Shown here piece after piece: positions 1 to 64,000 of a stretch of DNA of 64,000 nucleotides. Below the pieces are notes generated by a model, which saw nothing but the letters and a program-made list of their open reading frames with translations, made no database searches and had not been told where the DNA came from. Source of the DNA: Vreelandella halophila (GTDB taxonomy: Bacteria; Pseudomonadota; Gammaproteobacteria; Pseudomonadales; Oleiphilaceae); contig NZ_JACHUZ010000013.1 in the NCBI RefSeq assembly GCF_019903425.1, positions 1,848,948 to 1,912,947 of the forward strand. The letters run 5' to 3'. Made by a program: the position numbers and the translations under genes. The first letter of the stretch is position 1. Every line of letters starts with the position of its first letter.

Positions 1-1
1 C

Positions 2-1117
2 CCCGCCATGACCAGCTGCATGAATGAGACCATGGCATTGTACCGGCGGGTCTTTGAAACCGAGAACGAGTGGACCTTCCTTGTCGACGGCACCTCACGA
101 GCTGGCATTGAGGCCGTCCTGGTTTCCCTCCTGGAACCCGGAGACAGGGTGCTCGTACCGATATTCGGGCGTTTCGGGCACCTGCTGACAGAGATCGCGG
201 GACGGTGCGGTGCCGAAGTCCACACGATCGAGGTGGAATGGGGCCGTGTGTTCGAGCCGGCCCAGATCGAGGAGGCCGTACGCCGCGTCAGGCCGAAGCT
301 GGTGGCACTGGTCCAGGGCGATACGTCCACCACCATGCTCCAGCCCCTGGAAGCGTTGGGAGCCATCTGCCGGCGCTATGACGCGCTTCTTTACTGTGAT
401 GCGACAGCCTCCATCGCCGGCAACGCCCTTTACACGGATGCCTGGGAACTGGACGCGGTATCCGTAGGGCTCCAGAAATGTCTTTGTGGCCCTTCCGGCA
501 GTGCGCCGTTGACGCTGGGGGAACGGGCCGTCTCAGCGATCCGTGAGCGCCAGCACGTTGAGGCGGGTATCCGCCATACCGGCCACGGCGAGGGGCGGGG
601 GCAGCGGATCAGCTCCAACTATTTTGATCTCGCCATGATCATGGACTACTGGGGGGAAGAGCGCCTTAACCACCACACTGAGGCGACGACCATGCTCTAC
701 GGGGCTCGGGAATGCGCCCGCATTCACCTTGAAGAGGGGCCGGCGAATGTCCGCAAGCGGCACCGCGTGAGTGGCCTGGCCCTGGCTGAAGGCCTGGAGG
801 CGATGGATCTCGAACTATTCGGTGATCAGGGGCACCGGATGAACAACGTGGTTGGGGTCCACATCCCTCAGGGAGTGGATGGCGATCAGGTAAGGTATTC
901 CATGCTCTCTGATTTCGGCATCGAGATCGGCACCTCGTTTGGCCCCTTGCATGGGCGCATCTGGCGAATCGGGACCATGGGCTACAACGCGCGACGGGAC
1001 GCGGTTATCCAGACCCTCGCGGCGCTGGAGGCGGTCCTGGGGCTGGCTGGTCACCGGCTGTCTCCCCAGGCTGGAGTAAGGGCAGCCTTGGCCCGGTTCA
1101 GCGGGGAAGAGCTATGA
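2..1117 (+). CDS. pucG: (S)-ureidoglycine--glyoxylate aminotransferase, 5' end cut by window
   Basis: PLP-dependent fold-type I aminotransferase of the PucG family. It transfers the amino group of ureidoglycine to glyoxylate, after allantoate amidohydrolase in purine breakdown. Counting from the first visible ATG (base 8), the PLP aspartate is in DATAS (about D131) and the Schiff-base lysine in VGLQKCLCGPSG (about K157); the GTSRAGIEA turn fits the family. The frame is open to the window edge, where bases 2-7 add Pro-Ala. Family members have about 30-40 more N-terminal residues, so the start lies outside. The stop overlaps the next start as ATGA, so the two are translationally coupled. Function is inferred from family and neighbour. 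Confidence 0.85.
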   Translation, partial: PAMTSCMNETMALYRRVFETENEWTFLVDGTSRAGIEAVLVSLLEPGDRVLVPIFGRFGHLLTEIAGRCGAEVHTIEVEWGRVFEPAQIEEAVRRVRPKLVALVQGDTSTTMLQPLEALGAICRRYDALLYCDATASIAGNALYTDAWELDAVSVGLQKCLCGPSGSAPLTLGERAVSAIRERQHVEAGIRHTGHGEGRGQRISSNYFDLAMIMDYWGEERLNHHTEATTMLYGARECARIHLEEGPANVRKRHRVSGLALAEGLEAMDLELFGDQGHRMNNVVGVHIPQGVDGDQVRYSMLSDFGIEIGTSFGPLHGRIWRIGTMGYNARRDAVIQTLAALEAVLGLAGHRLSPQAGVRAALARFSGEEL

Positions 1118-2376
1118 ACTGGGTCCCCGAACTCGCTTATGGGGTAATGGAGCGCTGCGACGAACTGGCCGCCATCACCAGCGAGCCGGGCCGCATTGAT
1201 CGCTATTATCTGACGCCTGAGCATCGGAGGTGCAGTGACCTCCTGGCTCACTGGATGAAAGCGGCAGGCATGACGGTTTGGGAGGACGCTGCCGGTAATC
1301 TCTGGGGCCGTTATGCTGCAGCGACCGACACCGCGCCGCCAATCCGGGCCCTGATTATGGGCTCCCATCATGATTCCGTTCCCAATGCGGGTCGATACGA
1401 TGGGCCACTGGGCATACTCACCGCTCTGGCAGTGGTTGAGTATCTAAACCAGGAGGATATCCGTCTTCCGTTTCACGTGGACGTTGTGGCGTTTGGTGAT
1501 GAGGAAGGTTCCCGCTTTGGAACAACTCTCCTTGGAAGCTACCCGGTAGCCGGGCACTGGCAGCCGGAATGGTGGGAACTGGCCGATCGCGGGGGGGGCA
1601 CACTTGAGCAGGCTTTCCGGGACTTCGGGCTGGACCCGGCACGGATCGGATCCTGCGCCAGGGATCCGGAGGAATTGCTGGGATATCTGGAACTGCATAT
1701 TGAACAGGGTCCGGTACTTGAACACGGTGGCCATCCTCTGGGGGTTGTAACCGGGATTGCGGGCGCCAGACGCTTTACGGTGACCCTGGAGGGCGAGGTC
1801 GGGCATGCGGGTACCGTCCCGCTGGCGCTGCGGCGGGATGCCCTTCTCGGGGCTGCGGAAGCGGCGCTTGTCGTTGAGCGGGTGGCCCGCGAGCAGGAGG
1901 TAATGGCGACCGTGGGTCGACTGAACGCTGTCCCTGGGGCGGTCAATGTCATTGCGGGAGAGGCTTGCTGGTCACTGGATCTGCGGGCTACTGACGATGA
2001 ACGCCGTGACCAGGCTCTCAGACTTATCCGGAGTGAATCCAATCGGCTCTGCGAGGAACGCGGTCTTGTATCCTCCTGGCGTGAGACCCACAGCGCACCG
2101 GCGGTTGCTTGCACCACGAGCCTCCAGAGCCATCAATCCAGGGCTCTCGAGGCAATGGGGCTGGAACCCGTCCACCTTCCCAGCGGTGCCGGTCACGATG
2201 CCATGGCGATGGCACGGATCACGGATGTCGGGATGTTTTTCATACGGTGTGCGGGAGGAATCAGCCACCATCCGGATGAATCGGTGATGACCACGGACGT
2301 TGGCCTCGGTATTGAAGCTATGGTCCGTACCCTGCTCAACCTGGCCCAGAGTAGCGCCAACCCGGAGGGAAGTTGA
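1114..2376 (+). CDS. allC: Allantoate amidohydrolase (M20 Zn hydrolase)
   Basis: A 420-residue member of the hydantoinase/carbamoylase family of M20 metalloenzymes, which hydrolyses allantoate to ureidoglycine, CO2 and ammonia. Metal ligands are visible in GSHHDSVPNAGRYDG (about H85/H86, D96), FGDEEGSRFG (E130/E131), ELHIEQGP and the C-terminal HHPDES. A dimerisation domain lies roughly between residues 210 and 330. It is coupled by ATGA to pucG, its expected successor in the pathway. N-carbamoyl-amino-acid hydrolases look alike, so the allantoate call rests mainly on pucG and the purine genes nearby. Confidence 0.83.
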   Translation: MNWVPELAYGVMERCDELAAITSEPGRIDRYYLTPEHRRCSDLLAHWMKAAGMTVWEDAAGNLWGRYAAATDTAPPIRALIMGSHHDSVPNAGRYDGPLGILTALAVVEYLNQEDIRLPFHVDVVAFGDEEGSRFGTTLLGSYPVAGHWQPEWWELADRGGGTLEQAFRDFGLDPARIGSCARDPEELLGYLELHIEQGPVLEHGGHPLGVVTGIAGARRFTVTLEGEVGHAGTVPLALRRDALLGAAEAALVVERVAREQEVMATVGRLNAVPGAVNVIAGEACWSLDLRATDDERRDQALRLIRSESNRLCEERGLVSSWRETHSAPAVACTTSLQSHQSRALEAMGLEPVHLPSGAGHDAMAMARITDVGMFFIRCAGGISHHPDESVMTTDVGLGIEAMVRTLLNLAQSSANPEGS

Positions 2377-2378
2377 GG

Positions 2379-4388
2379 ATGACGCGCCGATACACAGTGA
2401 AAACAGTTTTCGTCCTGTTCCTGGGGCTGGGGAGTCTGGCTGCCGCAGAGACCAGTGACCCCACCGTTAGTCTGCGCGTTATGGAAACCACCGATATCCA
2501 TGCCCACATCATGGATTTTGACTACTACCGTGACAGCACAACTGCCCGCTTTGGCCTGGTTCGCACGGCATCGCTGATTGAGCAGGCACGCAGTGAGGTG
2601 GCCAACCATGTGCTCGTGGATAACGGGGATCTGATCCAGGGCAGCCCCCTGGGTGACTATGCCGTCAAGCAGGATCTGCCTGAAGACGGTACTCATCCTG
2701 TCTACCAGGCAATGAACCGGCTTGATTATGCGGTGGGCAACATTGGGAACCATGAATTCAACTACGGTCTCGACTTTCTCAGGAAATCCCTGGAGGGCGC
2801 AGAGTTTCCCTACATCAATGCCAACGTGGTCGATCCGGACTCCGGGAAGCCGGTGTTCACACCCTACCGAATACAGAAGCACGAGGTTGTCGATGAACGG
2901 GGCAGGCCGCATGAGCTGTCGATTGGTTACATCGGGTTCGTACCCCCTCAGATCATGGATTGGGATCGCCAGCACCTGAAGGGGCGTGTGGAAGCGCGCG
3001 ATATTACCCGCACTGCTGAAAAATGGGTGCCCAGAATGAAGGAAGCCGGTGCCGACGTGATTGTGGCAATCCCGCACTCCGGCCTCTCTTCCGACCCATA
3101 CCGGGCCATGGCGGAGAATTCGGTGTATTACCTGTCGGAGGTCGAGGGCGTTGATGCCATTGCCTTCGGCCATGCGCATGCGGTTTTCCCGAGTGACGAG
3201 TTTTCGGGGATCGAGGGCGTTGATGCCGAGCGCGGTACCGTCAATGGTGTCGTGGCCGTGATGCCCGGGCGTTGGGGCAGTCACCTGGGCATCATGGACC
3301 TGAAACTCACCCGGAAAGGGGATGAATGGAAGGTCGTTTCCGCCCGTTCCGAGGCCAGACCGATCTTTGATGACCGGAACAACCAGGCCATCGCGGAGCG
3401 CGACCCTCGGGTCGCTGAGGCCGTCTCGGATGCTCACGAGTCGACCCGGACCTTCGTTAACCGCCCTATCGGTGGGATCAACGACCCGATTTACAGTTAT
3501 CTCGCGCTGGCACAGGACGACCCCACGGTTGAGCTGGTTAACCGCGCCCAGCGTGCCTATGTGAGGCATTATGTTGAGGGCGATCCGGATCTGGACGGCC
3601 TGCCGGTCCTCTCCGTGGCCTCGCCGTTCAGGGCAGGGGGAAGGGGCAGCAGCCCTGAAGCCTATGTAGAAGTGGCCGAAGGGGAAGTGAACTATGGTGA
3701 TGTAGCTGCGCTCTACCCATTCCCGAACCGGCTGGTTGCGCTTCGAATCAGTGGCGCAGAGCTCAGGGAATGGCTGGAATGCGCTGTATCGCTCTATAAC
3801 CGGATTGATCCGGAAGACGCCGGTGCCCAGGAACTGATTAACCGGGAGGCATTCAGGACCTACAATTTTGACGTGTTCGAGGGGGTTCACTACCGCGTGG
3901 ACGTGACCGAGCCGGCGCGCTATGACGGTGAATGCAACCGGGTAAACCCTGGCTCGCAACGCATCCGGGCCCTGCGGTTCCAGGGGGAACCCGTGGAACC
4001 GGATCAGACGTTCCTGGTAGCTACCAATAATTATCGGGCGTTTGGGGGGGTCTTCCCGGGCACGGGTGAGGCCAGTGTGGCGTTTGAGTCCCCGGATGAG
4101 AACCGCACCATCGTCGCGGATTACATCAAGCGCCAGAGTCGGTCCGGGAATGGCGTTGACGCAGAAGCGGACCATAACTGGCATCTGCAGAGTATTGCGG
4201 ACGCCCCGGAACTGACCGTCACCTTCCGCACGTCACCGGGGGAAAAGGCGCAGCGTTTCATTGAGGCGAACAGCTATTACCCCATGAGCCAGGTAAAAGA
4301 GAATGGCGCGGGGTATGCCGTTTATCGCCTGGATTTGGCAACCCCCGCTAAATCCGAGGGGTCAGAGGTGTCTGATCAGGTGCAGTGA
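2379..4388 (+). CDS. cpdB: Periplasmic 2',3'-cyclic-nucleotide phosphodiesterase / 3'-nucleotidase (CpdB-like)
   Basis: Secreted metallophosphoesterase of the 5'-nucleotidase superfamily that converts extracellular nucleotides to nucleosides. A signal peptide covers about residues 1-24, ending near LAAAE. The catalytic domain shows TTDIHAH, DNGDLIQGSPLGDY, GNHEFNYG, a PHSG motif and FGHAHAVFP, followed by a C-terminal nucleotidase domain to residue 669. The ATG at 2379 has GGAGGG nine bases upstream; an in-frame TTG at 2373 overlaps the allC stop but lies too close to that Shine-Dalgarno site. The 3' end overlaps the convergent nucleosidase gene by 27 bp. The gene feeds purine nucleosides to the neighbouring salvage genes. 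Confidence 0.85.
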   Translation: MTRRYTVKTVFVLFLGLGSLAAAETSDPTVSLRVMETTDIHAHIMDFDYYRDSTTARFGLVRTASLIEQARSEVANHVLVDNGDLIQGSPLGDYAVKQDLPEDGTHPVYQAMNRLDYAVGNIGNHEFNYGLDFLRKSLEGAEFPYINANVVDPDSGKPVFTPYRIQKHEVVDERGRPHELSIGYIGFVPPQIMDWDRQHLKGRVEARDITRTAEKWVPRMKEAGADVIVAIPHSGLSSDPYRAMAENSVYYLSEVEGVDAIAFGHAHAVFPSDEFSGIEGVDAERGTVNGVVAVMPGRWGSHLGIMDLKLTRKGDEWKVVSARSEARPIFDDRNNQAIAERDPRVAEAVSDAHESTRTFVNRPIGGINDPIYSYLALAQDDPTVELVNRAQRAYVRHYVEGDPDLDGLPVLSVASPFRAGGRGSSPEAYVEVAEGEVNYGDVAALYPFPNRLVALRISGAELREWLECAVSLYNRIDPEDAGAQELINREAFRTYNFDVFEGVHYRVDVTEPARYDGECNRVNPGSQRIRALRFQGEPVEPDQTFLVATNNYRAFGGVFPGTGEASVAFESPDENRTIVADYIKRQSRSGNGVDAEADHNWHLQSIADAPELTVTFRTSPGEKAQRFIEANSYYPMSQVKENGAGYAVYRLDLATPAKSEGSEVSDQVQ

Positions 4389-5213
4389 GAAATAAGCGGC
4401 CTGGCGGGCGGCAATGGGACCGAGCCTGAGGTAATCGTCATTGGGTTCCTCCTGGGCCAGGTTGCTGCCAGAGCGCACGATCAGGTAGGGAACCCCCAGC
4501 GCCTCGCTCACATGACCCAGCGGGGCAGATTCCATCTCCATGATGTCCGCGTCGAACCGGTTTCTCAAAAGGGTCAGCCGTTGTTCTGTTACACCAAACA
4601 GGTCTGAGGAAACCACGACACCGAAATCGACTCTGTTGGTGTAGGTGCTGCCGTTGGCTTCCACTTCGCGACGCTCATAGGTCGCCATGGCCTGCTTGGC
4701 CTTCTCAAGCATCCGGTCGCTGGGACTGAATGCATTCTTCACCTCGTTGCCATCGATGGGGCCGTTCATGGGGCGGTAGGTCATGCCCTCGCTGGTGAGG
4801 CTCCCATAGTCATGTTCATGGGTGTGCGTGGCGACGATGACATCGCCGGTACGCAGATCCTGGTTGACCCGGGCGCCAGTGCCGGTCATCAGAACCGCAC
4901 GGGGCTTGAACTCCTTTATGAAAAGCGTGGTCGTCATGCCGGTGAAGGTCTTACCGATGCCGGTAATGGCGACGACAATGGGCTTACCGTGAAGTTCACC
5001 CTCCCAGTAGGGGATGCCCCAGAGGCTCTTCTTTTCCGCGTCCGTCATGGCGTCCGTAAGAACCGGGATCTCCTGGGGGACAGCACCGAGAACCACGATG
5101 GTATCGGTGGGTTCATAGTGGGGGTAGCGCTCTTCGGCCCCCACCAGCGACGGGCACAGCGTGAGGACCAGCATGAATGCCGTCACTGCGGCTGACCGCA
5201 ATGGTTGTGACAT
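4362..5213 (-). CDS. Secreted nucleoside phosphorylase-fold protein (MTA/SAH nucleosidase-like)
   Basis: A 283-residue protein with an N-terminal signal peptide (hydrophobic residues about 8-24, cleavage near VGAEE) and a PNP/UDP phosphorylase fold: VVLGAVPQEIPVL start, TGIGKTFTGMTTTLF loop, TGTGARVNQDLRTGDVIV, and a ribose-site motif DIMEMESAPLGHV. The fold splits nucleosides to base plus sugar. An exported version fits periplasmic nucleoside cleavage beside CpdB and the NUP protein; the substrate is not established. The ATG at 5213 has AAAGGAG six bases upstream, preferred over an in-frame ATG at 5249. The gene is convergent with cpdB and divergent from the NUP gene. Confidence 0.75.
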   Translation of the reverse strand: MSQPLRSAAVTAFMLVLTLCPSLVGAEERYPHYEPTDTIVVLGAVPQEIPVLTDAMTDAEKKSLWGIPYWEGELHGKPIVVAITGIGKTFTGMTTTLFIKEFKPRAVLMTGTGARVNQDLRTGDVIVATHTHEHDYGSLTSEGMTYRPMNGPIDGNEVKNAFSPSDRMLEKAKQAMATYERREVEANGSTYTNRVDFGVVVSSDLFGVTEQRLTLLRNRFDADIMEMESAPLGHVSEALGVPYLIVRSGSNLAQEEPNDDYLRLGPIAARQAAYFSLHLIRHL

Positions 5214-5251
5214 GGGGATCTCCTTTGATCCGTGGTTGGGCCCCTGCACGC

Positions 5252-5267
5252 TGCAACATCCATACCA
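5252..5267 (-). promoter_or_regulatory. Sigma-54 promoter of the secreted nucleosidase gene
   Basis: The minus strand reads TGGTATGGATGTTGCA, an exact fit to TGGYAYRNNNNTTGCW with ten bases between the -24 GG and -12 GC. A transcription start near 5241 would leave a leader of about 28 bases containing the AAAGGAG site. The match is seen; use by RpoN is inferred. Confidence 0.65.
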
Positions 5268-5464
5268 TTAATCTGAAAGCCTGGTTGCATGGTCAGGAAA
5301 AGGGGATTGGTAATCGGAGTGCCCGATCATGGAGCCTATCCGTCAAGTGCGCCCATTACTGGTTCAATATTGAGGATTTAATGAAGGGCTTCAGGATTCA
5401 TTCAGTACGGCCTTACTCGCCTATTGCTGCGTTCCGTTGTTGTTTTTCGATAAAATTATCCAAA

Positions 5465-5480
5465 TGGACAGGATTTTGCA
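5465..5480 (+). promoter_or_regulatory. Sigma-54-like promoter of the NUP gene
   Basis: TGGACAGGATTTTGCA keeps the invariant GG-N10-GC and the TTGCA block, with deviations in the variable part of the -24 element. The predicted start near 5491 is about 23 bases before the ATG and upstream of the AAGGAG ribosome site. Confidence 0.55.
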
Positions 5481-5513
5481 TAGGGAGCTGCGTGTTTTAA
5501 AAAGGAGCGTGTC

Positions 5514-6554
5514 ATGATCCGTACCAGGTTTTCCCCGCTGTTGGCAGCGGGTCTTATAAGTGTATCCACCCAGGGTATTGCCGCGACTGAGATCAAGGCG
5601 GTCGTCGTAACCCATTTCGAGAATGGTGATATCAACGGCGAGGAATCCGGTGAATACCATCGCTGGGTCCAGCGACTGGATCTTGAGCCTGTGGACTTTC
5701 CGCTAGGCCAGTTTGATCTGCATCTCAATGATGAAGGAATACTGGCCATATGCACCGGCGGTGGAGTGACCAACGCGACCGCTTCCATTATGGCTCTGGG
5801 CCTGGATGAACGCTTCGACCTGTCCGATGCCTACTGGCTGGTCTCGGGGATTGGCGGTGGTGATCCCGAGGATGTCTCCCTTGGGACCGGGGTCTGGGCC
5901 CGTCATGTGGTGGACGGCGATCTCCTGTACGAGATTGATGCCCGGGAAATGCCTGAGGACTGGGCTTATGGCCTGATTCCACTGGGCGCCGAGGAGCCCA
6001 ATCAGGAAGCGACTGGTTGGACCGTTGACACCATCTCGTTCGACCTCAATGGCAGCTTGGCTGAGTGGGCCTATGATCTGACCCGTGGCCATGCGGTCGG
6101 GGATACGCCCGCCATGAAGGACTTCCGGGCGATGTACGAGAATTACCCGGAGGCCCGGAAGCCACCGTCAGTGGCGCTGGGAGACACCCTGAGCGCCAGT
6201 ACCTATTGGCACGGCGACTATCTGAATGACTGGGCCAACGACTGGGTGAAGCTCCAGGCCGGCGACGATGCCAATATGGTAACCAGCAACATGGAGGACA
6301 GCGGCACTCTGACGGCTTTGCATCGCCTGGCCCGTGAAGACCTTGTGGATCCCGAGCGTGTGATGGTCCTGCGGACGGTGAGCAATTACACCTTCCCACC
6401 CGATGATAAGACGGCAGCCTGGAGCACAACCGCGCCTTACCCGGATAACGGGGAACCCGCCTATGAAGCGGCTTTTCAGCTCGGTAACCGGGTGGTTCAG
6501 ACTCTGGTAGATGACTGGGACCGGTACCAAACGAACGTTCCAGGAACTGACTAA
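5514..6554 (+). CDS. NUP-family purine nucleoside permease-like protein
   Basis: A 346-residue protein with a signal peptide (residues 1-24, cleavage near GIAATE) and the features of the NUP family (Pfam 'purine nucleoside permease'): VVVTHFENG, CTGGGVTNATASIMALG, VSGIGGGDPEDVSLGTGVWA and NMEDSGTLTALHRL. Despite the name, the family resembles the phosphorylase fold and lacks membrane helices here, so a periplasmic nucleoside-binding or cleaving role is as likely as transport. AAGGAG seven bases before the ATG fixes the start. The gene is divergent from the secreted nucleosidase, each with its own sigma-54-type promoter. No clear intrinsic terminator follows in 6555-6756. Confidence 0.8.
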   Translation: MIRTRFSPLLAAGLISVSTQGIAATEIKAVVVTHFENGDINGEESGEYHRWVQRLDLEPVDFPLGQFDLHLNDEGILAICTGGGVTNATASIMALGLDERFDLSDAYWLVSGIGGGDPEDVSLGTGVWARHVVDGDLLYEIDAREMPEDWAYGLIPLGAEEPNQEATGWTVDTISFDLNGSLAEWAYDLTRGHAVGDTPAMKDFRAMYENYPEARKPPSVALGDTLSASTYWHGDYLNDWANDWVKLQAGDDANMVTSNMEDSGTLTALHRLAREDLVDPERVMVLRTVSNYTFPPDDKTAAWSTTAPYPDNGEPAYEAAFQLGNRVVQTLVDDWDRYQTNVPGTD

Positions 6555-6756
6555 GGGATGGGCCCATGCGAAAAGGATTGTGTTGTGCTGGACTGTTCAG
6601 GCGCTGGGACGGGAAGCCCCGTTCCCACCTTGATGCGGCGACCGCTGGCACCCTGGTTCCCAGGCCAGGCGCGTCGCCGGTGACAGTCTGCCTTGAGACG
6701 GATCCGGACCGGGTCTTCCGTGGTTTCCGACGTGTTTTGAACGATGTCTATACGGA

Positions 6757-8121
6757 TTAGGCTGGAGCGGCGCGCCGGATGAGGCGCTCCGCGGCCTGCT
6801 TGTGGCGTGCCATGATCTCGTGGATATCATGATCCACGAGCCCCCCATTTCGGACTTTCCATCCCCCGCCCACCATGACGTGATCGGCCCTGTGGGCGCC
6901 GCAGAGCAGTAGGGCCGCCAGGGGATCGGCGTGGCCCGAGAAACGGGGATCATCCAGGCTGAACAGCGCCAGGTCCGCCTGTTTCCCGGGGGCCAGTTCG
7001 CCCAGTTCCGGGCGGCCCAGGAGTTGGGCACCCCCGGTGGTAGCCAGGGCGAGCGCGTCCAGGTGACTGAACTGGTCCGCGCCATAGGTGAGTTTCTGCA
7101 TCAGCATCGCCTGGCGCGCCTCCTGAATCATATTGGAACCGTCGTTGGATGCTGAACCATCTACGCCGAGTCCCATTCGCACACCGGCGCGGTGCATGTC
7201 GCATCCCCGGAAATGGCCGGATCCCAGCAGCATATTGGAGGTGGGGCAATGGCAGACGGCCGTCCCCGAGTTGGCGATACGCCGGATTTCGTCGTCAGTG
7301 AAGTGGATTCCGTGCGCGAGCCAGGTGCGTGGGGTCAGCCAGCCCACATCCTCGAGGTACTCAAGGGGGCGCTGACCATGGGACTGGATACAGAAGTCGG
7401 TCTCATCCCGGGTCTCACCCAGGTGGGTATGCAACAATACATCGTGCTCTTCGGCCAGATGGGCGGTGTCGCGCATCAACTCCGGCGTCACGGAAAACGG
7501 GGAGCAGGGGGCAAGGGCAATCCGGCACAGCGCCTCCGGCTCGGGGTCGTGATAGGCGTGAATCAATCGCGCGCTTTCCGAAAGAATGACCGGTTCGGGC
7601 TCAATCACACTCTCCGGGGGGAGCCCGCCGGCCAGCTCCCCAAAACTCATGGAACCTCGTGTCAGTGTCACGCGGGCGCCCATACGCTTTGCCGCAGACA
7701 CCTGGACATCAATGGCTCTAGGGATCAGCTGGCTGAAGACGTAATGGTGGTCCGCTGCGGTCGTACAACCCGAAAGCAGCAGTTCCGCAAGCGCCAGTTC
7801 CGTTGCGGCGTGGATGGCGTCGTCGTCCAGATTCGCCCAGACGGGGTAGAGACTTTCCAGCCACGGAAACAGGGGCTTGTTCAGGGCGCGCGGTAAGGCG
7901 CGGGTTAGCGTCTGGTAGAAGTGATGGTGGGTGTTGATCAGCCCTGGCAGCAGGACATGGCCGGAAGCGTCGAAGGTGTGTGCGTAGTGGCAAGAGGGTT
8001 CATGTCCGGCTGGCACGAGTTCCCGGATTCGGCTGCCCTCAACGACCAGACCGTTATCGGCATTTGCCCCATTGCCCGTCCAGCATGCCGCCGGGTGTCG
8101 CAGCCACAGGGTCTCAGTCAT
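6757..8121 (-). CDS. 8-oxoguanine deaminase
   Basis: A 454-residue amidohydrolase that converts 8-oxoguanine to urate (a cog of the AtzA/TrzN group). The beta/alpha-barrel metal site is visible as NTHHHFYQTL, LLHTHLGET, AHGIHF and GVDGSASNDGSN, with CPTSNMLLGSG late in the barrel. It is the last gene of the operon starting with the purine ABC transporter. Its start overlaps the tetR end by 8 bp with ATG 8121, or by 17 bp with GTG 8130. The AGGAGG site is 12 bases from the ATG and only three from the GTG, so the start is uncertain. Its product enters the urate pathway encoded by puuD, uraH and uraD. Confidence 0.85.
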   Translation of the reverse strand: MTETLWLRHPAACWTGNGANADNGLVVEGSRIRELVPAGHEPSCHYAHTFDASGHVLLPGLINTHHHFYQTLTRALPRALNKPLFPWLESLYPVWANLDDDAIHAATELALAELLLSGCTTAADHHYVFSQLIPRAIDVQVSAAKRMGARVTLTRGSMSFGELAGGLPPESVIEPEPVILSESARLIHAYHDPEPEALCRIALAPCSPFSVTPELMRDTAHLAEEHDVLLHTHLGETRDETDFCIQSHGQRPLEYLEDVGWLTPRTWLAHGIHFTDDEIRRIANSGTAVCHCPTSNMLLGSGHFRGCDMHRAGVRMGLGVDGSASNDGSNMIQEARQAMLMQKLTYGADQFSHLDALALATTGGAQLLGRPELGELAPGKQADLALFSLDDPRFSGHADPLAALLLCGAHRADHVMVGGGWKVRNGGLVDHDIHEIMARHKQAAERLIRRAAPA

Positions 8122-8836
8122 GGCTGCCACTATCCTCCTGATGGATGGAGAGGGTGGGGCCTGGGTGCTGGGGTGGTTCCAGTCCGCATCCGCGCAGGAT
8201 GATCTGGCTCAGGAAATCGGCGATCCCCTCGATCATTTCGGGTTCGTATTCGGCCCGATTCATGATGGTGAGGACCTGGATGTCGAAGTCGGCATAGTGC
8301 TGGGTAGAGGCCCATATCAGGAAGATCAGATACATCGGGTCCACGCGGTTCATGCGGCCCTGTTCCATCCAGGTCTCCATAACGCTGACCTTGTCCCGGA
8401 CCCACTGGCGCATCTGGGTCCGCATGTAGTCACGCAGATGAGGCGCGCCCTGAATGACTTCCATGGCAAAGAGTTTGGACGCCCGGGGGTGCGTGTAAGA
8501 CAGCTCCACCTTCCGTCGGATGAAGCTGTCCAGAACGGTTGCGGGGTCATCCTCCACGCGGACTTCGTCCAGCAGGTCGTTCCAGAGCCTGACCTGTTTC
8601 TCAATGACGGCGATGTAGAGATAGGACTTGCGCTTGAAGTAGTAATGCACGTTGGCTTTGGGGATGCCGGCCCGGTCGGCGACGGCCTGGATGCTTGTTC
8701 CGGTATACCCCTGGCGCACGAACTCCTCTTCGGCTGCCGCGATGATGTTGGTCAGGTTGCGATCGCGGATCCGCCCCGCCCGGTACTTGCCGGTCGGGGT
8801 CTCGTTGGGGTCGAAGTCTTTGCTGCGTTCCAGCAT
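8114..8836 (-). CDS. TetR-family regulator, RutR-like
   Basis: A 240-residue regulator. The N-terminal helix-turn-helix (about residues 25-75) includes IIAAAEEEFVRQGYTGTSIQ and GIPKANVHYYFKRK, which matches the RutR/YcdC subgroup whose C-terminal domain binds uracil or other bases. It lies between the BMP substrate-binding gene (30 bp upstream) and the 8-oxoguanine deaminase gene (8-bp overlap), so it is co-transcribed with what it probably controls. A purine or oxidised purine effector is inferred from context only. The upstream ribosome site is weak. Confidence 0.8.
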   Translation of the reverse strand: MLERSKDFDPNETPTGKYRAGRIRDRNLTNIIAAAEEEFVRQGYTGTSIQAVADRAGIPKANVHYYFKRKSYLYIAVIEKQVRLWNDLLDEVRVEDDPATVLDSFIRRKVELSYTHPRASKLFAMEVIQGAPHLRDYMRTQMRQWVRDKVSVMETWMEQGRMNRVDPMYLIFLIWASTQHYADFDIQVLTIMNRAEYEPEMIEGIADFLSQIILRGCGLEPPQHPGPTLSIHQEDSGSHD

Positions 8837-8866
8837 TTATTATCCGTTTTGTTTTGTGGGTGTCTG

Positions 8867-9943
8867 TCAGTTAGGAAGTTTGCCTTTGATACCCTCAACA
8901 TACCAGTTGATTTCAAGCAGTTGTCCATCACTCAGGGATTCCCCCTCGGCAATGATTTCCTCGCCGTCCTGGTTGCGGACTGGCCCCTGAAAGACTTCCC
9001 GGTCGCCGTTGATGATGGCGTTACGGTGTTTGCTGATCCGTTCAGTCACGCTTTCCGGGATGTCCGGGTGCATGGGAGCCATTTTTACTACGCCCTCTGA
9101 GAGCCCATACCAGATCGATTTCGACTCCCAGCTACCGTCAAGCACTGCCTGGATTTTCTCACGATAGATCGGCTCCCAGTGCATCATTACCGAGGTGAGA
9201 TGGGCGTCGGGGCCATAGGATTCCATGTTCGAGTTGTAGCCAATGCCGTAGACGCCCTCATCCTGGGCGGCCTGCACGACTGCCGGCGAATCCGCATGCA
9301 TGGTCAGCACGTCTGCATCCTGGCGGATGAGGCTAGAGGCCGACTCGCGCTCCTTGGCTGGGTCATGCCAGGAATTGATCCAGGAGACCCGTACCGAGGC
9401 ATCCGGGTTGACTTCGCGGACCCCGAGCGTAAAGGCATTGATGCCGCGCAGCACTTCGGGGATCGGGAATCCGGCGACATAGCCGATGGTATCCGTCTCT
9501 GTCATGGCGCCCGCCGCCATACCCGCGAGGTAGCGTCCCTGGTAGGCCCGTGCTTGGTAATTGCCGACGTTCTCCGCCGTCTTGTAGCCGGTAGCGTGCT
9601 CATACCGGACATTGGGGAATCGCTGGGCTACTCGGATGGTCGGATTCATATACCCAAAAGAGGTTGTAAAAATAAGGTCATGGCCATTGGCCGACAGGTT
9701 GCGGATGACGCGCTGCGAGTCCGAGCCCTCGGAAACGCTCTCCACGTAGTTGGTTTCAACCCGGTCACCGAATTCCTTGTCCACGATCTGGCGGGCGCGG
9801 TCGTGCATATAGGTCCAGCCGGCATCCCCAATGGGGCTGACATAGACAAAGCCTACTTTCAGGGGGGCATCCTCGGCCTGTAATGGTGCACTCCAGAAAA
9901 GGGCGGCCGCCAGGCCCAGGCTGATCAGGGTTGGTGCTTTCAT
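8867..9943 (-). CDS. BMP-family ABC substrate-binding protein (purine/nucleoside)
   Basis: A 358-residue periplasmic binding protein of the BmpA/PnrA family, typical of nucleoside and purine importers. The signal peptide is residues 1-23 (cleavage LQAED). Visible are VGFVYVSPIGDAGWTYMHD, FTTSFGYMNPTI and GYVAGFPIPEVLRGINAF. It is the fourth gene of the importer operon, after two permeases and the double ATPase, and precedes tetR and the 8-oxoguanine deaminase gene. The cargo is inferred to be a purine base such as xanthine, guanine or 8-oxoguanine. Confidence 0.88.
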   Translation of the reverse strand: MKAPTLISLGLAAALFWSAPLQAEDAPLKVGFVYVSPIGDAGWTYMHDRARQIVDKEFGDRVETNYVESVSEGSDSQRVIRNLSANGHDLIFTTSFGYMNPTIRVAQRFPNVRYEHATGYKTAENVGNYQARAYQGRYLAGMAAGAMTETDTIGYVAGFPIPEVLRGINAFTLGVREVNPDASVRVSWINSWHDPAKERESASSLIRQDADVLTMHADSPAVVQAAQDEGVYGIGYNSNMESYGPDAHLTSVMMHWEPIYREKIQAVLDGSWESKSIWYGLSEGVVKMAPMHPDIPESVTERISKHRNAIINGDREVFQGPVRNQDGEEIIAEGESLSDGQLLEINWYVEGIKGKLPN

Positions 9944-9981
9944 TGGTTGATCCTCCGTCAGTCGATGTCGTTGTGAACAGA

Positions 9982-10905
9982 CTATTTCTGTGGGTAATAG
10001 GGTTGCCCCAGTGAGCGGGGCGCCAGCTGGGCGGTGCCGGCGCGCTGCATCATCATGACCAGGGCAATGATGGTTGCCAGGTAAGGAAGCATGCCCAGCA
10101 GGTTCGGGGATATGTCGTAACCGAAGCCCTGGAGTACCAGGTGCAGGATGCTGGCGAATGCGAACAGCCAGGCCCCGACCAAGACCCGCCCGGTGCGCCA
10201 GCTCGCGAACACGACCAGTGCCAGCGCGATCCAGCCGCGCCCGGCCGACATGCCTTCAGTCCACATTGGGGTATAGGCCAGCGACAGGTAGGCACCGGCC
10301 AGGCCTGCCATGGCGCCACCGAACATGACCGTGGCGTAGCGTACCAGCAGGACTCGGTAGCCCATGCTGTGCGCCACGCCGGGGTTCTCGCCGACCGCAC
10401 GGATGATCAGCCCCACGCGCGTACGGCTCATGACGTAATATATGGCGGCGAACAGAGCAAAGGAGCCATAGACCAGCATGTCCTGGGCGAAGAAGGCTTT
10501 GCCGATAACGGGAATGTCATGGAGCAGCGGAATTGGCCACTCATCCAGTCCATCAATGGACAGGCCCACATAGTCGACGCCCAGGAAAGCGCTTAGGCCA
10601 GTTCCAAAGATGGTCAGGGCCAGGCCGGTGGCGATCTGACTGGACACCAGGCTGATTGCAATGACCGCAAAGATCAGTGAGAAGAGGGCGCCGGAGGCGA
10701 GCCCACTGGCTACTCCGATGAGCAGGCTGTCGGTTGTGTAGGCACCAATGAAGGCGCAGACGGCGCCCACAAGGATCATGCCTTCCTGCCCGAGGTTCAG
10801 TACGCCGCTGCGCTCTGAAATCATGGCACCCAGCGCCACTAATAGGAGTGGTGTGCCGGTCCGGATCGTGGCGAACAGGATGTTTTCGATAATGTCTATA
10901 CTCAT
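9982..10905 (-). CDS. Purine/nucleoside ABC transporter permease 2
   Basis: A 307-residue inner-membrane permease of the BPD_transp_2 class (sugar/nucleoside/branched amino acid type) with about eight to nine hydrophobic segments. The coupling loop region GVNL/ERSGVLNLGQEGMILVGA is characteristic of nucleoside importers of the YufQ/NupQ group. Its start overlaps the end of permease 1 by 4 bp (ATGA), and 38 bp separate it from the BMP gene. Confidence 0.86.
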   Translation of the reverse strand: MSIDIIENILFATIRTGTPLLLVALGAMISERSGVLNLGQEGMILVGAVCAFIGAYTTDSLLIGVASGLASGALFSLIFAVIAISLVSSQIATGLALTIFGTGLSAFLGVDYVGLSIDGLDEWPIPLLHDIPVIGKAFFAQDMLVYGSFALFAAIYYVMSRTRVGLIIRAVGENPGVAHSMGYRVLLVRYATVMFGGAMAGLAGAYLSLAYTPMWTEGMSAGRGWIALALVVFASWRTGRVLVGAWLFAFASILHLVLQGFGYDISPNLLGMLPYLATIIALVMMMQRAGTAQLAPRSLGQPYYPQK

Positions 10906-12011
10906 GAGCGCGTCACCTCCCTGACGGGGGTGTTGGACAGGTTAGGGGGCTGGCTCCTTATAGGCGCCAGCACAATCCGATGGGAGATCAGGAAGTCGCA
11001 GGCCAGCAGGAAGAACAGGAGAAGCCCTTGAAAGACGCCGGTGATCGATTTCGGCAGCCCCAGGGTCATCTGGGCATTCTCGCCGCCCAGATAGGTCAGG
11101 CCGAGCAACAGGCTCGCGAGCAACACCCCCAGCGGGTGCATCCGGCCCATGAACACGATAATGATGGCCGTGTAGCCGTAGCCCAAAGCCAGGTTGGTGG
11201 TTAGTTGCCCAACCGGGCCGTTGACTTCGGAAACGCCCGCCATTCCCGCCATACCGCCGCTGAAAAGCAGTAGTATCCAGATCAGCCGGTTGCCGTTGAA
11301 TCCAGCGAAGCGGGCAGCCTGGCGGTTCTCGCCCATAACCCTTGTCTGGTAGCCAAGAAGAGTTCGGTTCAGGACCGTCCAGACCACCGCCAGCATGAGA
11401 AGGGCGATGAGGATGGCGATCGTGACCCGGTATTGACCCCAGAGTGTCGGCAGCAGAGTCTGGGGACTGAACAGTTCCGACTCCGGAAAGTTATAGCCTG
11501 AGGGACTTTTGAGGGGGCCATGCACACTCCAGAGAAGAAGCTGGATGGCGATGTAGTTGAGCATGATGGTGGTCAGGATCTCGTGGGCCCGGAACCGGGT
11601 CAGTAGTATGGCGGCGATGCCAGCCCAGGCCATGCCTGCGAGCACCCCACTTGCGATCACTACCGGGAGAACCCAGAACCCCTGGTAATCGGCAAGCTGA
11701 AGCGAGACTGCACCCGCGATCAGGGCACCGAAAACGAACTGGCCCTCCGCCCCGATGTTCCAGACCTTGGCCCGGAAACACAGGGTCAGGCCGGTTGCAC
11801 AGAGCAGCAGGGGCGTCACTTTCACGAAAAGCTCTGACAGCCCATAAACCGTCGAAATCGGTTCTATGAAAAAGGCATGCAGGCTGGCGAGAGGCGCTTT
11901 TCCAAGGGCGGCAAAAATGGCGGCGCCGGTTGTGAGTGTCAGCCCCAGAGCGAGTAACGGAGAGAGATAGCGCATTGTGTGTGATGGCGTTGGGCGGGCT
12001 TCAATGCGCAT
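10902..12011 (-). CDS. Purine/nucleoside ABC transporter permease 1
   Basis: A 369-residue inner-membrane permease of the BPD_transp_2 class, the YufP/NupP counterpart, with RAKVWNIGAEGQFVFGAL as the typical permease loop. The ATG at 12011 follows AAGGGGG by about seven bases and overlaps the ATPase stop by 11 bp. An in-frame codon at 12086 would add 25 Arg/Trp-rich residues lying inside the ATPase gene and is rejected. Confidence 0.86.
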   Translation of the reverse strand: MRIEARPTPSHTMRYLSPLLALGLTLTTGAAIFAALGKAPLASLHAFFIEPISTVYGLSELFVKVTPLLLCATGLTLCFRAKVWNIGAEGQFVFGALIAGAVSLQLADYQGFWVLPVVIASGVLAGMAWAGIAAILLTRFRAHEILTTIMLNYIAIQLLLWSVHGPLKSPSGYNFPESELFSPQTLLPTLWGQYRVTIAILIALLMLAVVWTVLNRTLLGYQTRVMGENRQAARFAGFNGNRLIWILLLFSGGMAGMAGVSEVNGPVGQLTTNLALGYGYTAIIIVFMGRMHPLGVLLASLLLGLTYLGGENAQMTLGLPKSITGVFQGLLLFFLLACDFLISHRIVLAPIRSQPPNLSNTPVREVTRS

Positions 12012-13548
12012 GTTGACCCCCTTGCGTCTGTGAGGCGCCGAACGTCCCTGCCATCCATTGACCCAGGGTTTCCATCGATACCTCATTGCCGGGTTTCAAA
12101 GGGGAAAGTTGGCCGCCACAGATGGCGCCCACGCGATCGCATAGCAGGTAGAGTTCGTCCAGGTCCTCTGTGAGGATTAGTATGGCCGTGCCCTCATCGC
12201 GCAACCGCGCCAGCTCCACATGGATCCGGTTGGCGGAACCCACATCCACCCCCCAGGTGGGGTAGAAGCAGACGAGCACCTTCGGCGCCTGGGCGATTTC
12301 GCGCCCGATTATGAATTTCTGGAGGTTACCCCCGGAAAGGCTGGCTGCCGTGTCATCAGGCCCGGATGCTTTGACCTGGTAATGCTGGATCAACTCCCGG
12401 GTGCGCTCCGTCAGTGGTCGCCAATGGAGAAAACCGTGGGCGTCGGAATCCGTGACATAAGCGGTGAGGAGCCGGTTCTCAGTAAGGGACATGGCCCCTA
12501 TTGAGCCGCGTCCGAGCCGGTCCGCGTGAACGGTCGCAAGGCCGGCCCGTCGCCGGGCCAGGACGCCTTCGGCGGTCATATCACGACTATCCAGTAGCAG
12601 CTTGCCTGCGTCAGGGGGGAGTTCACCGTTGATGAGGTCAACAAGTTCGTCCTGACCATTGCCAGCTACCCCCGCAATACCGGTGATTTCGCCGGCCCGG
12701 AGCGTGAGGTCGATGTTATGGAGCGCAATGGCGAATGCTCCCCCAGGTGAGACGGACACCCCTTCAAGTGAGAGCCTATCGTCACCTGGTGCGCCAACCC
12801 CCATGCTTTTCTCAATATGCAGGTCGTCCCCCAACATCATGCGTGATAGCTGTTCCGACGTTGTCTCCGCCGGGATGCAGTTGCCCGTTACTCTGCCGCC
12901 TCTCAGGATGGTGGCGCGATCGCAGAGCGTTCTGACTTCCTCCAACTTGTGGGAGATGAACAGAATGCTGCAGCCCTCTCTCGCCAGCTGCTTGAGTACT
13001 TTCACCAGGTGAGTGACCTCGCCAGGCGTCAACACGGCCGTGGGCTCGTCCAGAATCAGCAGTTGGATCTCCTGCAGCAGGCAGCGCACAATCTCTACGC
13101 GTTGCTGCTCCCCGACCGAGAGCGTATGGACATGCCGGTCAGGATTGATATCAAGCCCGTACGCCTCGCCAACGCTCAGGATCCTGTCGCGGAGGCGGCG
13201 GAGGGAGCCGTATTCCTGCCGTGGAAGATAGAGGGCGATGTTCTCCGTCACGGTCAGGGTCTGGAAAAGTGAAAAATGCTGGAAGACCATGCCCATGCCA
13301 AGCCTGCGTGCATGAGCCGGCCCCTCGATCAGGGTTTCCCGGTCGTTCCAGATGAGCTGGCCGGCATCGGGTTTGACCACCCCGTAGATGATCTTCATAA
13401 GGGTACTCTTGCCCGCCCCGTTCTCCCCCACCAGGGCGTGGATCTCACCGGGTTTTACGGTCATTTCCACCCCGTCGTTGGCAATGCAGCCGGGGTAGGC
13501 CTTGGTGATGCCCACCAACTCCAGACGTCTCGATGCTGTTGCTCCCAT
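12001..13548 (-). CDS. Purine/nucleoside ABC transporter ATPase (duplicated domain)
   Basis: A 515-residue protein with two ABC ATPase domains, as in sugar and nucleoside importers. Domain 1 (about residues 8-230) is intact: GENGAGKST Walker A, LSVGEQQRVEI signature, LLILDEPTAVL Walker B. Domain 2 (about 255-500) is degenerate in the usual way: VAGNGQDELVD in place of Walker A, SGGNLQKFIIGREI, and FYPTWGVDVGS in place of Walker B. The ATG at 13548 lies 27 bases from the predicted sigma-54 start site, which supports it over the in-frame ATG at 13590. This is the first gene of the importer-TetR-deaminase operon. Confidence 0.87.
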   Translation of the reverse strand: MGATASRRLELVGITKAYPGCIANDGVEMTVKPGEIHALVGENGAGKSTLMKIIYGVVKPDAGQLIWNDRETLIEGPAHARRLGMGMVFQHFSLFQTLTVTENIALYLPRQEYGSLRRLRDRILSVGEAYGLDINPDRHVHTLSVGEQQRVEIVRCLLQEIQLLILDEPTAVLTPGEVTHLVKVLKQLAREGCSILFISHKLEEVRTLCDRATILRGGRVTGNCIPAETTSEQLSRMMLGDDLHIEKSMGVGAPGDDRLSLEGVSVSPGGAFAIALHNIDLTLRAGEITGIAGVAGNGQDELVDLINGELPPDAGKLLLDSRDMTAEGVLARRRAGLATVHADRLGRGSIGAMSLTENRLLTAYVTDSDAHGFLHWRPLTERTRELIQHYQVKASGPDDTAASLSGGNLQKFIIGREIAQAPKVLVCFYPTWGVDVGSANRIHVELARLRDEGTAILILTEDLDELYLLCDRVGAICGGQLSPLKPGNEVSMETLGQWMAGTFGASQTQGGQHAH

Positions 13549-13585
13549 AAAACTGACCACCAGGACAATACACTCCGGTTCTGGA

Positions 13586-13601
13586 AGCAATCTATGTGCC
13601 A
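13586..13601 (-). promoter_or_regulatory. Sigma-54 promoter of the purine importer operon
   Basis: The minus strand reads TGGCACATAGATTGCT, an exact fit to TGGYAYRNNNNTTGCW. The start site would be near 13575, with a 27-base leader to the ATPase ATG. It faces away from the xdh promoter at 13652. I see no TGC-N11-GCA site in the 180-bp region between the genes, so the activator site, if any, is elsewhere. Confidence 0.7.
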
Positions 13602-13651
13602 GCCCCTTCGCATCATCCGTCCTGGGACTCTTTTTTAATAACCTGTCTAGT

Positions 13652-13667
13652 TGGCCAAAAATTTGCA
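13652..13667 (+). promoter_or_regulatory. Sigma-54-like promoter of the xdhABC-uraD-uraH-guaD-puuD operon
   Basis: TGGCCAAAAATTTGCA has GG-N10-GC spacing and the TTGCA -12 block; the -24 block is TGGCCA in place of TGGCAY. The predicted start near 13678 leaves 37-52 bases before the two candidate xdhA GTG codons. Confidence 0.55.
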
Positions 13668-13729
13668 GAGCACAGGATGGAAAACAGTCATGGGACTGCG
13701 ATTGGAATCATTGCGTGGGGGATCGTTTC

Positions 13730-15193
13730 GTGCGCCTCAAGGTCAACAACCGCCTTTACGACAGCGGCGATGAAGCCCCGGACAGGACACTTCTGGCATT
13801 TCTCAGGAACCAGTGTGGGCTGACCGGGACAAAGGAGGGATGCGCGTCCGGAGACTGTGGCGCCTGCACCGTCATGGTCCATGATGAACGTGGGGAAAAA
13901 CCCCGTTCCTATACAGTAAATAGCTGCATATGCCCTGCTGAAAGTCTTAGGGATCAGTCTGTTACAACCGTAGAAGGGCTGGGTGGCGATGGCGTCCACG
14001 GAGAGCTTCATCCGGTTCAGGAAGCCATGGTGGCATGCGACGGCTCCCAATGCGGTTTCTGTACGCCGGGGTTTGTGATGTCGCTGGCCACGCTTCATGA
14101 AGAGGTGCGGGATAAGGGGATGCCAGAGCATCCCAGGAAGGCGGTCCTTGATGCCATTTCCGGGAACCTCTGTCGCTGCACAGGTTATCGGCCGATTGTT
14201 GAGGCCGGAATCCGAGCCCTCAATAATCCTGACTTTTTGACCAGGAATGGAACAGAGCCGGTGAGTGGTGCACCGTTATCGGGCAGCATGGAAGCCCCAA
14301 ACGAGCCGTGTTCGTTCTGGCAGCCGGGGACAGAAGCCGAACTCCAGGGCCTTCTGTCGGCTAACCCCGAGGCCCGGCTGGTGGCAGGGGGAACCGACCT
14401 GATGCTTGAGCACACCCAGCTTTTCAGGCGCTTACCCAAGCTTATTGATCTCAACCGGGTCGAGGCGTTGCGGAGGATCGAGCTCGGGCCGGAGCACATC
14501 GATATTGGCGCCGCTGTCACCTATACGGAAATGGAGACTGCATTTGCGGACATTGCCCCGGAACTGGTCCGAATGCTTGAGCGTCTGGGGTCCCGACAGA
14601 TCCGTAATCGCGGGACCATCGGCGGGAATATCGGCAATGCCTCCCCGATTGCCGATATGCCCCCGTTTCTGCTGGTGATGGATGCCGAGCTGGTGATCCG
14701 GGATGCCAGGGGAAACAGCCGAACTGAACCTCTGTACGAATTCTATCAGGACTACAAGCAGACAACACTGCAGCCAGGTGAGTACATCGCCCTGGTCCGG
14801 ATCGATCGGCCACGGCCCGGCCAGTGGCTTCGCCTACACAAGCTTTCAAAGCGTTACGAGGATGACATCACGACCGTCATGGGGGCTTTTCTGTGGGATG
14901 CCGAGACCGGGCTGCGCGTGGCTTACGGGGGTATGGCCGCGGTGCCCGCAAGGGCCTGGCGATGCGAGCAGGTGATCAATTATGGAGGAACAGCGATCCC
15001 GGCATTGGACGACCTCACGATAGAGCGGGCCTGTGCGGCGTTGAATGAAACGTTCTCTCCCATCGGGGATGTGCGGGCTTCCGCCGACTATCGGCAAGCG
15101 ATGGCTGCCAGCCTGTTGGGCCGCGCCTGTCGTGGGCTCAAAGCATTTGCCAGCGGCGAGGAACCCGAAGAGGAGCTGCATCATCATGGCTGA
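13730..15193 (+). CDS. xdhA: Xanthine dehydrogenase small subunit (2Fe-2S and FAD)
   Basis: Electron-transfer subunit of xanthine dehydrogenase, about 487 residues. The first [2Fe-2S] site is in EGCASGDCGACTVMV (about C38, C43, C46), the second in GSQCGFCTPGF and NLCRCTGYRP. The FAD domain begins near residue 195 with LVAGGTDLMLE and continues with GSRQIRNRGTIGGNIGNASP. No ATG fits: in-frame GTG codons at 13715 and 13730 are the candidates, and 13730 has GGGGGA about eight bases upstream. The longer frame back to 13502 would run into the divergent ATPase gene and is not credible. It is the first gene of a seven-gene operon. Confidence 0.88.
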   Translation: MRLKVNNRLYDSGDEAPDRTLLAFLRNQCGLTGTKEGCASGDCGACTVMVHDERGEKPRSYTVNSCICPAESLRDQSVTTVEGLGGDGVHGELHPVQEAMVACDGSQCGFCTPGFVMSLATLHEEVRDKGMPEHPRKAVLDAISGNLCRCTGYRPIVEAGIRALNNPDFLTRNGTEPVSGAPLSGSMEAPNEPCSFWQPGTEAELQGLLSANPEARLVAGGTDLMLEHTQLFRRLPKLIDLNRVEALRRIELGPEHIDIGAAVTYTEMETAFADIAPELVRMLERLGSRQIRNRGTIGGNIGNASPIADMPPFLLVMDAELVIRDARGNSRTEPLYEFYQDYKQTTLQPGEYIALVRIDRPRPGQWLRLHKLSKRYEDDITTVMGAFLWDAETGLRVAYGGMAAVPARAWRCEQVINYGGTAIPALDDLTIERACAALNETFSPIGDVRASADYRQAMAASLLGRACRGLKAFASGEEPEEELHHHG

Positions 15194-17513
15194 GCAACCG
15201 GAAAGGGCGGCTGGCAAAGCCTCCCCCCACGAGTCGGCGCGCAAACACGTCTGTGGCAGTGCCCGCTACATCGATGATCTGCCGGTGATGCCGGGAATGG
15301 CTCACATCGCTACGGGCCAATCACCCTACCCGCACGCCCGGATCACGCACCTGGACCTTGAGGATGTGCGTCGCTACCCCGGCGTGCTTGATGTTGTCAC
15401 CCAGGCGGATATTCCGGGAAAGGTGGATGTCGCACCCGTATTCGACGGTGATCCCCTGCTGGCTGGAGAGGTGGTTGAGTTCGTTGGGCAGCCCGTATTC
15501 GCGGTCGCCGCGGTGAGTATGGAGGTGGCGCAGCGCGCGGTGGCCGAAGCCCGGATTGGCTACGAGCCGCTGCAGGCGCAGCTATCAATCGAGGACGCGC
15601 TGGCGGCCGATGCGCACGTACTTCCACCCCATGAGATGCGTATGGGCGACGTTTCCACTGTGATCTCGGCGGCTCCCCAGCGTCTTAACGGGGAGCTCTA
15701 TGTCCGTGGCCAGGAGCATTTCTATCTTGAGGGGCAGGTTGGTCAGGCGGAGCCGACCGAGGATGGGGGGATTCACGTGATCGCTTCCACCCAGCATCCG
15801 ACCGAGATCCAGCATTTGGTCGCGGAGGTCCTCGATATCCCTTTTAACCGGGTTGTCGCGGAGGTCCGGCGTATGGGAGGCGGTTTCGGCGGCAAGGAAA
15901 CCCAGGCAGGACCGATTGCCTGCATGACGGCCCTGTTCGCCCATCGGCTCGGGCGGTCGGTGCGTTACCGGATGCCTCGCCGCGATGACATGGTCCAGAC
16001 CGGTAAGCGTCATGATTTCCTGAACCGCTGGAGCGTGGGGTTCGATGACCAGGGGGTCATCCATGGGCTGGACCTGATGCTCGCCGGCAAATGCGGCTAT
16101 TCCGCGGATCTTTCCCAGGGAATCGTGGACCGTGCCATGTTTCACGCGGACAACGCCTATTTCCTCAACACAGCGCGAATCGAGGGGCTGCGATGTCGTA
16201 CCCATACGGTCTCGAACACCGCCTTCCGTGGGTTCGGCGGACCCCAGGGCATGATGGCGATTGAAACCGTAATCGAGGACATTGCGCGCGCCATCGGCCA
16301 GGATCCGCTGGATGTCCGGAAACGGAACCTTTATTCGCCCGGACGGGATGAAACCCCTTACGGCCAGACGGTAGAGCAGCACGTGTTGCCGGAACTGGTG
16401 GAGCGGCTTGAAGCGGACTCGGACTACCGCGGTCGCCGGGCGGGGATCGGGGCGTTCAACCAGAAACATCGCTATCTGAAGAAGGGGCTGGCTCTGACGC
16501 CTGTGAAGTTTGGGATTTCATTCACGGTCAAACACCTTAATCAGGCGGGCGCTCTGCTGCAGCTTTACACCGACGGCAGCCTGATGATCAATCACGGTGG
16601 CACGGAGATGGGGCAGGGCCTGTTCACCAAGGTCCAGCAGGTGGTCGCCTCCGAGTTCGGGGTTTCCCGAGACCAGGTGATGGTGACCTCGACCCGGACC
16701 GACAAGATTCCCAATACCTCGGCCACGGCGGCGTCCTCGGGAAGCGATCTCAATGGCATGGCGGCTCGGGATGCCTGCCAACGGGTCAGGGAAGCGCTCT
16801 GTGAATTTGCGGCTTCGGAATTCAGGGTTGAGCCTGAGGCTGTGCGGTTTGAGCGAGGGCTTGTCGTAATCGGGGAACGGGAGTGGACACTGGGCGAGTT
16901 TGCCGAGCTTGCCTATACCCATAGGGTCCCGCTGTTCGCGACCGGCTTCTACCGGACCCCCAAGATCCACTATAACCGCGAGGAGGGCAAGGGCAGGCCC
17001 TTTTTCTACTACGCCAATGGCGCTGCGGTTTCCGAGGTAACGGTGGACACCGCGACCGGTGAGTATCGGGTGGAAAGAGTGGATATCCTGCACGATGTGG
17101 GGGATTCCCTGAATCCGGCCATTGATATTGGCCAGATCGAAGGAGGATTCGTCCAGGGTATGGGGTGGCTGACCACAGAGGAGCTCCTCTGGGACAAGCA
17201 GGGCTGCGTCATCTCCAACAGCCCGTCCAACTACAAGATACCGACTGCCGGCGACGTACCGGCGGATTTCAGGGTTTCCCTCTACGACCGGCCGAACAAC
17301 GAGGAGACCATCTACCTGTCCAAGGCAGTTGGCGAGCCGCCGCTCATGCTGGCCATCTCGGTCTGGGCGGCTCTGAGAGACGCCTGTGCCGCCACCACCC
17401 GTTATCGTTTCAGCCCCAGACTTGATACACCTGCCACACCGGAGCGTGTTTACTGGGCCTTGAGGGAGTGCGAGACCTTCAATCGGGAAGGGGACTCAGG
17501 GGGACACGGATGA
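15186..17513 (+). CDS. xdhB: Xanthine dehydrogenase molybdopterin-binding subunit
   Basis: Catalytic subunit, 775 residues, oxidising hypoxanthine and xanthine to urate. Molybdopterin motifs are visible: RMGGGFGGKETQ, FRGFGGPQGMMAIE, GGTEMGQGLFTKVQQV, ATAASSGSDLNG and EGGFVQGMGW. The active-site glutamate is in AVGEPPLMLA near the C-terminus. ATG 15186, preceded by GAGGAG, overlaps the xdhA end by 8 bp; upstream in-frame codons lie within xdhA and are rejected. Confidence 0.92.
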   Translation: MAEQPERAAGKASPHESARKHVCGSARYIDDLPVMPGMAHIATGQSPYPHARITHLDLEDVRRYPGVLDVVTQADIPGKVDVAPVFDGDPLLAGEVVEFVGQPVFAVAAVSMEVAQRAVAEARIGYEPLQAQLSIEDALAADAHVLPPHEMRMGDVSTVISAAPQRLNGELYVRGQEHFYLEGQVGQAEPTEDGGIHVIASTQHPTEIQHLVAEVLDIPFNRVVAEVRRMGGGFGGKETQAGPIACMTALFAHRLGRSVRYRMPRRDDMVQTGKRHDFLNRWSVGFDDQGVIHGLDLMLAGKCGYSADLSQGIVDRAMFHADNAYFLNTARIEGLRCRTHTVSNTAFRGFGGPQGMMAIETVIEDIARAIGQDPLDVRKRNLYSPGRDETPYGQTVEQHVLPELVERLEADSDYRGRRAGIGAFNQKHRYLKKGLALTPVKFGISFTVKHLNQAGALLQLYTDGSLMINHGGTEMGQGLFTKVQQVVASEFGVSRDQVMVTSTRTDKIPNTSATAASSGSDLNGMAARDACQRVREALCEFAASEFRVEPEAVRFERGLVVIGEREWTLGEFAELAYTHRVPLFATGFYRTPKIHYNREEGKGRPFFYYANGAAVSEVTVDTATGEYRVERVDILHDVGDSLNPAIDIGQIEGGFVQGMGWLTTEELLWDKQGCVISNSPSNYKIPTAGDVPADFRVSLYDRPNNEETIYLSKAVGEPPLMLAISVWAALRDACAATTRYRFSPRLDTPATPERVYWALRECETFNREGDSGGHG

Positions 17514-18355
17514 ATGTCACATCCTGGCATCAGGCCATAACCCAGTGCATGCACGCAGGCCATGCATGTGTGATCGCAACCGTGGTCAATACGCAGGGAT
17601 CGACCCCCCGTGATGGCGGAAGCAAGATGGTGATCACTGCCGATCAGACCTACGACACCATCGGAGGGGGTCGATTCGAGTTGCTGGTGACGCAGAGAGC
17701 CAGGGAACTGCTGGCGGCGGGTCAGGGCTGTCAGCGTCTGGAGCCCTTTCCGTTGGGAGCCCAGGCGGCGCAGTGCTGCGGTGGCAATCTGACGGTCATG
17801 CTTGAGTGCATTCCTGCCCGGGACTGGCAGGTGGCTGTATTCGGGGCCGGGCATGTGGGGCAGGCATTGTTGGGCATCCTGGCTGGTCTCCCCTGTCAGG
17901 TTACCGTAGTGGACTCCCGCCCTGAACTAGCGCCTGAATCGATGCCTCCCAATGCCCGCATGGCCATCGACGACAATCCCGTGAGCGCACTGGATACCCT
18001 CCCTGATAACACTTGGGTCATTGTGTTGACCCATGATCACGGCCTGGATTTTTCCCTTTGCTGTCGGTTGCTTACTGACTATCGATGGTCATTCACGGGG
18101 CTGATCGGCTCGCGGACCAAGGCTGAGCGGTTCCATGCTCGATTGTCGCGTGAAGGGTTCAGTGACGAGGCGATACGTCGTATCCAGTGCCCCATTGGTC
18201 TGGAGGGTGTTGAGGGCAAATACCCCATGGAAGTAGCGGTTTCCATCGCCGCACAGCTGCAGTCGCTTTACTACCAGGATCATGGACGCCCAACCGGCGC
18301 ATCCACGACCTGGCGTGAGATCAAGTCGGTGCTGAATGGAGAACAACTGGGATGA
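17510..18355 (+). CDS. xdhC: Xanthine dehydrogenase accessory protein
   Basis: A 281-residue XdhC/CoxI family protein that delivers sulfurated molybdenum cofactor to XdhB. The N-terminal domain has ATVVNTQGSTPRDGGSKMV and the paired cysteines of AQCCGGNLTV; the C-terminal Rossmann domain has VAVFGAGHVGQALLGIL and GLIGSRTKAERF. Its start is fused to the xdhB stop as ATGA, and its own stop overlaps the uraD start in the same way. Confidence 0.9.
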   Translation: MNVTSWHQAITQCMHAGHACVIATVVNTQGSTPRDGGSKMVITADQTYDTIGGGRFELLVTQRARELLAAGQGCQRLEPFPLGAQAAQCCGGNLTVMLECIPARDWQVAVFGAGHVGQALLGILAGLPCQVTVVDSRPELAPESMPPNARMAIDDNPVSALDTLPDNTWVIVLTHDHGLDFSLCCRLLTDYRWSFTGLIGSRTKAERFHARLSREGFSDEAIRRIQCPIGLEGVEGKYPMEVAVSIAAQLQSLYYQDHGRPTGASTTWREIKSVLNGEQLG

Positions 18356-18870
18356 CGCTGAATGAACTCAACGCACTTTCACAGAGGGCAGCATTCGATG
18401 TGTTTCATGGGTGCTGTCACTGCCAACGGTGGGCTACGCGCATGGTCCTCTCCCGGCCCTTTGCCAGTATCCCAGTTCTTTTGAACATGGCCGATGAGCT
18501 TTGGGCTCAGTCTTCGCGGGCCGAGATTCTGGAAGCGTTTTCCGGGCATGCCCGTATTGGGGATATGGAAGCGTTGCGGGAAAAGTTCTCCGGCGCAACA
18601 GGCCGTGAACAGGGTCAGGTTTTGGAGACCAGTGAGGCAACGCTTGAGCAGTTGCACGAACTCAACCTGCTGTACGAACAGCGCCACGGTTTCATCTTCA
18701 TTATCTGCGCTACCGGCAAGTCGGCAGACGAGATGCTGGCCGCCCTGAAGGCTCGGATTGATAACCCCACGGGTACCGAAATCATCAATGGAGCCCGGGA
18801 GCAGGGCGCCATCAATCAGTTGCGCCTTCAGCGCGCTCTGTCGGACACAGGAGAAGGCCATGACGAGTAA
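18352..18870 (+). CDS. uraD: OHCU decarboxylase
   Basis: A 172-residue 2-oxo-4-hydroxy-4-carboxy-5-ureidoimidazoline decarboxylase, making (S)-allantoin. The family motif around the catalytic histidine is GHARIGD (usually HPxIG), and EQRHGFIFIICATGKSADEM carries the conserved glutamate and phenylalanine of the C-terminal active site. It overlaps xdhC by 4 bp and uraH by 11 bp. Confidence 0.9.
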   Translation: MTLNELNALSQRAAFDVFHGCCHCQRWATRMVLSRPFASIPVLLNMADELWAQSSRAEILEAFSGHARIGDMEALREKFSGATGREQGQVLETSEATLEQLHELNLLYEQRHGFIFIICATGKSADEMLAALKARIDNPTGTEIINGAREQGAINQLRLQRALSDTGEGHDE

Positions 18871-19198
18871 AGCCTCCATCAGCACCCATGTTCTCAATCT
18901 GGGCACCGGACGTCCGGCGGCTTGTGTCAATGTTGTGCTCTACGGCCCCGATGGTGGGGTTCTGTCTCAGGCCACCACGAATCCTGATGGCCGGGTGGGT
19001 GAGTGGGGCACCGATTTCGAACTGGTACCCGGTGAATACCAGCTGGTGTTCGAGGTGGGTGACTGGTTCAAGGCACGTGGCGAAGACAGTTTCTATTCCC
19101 GCATACCGATTGCATTCCGGATTGAGCGTCCGAATGAGCACTATCACGTGCCACTGCTGATGAATGCGTTCGGCTATTCCACCTACAGGGGAAGTTGA
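18860..19198 (+). CDS. uraH: 5-hydroxyisourate hydrolase (transthyretin-like)
   Basis: A 112-residue transthyretin-related hydrolase that opens 5-hydroxyisourate between PuuD and UraD. The N-terminal STHVLNLGTGRPA and the C-terminal signature YRGS (last four residues) carry the active-site His, Arg and Ser. ATG 18860 lies in the end of uraD and is preceded by GAGAAGG. There is no signal peptide, so the protein is cytoplasmic. Confidence 0.93.
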   Translation: MTSKASISTHVLNLGTGRPAACVNVVLYGPDGGVLSQATTNPDGRVGEWGTDFELVPGEYQLVFEVGDWFKARGEDSFYSRIPIAFRIERPNEHYHVPLLMNAFGYSTYRGS

Positions 19199-19203
19199 GC
19201 TTC

Positions 19204-20544
19204 ATGGGGCATCAACAGATGGGCACTTCGTTCAGGGCCTTCCGGGCACCAATACTGCACTTTACGGCAAGGCCGGATCCCGTGTCGGGCGGTGGCTATG
19301 AGTACTTCCCTGATGGGGTGCTGGTGGTGCGTGATGGGCATGTCGAAACCCTTGGAAGCGCTGCTGATCTCAGTCGGCAGGGCCTGGCGCTTGAGCAGTG
19401 TGAGTATCACCCCGACAAGCTGCTGATGCCGGGTCTGATTGACCCGCATATCCATTATCCGCAGACGGGGGTGATTGCTTCCTATGGGGAACAACTCATC
19501 GACTGGCTCAACCATTACACCTTCCCCGCTGAACAGGCGTTCCGGGACCCTGAGCATGGACGGATCCGGGCTAGTGAATTCCTGGACCTCCTCCTGGAGA
19601 GCGGTACCACAACGGCCATGGTCTATACGACCATATTCCCGCAGTCCACGGAGGCTTTCTTCGAAGCCGCTCTTGAACGCAATCTCAGGATGATCGCGGG
19701 CAAGGTGATGATGGACCGCAACGCGCCAGAGGGGCTGCGCGACACCGTGGCCAGCGGGGTCGCGGATACGCGCAGCCTGATTGAGCGCTGGCACGGAAGG
19801 GGGCGTCTGGATTACGCCGTTACACCCCGGTTTGCACCAACCAGCTCGCGCGAACAGCTGGCCGCTGCCGGCCGGCTGCTGCGTGAATACGAGGGGGTCT
19901 ATCTCCAGACGCATCTGTCCGAGAACAGAGGCGAGGTTGACTGGGTTGGGTCGCTGTTTCCGGAAGCCCGGGACTATCTGGATGTCTACGATAGCTACGG
20001 GTTACTGGGCCCGAGGAGCGTTTTCGGGCACGGGATCCACCTCAGCGAGCGGGAGCGTGGGCGTTTGGGGGAGACTGGATCCCGGATTGCCTTCTGTCCC
20101 ACATCCAATCTTTTCCTCGGAAGTGGCCTTTTCGATCTCGCTGCAACGGAAGAAGCGGGTATTGGGGTGGGGGTAGCCACTGACGTCGGTGGAGGAACCA
20201 GTTTTTCCCTTCTGGAGACGCTGGCCGAGGCGTACAAGGTGCTTCAGCTCCAGGGTCAGCCATTGCACCCACTGATTGGTCTTTACATGGCCACGCTCGG
20301 CAATGCCCGAACCCTCGAGCTGGATGATCGTATTGGCAACTTCGAATCGGGGAAGGAGGCTGACTTCATCCTGGTCGATCCTGGTGTCTCGCAGGTCCAG
20401 AAACAGCGCCAGGACAGGGCCCGGAGTCTCGACGAAGTCCTTTTTGCACTGATGATGCTCGGAGACGAACGCAATATTGCCGCGACCTATGTTCAGGGAG
20501 TGCCTGTCTTCCAGCGCGACCCACTGGAACGGGAGAGTGCCTGA
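19204..20544 (+). CDS. guaD: Guanine deaminase
   Basis: A 446-residue amidohydrolase that converts guanine to xanthine, feeding XdhAB. The metal site is seen in GLIDPHIHYPQTGVI, LQTHLSENRGEVDWV, FGHGIHLSE and VATDVGGGTSFS, with CPTSNLFLGSG. ATG 19204 (AGGGGAAG about eleven bases upstream) is preferred. An in-frame TTG at 19195 overlaps the uraH stop but is too close to that site; ATG 19219 is another option. The stop shares one base with the puuD start. Confidence 0.92.
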   Translation: MGHQQMGTSFRAFRAPILHFTARPDPVSGGGYEYFPDGVLVVRDGHVETLGSAADLSRQGLALEQCEYHPDKLLMPGLIDPHIHYPQTGVIASYGEQLIDWLNHYTFPAEQAFRDPEHGRIRASEFLDLLLESGTTTAMVYTTIFPQSTEAFFEAALERNLRMIAGKVMMDRNAPEGLRDTVASGVADTRSLIERWHGRGRLDYAVTPRFAPTSSREQLAAAGRLLREYEGVYLQTHLSENRGEVDWVGSLFPEARDYLDVYDSYGLLGPRSVFGHGIHLSERERGRLGETGSRIAFCPTSNLFLGSGLFDLAATEEAGIGVGVATDVGGGTSFSLLETLAEAYKVLQLQGQPLHPLIGLYMATLGNARTLELDDRIGNFESGKEADFILVDPGVSQVQKQRQDRARSLDEVLFALMMLGDERNIAATYVQGVPVFQRDPLERESA

Positions 20545-21743
20545 TGCAGGGGATGATGCTGGAGTGGCTGAATGCAGGATTCCGACTTTTTCACGTAGTA
20601 GCTGCCATTGCCTGGATCGGGGCTTCGTTCTACTTCATCTGGCTTGACCTGAGCCTGGAGGAACCGCCCCGCAATAAACGGGACCGGGGGGTTAAGGGGG
20701 ATCTTTGGTCGATCCATGGTGGGGGTATCTATGAGATCAGCAAGTACCGACTCGCTCCGCCCCGCATGCCCGAGACCCTCCACTGGTTCAAATGGGAAGC
20801 CTATACGACCTGGCTGACAGGGTCCGGGCTGCTCGTGCTGCTCTATTACGTCCAGGCCCAGTCCTATCTGGTTGGCAACGGTACCTGGCTCCAATCGCCA
20901 GCGGCCGCCATTGGCGGCAGCATCTGTTTTCTCGCAGCAGGCCAGTTGGTCTACGAGATCCTCGTTCGCAGTGCGCTTGGCCGGAGGGCAGGCACCCTGG
21001 CAGTGGCGCTACTGGTAACGCTGAGCCTGGCGAGCTGGCTGGTTTTCCAGCTTTTCTCGGCGCGTGCTGCCTACATTCACATGGGGGCCCTGATCGGTAC
21101 CTGGATGGCGGGCAACGTCTTTTGGGGCATTATTCCCGCACAGAAGGCTTTTGTCGCGGATGTCGGTGCGGGACGGGAGCCTGATCCGGAGCGGGCGCGC
21201 TTCGCCAAACTGCGTTCGACGCATAACAATTACCTGACACTCCCCGTCGTATTCGCGATGCTGAGCAATCACTATCCCTTCCTTTACGGCGGTGAGTATG
21301 CGTGGTTCTTGTTAGTGGTTGTCGGTGCTCTGCTGGCCTGGATTCGGCATTTCTTCAACCTTCGACACCAGGGGCAAAGCCGACCTGGCGTTCTGATTGG
21401 AGCCGGGCTGGCACTGGTATGTGTCGCGCTCCTGACCGCTTTTGCGGAGCATGGACCAGGCGTCGCCGAAACGAATGATGGTATGGCCGCCTCGCTGGTC
21501 AGTCGTGATTCTGCAAGGGCCATGGTCGCCGAGCACTGTTCGGGGTGTCATGCGAGAGAGCCCACCATGGGAGGGTTCCAGGCGCCACCAGCGGGCCTGG
21601 TTTTCGAATCGGAGACTGACCTGCTCAACCACCGGAGCCGATCCCTGACGGCGATCAGCTCCGGGTATATGCCACTTGGAAACCAGACGGATATGAGCAA
21701 GGAGGAGCGGGGCCGGCTGCTCCGGTGGCTCGAAAGCCAGTAA
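20544..21743 (+). CDS. puuD: Membrane urate hydroxylase with C-terminal cytochrome c
   Basis: A 399-residue PuuD protein that oxidises urate to 5-hydroxyisourate and passes electrons to the respiratory chain, avoiding the H2O2 of soluble uricase. About eight hydrophobic helices occupy residues 10-310 (first: AGFRLFHVVAAIAWIGAS). A c-type haem site CSGCH lies near residue 332 in a periplasmic domain that ends at GYMPLGNQTDMSKEER. It closes the operon and converges on nitH with 28 bp between stops. Confidence 0.93.
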   Translation: MQGMMLEWLNAGFRLFHVVAAIAWIGASFYFIWLDLSLEEPPRNKRDRGVKGDLWSIHGGGIYEISKYRLAPPRMPETLHWFKWEAYTTWLTGSGLLVLLYYVQAQSYLVGNGTWLQSPAAAIGGSICFLAAGQLVYEILVRSALGRRAGTLAVALLVTLSLASWLVFQLFSARAAYIHMGALIGTWMAGNVFWGIIPAQKAFVADVGAGREPDPERARFAKLRSTHNNYLTLPVVFAMLSNHYPFLYGGEYAWFLLVVVGALLAWIRHFFNLRHQGQSRPGVLIGAGLALVCVALLTAFAEHGPGVAETNDGMAASLVSRDSARAMVAEHCSGCHAREPTMGGFQAPPAGLVFESETDLLNHRSRSLTAISSGYMPLGNQTDMSKEERGRLLRWLESQ

Positions 21744-21771
21744 GGGGCAGCGTTGCTGGTGTCTCGGGCGA

Positions 21772-23085
21772 TTAAGCCCGAATGGCCTCCTGCTCGGAAG
21801 ATGATACCTCTGTGGCAGCCTCTGCACGGTTGGCAATAACCTCCACGATGTGGCGTGCGTCGTCGCCAACCGAGGCAAAACGCCCTGACCCCCAGGTGTG
21901 CAGCCAGGGTAGACCAAGAAAGTAGGCGCCCGGCGTTGGCGTAACGCCACGCTGGTGCACGGGTTCCCCGGCGCCGTCGAAAACCGGGAGATGGACCCAG
22001 CTGAAATCGCTGTGAAAACCGGTGGCCCAGATAACGGTGGTGATGCCGGTGGCTTTCAGGTCCAGTTCCCTGGGTTCGCGTTCCGGCTCCCAAACGGGGC
22101 GGTATTCGGGCTCCGAGGGCGCCTGGATGTCGTTCTTTTCGATGTAGCGGTCAATGCTCTCGCGGATCCGGCAGTAGGTGTCATCCGCCGCGTCCAGGTT
22201 CTGTTTGAGGTCCTGCCCGAAGATCAGGTGGGTTCCGTTGCGGATGTTGGCAACCCGTCCGTAGAGCTGCATGCCCTCCAGGGCGAACCGGCGCAGGTCG
22301 ATCTCGCGTCCGCCGTCACGGCCGGTCATGTAGTGGTTGGCCTTGTGGCGTAGATCCCAGGCCGGTTCCGGGTGTTCCTCCACGCTCACGTCGTAGGTAC
22401 CCATGCGTTCCAGCCAATCCACGGAATCACGGCCCCGGTACCAGCGCGGCGCCCGGGGTGCCCGGCCTACACAGAGGTGAACGCGGCGTCTGGCCAGGTG
22501 AAGGTCCTCCGCGATCTGGCACCCCGACTGGCCTGTGCCGATGACCAGGACCTCGCCGGCGGGCAGAGCTTCGGGGGACTTGTAGTCGGATGAATGCAAC
22601 TGCTCAATGGACGTTGGCAGGCGTTCGCTGAGCCTTGGCCAGTTGGGGACGTGATAGCCGTTGACCGCCATGACCACCTGGTCTGCGGTAAACCTTCCCT
22701 CGGTGGTTACCAGCTCGTAGCCTCCGGAGTCTTGCTGTTGCAGGGTCTCAACCGTCACACCCTGAAGCAGGGGCGGTTTGACGAAGGCGGCATAGCGTTC
22801 GATGTAATCAACGATGGCATCGCGGGGCATGAAGCCGTTCGGGTCATTGCCGTCATAGGGAAAGCCCGGGAGCCGGCACTGCCAGTTCGGCGTTACCAGG
22901 CAGAAAGAGTCCCAGCGGTTGTTGCGCCAGGCGTGGCCCACCGAGTGTTTTTCCAGCACCAGGTGCCGGATGCTGTGCTGCTGGAGCCAGTAGCTGGCGG
23001 ATAGGCCGGCCTGGCCGCCGCCGATCACGATGACGGGCCAGTGGATCTGGTCACTTACGGGGGCAAAGGGCGTCTGCCGAGTCAT
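21772..23085 (-). CDS. nitH: Nit1C flavin-dependent oxidoreductase (MSMEG_0569 family)
   Basis: A 437-residue flavoprotein monooxygenase-like protein. FAD site IGGGQAGLSASYWL is near residue 20, a second dinucleotide site IGTGQSGCQIAED near 180, and the late ATGFHSD motif near 355. It is the last gene of the seven-gene Nit1C cluster, coupled to nitG by a 4-bp overlap. Its reaction is unknown. The family nearly always travels with the cluster nitrilase. Confidence 0.87.
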   Translation of the reverse strand: MTRQTPFAPVSDQIHWPVIVIGGGQAGLSASYWLQQHSIRHLVLEKHSVGHAWRNNRWDSFCLVTPNWQCRLPGFPYDGNDPNGFMPRDAIVDYIERYAAFVKPPLLQGVTVETLQQQDSGGYELVTTEGRFTADQVVMAVNGYHVPNWPRLSERLPTSIEQLHSSDYKSPEALPAGEVLVIGTGQSGCQIAEDLHLARRRVHLCVGRAPRAPRWYRGRDSVDWLERMGTYDVSVEEHPEPAWDLRHKANHYMTGRDGGREIDLRRFALEGMQLYGRVANIRNGTHLIFGQDLKQNLDAADDTYCRIRESIDRYIEKNDIQAPSEPEYRPVWEPEREPRELDLKATGITTVIWATGFHSDFSWVHLPVFDGAGEPVHQRGVTPTPGAYFLGLPWLHTWGSGRFASVGDDARHIVEVIANRAEAATEVSSSEQEAIRA

Positions 23086-23369
23086 GATTCAAACTCCTCC
23101 ACACGGATTATGGCATCCGTCTGATCAAGAAAGGGTTGGGCGGTGATTTCCAGTGTTTCGAGCTGGTCCGCCGCACTGCTACAGGCATAGCCGTATTTCT
23201 GGCGAACACGCTCACCGGCCTGCGTCAGCGCCTGTCGGCTGCGTTCCAGAAAATCGGTAACGGGGTAATCAGTGTGCGGCGCCAGGTAATCCCGGATGGC
23301 CGTCGATGGCGAGTAACACCGGGTCACGTGGTTATCGGGCCAGCGGACGTGAAACCAGACCTGGGGCAT
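23082..23369 (-). CDS. nitG: Nit1C small conserved protein (MSMEG_0570 family)
   Basis: A 95-residue protein of unknown function found only in Nit1C clusters (named a nitrogen-starvation response protein in databases). It starts MPQVWFHVRWPDN and has the family CYSPS motif. ATG 23369 gives the usual length; an ATG at 23405 would extend it into nitF and is rejected. No membrane segment or known fold is visible. Confidence 0.82.
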   Translation of the reverse strand: MPQVWFHVRWPDNHVTRCYSPSTAIRDYLAPHTDYPVTDFLERSRQALTQAGERVRQKYGYACSSAADQLETLEITAQPFLDQTDAIIRVEEFES

Positions 23370-23371
23370 GG

Positions 23372-24352
23372 TTAGGCTCCTTGTTCGGGGGTAACGGTTG
23401 GACACCCCGTAAGAGGTGTCTGGTGGAAGTCCCAGATCCCACGCTCACCCTCGTTGTTTCGAAGCCGCACGGTTCGGGTGGCGTCACAGGTGCCGATACG
23501 CGCACACGCAATGTCCCTTTCAGCGAAACGTTCGATCACGGCTTCCTCATGTTCCGGGGCCACGGCGAGAAGAAAGCCGTAGCTCGGGAAGGTGTGTACG
23601 AGCCAGCGTATGGGGTCCGTGGATTCCGGCATCGGGATATCGTCGATGTAGAGGGTGGCGCCAACGCCTGAGCTTTCGAAAAGCATCAGGGCGGTACCGA
23701 TCAATCCGGCCATGCTGATGTCCTTTGCCGCACGGCACAGGCCGGCTTCCGCGATCTCCGGCAGCAGGGCGAGATCCTGACGCAGGCGTTGCGGGTCCTG
23801 GCCTGAGCTGGCATCCCAGTTGGGCCAGGGTTCGTGGTAGTGGCCCCGCAGGTCGATGGCGGCGAGCAACCGGTCGCCGGGGGCAGCATCAAAGCTGGTC
23901 AGCAGTTGGCGGGCCCGGCCGATGATGGCCACTGCCAGCTGTTCCCCGTCACTGGCCGTGCTGCTGTGGCCGCCCACGACGGGCAGGTTGTAGACCCTGG
24001 AGGCCTCCATCATGCCCTCGATAATGGGCGTCATGTGTTCCTGGTCCCGGCTCCAGATGGCGTCGGCCACGGCGGTTGGGCGACCGCCCATGGCAGCGAT
24101 ATCGCTGATGTTGACAAGAACCCCGCAGTAGCCAGCGAAATGGGGCTCTTCCGCAACCAGGGTGTTCAGGAAGCCTTCCATCGCGAACAGCAACCAGCCG
24201 TCGCCATCCGGAATCGCCGCGCAGTCATCACCGAGTCGGATAGCACCGGATTCGGCGCCATGCGGGGCCAGCCGCTCCATCACCGGCGCGATGTCGGCCT
24301 TCCCTGCGATGCCAGGGCTGGCATGTACGGCCTCAACCAGCGCATCAAGCAT
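23372..24352 (-). CDS. nitF: Nit1C AIR synthase-like protein (Sll0787 family)
   Basis: A 326-residue PurM/ThiL-fold protein. Visible are the metal/ATP-binding IRLGDDCAAIPDG near residue 40, GVLVNISDIAAMGGRP near 80 and VVGGHSSTASDGEQ near 125. AIR-synthase-related proteins use ATP to activate an amide or carboxylate, but the substrate here is unknown. It shares one base with nitE upstream and is two bases from nitG downstream. Confidence 0.87.
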   Translation of the reverse strand: MLDALVEAVHASPGIAGKADIAPVMERLAPHGAESGAIRLGDDCAAIPDGDGWLLFAMEGFLNTLVAEEPHFAGYCGVLVNISDIAAMGGRPTAVADAIWSRDQEHMTPIIEGMMEASRVYNLPVVGGHSSTASDGEQLAVAIIGRARQLLTSFDAAPGDRLLAAIDLRGHYHEPWPNWDASSGQDPQRLRQDLALLPEIAEAGLCRAAKDISMAGLIGTALMLFESSGVGATLYIDDIPMPESTDPIRWLVHTFPSYGFLLAVAPEHEEAVIERFAERDIACARIGTCDATRTVRLRNNEGERGIWDFHQTPLTGCPTVTPEQGA

Positions 24353-24906
24353 CAGGCGACCCGGTGGCTGGTGGTGACAATGCCCAGCTCGCTTGCCACG
24401 CAGGGCGGGTACTGGGCCAGATCGGCTTCCATAAGGGCGTGGGGCCGACCGCGTACATCGATGGTTTCAAGTGCCTGCCAGTGCAGGGACTCGAATAGTG
24501 GCACATTGCGCTGCTGGACCTGGGCCAGAAAGCGAGTGCAGCCCCGCGCATGGGCCGTACCCACCGCAAGCCGGATGAGTTCGGTGCCAAGGCAGGCCAT
24601 GCGGCGGAAGCCGTCGGCCACAGCCAGTCGTGAGCCGTACCAGAGACCGGGGCTGGCCTCGTGGATTCTGACCGTCCCCACGACCTGGTCCGCCATACCG
24701 GAGTACCAGGAAAGGGCTACGATTGGCTGGGCGTGGCGGTCGACTTCATCCCTGTCGGATTTGTTGAACAGGCCCTGCTCGACACAGAAAACCTGGTGTC
24801 TCAGGGCCTTCGCCTGGTCGCGCTCCCAGTGCTGGTGGGCCAGCCTGACGGTATAGGCGCCGGGGCGGAAGGGAACCACCGTGTTGTCGGGGGTATCAGG
24901 TAACAT
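24352..24906 (-). CDS. nitE: Nit1C GNAT-like N-acetyltransferase (MSMEG_0567/Sll0786 family)
   Basis: A 184-residue protein with a GNAT-like core: ALRHQVFCVEQGLF, VVGTVRIHE, WYGSRLAVADGFRRM and LGTELIRLAVGTAHARG. It resembles acyl-homoserine-lactone-synthase-type GNAT folds. ATG 24906 overlaps the nitD end by 11 bp; a longer frame to 25071 is Cys/Arg/Pro-rich, lies within nitD and is rejected. The acyl donor and acceptor are unknown. Confidence 0.85.
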   Translation of the reverse strand: MLPDTPDNTVVPFRPGAYTVRLAHQHWERDQAKALRHQVFCVEQGLFNKSDRDEVDRHAQPIVALSWYSGMADQVVGTVRIHEASPGLWYGSRLAVADGFRRMACLGTELIRLAVGTAHARGCTRFLAQVQQRNVPLFESLHWQALETIDVRGRPHALMEADLAQYPPCVASELGIVTTSHRVA

Positions 24907-25996
24907 CGCTGATCGACTCCTCTTCATAGGCGGACAGGGATGAACAGGCCCCACACCGGCCGCAGCCGGCCTTGATCTCGCTGGAATGGAGACCTGCCTC
25001 GGAGAGCATCCGGCCCAGGGGCTGCAGCAGCTCGTGCATGAAGGTCGGGTCCGGTGACGGATGGTCTTCAAGCGGTGTGCCCGTTATCGGGACGAAGGGC
25101 ACCACGAAGGGGTAGACCCCGAGTTCGATCAGCTTTTCACTCATCTCGAGTATCGCCTCCCGGCTGTCGCCCAGGCCCGCGAGGATGTAGGTGCTGACCT
25201 GGCCGCGCCCGAACACCGCCACGGCTTCCTGGAACGCCTCGAGGTACTGCTCCGGGGTGACTTGGGCCTTGCCCGGCATGATGCGTTCGCGGACCTCGGG
25301 TGTAACGGCTTCCAGATGCATGCCCAGCGAGTCGACGCCTGCGGCCTTAAGGCGGCGGAACCAGGCGGGGTCATCCGGGGGCTCGCATTGGGCCTGGATG
25401 GGAATGTCCACGGCGGATCGCACTGCAAAGGCGCTCTCGCAGAGTACGCTCGCGCCCCTGTCAGTGAAGTTGGGTGTGCCGGTCGTCATCACCATGTGTT
25501 GAACGCCGTCCAGGTCCACCGCTGCCCTGGCCACTTCCGCCAGCTGCTCCGGGGACTTGCGCTTGATGGTGCGGCCCTCTTCGAGGGACTGGCCAATGGC
25601 GCAGAACTGACAGGACGTGCTGCGCTGGTTGTAACGCACGCAGGTCTGTAGAACCGTCGTAGCCAGGACATCACTCCCATGGAGCTGGGCGATTTTCCAG
25701 TAGGGAATACCGTCCTCAGTCTGTCGCTGGTAGAAGAGCGGTTCGTGGGCGAACTCAATGGTCTTGAGGGATTCGCCGCCGCGCGTCAGGTTACCGTCTC
25801 CGTCGGTGGCAAAGGGGGATTCCCGGGCCAGCTCCGTGTGTATGGGAACCATCACGGTCTGGCCGTCCACCGTTACCGCCTTGTGGTCCGATGGGCCGGC
25901 ACCACCACGGCGGCTGGGCGCCCCGGTTTCCGTTTCAACCAGGCGCAGGCCCTGTGACTGTAGTTCCGTCAGGAGCTTCTGGTTCGGATTGCTCAT
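24896..25996 (-). CDS. nitD: Nit1C radical SAM protein (MSMEG_0568 family)
   Basis: A 366-residue radical SAM enzyme, biotin-synthase-like in layout. The cluster cysteines are C119, C129 and C132 ([14 protein letters not shown]), a CX9CX2C spacing in place of the common CX3CX2C. A second cysteine group, [10 protein letters not shown], lies near residues 345-352 and may hold another cluster. The start at 25996 has GGAGG eleven bases upstream and lies 62 bp inside the nitrilase gene. The reaction is unknown. Confidence 0.87.
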
Positions 25997-26972
25997 GGCG
26001 TGTTTCCTCCGGAATCGGATGGTGGTGTGACGCCCCGGTTACTCCACGGGTCACGGTGTCCTGGCAGCAGTCGTTCATCCAGAGCTGCAGCAGCTCGGGG
26101 CGTGCGTAGTGGCCAACGGAGTCCATCATGCGCTTGCGCTTGGTGATCAGGTCCAGGTTGATCGTTGCCGTTACCCGGCCGGGTCCATCGCGCAGTGGCT
26201 CGGTGGCATGAGAGCCGTCGGGCTGGATGATGGCGGTGTAACAGCCACCGGAAATGCCTTTCTGGAGTTTGGCGTCCTCGGTGACGCTGGCGATCTGGTC
26301 CGCGTCCAGCCAGGCCGTGGCATTAACTACGAAGCATCCGCTCTCAAGGGCGTGGTGGCGCAGGGTCACTTCCTGTTGTTCGGCGAAGATGGGGCCGACG
26401 AGCGACCCCGGAAACTGGCTGCAGTGGATCTGCTCGTGATCCGCCATCAGGGCATAGCGGGCGAGCGGATTGTAGTGTTCCCAGCAGGCCAGTGCCCCAA
26501 CACGCCCGACGGTTGTGTCCACTGCGTGAAGCCCGCTGCCATCACCCTGACCCCAGACCATGCGTTCGTGGTAGGTCGGGGTGATCTTGCGGCGCTTGAG
26601 CGCGATGCGCCCATCGGCATCGAAGACAAGCTGGCAGTTGTAGAGGGTGCCGTGGTCGCGCTCGTTCACCCCGAGCACAACCACCATGCCGTGTTTGCGG
26701 GCGGCGCCCGCCACGGCGTCGGTCACGGGGCCCGGGACCGTGGGCGCGTGCTCGTAGAGGGCCAGGTGTGCCGGACCCATGGCCATGGGTGGCATTACGA
26801 AGGACCAGTAGGGGTAGTACGGGATCGCGGTTTCAGGGAACACGATCAGTTCCACCCCGTCCCGGGCCGCCTCGGCAATTTCCTCAAGCACGCGCTCCAC
26901 AGTCCCGTCCGGTGAATCGAGCACCGGCTGCAGCTGGACGGCGGCGACGCGCACGGTCTGCGGTTCGGCCAT
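25935..26972 (-). CDS. nitC: Nit1C nitrilase (Nit6803/NitC family)
   Basis: A 345-residue branch-1 nitrilase that hydrolyses nitriles to carboxylate and ammonia. The catalytic triad is visible: E47 in [13 protein letters not shown]129 in [20 protein letters not shown] and C163 in [10 protein letters not shown], with E136 as the supporting glutamate. In pseudomonads NitC of this cluster is tied to cyanide or cyano-organic-acid use (recalled, not checked). Its last 20 codons overlap nitD. It follows nitB by 18 bp. Confidence 0.92.
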
Positions 26973-26990
26973 CGTCTTGCTCCTTTGCGT

Positions 26991-27473
26991 CTACATGGTC
27001 CAGGTGTGGACGACGTAGGCGTTTTCGTTACGGTGAATCAGCTGGAGATCGAGCACATCCAGGGGGTTGATGGGACGGATGCCCTCGACCAGTGCCGGTT
27101 CCCCGTGGCCGTAGAGGGCCTGCAGCGCAAACCGGCAGGCATAGACCTTGCCCCCTTCGGACATGAAGGACTTGAGCTGTTCCTCGTAGTTCTGGTGCCC
27201 GGGGAAAGCCTCGTCACCGATGGTGGGAAAGCCACGCTGCACTCCGAGGGTGACGCCGGGGCCGTAAAGCAGGATGCTGGTCTCGAAGCCCTTGCGCTGG
27301 AGGCGCTTGGCCTGCAGCAGGTTCACGAGGCCAATGGAGCCTTCAAAAGCCACCGTGTGAAAGGTGACCAGGGCTTTTTCGCCGGGTTCGGCCTGGACGT
27401 CCTCGAAGACTTTCTCTTCGTAGTCGACGTAGAAATCACCCTTCTGGTAATTGGGAGCACTGACTTCGGGCAT
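26991..27473 (-). CDS. nitB: Nit1C conserved protein (MSMEG_0572/Sll0783 family)
   Basis: A 160-residue protein of unknown function, always the first gene of Nit1C clusters. It has a DsrE-like feel (alternating hydrophobic strands [49 protein letters not shown] with a lone cysteine), but I cannot assign a reaction. AGGAG lies eight bases before the ATG. A sigma-54-like promoter sits about 80 bp upstream. Confidence 0.85.
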
Positions 27474-27551
27474 GATGGATACTCCTGATAGCGGTCATGG
27501 CTTAATGGGAAGTCCGGATGGCATGGCGCCGGCCGGCTTCATCCAGAGGGA

Positions 27552-27567
27552 TTCAAGCCCCGTGCCA
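27552..27567 (-). promoter_or_regulatory. Possible sigma-54 promoter of the Nit1C operon
   Basis: The minus strand reads TGGCACGGGGCTTGAA: a perfect -24 block, but the -12 is TTGA where TTGC is expected. The start site would be near 27541, giving a 68-base leader to nitB. The defect lowers confidence. Confidence 0.4.
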
Positions 27568-27572
27568 ATCAT

Positions 27573-27590
27573 TGCGATCGATATGCGATC
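27573..27590. repeat. Paired TGCGATC direct repeats, possible MocR operator
   Basis: TGCGATC occurs at 27573-27579 and 27584-27590, eleven bases apart, roughly one helical turn. The pair lies just upstream of the MocR-gene -35 box and just upstream of the nit promoter on the other strand. Two more copies, twelve bases apart, lie inside the MocR reading frame at 27807 and 27819. MocR regulators commonly bind direct repeats in the divergent gap, so an operator is inferred. Confidence 0.4.
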
Positions 27591-27591
27591 A

Positions 27592-27619
27592 TTGACCCAT
27601 CAATTGATGTAAGTATAGG
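27592..27619 (+). promoter_or_regulatory. Sigma-70-type promoter of the MocR gene
   Basis: TTGACC at 27592-27597 and TATAGG at 27614-27619 are separated by 16 bases. The transcript would start near 27626, about 120 bases before the ATG. Confidence 0.45.
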
Positions 27620-27691
27620 CTGCGCCGGAAACAAAGAATTTTGTGCAGATATCCGGGTCAGTGTCCTTCAGTAAATGGGTACGAGGCGGAC

Positions 27692-27708
27692 TGCACTCCT
27701 TGGGAGCA
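27692..27708. promoter_or_regulatory. NtrC-like site upstream of the Nit1C promoter
   Basis: TGCACTCCTTGGGAGCA is a TGC-N11-GCA dyad one mismatch per half from TGCACC-N5-GGTGCA. Its centre is about 160 bp upstream of the predicted nit start site, within the range used by NtrC. Confidence 0.4.
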
Positions 27709-27744
27709 GGAGTTGTCAGCGTTGAACCAGAGTGGAGCACAGGG

Positions 27745-29145
27745 ATGAGTAATGATCTCAGCCGGTGGGCGAACCGAATTCGCCGCAGTGAACGGCCCAC
27801 CTATCATGCGATCGCTGATGCGATCGATGAGGACATACAAACGGGCCACCTGCGCTCGGAACAGAAACTTCCCGCCCTGAGGACAGTGGCGAGGGCCCTG
27901 GGAATCAATTTCACCACGGCGGCTCGTGGCTATGCGGAAGCTGCGGAGCGGGGCCTGATCCGTGGCCGCCCCGGCAGTGGCAGTTATGTCAGAGGGGAAG
28001 TCGCGTCCACGCCGGTGAAACGCAGCAGCCCCATCGGTGTCATTGATATGTCCATGAACATGCCGCCGGAACCCCATGATCCTGATCTGATCAACCGGTT
28101 ACGGTCGGGGTTTGCCAGCCTGGCCCGGGAAGAGGATCTGTATGGGTTGCTCCGTTATCAGGAATTCGGTGGAACCATGGCGGATCGTGAGGCGGCGGCG
28201 AGCTGGCTGTCCAATCGACTGACGGGCGTGGATCCGGCCAATGTGCTGATCTGTCCGGGCGCACACGGTGCATTGTTGGGGTTGTTCGCAGCGCTGGCCC
28301 GCTCTGGTGACAGCATTGCCTGTGAAGCTGTCACCTATCCCGGCATCAAGGGAATCGCGGCACATCTGGGGGTGCGCCTGGTGGGCCTGCCGACAGACAC
28401 CGAAGGCATGGATCCGGAGGCATTTGCCGCGCTCTGCGCCTCGGATCCTCCGAAGGCGCTTTACATCAACCCCACGCTGAACAATCCGACGACGGTCACC
28501 ATGCCTATGGAGCGGCGCCGGGCGATTGCCGAGGTCGCCCAGCGCTATGGCATCCCGATCATCGAGGATGATCCCTATGGGTGCCTGCCCGAAGAGCGTC
28601 CGGCACCGATTGCTACCATGGCGCCGCAGCTGACGTTCTACGTGGCGGGGCTCGCCAAGGTACTGGGCCCAGGGATGCGTATCGGCTTCCTGGTTCTTCC
28701 CAACGTCCGCTATACAGCACGCCTCAACTCAACCCTCTCGGGACTGGTGGTCATGGCGAACCCGGCCATGATCTGGCTCGCCACACGCTGGATCGAGGAT
28801 GGAACAGTACGTGCTATGACCCGGGCCATTAGGGAGGAGTCCCGAGCCCGACAGATGCTGGCCGGGGAAGTGCTGAAAGGGATGGATTATCGAGCGCAGC
28901 CCGAGGGCTTCCATCTGTGGCTCCAGGTGCCCGCGCCCTGGACCCGGGTTGAGCTCGGCAATCGGCTGCGGTCCTGCGGTGTAGCAGCGGTGGTTTCCGA
29001 TACCTTTACCATGCGCGGCCCGGCCCCGGAGGCGCTGCGGATCTGTCTGGGCGGTGCCAGCAGTCGTACCGAGTGTCACCGTCACCTGGAGATCGTTCAT
29101 GACGCGATTGAGTATCTACCGGGCGTTGCCGCCGGCACTAAATGA
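27745..29145 (+). CDS. MocR-type GntR regulator with aminotransferase domain
   Basis: A 466-residue PLP-dependent regulator. The N-terminal winged helix (about residues 10-80) has LPALRTVARALGINFTTAARGYAEA and the turn GRPGSGSYV. The aminotransferase-like domain (about 110-460) keeps the PLP aspartate/tyrosine region IIEDDPYG and the likely Schiff-base lysine K305 in GLAKVLGPGMRIG, so PLP binding should be intact. ATG 27745 has GGAG eight bases upstream; the frame extends to 27643 but without a ribosome site. It is divergent from the Nit1C operon, which it probably regulates. Confidence 0.85.
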   Translation: MSNDLSRWANRIRRSERPTYHAIADAIDEDIQTGHLRSEQKLPALRTVARALGINFTTAARGYAEAAERGLIRGRPGSGSYVRGEVASTPVKRSSPIGVIDMSMNMPPEPHDPDLINRLRSGFASLAREEDLYGLLRYQEFGGTMADREAAASWLSNRLTGVDPANVLICPGAHGALLGLFAALARSGDSIACEAVTYPGIKGIAAHLGVRLVGLPTDTEGMDPEAFAALCASDPPKALYINPTLNNPTTVTMPMERRRAIAEVAQRYGIPIIEDDPYGCLPEERPAPIATMAPQLTFYVAGLAKVLGPGMRIGFLVLPNVRYTARLNSTLSGLVVMANPAMIWLATRWIEDGTVRAMTRAIREESRARQMLAGEVLKGMDYRAQPEGFHLWLQVPAPWTRVELGNRLRSCGVAAVVSDTFTMRGPAPEALRICLGGASSRTECHRHLEIVHDAIEYLPGVAAGTK

Positions 29146-29322
29146 CCTGGTGTTCTTCGGACTCCCGCAAGCGAGGGGCGAAAACGGTTGGTTTAACGAC
29201 TCCGATCATATGGTCCAGTGATCCACCCAAAGTAGCTCCATAATTACCATGAATTCTGTTCAGAAAGGATAAAAGGGGACCAGTTCAGCAGTCGCTCCAC
29301 AATGGATCATTTACGCTGCTTG

Positions 29323-29339
29323 TGCCCGGAAAAATGGCA
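29323..29339. promoter_or_regulatory. NtrC-like site upstream of the ATP-grasp trio
   Basis: TGCCCGGAAAAATGGCA has the TGC-N11-GCA core and an A-rich centre, but the half sites are imperfect. The centre is about 88 bp upstream of the predicted start of the sigma-54-like promoter at 29393. Confidence 0.3.
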
Positions 29340-29392
29340 TCCTTGGGAGGGTACCCGGGGATGCTGCTCCCTGGATCGACGTTTTCCGACGA

Positions 29393-29408
29393 TGGCCCGG
29401 GAATTGCT
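29393..29408 (+). promoter_or_regulatory. Sigma-54 promoter of the ATP-grasp/alpha-E/transglutaminase operon
   Basis: TGGCCCGGGAATTGCT matches TGGYAYRNNNNTTGCW at all but one position, with GG-N10-GC spacing. The predicted start near 29420 is about 68 bases before the GTG start codon. Confidence 0.55.
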
Positions 29409-29487
29409 TCAACGGCCAGAGTAGTGCCATCGCCCAGCCATCAGTGTTGGATCAGAAAATTGTACGCTCGGGAAGGGGGTCCACCCA

Positions 29488-30921
29488 GTGCGTATTGAAA
29501 AAGCCCCACCTACGCTTTATGACGAGATTTTTGATAAAGAGCATCGTGCCCGACCCCATTGCAGGGGACTGGAGCAATGGCTTGAGCAGGCCGACGAGGC
29601 TCTGCTCGCCGAGAAACGCAGGGAAGCGGATGTTCTGTTCCGGCGGCTGGGGGTCACGTTCAATGTCTATGGCGAAGACGAGGGCATCGATCGGCTCATC
29701 CCTTTTGACCTGATTCCCCGTGTGCTGTCCGCTGCGGATTGGCAACGTCTTCAGGTGGGGCTGCGACAGCGAGTCAATGCACTGAACCGCTTCCTGCATG
29801 ACATCTACCACGGCTACGAGATCATACGTGCTGGGGTTATTCCGGCAGAACAGGTTTTTGCCAACCCCCAATACCAGCCGGGGATGCAGAATCTCAAGGT
29901 GCCGCGCAACATCTACGCTCACATCGCTGGCATTGACCTGATCCGCCATAACGATGGCGAATTCTATGTACTGGAGGATAACCTGCGCTGCCCCAGCGGC
30001 GTCTCCTATATGCTGGAAAACCGCCGTATGATGATGCGGCTGTTTCCGGAGCTGTTTGCCCGTATGCCGGTGGCCCCCGTGGATCACTATCCCTCGCTGC
30101 TGGGAGAAACCCTCAAGGCGGCATCGCTTCAGACCAACCCCACGGTAGTTCTTCTGACTCCTGGCCGATTCAATAGCGCCTATTTCGAGCATGCCTTCCT
30201 GGCCAGGCAGATGGGCATTGAGCTGGTCGAGGGCGCCGACCTGTTTGTCCGGGAGAATCGGGTCTTCATGAAGACGACAGCCGGACCCAGGGCAGTGGAT
30301 GTAATCTATCGGCGCGTGGACGATGAGTTCATTGATCCGCTGGCCGGGAATCCCGAGTCGATGCTTGGTGTACCCGGCCTTTACGCCGCGTACCGCTGTG
30401 GCAATGTCGTCCTGGCCAACGCCATGGGTAACGGGGTTGCCGATGACAAGTCCATCTATCCCTTCGTGCCCGAGATGATCCGCTTTTACCTGGGCGAGGA
30501 ACCAGTCTTGCGCAATGTACCGACCTGGCAGTGTCGGCTTGAGCAGGATCTCAAGTATGTACTCGATAACCTTGAACAACTAGTGGTCAAGGAAGCCCAG
30601 GGCGCGGGCGGCTACGGCATGCTGATCGGCCCCTCGGCCAGTCGCGCCGAACTGGACAACTTCCGGGCGGCACTCAAGGCAAGGCCGGAGCACTACATTG
30701 CGCAGCCGACGCTCAGCCTTTCGTCCAGCCCTACGTTCGTGGGCAACGGTATTGCGCCTCGCCACCTCGACCTCCGACCCTTTGTGCTCTCTGGCAAGAA
30801 AGTGCAGATGGTCCCCGGCGGATTGACCCGTGTGGCATTGCGTGAAGGCTCGCTGGTGGTAAATTCTTCCCAGGGCGGGGGGACCAAGGACACCTGGGTC
30901 TTGGAATCCCCCTCATGCTGA
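29488..30921 (+). CDS. Circularly permuted ATP-grasp type 2 family protein
   Basis: A 477-residue protein of the circularly permuted ATP-grasp family, thought to ligate amines or amino acids to carboxylates with ATP (Iyer/Aravind amidoligase work, recalled). Visible family motifs are NVYGEDEGIDRLIPFD, QPGMQNLKVPRNIYAHIAGIDLIR, EFYVLEDNLRCPSGVSYMLENR and the ATP-binding LVVKEAQGAGGYGMLIG. The start is GTG 29488 with GGAAGGGGG about eight bases upstream. It overlaps the alpha-E gene by 7 bp. The substrate is unknown. Confidence 0.85.
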   Translation: MRIEKAPPTLYDEIFDKEHRARPHCRGLEQWLEQADEALLAEKRREADVLFRRLGVTFNVYGEDEGIDRLIPFDLIPRVLSAADWQRLQVGLRQRVNALNRFLHDIYHGYEIIRAGVIPAEQVFANPQYQPGMQNLKVPRNIYAHIAGIDLIRHNDGEFYVLEDNLRCPSGVSYMLENRRMMMRLFPELFARMPVAPVDHYPSLLGETLKAASLQTNPTVVLLTPGRFNSAYFEHAFLARQMGIELVEGADLFVRENRVFMKTTAGPRAVDVIYRRVDDEFIDPLAGNPESMLGVPGLYAAYRCGNVVLANAMGNGVADDKSIYPFVPEMIRFYLGEEPVLRNVPTWQCRLEQDLKYVLDNLEQLVVKEAQGAGGYGMLIGPSASRAELDNFRAALKARPEHYIAQPTLSLSSSPTFVGNGIAPRHLDLRPFVLSGKKVQMVPGGLTRVALREGSLVVNSSQGGGTKDTWVLESPSC

Positions 30922-31856
30922 GTCGCGCTGCTCTGAGTCTGTTCTGGATGGCTCGCTACTTGGAGCGGGCCGAGAGCCTGGTGCGGCTTCTGGACGTCAG
31001 CCTGACCATGGGGCTTATCGATGTGCCGGAAGATCGTCAGGAGCAGCTGTCTGTCCCGCTGCTCGTCACTGGAAGCCGGGACACCTACTCGAGTCTTCAC
31101 AACGAACTGACGCCACACTCACTGATTGAGTTCCTGCTACTTGACAGCCGGCACTCGGGCAGCGTGTACAGTATCATCTGCAACGCCCGCGATAATGCGC
31201 TCCAGGTCCGGGGTAATCTCTCCGCTGATGTCTGGGAGAGCATCAACCTGACCTGGCTTGAGCTCAAGGAGATGCGCACCAACGGGGTTACCGAATCCTC
31301 GGCAGGTCAGGCATTTGACTGGATACGGGCGCGTTCCCATGTCTTCCGCGGCGCCGCCTACGGCACCCTGCTGCGCAATGATGCGTTCCGGTTTCTGCGA
31401 CTCGGGACCTTCGTTGAGCGCGCGGATACGACCGCCAGGGTTCTGGATATTCGCTACTGGCTGGCGAGCCAGTCTGACAGCGAGGAGGCCTCTCGGCCCT
31501 TCTTCGAGTGGAATGCGCTTCTGCAGTCACTGGCTGCCTTCGAAGCGTATCAGACCATTTACGGCTACACGCCGGATGCCATGAACGTAGCGGAGCTTCT
31601 GATCTTGAACGAGGACGTGCCGCGTTCACTGCATGCCTGCCTCAAGGAGATCGCCGGTCTGCTTGAGCAGATCGAGGGGGATCGTGGCCGGGGGGCGAAA
31701 CGACTGGCGACCAGCCTTTACGCGAATGTGAAGTATGGCGACCGGGACTACATCAAGCATCGCGGTCTGGGGCCCTATCTGGAGGACTTCATTGTCCGTA
31801 TCCAGGGGATTGCCGATCGGATCGAGACGGATTATATGGGGTGGCAGCGATCATGA
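30915..31856 (+). CDS. Alpha-E domain protein
   Basis: A 313-residue, all-helical alpha-E domain protein starting MLSRAALSLFWMARYLERAE, with FLRLGTFVERADTTARVLDIRY in the middle. Alpha-E proteins form the conserved partner of permuted ATP-grasp and transglutaminase-like proteins; a role as scaffold or second catalyst in peptide-like ligation is proposed but unproven. It is coupled on both sides: 7-bp overlap upstream and ATGA downstream. Confidence 0.87.
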   Translation: MLSRAALSLFWMARYLERAESLVRLLDVSLTMGLIDVPEDRQEQLSVPLLVTGSRDTYSSLHNELTPHSLIEFLLLDSRHSGSVYSIICNARDNALQVRGNLSADVWESINLTWLELKEMRTNGVTESSAGQAFDWIRARSHVFRGAAYGTLLRNDAFRFLRLGTFVERADTTARVLDIRYWLASQSDSEEASRPFFEWNALLQSLAAFEAYQTIYGYTPDAMNVAELLILNEDVPRSLHACLKEIAGLLEQIEGDRGRGAKRLATSLYANVKYGDRDYIKHRGLGPYLEDFIVRIQGIADRIETDYMGWQRS

Positions 31857-32641
31857 AACTGCATGTTCGCCATAAGACGATCTACCGCTACCAGACGCCG
31901 GTGACCAGCACCATCCAATACATCCGTCTGCGGCCCCGGAACACGACGCAGCAGAAGGTGCTTGAATGGTCACTGGAAATGCCGGGTGAGACCAGCCAGA
32001 TGACGGATGGATTCGGCAATCAGGTGACCGTTATGACCCTGGACGAGCCGGTTTCGGAAATCATCCTGTCGGCGCAGGGCCTGGTCGAGCTCACAGCGCG
32101 CCCTCTGGCGCGTAACGATTCGCCGTTTCCTCCGCAGGTGTTTCTGCGCAACACACAGCTGACCCAGCCGGATGAGGCCCTCAAGGACTTCGCAGGCCGC
32201 TATTCGGCCAACAAGCGTGGTTTGATGCGCCTCATGACGCACCTGCGCGAGGAGGTAACCTACAGGTCCGGCGCAACGACAGTAACCCACACGGCTTCGG
32301 AAGCGTTCAGCCAGAAGGAGGGCGTGTGCCAGGATCACACCCACATTTTCCTGGCCTGCTGCCGTTTCCTGGGGGTCCCGGTTCGTTACGTCAGCGGTTA
32401 CATCCACTCCAGCGATGACCAGCATCTGGAAACCCATGCATGGGCGGAGGCCTACCTGGGGAGTAACTGGCAGACCTTTGATGTTGTGAACACACTGAAT
32501 GCCCCTGAAAGTCACATCAAGCTGGCCATCGGCCTCGATTACCAGGATGCCGCGCCGGTTCGGGGTGTGCGCAGTGGCGGCGGCATGGAAACGCTGAGTA
32601 CCATCGCCCGCGTGAGCCAGTCCGCCGCCGCTAATCAGTAG
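31853..32641 (+). CDS. Transglutaminase-like cysteine protease-fold protein
   Basis: A 262-residue protein with the bacterial transglutaminase N-terminal beta domain (residues 1-80; YRYQTPVTSTIQYIRLRPR) and a catalytic core with C159 (GVCQDHTH), H195 (ETHAWAEAY) and D210 (FDVVN). The triad is intact, so peptidase or transamidase activity is expected. ATG 31853 overlaps the alpha-E stop as ATGA. It has no signal peptide. It ends the trio and converges on the guanidine operon. Confidence 0.88.
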   Translation: MKLHVRHKTIYRYQTPVTSTIQYIRLRPRNTTQQKVLEWSLEMPGETSQMTDGFGNQVTVMTLDEPVSEIILSAQGLVELTARPLARNDSPFPPQVFLRNTQLTQPDEALKDFAGRYSANKRGLMRLMTHLREEVTYRSGATTVTHTASEAFSQKEGVCQDHTHIFLACCRFLGVPVRYVSGYIHSSDDQHLETHAWAEAYLGSNWQTFDVVNTLNAPESHIKLAIGLDYQDAAPVRGVRSGGGMETLSTIARVSQSAAANQ

Positions 32642-32648
32642 GCATTCA

Positions 32649-32701
32649 GATCAACTGTCCCGTAACAGGCTAATCCGGTCACGCAGCGCCTACAGTTGAT
32701 C
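32649..32701. repeat. Perfect 10-bp inverted repeat between convergent operons
   Basis: GATCAACTGT at 32649-32658 is repeated inverted as ACAGTTGATC at 32692-32701, with a 33-base spacer. It lies between the stops of the transglutaminase-like gene and the carboxylase gene. A long-loop hairpin without a T-run on either side is not a standard terminator, but it could stop read-through in both directions. Confidence 0.5.
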
Positions 32702-32725
32702 AGCCAGGGCGAAGTCCCGTTGTGT

Positions 32726-35700
32726 TCAATGCGCCAGTACCATCACCGCCTGGCCGGCATCAATCTGCTGTCCCTCCTGGCGGGCAATATGGGTGATTGT
32801 GCCGGCCTCGGGTGCTGTCACTTCGATCTCCATTTTCATGGATTCGAGGATCGCCACGACCTGATTTTCTTTCACGGCGTCCCCCTCGCTGACCAGGAGC
32901 TGCCAGATATTGCCGGCGGTCGGTGACTCCACCGGTGTGCCCTCGGGCAGCTCATCCGCCTCGTGCTCGCCCAGGTCCTGCTGGGATTCGTAGTTGATGG
33001 CGCCGCTGGCGACCCAGCGTTCCAGTTCCTCCTCGAAGGCCTGATTGCGGGATTCGGTGAAGGTCCGGATGCTCTCGGCGTTGGCCTCCAGGAACTGCTG
33101 GTACTCGTCCAGATCGAAGGTGGTTTCTTCGATCTGCAGCGGAAAGTCGCCCTTGGGGTGATCCCGGCGGATCTGCTGCAGCTCTTCCGAACTGACCTCG
33201 TAGAAGCGGATCTGGTCGAAGAAGCGCAGCAGGTGCGGTTCCGTGAAGTGGCGCGTGCGCCGGTAACGGTTCCAGACCTGCAGGGTGCGGCCCACGAACT
33301 GGTAACCGCCGGGGCCTTCCATGCCGTAGACGCACAGGTAGGAGCCGCCGATGCCGACGGAGTTCTCCGCCGTCCAGGTGCGGGCCGGGTTGTACTTGGT
33401 GGTCACGAGGCGCTGGCGGGGGTCATAAGGGGTGGCTACCGGCGCGCCCAGATAGACGTCACCAAGGCCCATGACCACGTAGCTGGCAGAGAACAGGATC
33501 TGCTTCACGTCATCGATGCTGTCGAGGCCGTTAATGCGCCGGATGAACTCCAGGTTGCTGGGGCACCAGGGCGCGTCGCTGCGCACCGACTGCATGTACT
33601 TGCGGATGGCCTCGTGGCAGGCCTCGTCATCCCAGGACAGGGGCAGCCAGACAATGCGCGAGGCCACCTTCTGTTCCTTCTGGTTCTGCAGGTGCTCTTC
33701 CGCTTCCTTCAGCAGCTGCAGGAGGCGTTGGCGGTCCATGACCAGCGGATCAAAGTGGATCTGCAGAGAGCGGATACCGGGTGTCAGTTCCAGCACGCCC
33801 GTCAGGTCCTGTTCCTGCAGCCAGAGCATCAGGGCGTGGGCACGGAAGCGCAGGCGCAGGTCCAGCTCAATGGGACCGTATTCCACCAGCAGGTAGCGGT
33901 CGCCACAGGGCCGGTAGGTGACGGCCACGCCGGCTTCTTCAGCGCTCAGTGACTGGAGGATGGGAGTCGTCGGGCGTTGGGATGTGACCGCCGGAGTCTG
34001 GTCCTCGAGGGCTGCGATGCTCTGGTTGCGGGCCTCGGTGAGACGGTCGGCATCCTCCAGGCTGACAGGCTCGAAACGCACAGTGTCGCCGGCCTTGAGC
34101 TGGCCCAGTTTCCAGAGGTCGGTCTGGATGACGGTTGCCGGGCACACGAAGCCGCCCAGCGAGGGGCCGTCCGGGCCCAGGATCACCGGCATGTCGCCGG
34201 TGAAGTCCACGGTGCCGATCGCGTAGGCGTTGTCGTGGATGTTGGAGGGATGCATACCCGCCTCACCGCCATCCCGCCGGGCCCATTCCGGCTTGGGACC
34301 GACCAGGCGGATGCCGGTGCGGTTGGAGTTGTAGTGGATCTGCCAGTCCGCGCTGAAGAAGGTCTCCATGTCCGCTTCGGTGAAGAACTCCGGCGCGCCA
34401 TGGGGCCCGTAGGTGCAGCGCAGGGTCCATTGGGTGGTGAGTCCGGGTGTCATGGATTCCGGCAGCGCCCTGGTTTCCGGAACTTCCGCCTCGGCGTCCA
34501 GGTGCAGCACATCGCCGGTGCGCAGCGCCCGCCCGCCGTGCCCACCGAACTGGCCGAGCGTAAAGGTGCTGCGCGAGCCCAGGTGGGGCTGGCACTGGAT
34601 GCCCCCGGCGATGGCCAGGTAGGCGCGGGCGCCGTTGCCGGTCACCTTGCCCAGTTTCAGGGTCTGGCCTGCAGCCACCTCCACAGTCCGGTTCAATGGC
34701 AGGATGTCACCGTCCAGGGTGGCGTTCAGGTCCGCGCCGGTCAGGGCGATGGTGGTGGCGCTGTTGAAGCGCAGGGTGGGGCCGTTCAGCGTCAGCTCCA
34801 GCCCGGCGGCGCCCTCGTCATTGCCCAGGAGGCGGTTGGCCAGGCGGAAGCTGAGGTTGTCCATGGGCCCGGAGGGTGGAATGCCCACCGGCCAGTAGCC
34901 GATCCGGCCGGGGTAGTCCTGCACCGTGGTCATGGTGCCGCTGGCCAGCACGTCGATGGTGGCCGGCTGATAAGTGAAATCGTTCAGGTAGCGGGTGGTC
35001 ATGCGGCCCCGGGCGAAGACCTCGTCCGCGAGGATCGCGGATACATACTCCCGGTTGGTCTCAATACCCTCGATAATGGTCTGCGCCAGTGTCTCCTGCA
35101 GCGCTGCCAACGCCTGATCCCGGTCGGCCTCCTCGTGCACGATCATCTTGGCCAGCATGGGGTCGTAGAGGGCGGAGACCTCCAGACCAGCCTCGATCCA
35201 GTGGTCAATGCGCCGCCGGCCGCCATCCGCTTCCGGGAATTCCACATGGGTCAGCAGCCCGGCACAGGGCTGGAAGTCCTTGTTCGGATCTTCCGCGTAA
35301 AGGCGGGCCTGTATGGCGTGGCCGGTGGGTTCCAGGTTAGCGGCAAGCTGTTCGATGTCACCCAGTTCACCGGCGGCCAGCTTCACCATCCACGCGACCA
35401 GATCCACGCCGTAAACCTGCTCCGTTACACCATGCTCCACCTGCAGACGGGTGTTCATCTCCAGGAAGTAGAAGCGGTGGGTGTCCTGGTCCATGATGAA
35501 CTCGACCGTGCCGGCATTGCGGTAGTTGACCGCCGAGACCAGGCGCGGGGCGGTCTCGTGGAGAGTGGCTCGTACATCGTCAGGCAGGTTGGGAGCGGGT
35601 GCCTCTTCCAGGACTTTCTGGTGGCGTCGCTGGGCGGAACAGTCGCGCTCGCCCAGGGCCACGGCTTTTCCGTTGCCGTCACCGAACACCTGCACCTCGA

Positions 35701-36322
35701 TGTGCCGGGCGTTCTCGATGTATTTCTCAAGGAAGACGCTGTCGTTGGCGAAGTTGTTGGCGCTCAGACGGCGTACGCTGTCCCAGGCCTTATCCAGGGT
35801 CTCGCTGTCGTGGCAGATCTGCATGCCAATGCCGCCACCGCCGGCGGAGCTCTTGAGCATGACCGGGTAGCCGATCTCCTCGGCGGCCTTCAGGGCGCTG
35901 GCCTTGTCGTCCAGCAGGCCGGTTCCCGGGAGCAGGGGCACTTCGGCCTTTTCGGCGATTTCGCGGGCGGTATGCTTGAGGCCGAATTCGGTCATCTGGT
36001 GCGGGCGCGGGCCGATAAAGGCGACGCCCGCGGCTTCGCAGCGTTCGACAAAGTCGGGGTTTTCGCTAAGGAAGCCGTAGCCGGGGTGGATGGCGTCGAT
36101 GCTGGCGTCTTCGATGATGCGGAAGAGCTTGTCCTGGTTGAGGTAGGTTTCTGTGGCGGAGCCATCGCCCAGGGACCAGGCTTCGTCGGCCTCGCGGACG
36201 TGCAGGGAGTCCGCGTCGGCTTCGGCGTAGACGGCGACGCTTGTGACGCCGAGGTTGCGCAGTGTGCGGGTGATGCGGCGGGCGATGGCGCCGCGGTTGG
36301 CGATCAGTACCTTGTTGAACAT
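32726..36322 (-). CDS. Guanidine carboxylase (biotin-dependent, annotated as urea carboxylase)
   Basis: A 1198-residue ATP- and biotin-dependent carboxylase. Biotin carboxylase occupies about residues 1-450 (KSSAGGGGIGMQ, ALGERDCSAQRRHQK, EMNTRLQVEH). The carboxyltransferase follows as a KipA/AHS2-like part (about 460-790) and a KipI/AHS1-like part (about 830-1050). The biotin domain carries the biotinyl lysine K1163 in ESMKM. Position D706 in GTVDFTGDMP is Asp, where the second carboxylase in this window has Asn. From memory, this position (N1330 in Kluyveromyces urea amidolyase) separates guanidine (Asp) from urea (Asn) enzymes. It is the last gene of the guanidine-riboswitch operon, next to two DUF1989 proteins. 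Guanidine specificity is inferred. Confidence 0.85.
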   Translation of the reverse strand: MFNKVLIANRGAIARRITRTLRNLGVTSVAVYAEADADSLHVREADEAWSLGDGSATETYLNQDKLFRIIEDASIDAIHPGYGFLSENPDFVERCEAAGVAFIGPRPHQMTEFGLKHTAREIAEKAEVPLLPGTGLLDDKASALKAAEEIGYPVMLKSSAGGGGIGMQICHDSETLDKAWDSVRRLSANNFANDSVFLEKYIENARHIEVQVFGDGNGKAVALGERDCSAQRRHQKVLEEAPAPNLPDDVRATLHETAPRLVSAVNYRNAGTVEFIMDQDTHRFYFLEMNTRLQVEHGVTEQVYGVDLVAWMVKLAAGELGDIEQLAANLEPTGHAIQARLYAEDPNKDFQPCAGLLTHVEFPEADGGRRRIDHWIEAGLEVSALYDPMLAKMIVHEEADRDQALAALQETLAQTIIEGIETNREYVSAILADEVFARGRMTTRYLNDFTYQPATIDVLASGTMTTVQDYPGRIGYWPVGIPPSGPMDNLSFRLANRLLGNDEGAAGLELTLNGPTLRFNSATTIALTGADLNATLDGDILPLNRTVEVAAGQTLKLGKVTGNGARAYLAIAGGIQCQPHLGSRSTFTLGQFGGHGGRALRTGDVLHLDAEAEVPETRALPESMTPGLTTQWTLRCTYGPHGAPEFFTEADMETFFSADWQIHYNSNRTGIRLVGPKPEWARRDGGEAGMHPSNIHDNAYAIGTVDFTGDMPVILGPDGPSLGGFVCPATVIQTDLWKLGQLKAGDTVRFEPVSLEDADRLTEARNQSIAALEDQTPAVTSQRPTTPILQSLSAEEAGVAVTYRPCGDRYLLVEYGPIELDLRLRFRAHALMLWLQEQDLTGVLELTPGIRSLQIHFDPLVMDRQRLLQLLKEAEEHLQNQKEQKVASRIVWLPLSWDDEACHEAIRKYMQSVRSDAPWCPSNLEFIRRINGLDSIDDVKQILFSASYVVMGLGDVYLGAPVATPYDPRQRLVTTKYNPARTWTAENSVGIGGSYLCVYGMEGPGGYQFVGRTLQVWNRYRRTRHFTEPHLLRFFDQIRFYEVSSEELQQIRRDHPKGDFPLQIEETTFDLDEYQQFLEANAESIRTFTESRNQAFEEELERWVASGAINYESQQDLGEHEADELPEGTPVESPTAGNIWQLLVSEGDAVKENQVVAILESMKMEIEVTAPEAGTITHIARQEGQQIDAGQAVMVLAH

Positions 36323-36339
36323 GATCCTGGTCTCGCTTT

Positions 36340-36385
36340 TGCGGGTCGTCCCGCCTGGTTGTTACCGGTCCACTGGGGTCGTCCC
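36340..36385. repeat. Twin tetraloop hairpins between DUF1989 and carboxylase genes
   Basis: The 83-bp gap before the carboxylase holds two near-identical hairpins. On the minus strand they read GGGGACGACCCC (36385-36374) and GCGGGACGACCCGC (36353-36340), both with an ACGA loop. No T-run follows on the minus strand, so an mRNA-processing or stability element is more likely than a terminator. Confidence 0.5.
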
Positions 36386-36405
36386 CGGGACTCAGTCTTC
36401 CGAAA

Positions 36406-37047
36406 TCAGCTGTCCCAGACAGCAATCTCTAACGGCGTGGGATCAAAGCCACTGCAGGGGTTGTTGAGCTGCGGGCAGTTGGAGATCAGGACGATCACAT
36501 CCATCAGCGCCTTCATCTCCACGTACTTGCCCGGGCCCGAAATGCCGTCGGCAAAGCTCAGTCCGCCTTCCGGCGTGATGGGTACGTTCATGAAAAAGTT
36601 GATGTTGTGCGCGATGTCGCGCTTGGTGACCCCGAAGTGTTCGTTTTCCTGGATCGCGTTCATCCAGTTGTCCCGGCATGAATGCATGCAGCGGCGGTCA
36701 TGGGCGTAGCGCACGGTGTTGCTCTCGGAGGAGCAGGCACCGCCCAGGGTGTCGTGGCGGCCGCAGGTATCGGCGATGATCTCGAGCATCGGGTTGTTGC
36801 GGTTGGAGCGCAGCACGCTGCCAGTGCCCAGGTAGACGTTGCCCTGTTCGCGCACGGTGTCATTGGCGCTGTAGCGCTCGGCCGGGTCCAGGGCGCTGTA
36901 GAACAGCGTGTCGGCGGCTTCGTTGCCGTCCACGTCGGTGATGCGGACGGTCGAGCCCGCCTTGACGGTGCCCATGAAGTAGTCGCCGGCGCCGATGCGC
37001 TGGCTGTAGCGGGCATCATGGGTCTGGCGGAAGCTTTCGGTCAGCAT
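36406..37047 (-). CDS. Carboxyguanidine deiminase subunit (DUF1989, urea carboxylase-associated protein 1 type)
   Basis: A 213-residue DUF1989 protein. Together with its neighbour it is of the type shown to form carboxyguanidine deiminase (CgdAB), which turns carboxyguanidine into allophanate plus ammonia (recalled from guanidine-degradation studies). Metal-binding cysteines and histidines are likely in [15 protein letters not shown] and [15 protein letters not shown] 37047 gives the family length; a frame reaching 37146 lies in the neighbour and is rejected. It shares one base with the upstream DUF1989 gene. I do not assign A or B. Confidence 0.82.
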
Positions 37048-37793
37048 CAGGCACCTCCTGCATCGGTCAGGCGGACGGGGTCGTCCAGGTAATAGAGTCG
37101 GGTGTTTTCCATGGCCCGACGGCTTGTGGCGTGGGCATTGACGCATTCGTCATCCGGTGTGACCGGGTCGGTCTTCAGGAATTCCACCTGGATGGGCTTC
37201 TTCGGGTACTCGGTTGCCGGGTTCAGCGGATGCGGGCTGGTCGCGGCGATGACCAGGGCATCCATGTCGAAGCGCAGGGTCACGCTGGCGCCGGGGCGGT
37301 TGTGACCGTCCACGTAGCGCATGTTGCCGGCGTCGTCGGTCTCCACCCGGCTGAACAGGTTGAGGTTGGCGTGCAGGTCGCGCTCACTGAGCCCGTACTT
37401 GGCCAGTTCGGTAAGGAAGCTTTCCTCGCCGGAGAGGCACCATTCGTTCATGTATTCCTGGAAGGACCAGCGACCGAAGCGCTCGTAGCAGGCGCCCCGG
37501 GTCAGGGTACCGCAGGCGGAGTCGTGGCCGCCGAAGTCGTCCTCGACGATGGAGGCGATACAACGCCCCATGTCGGAATAGAGGCAGTGGCCCTGGGTCA
37601 GGCGGAAGATTTCCTGGGCCTTCATGGTGTCGGGCGCGTTGTAGCGCTCCATGAGCATTTTCGGGTTGAAAATGAGCAGGGCCAGGTTGCCGCCGCCTTC
37701 CACGTCCGTCAGGCGCAGGCCAGTGTTGCGGCGCATGCGGAAGGACCAGTGGTGGCCTCCGGGCAGGGTGTAGTCGTAGAGGAGTCGACTCAT
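37047..37793 (-). CDS. Carboxyguanidine deiminase subunit (DUF1989, urea carboxylase-associated protein 2 type)
   Basis: A 248-residue DUF1989 paralogue. It begins [22 protein letters not shown], and has [22 protein letters not shown] as the likely metal site and [12 protein letters not shown] after it. It is expected to form a heteromer with the smaller paralogue. Its start overlaps the ATPase gene by 4 bp (ATGA), which ties deimination to uptake in one message. Confidence 0.82.
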
Positions 37794-38605
37794 GAGTGTT
37801 CTCCTGTCGGTTGCGGGGTTTGGGTGTCGATGGTCCGGGCGGTGGCATCCACGTCGGCATTGATGTCGTCCAGCACGCCGGTGTCGTCGCGGCCCACGGC
37901 GAGGTCGTAGGTGATGCGGGCGCCGTAGGCCTCGGGGGCCTGCGGGTCCAGGCGCTCCTTGTCGAAGACCCAGAGGCGGGTGCCCAGGGCAAAGCCTTCC
38001 TCAATGTCGTGCGTGATCATGAAGACGGTAAGCTGCTGCTCGCGCCACAGGCGGCTGACCAGCTCGTGCATATCCCGTCGGATGCCCGGGTCCAGGGCCC
38101 CGAAGGGTTCGTCCAGAAGCAGGATCCGGGGTTTCTTGATCAGGGCCTGGGCAAGGGCGAGGCGCTGCTGCATGCCGCCGGAGAGTTCGTGGGGGTACTT
38201 GTCGAGGGCGTGTTCCAGGCCCACCTCTTTCAGCATGGCGATGGCGTCATCCCGGAGCCGGCGCCGGTGGGCGCCGAAGACACGCCCGAGCCAGCGGCTA
38301 GCTTCCAGCTCGCCGGCGAGCATGACGTTGCCGGTGGCATCCAGGTGCGGCATCACGGAGTAGCGCTGGAAGACGATGCCGCGTGTGGCGTCCGGCTCTT
38401 CCGGTATCGGCTTGCCATCCAGAAGCAGCTCGCCGCGCGTGGGTGTCTCGGTGCCCAGCAGCATCTTCAGGAAGGTGGTCTTGCCGCAGCCGGAGGCGCC
38501 CACCACGGTGACGAACTCGCGTGCCTCGATGCTGGCGTTGAGCCGTTCCAGCACTACGTCCTCGCCGAATTCCTTCCACAGGTTGCGGATTTCGATCATG
38601 GCCAT
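37790..38605 (-). CDS. Guanidine-operon ABC transporter ATPase
   Basis: A 271-residue importer ATPase of the nitrate/taurine type. Visible are GASGCGKTTFLKMLL (Walker A), HELSGGMQQRLALAQAL (signature) and ILLLDEPFGALDPG (Walker B). ATG 38605 follows AGGGGG by about nine bases; a frame to 38653 would run into the permease gene and is rejected. It works with the permease and binding protein next to it; import of guanidine or a guanidine compound is inferred from the riboswitch and enzymes. Confidence 0.88.
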   Translation of the reverse strand: MAMIEIRNLWKEFGEDVVLERLNASIEAREFVTVVGASGCGKTTFLKMLLGTETPTRGELLLDGKPIPEEPDATRGIVFQRYSVMPHLDATGNVMLAGELEASRWLGRVFGAHRRRLRDDAIAMLKEVGLEHALDKYPHELSGGMQQRLALAQALIKKPRILLLDEPFGALDPGIRRDMHELVSRLWREQQLTVFMITHDIEEGFALGTRLWVFDKERLDPQAPEAYGARITYDLAVGRDDTGVLDDINADVDATARTIDTQTPQPTGEHS

Positions 38606-38616
38606 AGTTGCGCCCC

Positions 38617-39435
38617 CTATTGGCCGGTTGCGTGGAACCAGGGGTAACGCCACCTGGACCAGCGGTTGAGCAGGAAGTCGATCACCAGCGCCAGCAGCGT
38701 GATCCAGAGGACGTAGGGCAGGATCACGTCCATGGAGAGGTAGCGCCGCACCAGGAAGATGCGGTAGCCAAGCCCCTCAGTGGCGGCGATGGCCTCGGCG
38801 GCGATCAGGAACAGCCAGGCGGTACCAAGCGCGAGGCGCGTGGTGGCCAGCAGCCGTGGCATGATCTGGGGCAGCATCAGGCGGGTGATGGTCTGCCAGG
38901 TGTTGGCCCCGAGCGTCTGCATCTTGATGATCTGTTCCTCGGGGATCTCAAGGGTCCGCTGCTGCATGTCCCGGATCATGAAGGGCGTCACGCCAATGAT
39001 GATCAGCATGACCTTGGCCAGTTCCTCCAGCCCGAACACGATGAACAGGATTGGCAGGATGGCCATGGGGGGGACCAGGGAGATGCCCACGACCAAAGGC
39101 GAGAGCGTGGCTCGCACATAGGGAATGGCGCCGTTGGCGATACCGAATATCAGGGCCAGCGCGGCGGAAAAACCAATGCCGATACCAAGCCTCTGAAGGC
39201 TCGCCAGGGTGTCCTGGAGCAACAGGTAGTCGCCGGAGCGCTTGCTGGGTTCAAACGCCATGCGTTCGACCGCCTCAGCCATCTGGGTCAGTGAGGGCAG
39301 CAGGGGGTCATCCGGGTTCTCCGCCAGTCGTGCCGTCGAGGCGCCGATGTAGATCGCCAGCAGGAGGGCGAATGGCAGCAGGCCCAGGAACCAGCGGGCG
39401 TAGCGATTGGGTTGGCGGTTGATCAGTTTCTTCAT
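38617..39435 (-). CDS. Guanidine-operon ABC transporter permease
   Basis: A 272-residue BPD_transp_1 permease of the TauC/SsuC type with about six membrane helices. The coupling helix region is MQTLGANTWQTITRLMLPQIMPRLL (EAA loop, around residues 180-205). It lies 11 bp before the ATPase start and 67 bp after the binding-protein gene. Confidence 0.88.
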   Translation of the reverse strand: MKKLINRQPNRYARWFLGLLPFALLLAIYIGASTARLAENPDDPLLPSLTQMAEAVERMAFEPSKRSGDYLLLQDTLASLQRLGIGIGFSAALALIFGIANGAIPYVRATLSPLVVGISLVPPMAILPILFIVFGLEELAKVMLIIIGVTPFMIRDMQQRTLEIPEEQIIKMQTLGANTWQTITRLMLPQIMPRLLATTRLALGTAWLFLIAAEAIAATEGLGYRIFLVRRYLSMDVILPYVLWITLLALVIDFLLNRWSRWRYPWFHATGQ

Positions 39436-39502
39436 GGGATCAGCCCGTCAGCGGGAAAACGGGCCGGCTCCGGAGAGCCGGCATGCGTTGGAGGTGATGG
39501 GG

Positions 39503-40558
39503 TCAGAGTTCCCCGTCTGCGGCCTGCTGCATGTACTTGTCCGTAAAGCGCAGGTTCACGTTGCCTTCGTTACCGTAGGTCCCGGACGGTGTCTCGATGC
39601 CCACGGCTTCCGCGCTGGGCGCACCCTGGCCGAGCAGGCCATGACGGAAAGAGAACTCGGCCACGTTCTGCATGGTTTCCAGCAGCTGGTCACTACGGGT
39701 GAAATCCACCGCTTCGGAGGGGTCATGGAACATGTTGGTCGCCTCCAGCTGGGCCTCGTAGCCCTCAAGATCGGTGCCCGCGGCATTCGCCATATGGGTG
39801 CGGGCCTCAATGGCGGTTTCGTCGCTGCCCTGCATGTGGGCCATGATCTCGTACCAAGCGCCGGTCAGGGCTTTGCCGAACTTGGGGTTCGCTTCCAGGG
39901 TTTCTGTGTTGACCACCATCAGGTCCATGATCTCGCCAGGGATCTGTGAAGAGTCGAACACCAGGTTGGCATTGGGCTGTTCCAGCACTGAACTGAGCTG
40001 CGGGTTCCAGGTCACCACGGAACTGACGTCGGGTGTGGCGAAAGCGGAGACAATGTCCGCATCGGCGGTGTTGACGACCTCGATATCACGCTCGGACAGC
40101 CCGACGGATTCCAGACCCCGTGCCAGCAGGTAGTGGGAGACAGAGAGTTCCACCAGGTTGACGCGCTTGCCCTCGATCTCGGCCAGGTCATCCTCGTTCT
40201 TCATGACGATGCCATCGTTGCCATCGGAGAAGTCGCCCACCAGCAGCGCGGTGGAGTCCACGCCGCCGGATGCCGGGATGGTGAGCGCGTCCATGTTGGT
40301 CATGGTGCAGCCGTCGAAGCGGCCGGAGGTGTACTGGTTGATGGACTCGATGTAGTCGTTGATCTGGACCACGTCGATTTCGATGTCGTACCTGTCAGCC
40401 CATTTATCAACGATGCCTTCGGCATCGCCGTAATCCCAGGGCATCCAGCCCACATAGATGGACCAGCAGACACTGAATTCGTCCTTGGCAAGGGCGGTGC
40501 CGGGCAGCATGCCGGCGGCGGCAATGAAGGGGAGTGCGGTAAGCAGCTTGGATCGCAT
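39503..40558 (-). CDS. Guanidine-operon ABC substrate-binding protein
   Basis: A 351-residue periplasmic protein of the family named for urea carboxylase regions (TauA/NMT1-like fold). The signal peptide is residues 1-24 (cleavage TALAKD). The mature start CWSIYVGWMPWDYGDAEG has aromatic residues that could cage a planar cation. It is the first gene after the guanidine-I riboswitch, and AGGAGG lies six bases before the ATG. Many existing labels say urea; guanidine or a guanidine derivative is more likely here. Confidence 0.87.
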   Translation of the reverse strand: MRSKLLTALPFIAAAGMLPGTALAKDEFSVCWSIYVGWMPWDYGDAEGIVDKWADRYDIEIDVVQINDYIESINQYTSGRFDGCTMTNMDALTIPASGGVDSTALLVGDFSDGNDGIVMKNEDDLAEIEGKRVNLVELSVSHYLLARGLESVGLSERDIEVVNTADADIVSAFATPDVSSVVTWNPQLSSVLEQPNANLVFDSSQIPGEIMDLMVVNTETLEANPKFGKALTGAWYEIMAHMQGSDETAIEARTHMANAAGTDLEGYEAQLEATNMFHDPSEAVDFTRSDQLLETMQNVAEFSFRHGLLGQGAPSAEAVGIETPSGTYGNEGNVNLRFTDKYMQQAADGEL

Positions 40559-40564
40559 GTCGAG

Positions 40565-40618
40565 CCTCCTGACGGTGGACTGGGAGGAATCAGATGGCTG
40601 TTCAGCCTGTATCCTCCC
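40565..40618 (-). promoter_or_regulatory. Possible translational expression platform of the riboswitch
   Basis: On the minus strand the segment TTCCTCCCA (40589-40581) can pair in two ways: seven bases with GGGAGGA at the 3' end of the aptamer (40618-40612), enclosing GGCTGAACAGCC, or five bases with the AGGAGG ribosome site (40570-40565). The pairings exclude each other. No T-run terminator is visible, so control of translation is likely, though the direction of the switch cannot be read from sequence alone. Confidence 0.45.
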
Positions 40619-40703
40619 GGGCTTTTGTCCCGCCGTGTAACCTTCAGAAGGTCGACCGCTCTCGGACCAGACGCCACGTCGGTGTGGCCGGAACCCTAGC
40701 TGT
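40612..40703 (-). promoter_or_regulatory. Guanidine-I riboswitch (ykkC motif)
   Basis: The minus strand carries the conserved aptamer blocks in order: CTAGGGTTCCGG (40699-40688), GTCTGGTCCGAGAGC (40672-40658), then ACACGGCGGGACAAAAGCCC and GGGAGG ending near 40613. Between the blocks are a GCCAC/GTGGC stem and a variable ACCTT/AAGGT hairpin, as in the known structure. These are the hallmarks of the guanidine-sensing ykkC RNA, which turns on guanidine export or degradation genes. It lies 54 bases before the ABC binding-protein gene. Confidence 0.93.
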
Positions 40704-40775
40704 CCATTTCAGATTGTCTTGGAACGGACCGGGCAGCACAGCGCCGCTCAGTCATCTGATTCCTGTCTGGTAGAT

Positions 40776-40791
40776 TGCAACCACAGTGCCA
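40776..40791 (-). promoter_or_regulatory. Sigma-54 promoter of the riboswitch-guanidine operon
   Basis: The minus strand reads TGGCACTGTGGTTGCA, with a full -24 TGGCAC, GG-N10-GC spacing and -12 TTGCA. The start near 40765 is about 65 bases before the aptamer. It lies between the GntR gene and the riboswitch, downstream of two NtrC-like sites. Confidence 0.72.
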
Positions 40792-40856
40792 CCTATGGAA
40801 AAGCCTTTAATGACAGTAGCCTGGGGGATCTGATGCTGCCGTGGTCTGGACTCGGG

Positions 40857-40873
40857 TGCGCCACCTTGGTGCA
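40857..40873. promoter_or_regulatory. NtrC-like site 1 upstream of the guanidine operon
   Basis: TGCGCCACCTTGGTGCA differs from TGCACC-N5-GGTGCA at a single position. Its centre is about 100 bp upstream of the predicted sigma-54 start site, the usual distance for an NtrC enhancer. Confidence 0.6.
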
Positions 40874-40886
40874 GCTGAGAGGGGTG

Positions 40887-40903
40887 TGCCCCGGTTGGGG
40901 GCA
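40887..40903. promoter_or_regulatory. NtrC-like site 2 upstream of the guanidine operon
   Basis: TGCCCCGGTTGGGGGCA is a dyad with the TGC-N11-GCA core, one mismatch per half from the NtrC consensus. It is 30 bp (about three turns) from site 1, on the same helix face, as in tandem NtrC enhancers. Confidence 0.5.
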
Positions 40904-40918
40904 GATTGGGCCTGGAAC

Positions 40919-41632
40919 CTAAGGGCGGCCTGGTTCCCGGCGCCGATGCTGTTGCGAAACCTCCCGGATGCGCTCCAGCGAGATGCCCTTGACGGCCTCC
41001 TGGCTGGTACGGATATGGGCGGTCATTTTCTCCGCGGCCTCACCGGGATTGTTGGCGATCAGTGCCTGCAGGATCTCGGCGTGTTCCCGGTAAGTGGCAT
41101 CGATCCGGTCGGGCCGGGTGAAATCAAGCCGGCGCACGATGCGCAGCCGGTCCGTTATCCGCTGGTGCACCTGGGTCATTTCGTCGTTGTCGGCCGCCGC
41201 CACCAGCTCACAGTGGAAGCTCTCATCGAGGGCACGCACGGTGCTGCCGAAAGCTCTCTCGGAGGGGGCATCCGGGTTCCAGATGTCATTGAGCAGCCGC
41301 AGGGCGGGTGGCGGCTTATCCAGGCGGCAGATCTTGTGCATGGCGGCCCGCTCAAGGGTGATGCGCAGGTCGTAGAGCTCCTCGATCTGCTTGAAATCCA
41401 GCTGCCGTATCTGCCAGCCACTGCGGAAAAGCACGTCCACATAGCCTTCGCGTTCCAGCCGGTACAGCGCCTCGCGCACCGGCGTGCGGCTGGCCGAAAG
41501 CCGCTGCGCGATGTCGGATTCACTGAACTTGTCGCCCGGGATCAGGCGGAACTCAAAGATATCCTCCTTGAGCGCCTGATAGATCCGGTCGGCCATGCTT
41601 TCGCGCTGTGTGGGGGCGCCGGATTCCGCCAT
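40919..41632 (-). CDS. GntR/FCD-family regulator of urea use
   Basis: A 237-residue FadR-type regulator. The winged helix (about residues 12-80) has FSESDIAQRLSASRTPVREALYRLEREGYV; the FCD effector domain (about 90-215) has likely metal histidines in DESFHCELV, EHAEIL and AHIRTSQ. It lies 17 bp after the urea carboxylase gene and is probably co-transcribed with it. Two CTTGTATACAAG palindromes in the atzF/urtA divergent region fit the TGT-ACA operators of FadR-type proteins, so autoregulation of the urea genes is inferred. The effector is unknown. Confidence 0.83.
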   Translation of the reverse strand: MAESGAPTQRESMADRIYQALKEDIFEFRLIPGDKFSESDIAQRLSASRTPVREALYRLEREGYVDVLFRSGWQIRQLDFKQIEELYDLRITLERAAMHKICRLDKPPPALRLLNDIWNPDAPSERAFGSTVRALDESFHCELVAAADNDEMTQVHQRITDRLRIVRRLDFTRPDRIDATYREHAEILQALIANNPGEAAEKMTAHIRTSQEAVKGISLERIREVSQQHRRREPGRP

Positions 41633-41649
41633 TGGGGGTCATCGCCTGC

Positions 41650-44600
41650 TCAGGAATCGGTTTGAATGCTCACCAGAGGGGCTCCCGGTGAGACCGCTTT
41701 ACCCGGCTCACAGTGTATCGCACTGATGCGGCCACTGTCGGGCGCTGTCATCTCAAACTCCATTTTCATGGCTTCCACAATGACCACTGGATCTCCCTGG
41801 GCAACGGTGTCGCCCGGCTGCACCAGGCACTTCCAGATGTTACCCGCGATCTCGGCGCTCACCAGTTCGCCAAGCGCCTCCAGCTCATCCGTTGCCGGGC
41901 GGTTGCTGGCGTCATGGAGTGCCTCCACGGCCCGGTCCTCGCTTTCCTTCCAACGGGCAACCTCCTCATGGTAGGCGGCCCGCTGGTGTTCGCGGAACTG
42001 AGCGATCGAGTCCGCATGCTCGTCCAGGAACGCCTTGTGCGAGACGAGCTCGAAGGTCTCCTCCTCAATGGGGATGGTCAGCTCACCGGCGCGGAACTGA
42101 TCCCGCAGCTCATGCAGCTCCTCCTCGCTGACCGGGTAGAACGAGACCTGGTCGAAGAACCGCAACAGCCAGGGCTTGCCGGCTTCGAACTGGGGGTTTT
42201 TGAGGTGCTTGTTCCAGATCGGCAGGGTGCGCCCAACCAGCTGGTAGCCCCCAGGTGAGTCCATCCCGTAGATGCACATATAGACGCCGCCGATGCCCAC
42301 GGTTCCCTCCGCTGTCCAGGTCCGGGCCGGGTTGTACTTGGAGGTCATGAGCCGGTGGCGGGGATCCAGTGGCACGGCGCAGGGGGCACCCAGATAAACG
42401 TCACCCAGGCCCAGCACCAGGTAGCGTGCGCTGTAGAGCACGTCGCGGACTTCATCCCGGTGTTCCAGGCCATTGAGGCGCTGGATGAAATCCACGTTGT
42501 TGGGCAGCCAGGGCGCGGTATCACGCACGGATTGGCGGTATTTGTCCACGGCCTCCAGGGTGGCGGTATCCTCGAACGCCATGGGCAGGTGCAGCACCCG
42601 GCTTCGGACCGTGAGTTCATCCGTTGCCGGCAGTGTCTGCTCAATGTCCAGCAGTGTCTGGATCAGGGATGACTGTGGCAGACGGTGCGGGTCGTAGCGC
42701 AGCTGCAGGGAACGCACCCCCGGCGACAGTTCCAGGAGGCCCACCAGGGCCCGATCTTCCAGCGCCTCCATAAGGCCGTGAATGCGCAGGCGGAAGCCCA
42801 GGTCCATAACGTTGGGCCCGTATTCCATCAGTATGTAGTTGTCGCCGGCCTGGCGGTAGCACACGGCGGGCCCGGTATCGGACTCCGGCAGAGAGGCCAG
42901 GATGGTGGCGGAGGCTTCCTTTTCGGGCTCCAGCCTCGGGGGCTGCCACGCCGGCTCTGGCTGGTGCTGTAGAGTCGCTATGGTGTCTTCCCGCTGCTGG
43001 GTCAGTGCCATGGCGGTGTCCATGTCCATGGGGACGAACTGGATGGTGTCGCCTGGTTTGACCTGACCCACCTTCCACAGTTCCGCGCTGGCGATGGTGA
43101 CCGGGCAGACAAAGCCGCCCAGGCTGGGCCCGTCCCGCGTCAGGATCACGGGCATGTCGCCGGTGAAGTTGATGCTGCCGATGGCGTACTCGCAGTCGTG
43201 GATGTTGGAGGGGTGGAGGCCTGCCTCGCCGCCGTCGGTCCGGGTGAACTCCGGGCGGGGTCCGTTCAGCCGGATGCCCAGCCGGTTGGAGTTGTAATGG
43301 ACTTCCCAGGCGGTATCTAAGAAGCGCGTGATGGAGTCCCGGGTGAAGAACTCCGGTGCGCCATGCGGGCCGTAGAGCACGCCGATCTGCCAGTGGTCCG
43401 GATACGTTGGAATCAGCGCGGGATCCGCCGGGGCGGGTGCGGTTTCGGGCGCGGCAGTGGTGCAGGCAGGCAGTTCCGGCTGGTTGAGCGGGACGGTGTC
43501 TCCGGCGCGCAGTGGCCGGCCCCCGTGACCGCCGAACTGGGCGAGGGCGAAGGTGGCTCGGCTGCCCAGGTATTCGGGCACGTCGAAGCCGGCGCGCACG
43601 GCCAGATAGGTGCGGCAGCCTGTTGTCGCCCGGCCCACGGTCAGGGTCTGGCCGGCCGATACGGTTACCGGTTCCCAGAACGGACAGGGGGTGCCGTCGA
43701 TGTCCGCGTCCGTGCTGGCACCGGTCAGGGCAATGACGCTGTCACGGTGAAAGGTCAGGGTGGGGCCTATGAGGGTGCACTCCAGGCCGGCAGCTTCCGG
43801 GGCATTGCCCGCGATCCGGTTGGCCAGGCGGAACGCGTAATCGTCCATGGGGCCGGAAGGCGGTACGCCGATGTGCCAGTAGCCGACACGCCCGGGGCAG
43901 TCCTGGACGGTGGTATAGGTCCCAGGTTTGACCACCTCGACCACGTTGGGCCTGTATTCGAAGGTATCCAGTGAGGATGTGGCGACCTCGCCGGCACTGA
44001 AGGCCGGGTCCGCCAGAACCTGGCGCAGGTAATCCAGATTGGTGGCAATGCCCAGCAGGCGGGTCTCGTCCAGCGCGTTGCGCAGGCGCGCCAGCGCGTC
44101 GTCGCGGTCGCGCCCGTGTACGATCATCTTGGCCAGCATGGGATCATAGTGCGGTGAGACTTCGGTGCCGGTCTCCACCCAGCCGTCAATGCGCACATCC
44201 TTTTCCGGCCAGTGGACATCATTGAGTTCGCCGGGCGCTGGCTGGAAGTCCTTGAGGGGGTCTTCGGCGTAAAGCCGGACTTCCATTGCCGCGCCCTCGA
44301 ACCGTGGCTCGAACGCATCCAGATCCGGGGACTCACCAGCACCGATGCGCAGCATCCATTCAACCAGGTCGATGCCGGTCACGCATTCGGTTACCGGATG
44401 CTCCACCTGCAGCCGCGTGTTGACCTCCAGAAAATAGAAAGCGTCACGGTCTGCGTCATAGATGTACTCAACCGTGCCGACCGACTGGTAGTTCACCGAT
44501 TTACCGAGGGCCACGGCGGCATCCAGCATGGCGCGGCGGGTCCTGGCGGGCAGGTTCGGCGCCGGTGTTTCCTCCACTACTTTCTGGTTACGGCGCTGCA

Positions 44601-45288
44601 GAGAGCAGTCGCGCTCGCCCAGCGCGATCACACGCCCTTGTCCGTCGCCGACAATCTGGACCTCCACATGGCGGGCGCGGGCGATGTAACGCTCCAGAAA
44701 GACGCCGCTGTCATTGAAGAAGCTTTCGCCAAGACGCTGCACGCTCGCAAAGGCCTGGCGCAGTTCATCCGCGGTGTCGCAGCGGTTGAGGCCGATGCCA
44801 CCGCCTCCGGCCGTTGACTTGAGCATCACCGGATAGCCCAGCTGCTCGGCGCTGGCCAGTGCTTCTTCGAGGCCGCTCAGCAACCCCGTACCTGGTGCGA
44901 GGGGGACGGCGGCGTCTTCGGCCAGGGCCCGCGCGCGGTGCTTGAGACCGAACTCACGGATCTGATCCGGGGTAGGGCCGGCGAAGTGGATTCCAGCATC
45001 CGCGCAGGCCTCGGCAAAGTCCGCGTTCTCCGAGAGGAACCCGTAACCGGGGATGATGGCGTCAGCACCCGATTCGCGCGCAATGGACAGAATGCGCTCT
45101 GTGTCGAGATAGGTCTCGGCGGCGCTCTCGCCGGTTAGTGGATAGGCCTCATCAGCGAGTGTGGCGTGCTGGCTGTGGCGGTCCGGATGGGAGTAGACCG
45201 CAATGCTGGTGATGCCCAGCCGCTTGAGGCTTTGGATGATGCGCACCGCAATCTCGCCCCGGTTGGCCACAAGAACCTTTGAAAACAT
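41650..45288 (-). CDS. uca: Urea carboxylase
   Basis: A 1212-residue biotin-dependent enzyme that carboxylates urea to allophanate. It has the same layout as the guanidine-type enzyme: biotin carboxylase (about residues 1-450; KSTAGGGGIGLN, ALGERDCSLQRRNQK), KipA/AHS2-like and KipI/AHS1-like carboxyltransferase, and biotinyl K1175 in EAMKM. At the discriminating position it has N707 (GSINFTGDMP), as expected for a urea enzyme. ATG 45288 has AAGGAG about seven bases upstream; a frame to 45396 runs into the allophanate hydrolase gene and is rejected. It is in one operon with atzF and gntR, divergent from the urea importer genes. Confidence 0.9.
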   Translation of the reverse strand: MFSKVLVANRGEIAVRIIQSLKRLGITSIAVYSHPDRHSQHATLADEAYPLTGESAAETYLDTERILSIARESGADAIIPGYGFLSENADFAEACADAGIHFAGPTPDQIREFGLKHRARALAEDAAVPLAPGTGLLSGLEEALASAEQLGYPVMLKSTAGGGGIGLNRCDTADELRQAFASVQRLGESFFNDSGVFLERYIARARHVEVQIVGDGQGRVIALGERDCSLQRRNQKVVEETPAPNLPARTRRAMLDAAVALGKSVNYQSVGTVEYIYDADRDAFYFLEVNTRLQVEHPVTECVTGIDLVEWMLRIGAGESPDLDAFEPRFEGAAMEVRLYAEDPLKDFQPAPGELNDVHWPEKDVRIDGWVETGTEVSPHYDPMLAKMIVHGRDRDDALARLRNALDETRLLGIATNLDYLRQVLADPAFSAGEVATSSLDTFEYRPNVVEVVKPGTYTTVQDCPGRVGYWHIGVPPSGPMDDYAFRLANRIAGNAPEAAGLECTLIGPTLTFHRDSVIALTGASTDADIDGTPCPFWEPVTVSAGQTLTVGRATTGCRTYLAVRAGFDVPEYLGSRATFALAQFGGHGGRPLRAGDTVPLNQPELPACTTAAPETAPAPADPALIPTYPDHWQIGVLYGPHGAPEFFTRDSITRFLDTAWEVHYNSNRLGIRLNGPRPEFTRTDGGEAGLHPSNIHDCEYAIGSINFTGDMPVILTRDGPSLGGFVCPVTIASAELWKVGQVKPGDTIQFVPMDMDTAMALTQQREDTIATLQHQPEPAWQPPRLEPEKEASATILASLPESDTGPAVCYRQAGDNYILMEYGPNVMDLGFRLRIHGLMEALEDRALVGLLELSPGVRSLQLRYDPHRLPQSSLIQTLLDIEQTLPATDELTVRSRVLHLPMAFEDTATLEAVDKYRQSVRDTAPWLPNNVDFIQRLNGLEHRDEVRDVLYSARYLVLGLGDVYLGAPCAVPLDPRHRLMTSKYNPARTWTAEGTVGIGGVYMCIYGMDSPGGYQLVGRTLPIWNKHLKNPQFEAGKPWLLRFFDQVSFYPVSEEELHELRDQFRAGELTIPIEEETFELVSHKAFLDEHADSIAQFREHQRAAYHEEVARWKESEDRAVEALHDASNRPATDELEALGELVSAEIAGNIWKCLVQPGDTVAQGDPVVIVEAMKMEFEMTAPDSGRISAIHCEPGKAVSPGAPLVSIQTDS

Positions 45289-45304
45289 GGCGTTACTCCT
45301 TGTT

Positions 45305-47101
45305 TTATCCCTGTTGTTCCCGGAGGGACTGGATATAGGCGCGCCAGCCCCCCAGATGCGTGATGTCCGTGGCTCCCTCGAGCCCCGCTTCCTCACAGAT
45401 GAAGCCCTTGGCCCAGGTGCCGTCCGCCAGTTCGACGGTGCCGATGCCCAGTGGGTGGGGAATCAGGTCGACGAAGGATCCGAAGTGCTCCGTGGGCATC
45501 GCCCAAACCTCGACGTCCAGGGCGCCGCCGGTGGGGTCCCGTCGCAGGCCGGGTTTGGGAGGAGTAGTGCCAGCGAGGGCGTACAGCCGGTAACAGGAGG
45601 CGGTTGTTGTGCTTTGCAGCAGCCTTGCACCGCGCTCGGTAAGCTGGCTGTTGAGTGGCATGCCGCTCAGGTGTGCACCCACCACGGTTACCTGGACCGT
45701 GCCGCGATCGGGTTCTGGTGGCGTTTCCGGTGGCCGTTCCCGTCCAGTAGCGCCGAGTGGCGTCGGAGCGTGGTTGAGCCAGTGTGCGCCCAGCTGCTGA
45801 AGATCCCGGTCACGCCAGGCACCACTAATCAGGGTGATGCCGAAAGGCAGGCCGTCCCCGCGGAACCCGGCCGGCAACGCCAGCGCGCAAAGGTCAGCCA
45901 GGTTGACGAAGTTGGTGTAGCGGCCAAGGCGGGCGTTCAGGTGGACAGGGTCGGCCTCCACCGCACTGATGGAAGGGGTAATGGGCGCGGTTGGCACCAG
46001 CAGGGCATCGATGTCCGCCAGCTCCTGGTCCAGGGCATGGCGTAGCTCGTGCTGTTGGTAGAGGCCGTTGAACGCATCGGTAGCTGTGAACCCCTCCGCC
46101 TGGCGGATGATGTCCCGGACCACCGGGTTCATGGCCGCAGCATTCGCCTCCATGAAGGTGCTGATGGCGGCGTGGCGCTCCGCGATCCAGGGACCTTCAT
46201 ACAGGAGTGCGGCCATGGCGTAGAGCGTTGTGAAGTCACGTTCCACCATTTCGAGGCCCAGGGACCGCCACTGGCTCAGGGCCTGCTCCCATGCTTCGCG
46301 CTGCTGGTCATCGCCGTACCATTCCGGATCCCGGGGAATGGCCAGGCGTTGGATCGGCCCCGGTGTCCTCAGTGCACAGTCAGGGTTTGATCCGGACTCA
46401 AGGCGTGAGCGGCCGAAGGGGTCGGTGCTTTCGCCCGATGCCAGTTGGTTCTGGATCAGGCCGGCGTCGGCCGTGGTCAGGGCGAACACCGAGACACAGT
46501 CCAGGCTCCGGCACGCCGGGATCACGCCGCGGGTGCTGACTGCTCCCCGGGTTGGCTTGAGGCCCACGATGTTGTTCAGTCCTGCCGGTACACGTCCGGA
46601 CCCGGCAGTGTCCGTACCCAGGGCAAAGGGGACGGTGCCGCGGGCCACGACCGCGGCGGAGCCGGAACTCGACCCTCCCGCTATGACGGTGTCATCGAAG
46701 GTGTTGGGGACGGCGCCCCAGGGGGAGCGTGTGCCGACAAGCCCCGTGGCGAACTGGTCGAGGTTGGTCTTGCCGATCAGTACGGCGCCCGCCTCTTTCA
46801 ATGCCTGGACCGCTTCCGCGTCGCACTCGGGCCGATAGCCGTATTCCGGGCAGGCCGCAGTGGTCTCGAATCCGAGCGCGTCAATGTTGTCCTTGATCGC
46901 AAACGGCACCCCATAGAGTGGTTGCTCAGGGGAAAGGGTCGCGATCTGGGCAGCGAGCTGTTCCTGGCTCGTCAGGCTGATCCAGGCGGGATCCCGGGGA
47001 TCCTCCGCATCCAGCAGCGCTTCCAGAAGCGCCTGGGGTGACTGGCCGTCGCGGTACGCATTCTGCCAGTCCCTGATGGTCCATCCGGTTGTTGAAGCCA
47101 T
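45305..47101 (-). CDS. atzF: Allophanate hydrolase
   Basis: A 598-residue amidase-signature enzyme that splits allophanate to ammonia and CO2. The Ser-cisSer-Lys triad is visible as K70 (FAIKDNID), the cis-serine in GGSSSGSA (S144-S146) and nucleophile S168 (DTAGSGR). A C-terminal domain (about 460-598) has the AtzF-type HLSGMPLN and LYALAGTTPPKPGL motifs. It is the first gene of the urea carboxylase operon. It is the only allophanate hydrolase in the window, so it probably also serves the guanidine pathway. Confidence 0.92.
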   Translation of the reverse strand: MASTTGWTIRDWQNAYRDGQSPQALLEALLDAEDPRDPAWISLTSQEQLAAQIATLSPEQPLYGVPFAIKDNIDALGFETTAACPEYGYRPECDAEAVQALKEAGAVLIGKTNLDQFATGLVGTRSPWGAVPNTFDDTVIAGGSSSGSAAVVARGTVPFALGTDTAGSGRVPAGLNNIVGLKPTRGAVSTRGVIPACRSLDCVSVFALTTADAGLIQNQLASGESTDPFGRSRLESGSNPDCALRTPGPIQRLAIPRDPEWYGDDQQREAWEQALSQWRSLGLEMVERDFTTLYAMAALLYEGPWIAERHAAISTFMEANAAAMNPVVRDIIRQAEGFTATDAFNGLYQQHELRHALDQELADIDALLVPTAPITPSISAVEADPVHLNARLGRYTNFVNLADLCALALPAGFRGDGLPFGITLISGAWRDRDLQQLGAHWLNHAPTPLGATGRERPPETPPEPDRGTVQVTVVGAHLSGMPLNSQLTERGARLLQSTTTASCYRLYALAGTTPPKPGLRRDPTGGALDVEVWAMPTEHFGSFVDLIPHPLGIGTVELADGTWAKGFICEEAGLEGATDITHLGGWRAYIQSLREQQG

Positions 47102-47122
47102 GATGAGTCTCTTGGTTGCAAT

Positions 47123-47134
47123 CTTGTATACAAG
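47123..47134. promoter_or_regulatory. GntR operator 1 (atzF side)
   Basis: CTTGTATACAAG is a perfect 12-bp palindrome at the predicted start site of the atzF sigma-54 promoter, placed to block transcription. It has the TGT-ACA half sites typical of FadR-type GntR regulators. Confidence 0.65.
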
Positions 47135-47142
47135 AAGTCTTT

Positions 47143-47158
47143 AGCAACCGGTGTGCCA
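47143..47158 (-). promoter_or_regulatory. Sigma-54 promoter of the atzF-uca-gntR operon
   Basis: The minus strand reads TGGCACACCGGTTGCT, an exact match to TGGYAYRNNNNTTGCW. The start near 47132 gives a 31-base leader to the atzF ATG and lies inside operator 1. Confidence 0.72.
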
Positions 47159-47264
47159 TCCCTGTGAAACGCCATAAAACGCTTTAATAACAATAAGATA
47201 ATAAAAATTTTCGGCGTTGCCCGGATTGTCTGCGGGCCGGACGCTGCCCTGATATGGGGAGCCC

Positions 47265-47281
47265 TGCGACAGAACGGTGCA
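47265..47281. promoter_or_regulatory. NtrC-like site upstream of atzF
   Basis: TGCGACAGAACGGTGCA has a perfect GGTGCA half and a TGC-N11-GCA core. The centre is about 140 bp upstream of the predicted atzF start site. Confidence 0.4.
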
Positions 47282-47393
47282 GTGGTGGGGTGAAGGGGCT
47301 CTGGTGTCTGCGTGTGGCTATTAAATATCATTTAATACAGGGATTTGAGGACCATTTCTTTTTCTTTCTGAGATACAGGAAACTTCCAGTGCA

Positions 47394-47410
47394 TGCCTGA
47401 GGATGGTGCA
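47394..47410. promoter_or_regulatory. NtrC-like site upstream of urtA
   Basis: TGCCTGAGGATGGTGCA has one perfect GGTGCA half and the TGC-N11-GCA core; the other half is poor. It lies about 40 bp before operator 2. Confidence 0.3.
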
Positions 47411-47440
47411 CCGGACTCGCTACGTTCTGTCTTCAATTTT

Positions 47441-47452
47441 CTTGTATACAAG
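47441..47452. promoter_or_regulatory. GntR operator 2 (urtA side)
   Basis: This is a second exact copy of CTTGTATACAAG, about 108 bases before the urtA ATG. It lies within a wider inverted pair, CTGTCTT (47427-47433) and AAGACAG (47450-47456). Confidence 0.65.
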
Positions 47453-47559
47453 ACAGGTTGCTGTAATTGAAGGACTTTAAGGCCGACTGGAATGGCGTCT
47501 GCATTGGGCCAGGTGCACAACGATGCGTAGGTTTTCAGCCGGACCACAAGGAGACTGCA

Positions 47560-48873
47560 ATGAAAACGCGTGGATCAATCAGAAAGACCGGCCTGGCGTG
47601 CCTGGCCCTCGGCGGCCTGCTCGCCTCCGGTGTCGCCCAATCCGAGGATGACCCCATCAAGGTGGGCATCCTCCATTCCCTTTCCGGGACCATGGCGATC
47701 AGCGAGACCTCACTCAGGGATGTTGCCCTGATGACGATTGAAGACATCAACGAACAGGGAGGGCTTCTTGGCCGTGAGCTGGAACCGGTGGTCAAGGACC
47801 CGGCCTCGGACTGGCCCCGCTATGCCGAGCAGGCGCGTGAGCTGATCGAACGGGACGAGGTGGACGTGATTTTCGGGGCCTGGACCTCCGTCTCGCGTGA
47901 ATCCGTTCTGCCCGTACTGGAAGAGCTCAACGGGCTGATGTTCTATCCGGTCCAGTACGAGGGCGAGGAGTCCTCACGGCATATCTTCTACACCGGCGCT
48001 GCCCCCAACCAGCAGACACTGCCGGCGGTGGACTATCTGATGAGTGAGCGCGGTGGCGGTGCCGAGCAGTTCTATCTGGTGGGTACGGATTACGTCTTTC
48101 CGCGCACCACCAACCGTATTGTGCGCGCTTATCTCAATGCCAATGGCATTGAAGACGACGCCATCCGCGAGGAGTACTTCCCCTTCGAGCACTCGGATTT
48201 CCAGAGCCTGGTCTCGGATATCAAGCGGTTCTCCCAGAGCGGCCAGACCGCTGTGATCAATACGATCAACGGTGATTCCAATGTCGCGTTCTATCAGGAA
48301 CTCGCCAACCAGGGCGTTGACTCGGTGGATGTGCCGGTAATGGCAACCTCCGTGGGCGAGGAAGAGCTTCGGGGTATGGACGCGGGGCCGCTGGTAGGTC
48401 ATCTCGCCGCCTGGAACTACTTCATGTCTGTGGATTCTCCCGAGAATGAAGCGTTCACCGAACGTTGGGCCGAATACGTGGAAGAGAACGATCTTTCCGG
48501 CGGCAGTGACCGGGTCACCAACGATCCCATGGAGGCCACCCATATCGGGATCCGCATGTGGGCCCAGGCCGTTCTGGAGGCCGGCACCAGCGACCCGGAT
48601 GCAGTGCGCCAGGCGGTACCGGGGCAGTGCGTGGACGCGCCATCGGGCTATGAGATCTGCATGGATGAAGAGAACCATCACCTGCATAAGCCCGTGCTGA
48701 TCGGTGAGATCCAGCCGGACGGCCAGTTCGCCACTGTCTGGGAAACCGACGGTCCGATCCGTGCCGAGCCCTGGAGCAAGCACCTGGAAGGCAGCGAGGA
48801 CAAGAAGGCTGACTGGACCTACCCCTGGGTTTGCGGAGACTGCGAGGAACCCAGATACGACCTGGAACTCTGA
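47560..48873 (+). CDS. urtA: Urea ABC transporter substrate-binding protein
   Basis: A 437-residue periplasmic urea receptor of the UrtA/AmiC type. The signal peptide is residues 1-26. Visible are GILHSLSGTMAISETSLRD, FGAWTSVSRESVLPVLEE and the long C-terminal part ending VCGDCEEPRYDLEL. It is acidic, as in halophiles. ATG 47560 has AAGGAG seven bases upstream; in-frame codons further up lack one. A strong hairpin follows the gene. Confidence 0.94.
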   Translation: MKTRGSIRKTGLACLALGGLLASGVAQSEDDPIKVGILHSLSGTMAISETSLRDVALMTIEDINEQGGLLGRELEPVVKDPASDWPRYAEQARELIERDEVDVIFGAWTSVSRESVLPVLEELNGLMFYPVQYEGEESSRHIFYTGAAPNQQTLPAVDYLMSERGGGAEQFYLVGTDYVFPRTTNRIVRAYLNANGIEDDAIREEYFPFEHSDFQSLVSDIKRFSQSGQTAVINTINGDSNVAFYQELANQGVDSVDVPVMATSVGEEELRGMDAGPLVGHLAAWNYFMSVDSPENEAFTERWAEYVEENDLSGGSDRVTNDPMEATHIGIRMWAQAVLEAGTSDPDAVRQAVPGQCVDAPSGYEICMDEENHHLHKPVLIGEIQPDGQFATVWETDGPIRAEPWSKHLEGSEDKKADWTYPWVCGDCEEPRYDLEL

Positions 48874-48887
48874 AGGGAATGACGGAT

Positions 48888-48910
48888 TGGCCCGGCCTCT
48901 GGCCGGGCCA
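48888..48910 (+). repeat. Strong intercistronic hairpin between urtA and urtB
   Basis: TGGCCCGGCC and GGCCGGGCCA form a perfect 10-bp stem with a TCT loop, with no T-run after it. Such hairpins after binding-protein genes usually protect the upstream mRNA or partly stop transcription, allowing UrtA to outnumber the membrane subunits. Confidence 0.65.
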
Positions 48911-48929
48911 GCTGGATCAGGAGTGTTCA

Positions 48930-50642
48930 ATGCGTGGACTGAGTTGGAAGGGCGCAATCCTGTGGGGATTGCTGATGGTTCCAGCGGTTGTCGTCGCCAA
49001 CACGGATGATATGTCCGCCGATGAAAGGGCGGAAAAGCTGGCCGAACAGCAGAAGAACCAGACTCAAACCCGTACGGAAGGGTTGTCCGGCGAGGCGGCA
49101 TCCATCGTCGAGCGCCTGGCCACGGATGACTGGCAGGCGATCAATGATGTGGTGGAGGATCTGGAGGCGCTCGCGGCGCCCGAGACCCTGCCCGTACTGC
49201 AGGCGCTGAGTGATCGTCGCCTGTATTTCGATGAGCGGGGACGGGTCCTGATTGAGGATCCGGCTACCGGAGAGTATTCGGATGCCCTCACGGGGGAGAC
49301 CGCAGAGGTGTCGCCAGAGAATCTCTCCCAACCCACCCTGACCAATGCCATACGCCGCGGCATACGCCCGTTGATCGGGCAGCTTCAGCTGTTTTCCGAT
49401 GACGTGGCAACCCGGCGGGCGGGTGCGGAGGAGCTGGCCGACCGTCCCAGGCCGGAAATGCTTGGCCGACTGCAGGAGCTGCGTGCTGAGGAGTCCAATC
49501 CCGAGGTGCTGCGCCTGCTCAACATTGCCATTGCGCGTCTGCAGCTGGATGCCTCCGACCCTGAGGAACGGCTGGAAGCGGTTGAGGTGATCGCGGAGGT
49601 TCGCTCGGCCCGGATGAAATCCGAGCTCGAGACCTTGATGGAAACGGATGCCCAGGGCGATCCCGTTGAACCGGATGCGGCGGTCCGTGAGGCGGCCCGT
49701 GACGCCCTTGAGGTCATTGAGGCGCGCCAGCGTACGGCCCGCTTTCTCGGCGACCTGGTTTACGGGCTTTCCATGGGCAGCGTTCTGCTGTTGGCGGCTC
49801 TGGGTCTGGCGATCATCTTCGGCCTGATGCGCGTGATCAATATGGCGCACGGGGAACTGCTTATGATCGGCGCCTACACCACTTTCATGGTCCAGAACCT
49901 GTTTGCGGTCATGGCTCCCCAGTGGTTCAGCTTCTATCTTCTGGCGGCCATTCCCGCCGCCTTCGTGGTAACCGCGCTGGTGGGCATCCTGATGGAACGG
50001 GGCGTGATCCGCTTTCTCTACGCCCGCCCGCTGGAGACCCTGCTGGCAACCTGGGGCATCAGCCTGATCCTGATGCAGACAACACGGGTGATCTTTGGCG
50101 CCCAGAATGTGCGGGTAGCCAGTCCTGAGTGGTTCTCCGGCAGCGTGCAGCTCATGCAGGGGGTATCACTGTCCACCTCGCGTGTGGGGGTTATCGCTTT
50201 CGCCTTCTTTGTGGTCGCACTGGTCTGGTTCGTGATGAACCGGACACGGCTGGGGCTGGAGGTGCGCGCCGTGATGCAGAACCGGGAGATGGCCGCGGCA
50301 CTGGGTGTCTCCGCCAACCGGGTGGACATGTGGACCTTCGGGGCCGGAGCGGGTGTTGCCGGCCTCGGGGGTGTGGCGCTTTCCCAGATCGTGAATGTGG
50401 GCCCTGAGCTCGGCCAGAACTACATCGTGGACAGTTTTATGGTGGTGGTGCTCGGCGGCGTTGGGAACATTCTCGGATCCGTTTTCTCAGCGCTGGGGCT
50501 CGGGGTCTTCTCCAAGTTCCTGGAGCCGGTGGCCGGCGCGGTTCTCGCCAAGATTCTGCTTTTCGTTGCCATCATCGTGTTCATTCAGTGGCGGCCCCAG
50601 GGCATCTTTGCCCTTAAGGGCCGGGCTGGCGACGACGACTGA
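48930..50642 (+). CDS. urtB: Urea ABC transporter permease UrtB
   Basis: A 570-residue permease. After a signal-like helix (residues 5-24) a periplasmic, HEAT-like helical region runs to about residue 265; the branched-chain amino acid type membrane domain follows (LGLAIIFGLMRVINMAHGEL, then GLEVRAVMQNREMAAALGV). The long N-terminal region is normal for UrtB. ATG 48930 has AGGAG six bases upstream. Confidence 0.93.
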   Translation: MRGLSWKGAILWGLLMVPAVVVANTDDMSADERAEKLAEQQKNQTQTRTEGLSGEAASIVERLATDDWQAINDVVEDLEALAAPETLPVLQALSDRRLYFDERGRVLIEDPATGEYSDALTGETAEVSPENLSQPTLTNAIRRGIRPLIGQLQLFSDDVATRRAGAEELADRPRPEMLGRLQELRAEESNPEVLRLLNIAIARLQLDASDPEERLEAVEVIAEVRSARMKSELETLMETDAQGDPVEPDAAVREAARDALEVIEARQRTARFLGDLVYGLSMGSVLLLAALGLAIIFGLMRVINMAHGELLMIGAYTTFMVQNLFAVMAPQWFSFYLLAAIPAAFVVTALVGILMERGVIRFLYARPLETLLATWGISLILMQTTRVIFGAQNVRVASPEWFSGSVQLMQGVSLSTSRVGVIAFAFFVVALVWFVMNRTRLGLEVRAVMQNREMAAALGVSANRVDMWTFGAGAGVAGLGGVALSQIVNVGPELGQNYIVDSFMVVVLGGVGNILGSVFSALGLGVFSKFLEPVAGAVLAKILLFVAIIVFIQWRPQGIFALKGRAGDDD

Positions 50643-50653
50643 CAGAGGAAGTG

Positions 50654-51754
50654 ATGTTGATGCGACAGCCTTTTGTAATGCGTCTTGCCCGGCTGCACTC
50701 CGGGTTCGGGTGGGCGGTTGTGCTGTTACTGGCCGCGTTCGCGCTGGTGGTGGTACCGCTGCTCAACCAGTTCCTGACGCCGGATTCCGCCCTGTACATA
50801 CCCGACTGGCTGGTGACCCTGACCGGGCGCTTTCTATGCCTGGCACTGGTCGCCCTGGCGCTGGATTTGATCTGGGGGTATACCGGGATCCTGTCACTGG
50901 GGCACGGGGCTTTCTTTGCCCTCGGCGGTTACGTCATGGGCATGCACCTGACCCACAACCGCATGGAGGCGGGCACCATCCCCAACTTCATCCAGTTCCT
51001 CGGCCGGGATGACTGGCCCTGGTTCTGGGTGCCGTTCCAGTCCTTCTGGTTCACGGCGGTGATGGTTTTTCTGGTGCCGGGTGCACTGGCGCTGGTATTC
51101 GGGTTCTTCGCGTTCCGCTCCCGGGTGCGTGGCGTCTATTTCGCCATCATCACCCAGGCGCTGACCTTCGCCTCCATGCTGTTCTTCTACCGGACCGAGA
51201 CCGGGTTCGGGGGCAATACAGGGCTGACGGATTTCCGCGAGCTGCTCGGCTTCTCGGTGCGGGAGGCCGATACCCGGCTGGTGCTGTTCATGCTGAGCGC
51301 TGTGGCCGTTCTGCTGTCCTACCTGCTGTGCCGCTACATCGTTACCTCCAAGCTGGGGCGGGTACTGGTCGCCATCCGTGATGCCGAGAGCCGGGTCCGG
51401 TTCACCGGCTACAACCCGCTGCGCTACAAGCTTTTTGTGTGGACGGTTTCCGCCATGCTCTGCGGGCTTGCCGGGGCGCTCTATGTGCCCCAGACCGGCG
51501 TCATCAACCCGGGAGAAATGGCTCCGGCCAACTCCATCGAGATGGCCGTCTGGGTCGCCCTGGGCGGGCGCGGGACCCTGGTGGGCGCACTGGTCGGCGC
51601 CGGTACGGTGAACGGGCTCAAGACCTGGATCACCGCAGCGTACCCGGATCTGTGGCTGTTTGTTCTGGGTGGCCTTTTCATCGCGGTAACCCTCTTTCTC
51701 CCCAAAGGAGTGATGGGGCTGCGTGAACAGATAACAGGGAGGTCGAAGCAATGA
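50654..51754 (+). CDS. urtC: Urea ABC transporter permease UrtC
   Basis: A 366-residue LivM-type permease with about nine helices; YTGILSLGHGAFFALGGYVMG and RDAESRVRFTGYNPLRYKLF are conserved. Several starts are possible (GTG 50651, ATG 50654, ATG 50660) behind GAGGA at 50645. ATG 50654 is a compromise. The stop overlaps urtD as ATGA. Confidence 0.92.
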   Translation: MLMRQPFVMRLARLHSGFGWAVVLLLAAFALVVVPLLNQFLTPDSALYIPDWLVTLTGRFLCLALVALALDLIWGYTGILSLGHGAFFALGGYVMGMHLTHNRMEAGTIPNFIQFLGRDDWPWFWVPFQSFWFTAVMVFLVPGALALVFGFFAFRSRVRGVYFAIITQALTFASMLFFYRTETGFGGNTGLTDFRELLGFSVREADTRLVLFMLSAVAVLLSYLLCRYIVTSKLGRVLVAIRDAESRVRFTGYNPLRYKLFVWTVSAMLCGLAGALYVPQTGVINPGEMAPANSIEMAVWVALGGRGTLVGALVGAGTVNGLKTWITAAYPDLWLFVLGGLFIAVTLFLPKGVMGLREQITGRSKQ

Positions 51755-52584
51755 GCATGGTGGATACGCTCAGGGAGCTGGGCAAACGCGACGAGGTCTT
51801 TCCCTTCCTGCAGCAGGCCGCGCCCAGCCCGGCGCTGGATACCCGGCACGGCCCCATCCTGTACGTGGAGGGCGTGACCAAGTCCTTTGACGGCTTCAGG
51901 GCGCTCGATGACCTGACCCTTTACATAGATGACGGCGAACTCCGCTGCCTGATCGGGCCCAACGGGGCCGGCAAGACGACCCTGATGGATGTGCTCACCG
52001 GCAAGACCCGCCCGGACACGGGGCAGGCCTGGTTCGGCCAGCGGCTCAACCTGTTGGAGCTCCCCGAACACGTGATCGCCCAGTCCGGGATCGGCCGCAA
52101 GTTCCAGAAACCCACCGTCTTCGAACAACTGACCGTGTTCGAGAACCTGGAGCTGGCGATGCATGCCTCCAGGGGGCTGTGGACGAGCCTGCGCTGGCGT
52201 CTGGACGGCGAACAACAGGACCGTATCGATGAGGTGCTGGCACTGATCTCGCTCACGGAGCAGGCCTATGCCCCGGCGGGCGTTCTGTCCCACGGCCAGA
52301 AACAGTGGCTGGAGATCGGGTCGCTGCTGATGCAGAACCCGCGCCTTTTGCTGGTGGATGAGCCGGTGGCCGGGATGACCGGCCAGGAGACGGAGAAGAC
52401 CGCGGAACTGCTGACGTCATTGGCGGGAAAGCATTCCGTGGTGGTGGTGGAGCACGATATGGACTTCGTACGCTCCATCGCGCGGACCGTGAGTGTGCTG
52501 CACCAGGGATCGGTGCTTGCCGAGGGCAGCATGGATGAGATCCAGTCCGATGCCCGCGTCCGTGAAGTCTATCTGGGGGAATGA
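51751..52584 (+). CDS. urtD: Urea ABC transporter ATPase UrtD
   Basis: A 277-residue ATPase of the LivG type: GPNGAGKTTLMDVLTG (Walker A), VLSHGQKQWLEIG (signature) and LLLVDEPVAGMT (Walker B). It is coupled to urtC by ATGA and lies one base before urtE. Confidence 0.93.
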   Translation: MSMVDTLRELGKRDEVFPFLQQAAPSPALDTRHGPILYVEGVTKSFDGFRALDDLTLYIDDGELRCLIGPNGAGKTTLMDVLTGKTRPDTGQAWFGQRLNLLELPEHVIAQSGIGRKFQKPTVFEQLTVFENLELAMHASRGLWTSLRWRLDGEQQDRIDEVLALISLTEQAYAPAGVLSHGQKQWLEIGSLLMQNPRLLLVDEPVAGMTGQETEKTAELLTSLAGKHSVVVVEHDMDFVRSIARTVSVLHQGSVLAEGSMDEIQSDARVREVYLGE

Positions 52585-52585
52585 C

Positions 52586-53275
52586 ATGCTTGAGATTACC
52601 GGTCTTAACCAGTACTACGGCGATTCACACACACTGAAGTCCGTTGATCTCCGGGTGGAGACGGGGTCCCGCACCTGTCTGATGGGGCGCAATGGCATGG
52701 GCAAGACAACCCTGCTCCGGTGCATCATGGGGCTCCTCCCGGTAGCTTCCGGAAGCATCCGCCTGCAGGGGCGGGAACTCAACGGTCTCCGTGCGCAGCA
52801 GCGGGCGCGCCTTGGCGTCGGCTATGTGCCCCAGGGGCGTGACATCTTTCCGCAGTTGACCGTTGAGGAGAATCTCAGGGTGCCGCTGGCGGGCAAGCGT
52901 TCCAAGGGCATTCCTGAGCGGGTCTACCGGCTGTTTCCCGTGCTTCGGGATATGGGGCGCCGCCGGGGCGGGGATCTCTCGGGCGGCCAGCAACAGCAGC
53001 TGGCGATTGCCCGGGCCCTGGTGCTCGAACCCGAAATCCTGCTGCTGGATGAGCCCACCGAGGGTATACAGCCCAATATCGTGCGTGAAATCAGCGATGT
53101 GATCCGCCGCATCAACGAGGAAGAAGGCATGACGGTGCTGCTGGTCGAGCAGAAACTGGCGTTCGCCCGCAGCACCGCAGACTGCTTTTCCATCATGAAC
53201 AACGGCCAGAGTGTTGCAAGTGGTCCCATGGATGAACTCGGGGACGAGCTTGTGTCACAACACCTGACTGTATAG
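52586..53275 (+). CDS. urtE: Urea ABC transporter ATPase UrtE
   Basis: A 229-residue LivF-type ATPase: GRNGMGKTTLLRCIMG (Walker A), DLSGGQQQQLAIARAL (signature) and ILLLDEPTEGIQPNI (Walker B). ATG 52586 follows GGGGGA by six bases. It ends the urea importer operon; 18 bp separate its stop from that of the convergent dehydrogenase gene. Confidence 0.93.
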   Translation: MLEITGLNQYYGDSHTLKSVDLRVETGSRTCLMGRNGMGKTTLLRCIMGLLPVASGSIRLQGRELNGLRAQQRARLGVGYVPQGRDIFPQLTVEENLRVPLAGKRSKGIPERVYRLFPVLRDMGRRRGGDLSGGQQQQLAIARALVLEPEILLLDEPTEGIQPNIVREISDVIRRINEEEGMTVLLVEQKLAFARSTADCFSIMNNGQSVASGPMDELGDELVSQHLTV

Positions 53276-53293
53276 GTATGGCCGCTGAGCCTC

Positions 53294-54316
53294 CTATGGG
53301 GTCAGTGCCGCCGCACCGGCGAACCGTCCCTCCCTCAGGTCCTCGAGGGCCTTGTTGGCTTCGCTGAGCGGGTAGGCGTGCACTTCGGTTCGCACGGGGA
53401 CTCTGGGTGCGACCTCGAGGAAGGCACGGCCATCCTCGCGGGTGAGGTTGGCGGTTGATTTCAGGCTGCGTTCTTCCCACAGCAGGCCATAGGGAAATGA
53501 GGGAATATCACTCATGTGAATGCCGCCGCTGACCACGCTGGCGCCACGATCCACGTGCTTCAGGGCACTGACCATCAGCTCACCCACCGGGGCAAAGACA
53601 AGTGCGGCGTCCAGAACGTCCGGTGGATCCTCCGTGCTCGCGCCCGCCCAGACGGCACCCAGGTCCCGCGCCAGCTTCTGCGCCTGCTCATCGCCGGGTC
53701 GGGTGAATGCGTATACGGACTGGCCGTACCAGCAGGCGATCTGGCACAGAATATGGGCAGCGGCGCCAAAGCCATAGATACCGAGCCGCTGGATGGTCTC
53801 GCCGCCTGCAAGGCGCCATGTGCGGAAGCCGATCAAACCGGCACAGAGCAGGGGCGCAATATCCAGCGCTTCGGCTTCCGGCGGCAGGGGGTAGCAGTAG
53901 GGTGCGTAGGCAAGGGCGTATTCGGCATAGCCGCCGTCCAGGGTGTAGCCGGTGAACCGGGCCTGTTCGCAGAGGTTCTCCTGGCCACGGTGGCAGTAAC
54001 GGCAGGTGCCGTCGGTGTGGCCGAGCCAGGGGATGCCCACCCGGTCTCCGACCCGGAGATCGGTAACGCCATTACCGGTAGCAACCACCTTTCCCACAAT
54101 CTGGTGCCCGGGGATCAGTGGTAGTGAAGGCTCCGTGAGTTCGCCATCAAGGATGTGCAGGTCCGTCCGGCAGACGCCACAGGCCTCAACTCTGACAAGG
54201 ACCTGATCCGGTTGGCTGATCTCTGGAATGGGCAGCTGACGGTGCTGCAGTGGCTGGCCCGGCTGCTCCAACACCATGGCGTTCATTGTCTGCGGGAGCT
54301 GATTATGCTGATCCAT
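53294..54316 (-). CDS. Zinc-type alcohol dehydrogenase family protein
   Basis: A 340-residue MDR-family NAD(P)-dependent dehydrogenase. Catalytic zinc residues are in ACGVCRTDLH and PGHQIVGKV; the cofactor site is IYGFGAAAHILCQIA. The structural zinc loop reads WLGHTDGTCRYCHRGQENLC: three cysteines remain and the first position is Asp, so zinc binding there may be altered or use Asp. GAGG lies eight bases before the ATG. The substrate is unknown and no link to nitrogen use is visible. Confidence 0.85.
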   Translation of the reverse strand: MDQHNQLPQTMNAMVLEQPGQPLQHRQLPIPEISQPDQVLVRVEACGVCRTDLHILDGELTEPSLPLIPGHQIVGKVVATGNGVTDLRVGDRVGIPWLGHTDGTCRYCHRGQENLCEQARFTGYTLDGGYAEYALAYAPYCYPLPPEAEALDIAPLLCAGLIGFRTWRLAGGETIQRLGIYGFGAAAHILCQIACWYGQSVYAFTRPGDEQAQKLARDLGAVWAGASTEDPPDVLDAALVFAPVGELMVSALKHVDRGASVVSGGIHMSDIPSFPYGLLWEERSLKSTANLTREDGRAFLEVAPRVPVRTEVHAYPLSEANKALEDLREGRFAGAAALTP

Positions 54317-54384
54317 GATGTTGCCTCATTCAGGATGCGCCATATCCATATTTAAAGAATGCGCGGCGCTCGGTCAATCACCGC

Positions 54385-54687
54385 TCAGTCGTCCAGAAGC
54401 TGCATCAGAGAGGGTTTCACGGGGCGCTGGGAGTCGGGAGGGGGTGTGGTCGGCGTCAGGCGGCCGTCCGCCTCCAGGATCATGCAGGCCTGTCGTTCAC
54501 CGTAACGCGCGGTCAGCCGCATCCGGCCCGCGTCCTCTCCCTCGCCCTTCTCCACAAGCGTTCGCACTGCACCGGACTCAATGCCGTGCGTCAGTGTCTC
54601 CAGATCGATATTCAGCCATTGCGCAAGCGTGGCCGCGTCAATGACCGCATCGCCGTTATCGATGCTGATGGAAGCGCTTTCGTTCAT
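54385..54687 (-). CDS. Small DUF6522-like protein
   Basis: A 100-residue protein with an N-terminal IDNGDAVIDAATLAQWLNID, a GEGEDAGRMRLTARYGER core and a Pro-rich tail. The GEGEDAGRxRLT pattern fits the DUF6522 family, whose function is not known to me. AGGA lies seven bases upstream. It stands alone between the dehydrogenase gene and the EAL region. Confidence 0.65.
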   Translation of the reverse strand: MNESASISIDNGDAVIDAATLAQWLNIDLETLTHGIESGAVRTLVEKGEGEDAGRMRLTARYGERQACMILEADGRLTPTTPPPDSQRPVKPSLMQLLDD

Positions 54688-54908
54688 ATCGGGGTCCTGT
54701 TCACGCCGATGTTGGTTTGTGATTCCAATTCAATAGCGCCATTGGAACACAGCTTCGTGTACCCAGGAAGATTCGGGGTGGAGGTTTCGTAAAGCGTCTG
54801 ATAGCGGATTGAAATGTAAAATCCTGTCCGTCTTTGTCTATCTGCAACAGAGCCGTCATACAGCTTGACTAGTCTCGGTGCCCGGTCAGCCGCTTTTGAG
54901 GAGTCCCC

Positions 54909-55208
54909 GTGCTGGGAACCGTAAGAGATCGGATCCTTCTGGTCGCGTTTCTTTCACTGTTTGCCCTGTCCGCTCTGGCGGTTCTCTCCTGGCTCGTCAT
55001 AACCCGGGCGGAGACCGCTTCCGAGCAATTGGTGAGGAGCAACCTGATTGAATCCTGGCTACCAGTCAGGCCGTTATGGAGTAGGTTATGGGCTTTGAGC
55101 AGCTTGAACAGGAGCTGGAGAATCTGTTGGTACAGGGTGACATCCAGACACTGTTCCAGCCGATCGTGGATGCCAGGGAGGCTCTGGTGGAAGGCTATGA
55201 GGCCCTGA
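54909..55208 (+). pseudogene. Remnant of a membrane sensor gene
   Basis: GTG 54909 has a strong GAGGAG site five bases upstream and begins a plausible membrane-anchored sensor: RDRILLVAFLSLFALSALAV is one helix, followed by RAETASEQLVRSNLIESWL. After about residue 55 the frame only shadows the next gene in a different frame and becomes Trp/Arg/Ser-rich. It looks like the 5' end of a receptor or sensor gene whose rest was lost by deletion at the EAL gene. A short real membrane peptide is the alternative. Confidence 0.5.
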
Positions 55209-56827
55209 GTCGAGGGCCTTCGGACAGCCCTCTGCATCCCGCCTCGGTTCTGTTTGAAACGGCGGAACGCTGTGGCCGGACACTGGAGCTGGAAAACCTC
55301 TGTCTGCGCACCACTCGCGCGAGTTGGACCTCGACACGCAGGACCCAGAAACTGTTCGTCAACGTCAGCCCTGACAATCTTCTGCCTGGCGCCTACGAGT
55401 ACCAGCTTCTGGAAGCATTGCTGGAAGGCGGTGCCATTGCGCCAGGACAGGTCGTGGTTGAGCTCTCCGAGCGCTATCCCGCACTCGACATGGAAGAACT
55501 CAAACGCTCCGTGACCTGGCTGAAGCAGTCCGGTTTCCAGGTGGCGATTGATGATCTGGGTGCCGGCTATTCCGGGCTCAAACTCTGGTCCGAGGTTGAG
55601 CCTGACTACGTGAAGATCGATCGGCATTTTGTGCGTGATATCCATGAGGATCTGGTCAAGCGTGAGTTCGTGCGCTCGGTGATGCAGCTTTCCTCAAGGC
55701 TTGATTGCCGTGTTGTCGCGGAGGGCGTTGAGCGCAATGCCGAACTGGAATTGCTGCGTGATCTCGGGGTGCGCTATATACAAGGGTTTCTTTTCGGGCG
55801 TCCGCGCAGTGTGGCCAATGCGAATCTGGAACCACTTAAGGCGGTCAGCCGGATGCCTGAAAACGGCACCGTGAGTGCAGCGAGTCTGGTCCATCATCCG
55901 CCCACGCTGCATGGTGATAATACACTGGAGGAAGCCTGGACGATGCTGCAGGCCCAGGCGGGTGTCTTCGCCCTGCCGGTGTTGGACGACGATGGCCGGG
56001 CGCTTGGATTGATCCATAAATGGCAAATTCTGGAGGCGTTCGGGTCAACGTTCGGCCGGTCGCTGAACGAGAAGAAACCCGTTAAGCAGATGATGAATTC
56101 TGATGCGCTGCTCTTTGAGCACGACCAGCCACTGGAGGAGCTGAGCCGGCGTCTGACCGAGGATGAGGATGACTACCTGCGCCAGCATTTCCTGGTAACG
56201 CGCGACGGGTTCTACGAGGGTATGGGAGCAACGCGGGCATTGCTCAAGCGCATGACGGAACAGCGTATCGAGAAAGCCCGTTACGCCAATCCGCTAACCC
56301 TGCTGCCTGGCAATGTGCCGATCCACGAGGAGATCGAGTGCCGCCTGGCGGGAGGTACCCCGTTTCTGATGATCTACTTTGATATCAACGCCTTCAAACC
56401 CCTCAATGATCATCTGGGCTTCAGAACAGGCGACCGCCTGATCGTCCTTCTTGGAAGACTTCTGCAGCAGTATTTCGGTAAGGAAGGGGATATGGTTGGC
56501 CATCTCGGCGGGGATGATTTCATCGTATTCTGTGACGATATCGATCATACGGTCTGCAGCAGTACGACCGTGATCGAAACCTTCAATGCTGAGAGCCGTT
56601 CTGTATACCGGGGGGAAGACAGGTCCAGAGGCTTCATCAGGGCAGAGGACAGGGGGGGACGTGTCTGTGACTGGCCACTGGCAACGCTGGCGGCCGGTGT
56701 TATCCGTGTGTCTCCCGAGTCAGTGATGGATACGGAAGAGGTTGTCCATAGAGCCGCGGAGGCCAAAAAGGCCTCGAAGCCCGTTGAATGGTGTGATGCC
56801 GCCCCTGAGATGTGCCAGGCGAGTTGA
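55088..56827 (+). CDS. EAL-CBS-GGDEF signalling protein
   Basis: A 579-residue cytoplasmic c-di-GMP protein. The EAL domain (about 10-250) keeps QPIVD, EGYEALSR, NVSP, VVVELSE, DDLGAGYSGL, KIDRHFV, EGVE and QGFLFGRP, so phosphodiesterase activity is likely. Two CBS repeats follow (about 265-385). A C-terminal GGDEF domain (about 395-560) has NPLTLLPGN and a GGDDF active-site loop, where synthase activity is doubtful. GGAG lies six bases before ATG 55088. It starts inside the sensor remnant, which suggests it has lost an N-terminal partner. Confidence 0.83.
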   Translation: MGFEQLEQELENLLVQGDIQTLFQPIVDAREALVEGYEALSRGPSDSPLHPASVLFETAERCGRTLELENLCLRTTRASWTSTRRTQKLFVNVSPDNLLPGAYEYQLLEALLEGGAIAPGQVVVELSERYPALDMEELKRSVTWLKQSGFQVAIDDLGAGYSGLKLWSEVEPDYVKIDRHFVRDIHEDLVKREFVRSVMQLSSRLDCRVVAEGVERNAELELLRDLGVRYIQGFLFGRPRSVANANLEPLKAVSRMPENGTVSAASLVHHPPTLHGDNTLEEAWTMLQAQAGVFALPVLDDDGRALGLIHKWQILEAFGSTFGRSLNEKKPVKQMMNSDALLFEHDQPLEELSRRLTEDEDDYLRQHFLVTRDGFYEGMGATRALLKRMTEQRIEKARYANPLTLLPGNVPIHEEIECRLAGGTPFLMIYFDINAFKPLNDHLGFRTGDRLIVLLGRLLQQYFGKEGDMVGHLGGDDFIVFCDDIDHTVCSSTTVIETFNAESRSVYRGEDRSRGFIRAEDRGGRVCDWPLATLAAGVIRVSPESVMDTEEVVHRAAEAKKASKPVEWCDAAPEMCQAS

Positions 56828-56850
56828 TGAAATGGCGCTCTTTGGGGTTG

Positions 56851-57717
56851 CTACTGCTTCTCTGAGCCCACGTGCTGACGTATCAACTCCGCCAGCTGCC
56901 TGGCCGGTTCTGACGGGCGCCCAGGGGCGCGGTGCAGTGCAATTTCCACGGAGGGAAGCGCCGGGAGGCCGCTTTTCTCGTCCAGGGCTCTGAGCTGTGG
57001 ATTGAGCATGTCGCGGGTGATCAGAACCACCGCCAGCCCTGCCACGACTACGGGCATCAACCCCGTCATGGACTGGCTCGAATAGGCCAGCCGCCAGTGC
57101 CGGCCGGCGGCCCCAAGTGCGTGCTCGGCAACTTCCCTGAAAACATCCGCGCCCGGGCTGTACAGCGCCAGTGGCAGAGGGTCCACCAGGGACGGCTGCT
57201 GGTGCGCGCCCACTGCCCACACCAGTGGATCCCGACGGATCATTTCGCCGCCCGGTGAGTGAGTCTGGCGGGTGACAACGGCAAGGTCCAGCTCGGAGGC
57301 TTGTACCTGCTGGACCAGATCCGTACTGGCACCACAGATGACCTTCAGCTGCATGGCGGGGTACATCTGATGGAAATAGGCCAGGGCGGGCGTGAGTAGA
57401 AAGGCATAGTCTTCGGGAATGCCGAGGGTCAGGCTGCCGGCGACCTGGCGCGCCTTCATGTCGTTCAGCGCTTCATTGTTCAGGGTCAGGAGTCGGCGGG
57501 CATGGCCCAGGAGCCGCTCGCCCTCGGGCGTGAACCGGATCCCCCGACCCTCCTTTTCATGCAGCGTTACACCGAGCATGGCCTCCAGGCGGTGGAGCTG
57601 CATGCTCACTGTTGACTGGGTATAGCTGAGCCGTTCGGCCGCGGCTGTCACAGTACCGGTGTCGGCCACGGCCAGGAACGTCTGGAGCAGGTTGAGATCA
57701 AGTACGGGCGTTCGCAT
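56851..57717 (-). CDS. LysR-family regulator
   Basis: A 288-residue LysR regulator. Helix-turn-helix residues 5-60 include FLAVADTGTVTAAAERLSYTQSTVSMQLHRLE; a substrate-binding domain follows. It is divergent from the EamA exporter gene, with a 15-bp palindrome immediately upstream of its start. It probably controls that exporter and itself. Confidence 0.85.
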   Translation of the reverse strand: MRTPVLDLNLLQTFLAVADTGTVTAAAERLSYTQSTVSMQLHRLEAMLGVTLHEKEGRGIRFTPEGERLLGHARRLLTLNNEALNDMKARQVAGSLTLGIPEDYAFLLTPALAYFHQMYPAMQLKVICGASTDLVQQVQASELDLAVVTRQTHSPGGEMIRRDPLVWAVGAHQQPSLVDPLPLALYSPGADVFREVAEHALGAAGRHWRLAYSSQSMTGLMPVVVAGLAVVLITRDMLNPQLRALDEKSGLPALPSVEIALHRAPGRPSEPARQLAELIRQHVGSEKQ

Positions 57718-57719
57718 AT

Positions 57720-57734
57720 ATCACAAACTGTGAT
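57720..57734. promoter_or_regulatory. LysR-type palindrome
   Basis: ATCACAAACTGTGAT is a perfect 6-3-6 dyad with T-N11-A spacing, three bases upstream of the LysR start. A related TGTGATCA lies at about 57759. The position suits autorepression. Confidence 0.5.
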
Positions 57735-57829
57735 GGGATCATTCAATTAAAATCGATTTTGTGATCATTATGTTGGTTATAGACTGCACCTGTCATTGAG
57801 AGGGGTTTAAAAGACAAAGGAGGTAGCCC

Positions 57830-58714
57830 GTGCAGGTATTGAGCAGTCAGAGAATGCCGTTGCCCGTAGGCCCGCTTGCGGGCCTTTTTGCCGTTGTGCT
57901 CTGGGCGTCAGCGCCACTGCTGGTTGACTTGGCGACGGCCATTCCGCCATTGCGGCTTACGACTATCGCGCTTCTGTCCGGTTCGCTGGCCGCAATGCCT
58001 CTCAGTCTGAGAAAGAACCGTGATGCGGAGATCCCGCCAGGGTCTGAGGTGCTCATATATGGGGTGATTCCCCTGCTGGTGCTGGGTGCCGTGGGCTCCT
58101 ATCTGGTCGGGCTGGGAATGGCGCCGACGGCGGAAGGCGCGTTGATCACCTACACCTGGCCGGTGATGTTCGTGCTCATCAGCCAGTGGTTCACTCATGG
58201 CCGGCTGGCGGGACCTGTGGTCGGGGGCGCCGCCATTGCTTTTGGCGGCGCCGCACTGCTGCTGGCTCCGGATGCCCTGAGTGGTGGGCTGTCGGGCAAT
58301 ATGGCCGGGTATGCATTCGCATTCACCGCTGGTTGCTGTTGGGCCCTGTACTCCTGGTTGTGTCAAAGAACACCCGTGACGCTCACTCCTTTCATGCCCA
58401 CGATCTTTCTGATCGCGGCCATGGTGGCTGCCGCGATAGGGGTCGTGCTCGAACCCGAAGCGGGTTCTCTGCCCTACAGCGGTATTGCCGCGGGCGCGGC
58501 CCTGGGCCTGGGGCCCTATGGCATCGCCATGGTTGCCTGGGATGTCGCCATCCGCAACGGCCCTATAGGGTTGGTCGGTAGTTTGGCTTATGGCGTCCCG
58601 GTGCTGGCCGCGTTTTTCCTGGTGGTAGCCGGCTTTACAACGCCGAGCTGGGAACTGCCTGTTGCGGCGCTGCTGGTGGTGTTGGGCTCGGTTGTTGCGC
58701 GTAAGGGCAGCTGA
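57830..58714 (+). CDS. EamA/DMT-family exporter
   Basis: A 294-residue membrane protein with ten hydrophobic helices in two EamA repeats, resembling YddG-type aromatic amino acid exporters (GLFAVVLWASAPLLVDLAT; TYTWPVMFVLISQWF; GLGPYGIAMVAWDVAIRNGP). The start is GTG 57830, preceded by AAGGAGGT at an ideal distance. The substrate is unknown. It is divergent from its probable LysR regulator. Confidence 0.82.
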   Translation: MQVLSSQRMPLPVGPLAGLFAVVLWASAPLLVDLATAIPPLRLTTIALLSGSLAAMPLSLRKNRDAEIPPGSEVLIYGVIPLLVLGAVGSYLVGLGMAPTAEGALITYTWPVMFVLISQWFTHGRLAGPVVGGAAIAFGGAALLLAPDALSGGLSGNMAGYAFAFTAGCCWALYSWLCQRTPVTLTPFMPTIFLIAAMVAAAIGVVLEPEAGSLPYSGIAAGAALGLGPYGIAMVAWDVAIRNGPIGLVGSLAYGVPVLAAFFLVVAGFTTPSWELPVAALLVVLGSVVARKGS

Positions 58715-58717
58715 GGC

Positions 58718-58915
58718 TCAGTGGGTTCGGTAGCGCAGTGCAAAGACGGCGGCGAGTACCGGAACGCCTACCCCTGCCCAGGCCATCAGGTTCCAGACAC
58801 CTTCCCCCATCAGCGCTGACGCCAGCCCGATGAGGCTGGCCAGCGCGATCCAGGTGGGCGCCGCGAAGATCGTCCAGAGGGATCGGCGGTTGCGGTTTGC
58901 GCCTGCCGGGCTCAT
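58718..58915 (-). CDS. Small two-helix membrane protein of the iron-uptake operon
   Basis: A 65-residue protein with two predicted helices (IFAAPTWIALASLIGLASAL and WNLMAWAGVGVPVLAAVFAL) after a basic start. It overlaps the PepSY gene by 4 bp (ATGA). Such small proteins often end siderophore-receptor operons; function unknown. Confidence 0.72.
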   Translation of the reverse strand: MSPAGANRNRRSLWTIFAAPTWIALASLIGLASALMGEGVWNLMAWAGVGVPVLAAVFALRYRTH

Positions 58916-60060
58916 GGCGTTGCGGTAACTGAGGGTGAATTCGCTTCCTGTGACGCTCGGACCTCACTCGTCACTGGGCGCCGCCTGGAGGCCCAGAGGT
59001 AGAGCCCGCTGCCAAGCACCACGATGGTCAGCACGTCGAGGACGGCCCACAGGATCTTCAGCGGCAGCCCGCCGTAATCACCGAAATGCAGGGGGCCGGA
59101 CAGGGCCAGGGTCTTCACGTACCAGGGCATTTCCCGCATGGCGGTGAACTCACCTGTGCGGGCACTGATCAGCGCCGGCGTGATCAGGTGCTGGGTCAGG
59201 GAGGTGTTGCCGTGCAGAAAGACCGCGTAATGGAAGTCCGTGGACCACATGCCGCCCGGGAAGGCCACGAACTGCAGCGTTTTATCCGGCGCGGCCTTAA
59301 CGGCCTCGTTTACTGCTGAGTCCAGAGAGGCCATCTCCCCCGGGTCCGGCACGCTCTGGTCGTCGTAGCCCTGCGCCAGGTCCGCAAGCGACTGCTCCCG
59401 CCAGGTATCCAGTATCGGCGTTGACAGGGTATTGACCACCCCGGTCAGGGTCACGACGGCCAGCCAGGCGATAGTGATCACCCCCAGCAGATTATGGTAG
59501 TCCAGCCATTTGATGCGGCGCGTTTTGCTCTTTCGGACGGTGCCGAAATCCAGTTTCCGCATGAACGGCGCATAGAGCACGACGCCTGAAACGATGGCCA
59601 GGAACAGCAGGACGCCCATCGCACCCAGGAAGAGCATGCCGGGCAGTCCCAGGAACATGTCGGTATGCAGTTGCAGGATGAAATCCATGACGCCGTTTTC
59701 GTGAGCCGGGACGGTTTCGCCGCTGGTCCGGTCATAGGAGGCGAAGTGCATATCCCCGGCGGCTGCATCGGGGCTGGGCCCAGTAGTGACGTTGACCACT
59801 GGCCGCTCCTTGTCGAAGCTCATGAACAGCGGGGTGCCGCCCGGTTGGCTCTCCAGCGCGATCGACAGGATCCGGTCAAGTGGCAGCAACTCGCCATTGG
59901 GGTTCGCCGGCTGCCACTGCTGGGTATCCAGCGCCTCGTCGATCTCGTCGTGAAAGATCAACGGCAGCCCGGTGATGCAGAGCATCAGGATGAAGGCGGT
60001 GCAGATCAGGCTGGTCCATTTGTGGATGCCTGACCAGACGCGGATGGTCCGTTGCTGCAT
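58912..60060 (-). CDS. PepSY-associated membrane protein
   Basis: A 382-residue inner-membrane protein with four main helices and PepSY-like periplasmic regions. It begins RVWSGIHKWTSLICTAFIL, has WLDYHNLLGVITIAWLAVVT in the middle and a late helix VLTIVVLGSGLYLWASRRR. Such proteins are the usual partners of siderophore receptors and may reduce ferric siderophores. It starts 15 bp after the receptor stop. Confidence 0.87.
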   Translation of the reverse strand: MQQRTIRVWSGIHKWTSLICTAFILMLCITGLPLIFHDEIDEALDTQQWQPANPNGELLPLDRILSIALESQPGGTPLFMSFDKERPVVNVTTGPSPDAAAGDMHFASYDRTSGETVPAHENGVMDFILQLHTDMFLGLPGMLFLGAMGVLLFLAIVSGVVLYAPFMRKLDFGTVRKSKTRRIKWLDYHNLLGVITIAWLAVVTLTGVVNTLSTPILDTWREQSLADLAQGYDDQSVPDPGEMASLDSAVNEAVKAAPDKTLQFVAFPGGMWSTDFHYAVFLHGNTSLTQHLITPALISARTGEFTAMREMPWYVKTLALSGPLHFGDYGGLPLKILWAVLDVLTIVVLGSGLYLWASRRRPVTSEVRASQEANSPSVTATP

Positions 60061-60075
60061 TGGCGGCAGGGTCTC

Positions 60076-62253
60076 CTAGAAATCGACCGTGGCTGATAGT
60101 TTGAAGGTCCGGGGAGCGCCCACCGTGAGGTAGCTTTCGCCGGGATACCCGCCTGCGGAGGCCCAATAATCGCTATCTGCAACATTCTCCACCCGGGCCC
60201 GCAGTGTGAGCAAGCGATTATCTCCCATGGGCACCAGGTAGCGGGCGCCGATGTCGAGGCGGGTCCAGGAGGGCACCTTCTGCTGGTTGGCCGAGTCCGC
60301 GTATTGCGAGCTGGTATAGATGACGCGGCTGTCCAGTGCCAGATCGGGCAGAGTGGGGACGTCGTATTTCAGGTTGAGATTGGCCTGAGTATCCGGAGAG
60401 CCTATGGCTTCGTTGCCATTCACGTCTGAGTCCAGAAAACTGACGCCGCCGAGTACCGTCAGATGGTCTGTGGCCTTGCCATAAGCGTTCAACTCGAGCC
60501 CGCGGTTACGCTGGTAATCCGAAACGCGGAAGACGTTGTTACTGTCGACTTCGGCGCTGGGTTTACGACTGTAGTAGAACGAGGCACTGCCGCCGAGATT
60601 ACCGCTATCGTATTTGACCCCGAACTCGCTTTGTTCCGTGGTATAGGGGTCCAGTGCTTCGCCACCGTTAGTGACGGATTCTTCGTTCACTTCATTGGGG
60701 GCAGTCTCGCCCTGCTGGAGTCCTTCAATGTAGTTTGCATAGGCTGACAGTGCTGGAGTATAGCGATAGACGACACCGATTGTGGGAGTAACAGCGCTTT
60801 CATCGTATTTCGCTGTTCTAGTACCGGTATTGTAGTCAAAGCTGGCATCCTCGATACGTTGATGCCGCACTCCCAATGTCAGCAACAGCCGTTCATCCAG
60901 CATTGACAGCTGGTCAGCCAGGGCGACGCTGGTGAGGTCTGTCTTGCCAGTCAGACCCGGGTTATCAAGTTCGCCACCGGTAAAGCCATCTGTGGCGGGT
61001 ATTGGTTCAGCTTGTGGGTCGTAGATATTACCCGTAATGCTACCGAACTGAGACCATGCATAGGCGTTTCGGGATTCACTGCGATAGATTGACCCGCTCA
61101 GTGTCAGTTCGTGAGCAACAGCCCCAGTCTCGACTGATCCGCGAAGGCCAGCTGTCCCCGTTTGAATATCCTCTTCCCGGGTGTTCGAGGCGCGATAGGT
61201 TGTGAAATCGCCTTGTGTATTGCTGACGGTGGGGTTGGCGAAGGTTGCTTCCTCCTCGCCACGGCGCATGCCAAAAGCCAGCCATCCGGTTACGTTCTCG
61301 CTGAAGTCGTACTCACCACGGGCGGTGCCGAACATATCCTCGGAGTCCGAGAACGTCCACGGCTGGGCGACGCTCTCAGAAGCATCCGGTGTGTCTGGAA
61401 TTGCTACCCCTTCAGTAATGGTGATGTTCGGCTGACTGGCATCCATCAGGTGGTCTTGATAGCCAAAGTCTGCAGACAGGCGAAGGTCTTTTCCCCGATA
61501 ATCGAGCCCGATGTGGCCCATCGACAGTTCGCGGGACTCCCCGTCAACGGCCGTGTCCCCGTCGCGGCGGGCGGCGTTGACCCGTACACCGTAGCGTCCG
61601 TCCTCGGAACGGCGGGCAACATCCGCGGCTGCGTAAGCCTGGCCGCCGCTCTGGATGCCCGTCGTGACCTGGGTGAGGGGATGGTTCGGGGCGCGCTTGG
61701 GCACCACGTTCACCGCGCCGCCAAGACCACTGCCACCGGGAGCCGCCCCCTTCAGGAAGGTGTTGGCCCCCCGGAAGACCTGCACCCTCTGGATGAACTC
61801 CGATGCCAGGTACTGCCGTGGCAGGAGTCCGTAGAGGCCGTTGTAGGTCATGTCATCGGAATACACCGGAAGGCCGCGTACCAGGTAGACCTGCTGGAAG
61901 TTCCCGAAGCCCCGGGCCACGCGTACTGCCGGATCGTTGAGCAGGACATCGCCAACACTGGCTGCCTGCTGGTCCTCGATGAGGAGTTCGGTGTAGTTGG
62001 TGAAATTATAGGGCGTCTCCATGACATCCTGATTTCCCAGCAGCCCGACCCGGCCGCCCTCGGCAACCTGGCCTCCGGCAAAAGCAGGGCTCAGGCCTTC
62101 CTCAGAGGCATCCGCGCTGGACTGCACTTCCAGTGTGGGGGCTGAAAACGTTGTTTGTGAGTCTTCCTCTTCCTGCTGTGCCTGGGCAGCGAGTGGGGAG
62201 AGCGAGACAATCAATACGAAAGTGAGCGAATACGGACCGCGAGGAATTGCCAT
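60076..62253 (-). CDS. TonB-dependent siderophore receptor
   Basis: A 725-residue outer-membrane receptor. The signal peptide is residues 1-25 (cleavage AAQAQQ). The plug domain (about 75-200) has DVLLNDPAVRVARGFG, VYLVRGLPVYSDDM and GAAPGGSGLGGAVNVVPKR. A 22-strand barrel follows, ending in the aromatic-terminated SATVDF. GGGGTG precedes the ATG. The upstream gap 62254-62337 is A+T-rich but shows no convincing Fur box, so iron control is only inferred. Confidence 0.9.
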   Translation of the reverse strand: MAIPRGPYSLTFVLIVSLSPLAAQAQQEEEDSQTTFSAPTLEVQSSADASEEGLSPAFAGGQVAEGGRVGLLGNQDVMETPYNFTNYTELLIEDQQAASVGDVLLNDPAVRVARGFGNFQQVYLVRGLPVYSDDMTYNGLYGLLPRQYLASEFIQRVQVFRGANTFLKGAAPGGSGLGGAVNVVPKRAPNHPLTQVTTGIQSGGQAYAAADVARRSEDGRYGVRVNAARRDGDTAVDGESRELSMGHIGLDYRGKDLRLSADFGYQDHLMDASQPNITITEGVAIPDTPDASESVAQPWTFSDSEDMFGTARGEYDFSENVTGWLAFGMRRGEEEATFANPTVSNTQGDFTTYRASNTREEDIQTGTAGLRGSVETGAVAHELTLSGSIYRSESRNAYAWSQFGSITGNIYDPQAEPIPATDGFTGGELDNPGLTGKTDLTSVALADQLSMLDERLLLTLGVRHQRIEDASFDYNTGTRTAKYDESAVTPTIGVVYRYTPALSAYANYIEGLQQGETAPNEVNEESVTNGGEALDPYTTEQSEFGVKYDSGNLGGSASFYYSRKPSAEVDSNNVFRVSDYQRNRGLELNAYGKATDHLTVLGGVSFLDSDVNGNEAIGSPDTQANLNLKYDVPTLPDLALDSRVIYTSSQYADSANQQKVPSWTRLDIGARYLVPMGDNRLLTLRARVENVADSDYWASAGGYPGESYLTVGAPRTFKLSATVDF

Positions 62254-62337
62254 GGAGTCACCCCAGTTAAGGCTTGGTAATGGGGCGGAACCCTAAACTA
62301 AGTAATAAATATTCGCAAATGAAAGGATATGTGTTTG

Positions 62338-62571
62338 TCAGCGTTTGCCGATGAACCGCTCAAGAATCCGCTTGGGAAGCGTTTCAAACGCCGGCACGAC
62401 GGGTTCCTCGTAATTACTGTGGATCACCCGGCCATGCTTGGGTCGGCGTTCATGGGCGGCGTACTGTTCCAGGCGCTGGACCAGTTTTTCCTGGCGATGG
62501 AGCTCCCAGGCTACTGCCCCGGTCAGTGCCAGCAGGACCGCCCCGAGGACAAGGTTCAGGATCGTCATCAT
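62338..62571 (-). CDS. Small membrane protein downstream of the RND transporter gene
   Basis: A 77-residue protein with one N-terminal helix (ILNLVLGAVLLALTGAVAWEL) and a charged tail. It lies 6 bp after the next upstream small gene, so it belongs to the RND operon. I do not recognise the family. Confidence 0.6.
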   Translation of the reverse strand: MMTILNLVLGAVLLALTGAVAWELHRQEKLVQRLEQYAAHERRPKHGRVIHSNYEEPVVPAFETLPKRILERFIGKR

Positions 62572-62577
62572 GAGCTG

Positions 62578-62904
62578 TCACCGGTATTCAACGCTGATCT
62601 CGGATTCGATACCCCGCTCGGAGAGCGCCTCGTCGAGCTCTGCGGTCAGCTGGCGGAACACAATCCGGCGCACCGTTTCGGGCATGTAGTCGCCAACCAG
62701 ACGAGCGCCGGCGGATTCGCGGCGGGCCACGTCAATCGGGTTCAGCACCCGTACCGTCATCAGCATCTCAGGCAGCGGTACCTCCGGGTCCGCCACGCGC
62801 GCCAACGCGTGCTGTACCCGCTGGCGCTGTTCGCGCAGACGGTAGAGAACCCATCCGCTCAGGCTGATCAGGATCAACAGCGCAATGGTGATCAGGATGG
62901 CCAT
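62578..62904 (-). CDS. Membrane-anchored protein of the RND operon
   Basis: A 108-residue protein with one N-terminal helix (AILITIALLILISLSGWVLY) and a soluble domain (LPEMLMTVRVLNPIDVARRE, then RRIVFRQLTAELDEALSERG). Its start shares one base with the RND stop, so it is coupled and probably works with the transporter. Family not recognised. Confidence 0.65.
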   Translation of the reverse strand: MAILITIALLILISLSGWVLYRLREQRQRVQHALARVADPEVPLPEMLMTVRVLNPIDVARRESAGARLVGDYMPETVRRIVFRQLTAELDEALSERGIESEISVEYR

Positions 62905-64000
62905 CAGACCCTCTCCCTGACGGCTGCCTGGTCCGGCCCGAAGGGTTTGGCCATCAGGAGCAGTCTCGGCAGCAGCGTCAATGCGCCGAGCAGGGCGATC
63001 GCCATGGCCAGGCCAGTGAAGAGCCCGAAGTAGATGGTCGGGATGAAGTTCGACAGGGCCAGGATCGAGAAGCCGACAATGATGGTCAGCGAGGTGTAGA
63101 GCATGGCGCGGCCTATGGTCTGGTGGCTGCGGTGCATGGCGGCCTGGTAGTCGCCATCACGCTGGATCTCCTCGCGGAAGCGGTAGATGTAGTGAATGGT
63201 GTCGTCCACGGCAATACCCACCGTTATTGCGGCGACCGTAATGGTCATCATGTCCAGCGGAATGCCCATCAGCCCCATGATGCCGAGCACCGTGCCCGCG
63301 GCCAGCAGGTTAGGCACAATCGCCACCACCGCCACACGCAGTGACCGGAACAGGACCAGGAACATGGCCATGATGGCCAGGAACACCGCGCCCAGAGTCT
63401 TGATCTGGGAGCTGAAAAGGCTCTGCAGCATATTATTGTAAAGGACCGCCATGCCGGTGAGATTGACCTGTTCGTCCTCGAGGCCAACCTCGTCAGTCAG
63501 GTGTGAACGGATGCGATCAAACAGGGCATCCCGGTCCAGCTCTGGCGACGATTCGATCAGTCGGATGCTGAAGCGGGCCTCGCCGGTTTCCTCATTGACG
63601 TAGGGATCCAGCAACAGTCCCTGCAGGTCCTCCGGGAAGGCGCGCCCCATCAGCCCGAGCTGGAGCGGGTTGAGCTCGCCCTGGTTGACGCGTTCCGCCA
63701 GCCGGATGGTGGTGGCCAGGGAGATGACCTTGCCCGTCTGGGGCTGTTCGTCCAGGAAATCATGAATGGTCTTGACCAGGTCCGCACCATCGGTGCTGAA
63801 GAAGCTGTCGATCTGCTCCTGGGGCTCGCAGTCAGGATCCACGAAGGGGTCGCAGTCCTCGGTGGGGGTGCCGTCATTCTGCTCAAGGCTGATCACTACA
63901 TCCAATGGTGTAGTGCCGCCGAGTTTCTGGTCGATCACGACCATTCCCTGGTGGATTTCAGTATCGGACTTGAAGTAGTCAATAAAACGGTTTTCCACCG
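62904..64000 (-). CDS. RND-superfamily (MMPL-type) transporter, C-terminal part
   Basis: The last 364 or more residues of an RND permease; the frame is open to the window end and the gene starts outside. A periplasmic loop (about 1-195) is rich in Asp/Glu and has a cysteine pair in EDCDPFVDPDCEPQ. The C-terminal sterol-sensing-like domain has five helices, with ITVGIAVDDTIHYIYRFREE as the hallmark motif and TSLTIIVGFSILALSNF after it. The cargo is unknown; related proteins export lipids or hopanoids. Confidence 0.85.
   Translation of the reverse strand, partial: VENRFIDYFKSDTEIHQGMVVIDQKLGGTTPLDVVISLEQNDGTPTEDCDPFVDPDCEPQEQIDSFFSTDGADLVKTIHDFLDEQPQTGKVISLATTIRLAERVNQGELNPLQLGLMGRAFPEDLQGLLLDPYVNEETGEARFSIRLIESSPELDRDALFDRIRSHLTDEVGLEDEQVNLTGMAVLYNNMLQSLFSSQIKTLGAVFLAIMAMFLVLFRSLRVAVVAIVPNLLAAGTVLGIMGLMGIPLDMMTITVAAITVGIAVDDTIHYIYRFREEIQRDGDYQAAMHRSHQTIGRAMLYTSLTIIVGFSILALSNFIPTIYFGLFTGLAMAIALLGALTLLPRLLLMAKPFGPDQAAVRERV

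Follow-up and report, generated by a model that had tools for sequence, protein, structure and literature searches.

A sigma-54 promoter with tandem NtrC-like sites precedes a guanidine-I riboswitch and recurs with it across genera, suggesting a two-input switch for guanidine use

In Vreelandella halophila, a sigma-54 promoter element and two NtrC-like dyads are positioned upstream of a guanidine-I (Gd-I) riboswitch at the head of a transporter-deiminase-carboxylase operon. Throughout, the window is the whole 64,000-nucleotide stretch of DNA that was analysed. A known riboswitch class is here paired with a known promoter class, a pairing not found described in the literature searched, and the pairing proves to be common: in a survey of genomes, the combination of sigma-54 element, tandem NtrC-like dyads, and Gd-I aptamer returns well outside the genus. 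A likely helix anchored at the transcription start adds to it. The comparison of sequences also supports a regulatory reading of this layout, from which we infer the logic of the gate and the RNA mechanism. The layout is probably a two-input switch (we put the probability at roughly 85%), in which the use of guanidine as a nitrogen source would need both nitrogen limitation and guanidine.

The Gd-I aptamer (RF00442) lies at 40612–40710 on the minus strand. Its covariance-model score of 89.4 bits, against a gathering threshold of 63, assigns it to the Guanidine-I class, and a response of this aptamer to guanidine is predicted. The aptamer is followed by an expression platform of 53 nt, which includes the Shine-Dalgarno sequence AGGAGG of the first gene (40565–40570, minus; direct reading). 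The operon, also on the minus strand, begins with the substrate-binding protein of an ABC transporter (TIGR03427, 39503–40558, 549 bits) and continues with profile matches to an ABC permease (38617–39435), an ABC ATPase (37790–38653), UAAP1 (TIGR03425, 37047–37793), and UAAP2 (TIGR03424, 36406–37146). Proteins of the UAAP1/UAAP2 type are presumably the subunits of carboxyguanidine deiminase. Inside the operon, a Guanidine-II riboswitch (36341–36390, minus; 36.2 bits, gathering threshold 32) is followed by a carboxylase (TIGR02712, 32726–36322, minus). The window contains two TIGR02712 carboxylases, the other at 41650–45396, and they are 53% identical. Urea carboxylases have Asn at TIGR02712 position 701. 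Asp at this position is the criterion for a guanidine carboxylase (PMC11410670). At the presumed guanidine/urea site, whose position was placed by counting and not by HMM alignment alone, the carboxylase at 32726–36322 has VDF and that at 41650–45396 has INF; from the riboswitch context and the Asp at the presumed diagnostic site, we read the former as the guanidine carboxylase.

The sigma-54 consensus is TGGCAC-N5-TTGCW, with GG at -24, GC at -12, and 10 nt between them. The element TGGCACTGTGGTTGCA at 40776–40791 (minus) matches this pattern exactly, with GG and GC at the same spacing. The preliminary description had placed a sigma-54 promoter here, about 65 bp before the aptamer; the coordinates are right, the 16-mer is perfect, and the measured gap is 65 nt. 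The predicted transcription start (+1) is at 40765 (minus), 12 nt past the C of the -12 motif, and leaves a leader of 55 nt before the aptamer. Exact sigma-54 16-mers occur three times in the window, where 0.07 are expected per shuffle, and the pattern TGGCAYN5TTGCW occurs 12 times in the whole 3.5 Mb genome, compared with five times for the reversed pattern. A profile search finds one RpoN in the genome (516 bits; cut-off, 277). In alignments of relatives, the sigma-54 element forms a conserved block 5' of the leader.

The survey of the layout looked for Gd-I aptamers in three sets of genomes: 58 relatives, of which 22 gave matches; 370 genomes of the class, of which 34 gave matches at E <= 0.001 and 32 passed the cut-off; and 397 genomes of the phylum (taken, from the named matches, to be Pseudomonadota), where these numbers were 57 and 54. 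The three genome sets overlap, and the window's own genome is in each. Places under the family cut-off (2 of 43 in the class, 4 of 77 in the phylum) were left out, and removal of repeats gave 127 distinct Gd-I loci in 98 genomes. A sigma-54 16-mer with at most one mismatch is found within 150 nt 5' of the aptamer in 91 of the 127 loci; 25 loci have a perfect element, and 106 have one with at most two mismatches. At the one-mismatch level, the controls give 0/127 on the reverse strand, 0/126 at 550–700 nt upstream, and 0.2% of 2540 shuffles. Of 70 genera, 45 have at least one locus with such a site, as do 32 of 47 families, and with a single locus drawn at random per genus, 60% have one. A search for the same layout in related genomes, proposed in the preliminary description, thus finds sigma-54 with Gd-I at 91 of 127 loci and tandem dyads at 44 of those 91.

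Counting against the generality of the gate, 36 of the 127 loci have no site with at most one mismatch, 21 have none with at most two, and seven of the 47 families have no site with at most two mismatches at all. In family f227, no sigma-54 site with at most one mismatch is found in any of the six over-cut-off loci. The best plasmid matches of an f227 locus are to Limimaricola and to a Rhodobacteraceae bacterium, at 73–75% identity over less than half of the query. In Rhodobacter, NtrC works with sigma-70 polymerase, and the lack of sigma-54 sites in f227 would fit for this reason. When the first downstream open reading frames are clustered, 91 of the 127 loci have a substrate-binding protein. 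No detoxification (SMR exporter) operon was recognised among the clusters to which an identity could be given, and there is therefore no detoxification contrast within the set.

The gap between element and aptamer in the 91 sigma-54 loci is 42–65 nt in 58, 4–11 nt in 12, and 32–39 or 66–121 nt in 21. In the short-gap class (12 loci, including L068, L069, L079, L124, L136, and L137), a sigma-54 element with at most one mismatch stands 4–11 nt before the aptamer, so that transcription would start where the aptamer model does or slightly within it, and the leader helix would be missing. Two other arrangements were observed. Four genomes carry two Gd-I riboswitches back to back, divergent on opposite strands, about 280–450 nt apart (L063/L107, L066/L110, L074/L113, and L142/L146). 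In one genus (f20, g309), two genomes each have three Gd-I riboswitches on one strand within about 6 kb (L081, L115, L119; L088, L118, L123), each with its own sigma-54 site at no more than two mismatches.

Named genomes were scanned with a pattern that joins the sigma-54 element, the gap, and the core of the aptamer; at least 119 stretches match. The matches listed include Pseudomonas, Stutzerimonas, Paraburkholderia, Burkholderia, Herbaspirillum, and Variovorax, as well as Raoultella, Buttiauxella, Marinomonas, Alcanivorax, and Psychrobacter. Among 80 loci listed, there are 84 pattern matches, of which one has no recognisable aptamer end, leaving 83 for scoring. Because this set was selected by sigma-54 element and aptamer, it bears on the helix and the dyads only; it may overlap the 127-locus set.

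A predicted leader helix is an addition to the layout described earlier. Its 5' strand AGGAATCAGATGACTG (40749–40764, minus) spans +2 to +17 of the predicted transcript, and its 3' strand CAGCCATCTGATTCCT (40585–40600, minus) lies after the aptamer. Ungapped scoring gives 15 pairs and one mismatch over +2 to +17, and a constrained energy fold gives 11 pairs over +2 to +12. When nine loci of the family are aligned, a conserved block AGGAATCARATGG is found at the predicted start in most rows, and its reverse complement is found directly after the aptamer. To score the helix elsewhere, the ~26 nt that open the predicted transcript were matched without gaps to the 90 nt that follow the aptamer, and the best helix was kept. 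The loci scored were the 91 in which the sigma-54 element has two mismatches or fewer and the gap is 25 nt or longer, a different selection from the 91 counted above at one mismatch or none. The median score is 10.7 for a locus's own strands and 8.0 for partners swapped between genomes (p 4e-23); scores of at least 12 are reached in 35 of 91 loci, with 56 below, against 48 of 1365 swapped pairs. When each genus is represented by a single locus (one mismatch or none), 19 of 39 reach 12, against 67 of 1482 (p 4e-12), and among the matches listed in the named set, 17 of 83 do, against 74 of 1245 (p 9e-11); these p-values ignore shared ancestry. An earlier duplex-energy test against mononucleotide shuffles was weaker, with z below -3 in only 24 of the 91 long-gap loci; ungapped scoring, controlled by swapping partners and sliding windows, was adopted after that result was known.

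To locate the helix, the leader window was moved from -150 to +30 in increments of 15 nt in 74 loci (at most one mismatch, gap of at least 40 nt). Scores of at least 11 are found in 30 of the 74 at the predicted start, in 9 at -15, 12 at +15, and 5 at +30, and in 0–3 at -30 to -150. Across relatives, the helix maximum thus falls on the predicted sigma-54 start, which in the window is 40765, and it lends this predicted start indirect support. In ten aligned relatives, 94.7% of cells pair, compared with 27–44% when the strands are slid. Two of 15 pairs are changed on both sides, a count reached by 351 of 500 shuffles, whereas 15 of 500 equal the covariation score. Formal covariation is thus modest, and what speaks for the helix in close relatives is conservation, not rich covariation. 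The wider evidence comes from other genera, in which leaders of unrelated sequence are still complementary at the same place.

The helix is reminiscent of the P0 helix of PRPP and ppGpp riboswitches, in which, according to the accessible text of PMC6031431, the ends flanking a ykkC-type aptamer pair and join the expression platform. In that account, P0 lies directly at the aptamer ends and is absent from the guanidine aptamer, whereas in the window the 5' strand lies at the sigma-54 start and ends 38 nt upstream of the aptamer model. Because of this 38-nt separation, the leader helix does not sit directly at the aptamer ends as P0, a short helix coaxial with P3, does, and we regard it as P0-like in action, not as a member of P0. 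Such a start-anchored, P0-like helix likely recurs, with unrelated sequences, in other genera. For guanidine-I riboswitches, the stretch downstream of the binding site is described as unnecessary in the accessible text of PMC5912903.

Energy folding of the window RNA gives two alternative structures, in a model that contains no ligand, kinetics, or tertiary contacts. In the unconstrained minimum (-87.7 kcal/mol from +1), the 5' strand of aptamer P2 (40644–40656, minus) pairs with the Shine-Dalgarno region (40559–40572), and the 3' end of the aptamer, GGGAGGA (40612–40618, minus), forms the 5' arm of a competing hairpin with TCCTCCC at 40582–40588, which the 3' strand of the leader helix overlaps. 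With the aptamer pairs enforced (-66.8 kcal/mol), +2 to +12 pair with 40585–40595 and close the aptamer, and the Shine-Dalgarno sequence is weakly paired, not wholly free. Without the 55-nt leader, the corresponding energies are -69.0 and -41.0 kcal/mol. The leader narrows the gap between free and enforced folds from 28.0 to 20.9 kcal/mol, and would therefore favour the aptamer-formed state by about 7 kcal/mol. In local folds of 42 loci with a helix score of at least 11, half or more of the partner strand pairs with the 3' end of the aptamer or with the spacer in 29, against 15 of 42 when the upstream part is shuffled, so that the competing hairpin is only moderately above the shuffle; a T-run follows it in 5 of 42. 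From the local folds and the T-runs, we consider that the output is probably translational in the window operon and transcriptional in some relatives. An intrinsic terminator in the window leader was considered and rejected: a scan of 40500–41000, leader included, finds none, and the fold that hides the Shine-Dalgarno sequence fits better.

The alternative that survives best concerns this helix, which might extend the aptamer as a fixed element, or exist as a side effect of the hairpin strand, and take no part in switching. The modest formal covariation, the 56 of 91 loci without a helix scoring at least 12, and the 12 loci (at most one mismatch) whose gaps of 4–11 nt allow no such leader are in its favour; the complementarity kept at the same place by unrelated leaders of different genera, and the overlap of the partner strand with the 3' arm of the competing hairpin in the window and in relatives, speak for a role in switching. 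We consider the static helix possible, though rather unlikely.

Further upstream are the two NtrC-like dyads. The upstream dyad, TGCCCC-CAACC-GGGGCA (40887–40903, minus; centre 40895, or -130), has two mismatches to TGCACC-N5-GGTGCA, and the downstream dyad, TGCACC-AAGGT-GGCGCA (40857–40873, minus; centre 40865, or -100), has one. Two 17-bp dyads with these centres, 100 and 130 bp upstream of the start and 30 bp apart, had been reported before, and all coordinates and distances are correct. The arrangement corresponds to that of an NtrC-activated promoter, with tandem 17-bp dyads about three helical turns apart and upstream of the promoter. By itself, the NtrC pattern in the window is weak evidence, with nine occurrences at two or fewer mismatches and 5.4 expected. 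The dyads carry weight because of their tandem arrangement, their position, and their recurrence in relatives, not because of the window count.

Across the 91 sigma-54 loci, a dyad with at most two mismatches is found 60–220 bp 5' of the start in 31, while shuffles give 9 of 910 and far-upstream stretches 0 of 90; at three or fewer mismatches, over the same stretch, the numbers are 65 of 91, 112 of 910, and 8 of 90. Tandem dyads (up to four mismatches each, 40–220 bp upstream, 28–34 bp apart) are present at 44 of the 91 loci; among shuffles the number is 45 of 1820 (2.5%). The spacing has a sharp peak at 30 bp, with 15 loci where 0.3 are expected, and at 31 bp, with 20 where 0.55 are expected. 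Counting against the reading, it is also raised at 20 bp (9 loci, 0.15 expected) and at 13 bp (17 loci, 3.4 expected), where the arms overlap. With a single locus per genus in the long-gap class, tandem dyads are found in 21 of 39 and a dyad with at most two mismatches in 15 of 39. From this recurrence across loci and genera, we take tandem dyads about 30 bp apart to be a general feature. Among the matches listed in the named set, 23 of 80 loci have a dyad with at most two mismatches, a count without a shuffle control. Dyads at the level of two mismatches or fewer gather near -87, -100, -118, -130, and -141, in steps of roughly one helical turn, and the clusters at -100 and -130 are inflated by near relatives of the window.

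In the nearest relatives, the -100 dyad (at most two mismatches) is also present in genomes G002, G003, and G004, and the -130 dyad has identical letters in G002 and G004; in G003 no counterpart of the latter is found at three or fewer mismatches. The preliminary description had staked the proposal on conservation of the dyads in relatives. They are recurrent, and to that extent the expectation is borne out; it does not hold for the -130 dyad of G003 or for the 60 of 91 sigma-54 loci without a dyad at two or fewer mismatches, a number that counts against the NtrC reading.

The upstream dyad could instead be the transcript-end hairpin of the GntR-family gene at 40919–41632 on the same strand, leaving the -100 dyad as the only enhancer. 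The dyad begins 16 nt past the last base of that gene (15 nt between), its RNA can form a GCCCC-CAACC-GGGGC hairpin, and it has two mismatches to the NtrC pattern and is the one not found in G003. However, no T-run lies behind 40887–40903, the terminator scan is empty, and 44 of 91 loci have tandem dyads at such a spacing, which makes this explanation unlikely.

The GntR-family gene also bears on which promoter the operon uses, since it ends 127 bases before the sigma-54 site. Transcription could be mainly read-through from the allophanate hydrolase-urea carboxylase-GntR operon, or start at an unrecognised sigma-70 promoter, with the sigma-54 promoter secondary, and the absence of a recognisable intrinsic terminator at 40500–41000 is in keeping with read-through. 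A scan of the same 500 bp finds no sigma-70-like site, though, and the sigma-54 element is a conserved block in alignments, the RNA helix is anchored to the sigma-54 start, and the source of any read-through would still be a promoter of sigma-54/NtrC type, at 47143–47158. A secondary role for the sigma-54 promoter at 40776–40791 is, in our judgment, quite improbable.

Regarding the activator, the E. coli NtrC box has been proposed as TGCACCAnnnTGGTGCA in the accessible text of PMC8743547, and the window dyads resemble it. A profile search finds one NtrC over the cut-off in the genome (758 bits; cut-off, 559). The glnA gene lies 2 kb before ntrC on the same contig, and an open reading frame resembling a histidine kinase lies directly before ntrC. 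The NtrC model also matches 11 further places at 246 to 426 bits, which are probably other activators of the same type. Of the 12 genomic sigma-54 sites, with gene types read from the translated gene starts, two have dyads with at most two mismatches 60–220 bp upstream, namely the guanidine promoter and the allophanate hydrolase promoter. The glnA promoter, TGGCAAAGCTTTTGCT, has one mismatch and dyad-like sites (two to three mismatches) at about -141, -110, and -97, a layout similar to that of the guanidine operon promoter. At the flagellar-type sigma-54 sites of the genome, no dyad is found at three or fewer mismatches.

If another activator, perhaps from one of those 11 places, drove the sigma-54 promoter, the second input would not be nitrogen status, and the 60 of 91 sigma-54 loci without a dyad at two or fewer mismatches would accord with another enhancer-binding protein. 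Against this are the resemblance of the dyads to the E. coli box in the portion of PMC8743547 available, the tandem spacing of 30–31 bp across genera, the dyad-like sites at the genome's own glnA together with their absence at the flagellar-type sites (three or fewer mismatches), and the ntrC dependence of a like-annotated operon of Burkholderia cenocepacia, as given in the accessible text of PMC5491218. We regard another activator as very improbable. Chance resemblance of the whole layout, to which the barely raised number of NtrC-like matches in the window alone might point, is rejected by the reverse-strand, far-upstream, dinucleotide-shuffle, swapped-partner, and slid-window controls and can be set at a negligible probability.

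Other sigma-54 sites are present in the window. The promoter at 47143–47158 (minus), before the allophanate hydrolase-urea carboxylase-GntR genes, has an NtrC-like dyad with two mismatches at 47265–47281, about -141 from its start. Two perfect palindromes CTTGTATACAAG (0.01 expected) are found at 47123–47134, over the predicted start of this promoter, and at 47441–47452, before a divergent periplasmic-binding-protein gene; they look like operators, perhaps with the GntR-family regulator at 40919–41632 as the candidate protein. A sigma-54-like site at 27552–27568 (minus) has a broken -12 GC (TTGAA) and is accompanied by NtrC-like dyads at 27692–27708 and 27723–27739, with two mismatches each and 31 bp apart. 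The site precedes a 160-aa open reading frame for which Pfam gives no match at 1e-6, along with genes for a carbon-nitrogen hydrolase and a radical SAM protein. A perfect sigma-54 site at 13586–13601 (minus) lies before ABC transporter genes with a Bmp/PnrA-like binding protein; no NtrC-like dyad with four or fewer mismatches is found at -60 to -220 from it, and a dyad with one mismatch lies farther upstream, at 13865–13881.

We propose that the two-input switch works as follows. Under nitrogen limitation, phosphorylated NtrC would bind the tandem dyads at -100 and -130 and activate sigma-54 RNA polymerase at 40776–40791, so that transcription would start at about 40765; both steps are suggested by the conserved DNA. 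The transcript would fold the Gd-I aptamer recognised by the covariance model, whose ligand is known for the class. Without guanidine, the 3' end and a P2 strand of the aptamer would pair downstream, as the possible pairings and the relatives suggest. Here this would hide the Shine-Dalgarno sequence; some relatives would instead form a hairpin resembling a terminator. Once guanidine is bound, the aptamer would hold, and +2 to +12, perhaps to +17, would pair with the strand after the aptamer. This leader helix would close the aptamer as P0 does and block the competing hairpin, allowing expression of the transporter-deiminase-carboxylase operon, and the guanidine-II switch would gate the carboxylase a second time. 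Because the first nucleotides of the transcript would form the leader helix, the sigma-54 start would supply one strand of the ON structure. Both signals are probably needed, since most related switches examined share the promoter-riboswitch pairing.

The preliminary description knew of no described case of this pairing. That holds for the riboswitch: in a search of the literature on guanidine riboswitches with sigma-54, NtrC, RpoN, or nitrogen starvation, subscription journals being mostly outside its reach, no paper pairing the two was found, and the text of a 2025 review of guanidine physiology (PMC12186494) contains neither sigma nor NtrC nor nitrogen starvation or limitation. It is qualified by two reports, in their accessible text, on genes of similar annotation: the NtrC dependence of a B. 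cenocepacia 'urea carboxylase' operon has been measured, and sigma-54 control of COG3665 has been predicted. In B. cenocepacia H111, 'urea carboxylase' is at log2 -6.0 in an ntrC mutant in nitrogen-limited cells, and the authors state that 95% of the top 150 genes are also regulated by sigma-54 (PMC5491218, accessible text). As in the window, urea carboxylase and ABC transporter genes go together there (I35_7282–7286, down in the mutant); the likeness is by annotation alone, and guanidine and riboswitch are absent from the accessible text. An in silico sigma-54 regulon predicts control of 102 COG3665 genes in alpha-, beta-, and gammaproteobacteria, 59% of them called urea carboxylase (PMC12316311); in the accessible text, 'guanidin' is absent and 'riboswitch' occurs in a reference title only.

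The closest described operon is that of Vreelandella boliviensis, which, like the window, has Gd-I at the operon start, an ABC transporter, carboxyguanidine hydrolase subunits, and Gd-II before the guanidine carboxylase (PMC12508155, accessible text). That operon is up on guanidine or methylguanidine versus ammonium, and the rise is ascribed to the riboswitches. NtrC and nitrogen starvation or limitation are absent from the accessible text, in which the sole 'promoter' is the T7 promoter of the methods. Because a rise on guanidine versus ammonium is there ascribed to the two riboswitches, nitrogen limitation and guanidine are left unseparated in that account. A nitrogen transcription regulator and a metabolite riboswitch on the same gene are found in cyanobacterial gifB; unlike the window, gifB uses NtcA, of the Crp family and not a sigma-54 activator, its ligand is glutamine, and no start-site-anchored helix is described in the accessible text (PMC6316151).

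In 45 of the 70 Gd-I genera sampled, guanidine sensing stands behind a sigma-54 promoter, and comparisons of growth on guanidine and on ammonium cannot separate the two inputs. Tentatively, and with slightly less than an even chance of being right, we suggest that promoter and riboswitch are fused in many genera: only RNA started by sigma-54 and NtrC would be fully switchable by guanidine, the AND gate would be hard-wired by the start site, and guanidine would be handled in these bacteria as a nitrogen source and not as a toxin. If the leader helix is functional, the start site of the promoter would be a structural part of the riboswitch. The finding bears directly on a question still open, the reason for which bacteria sense guanidine, and it recasts a riboswitch class that is widespread in this phylum.
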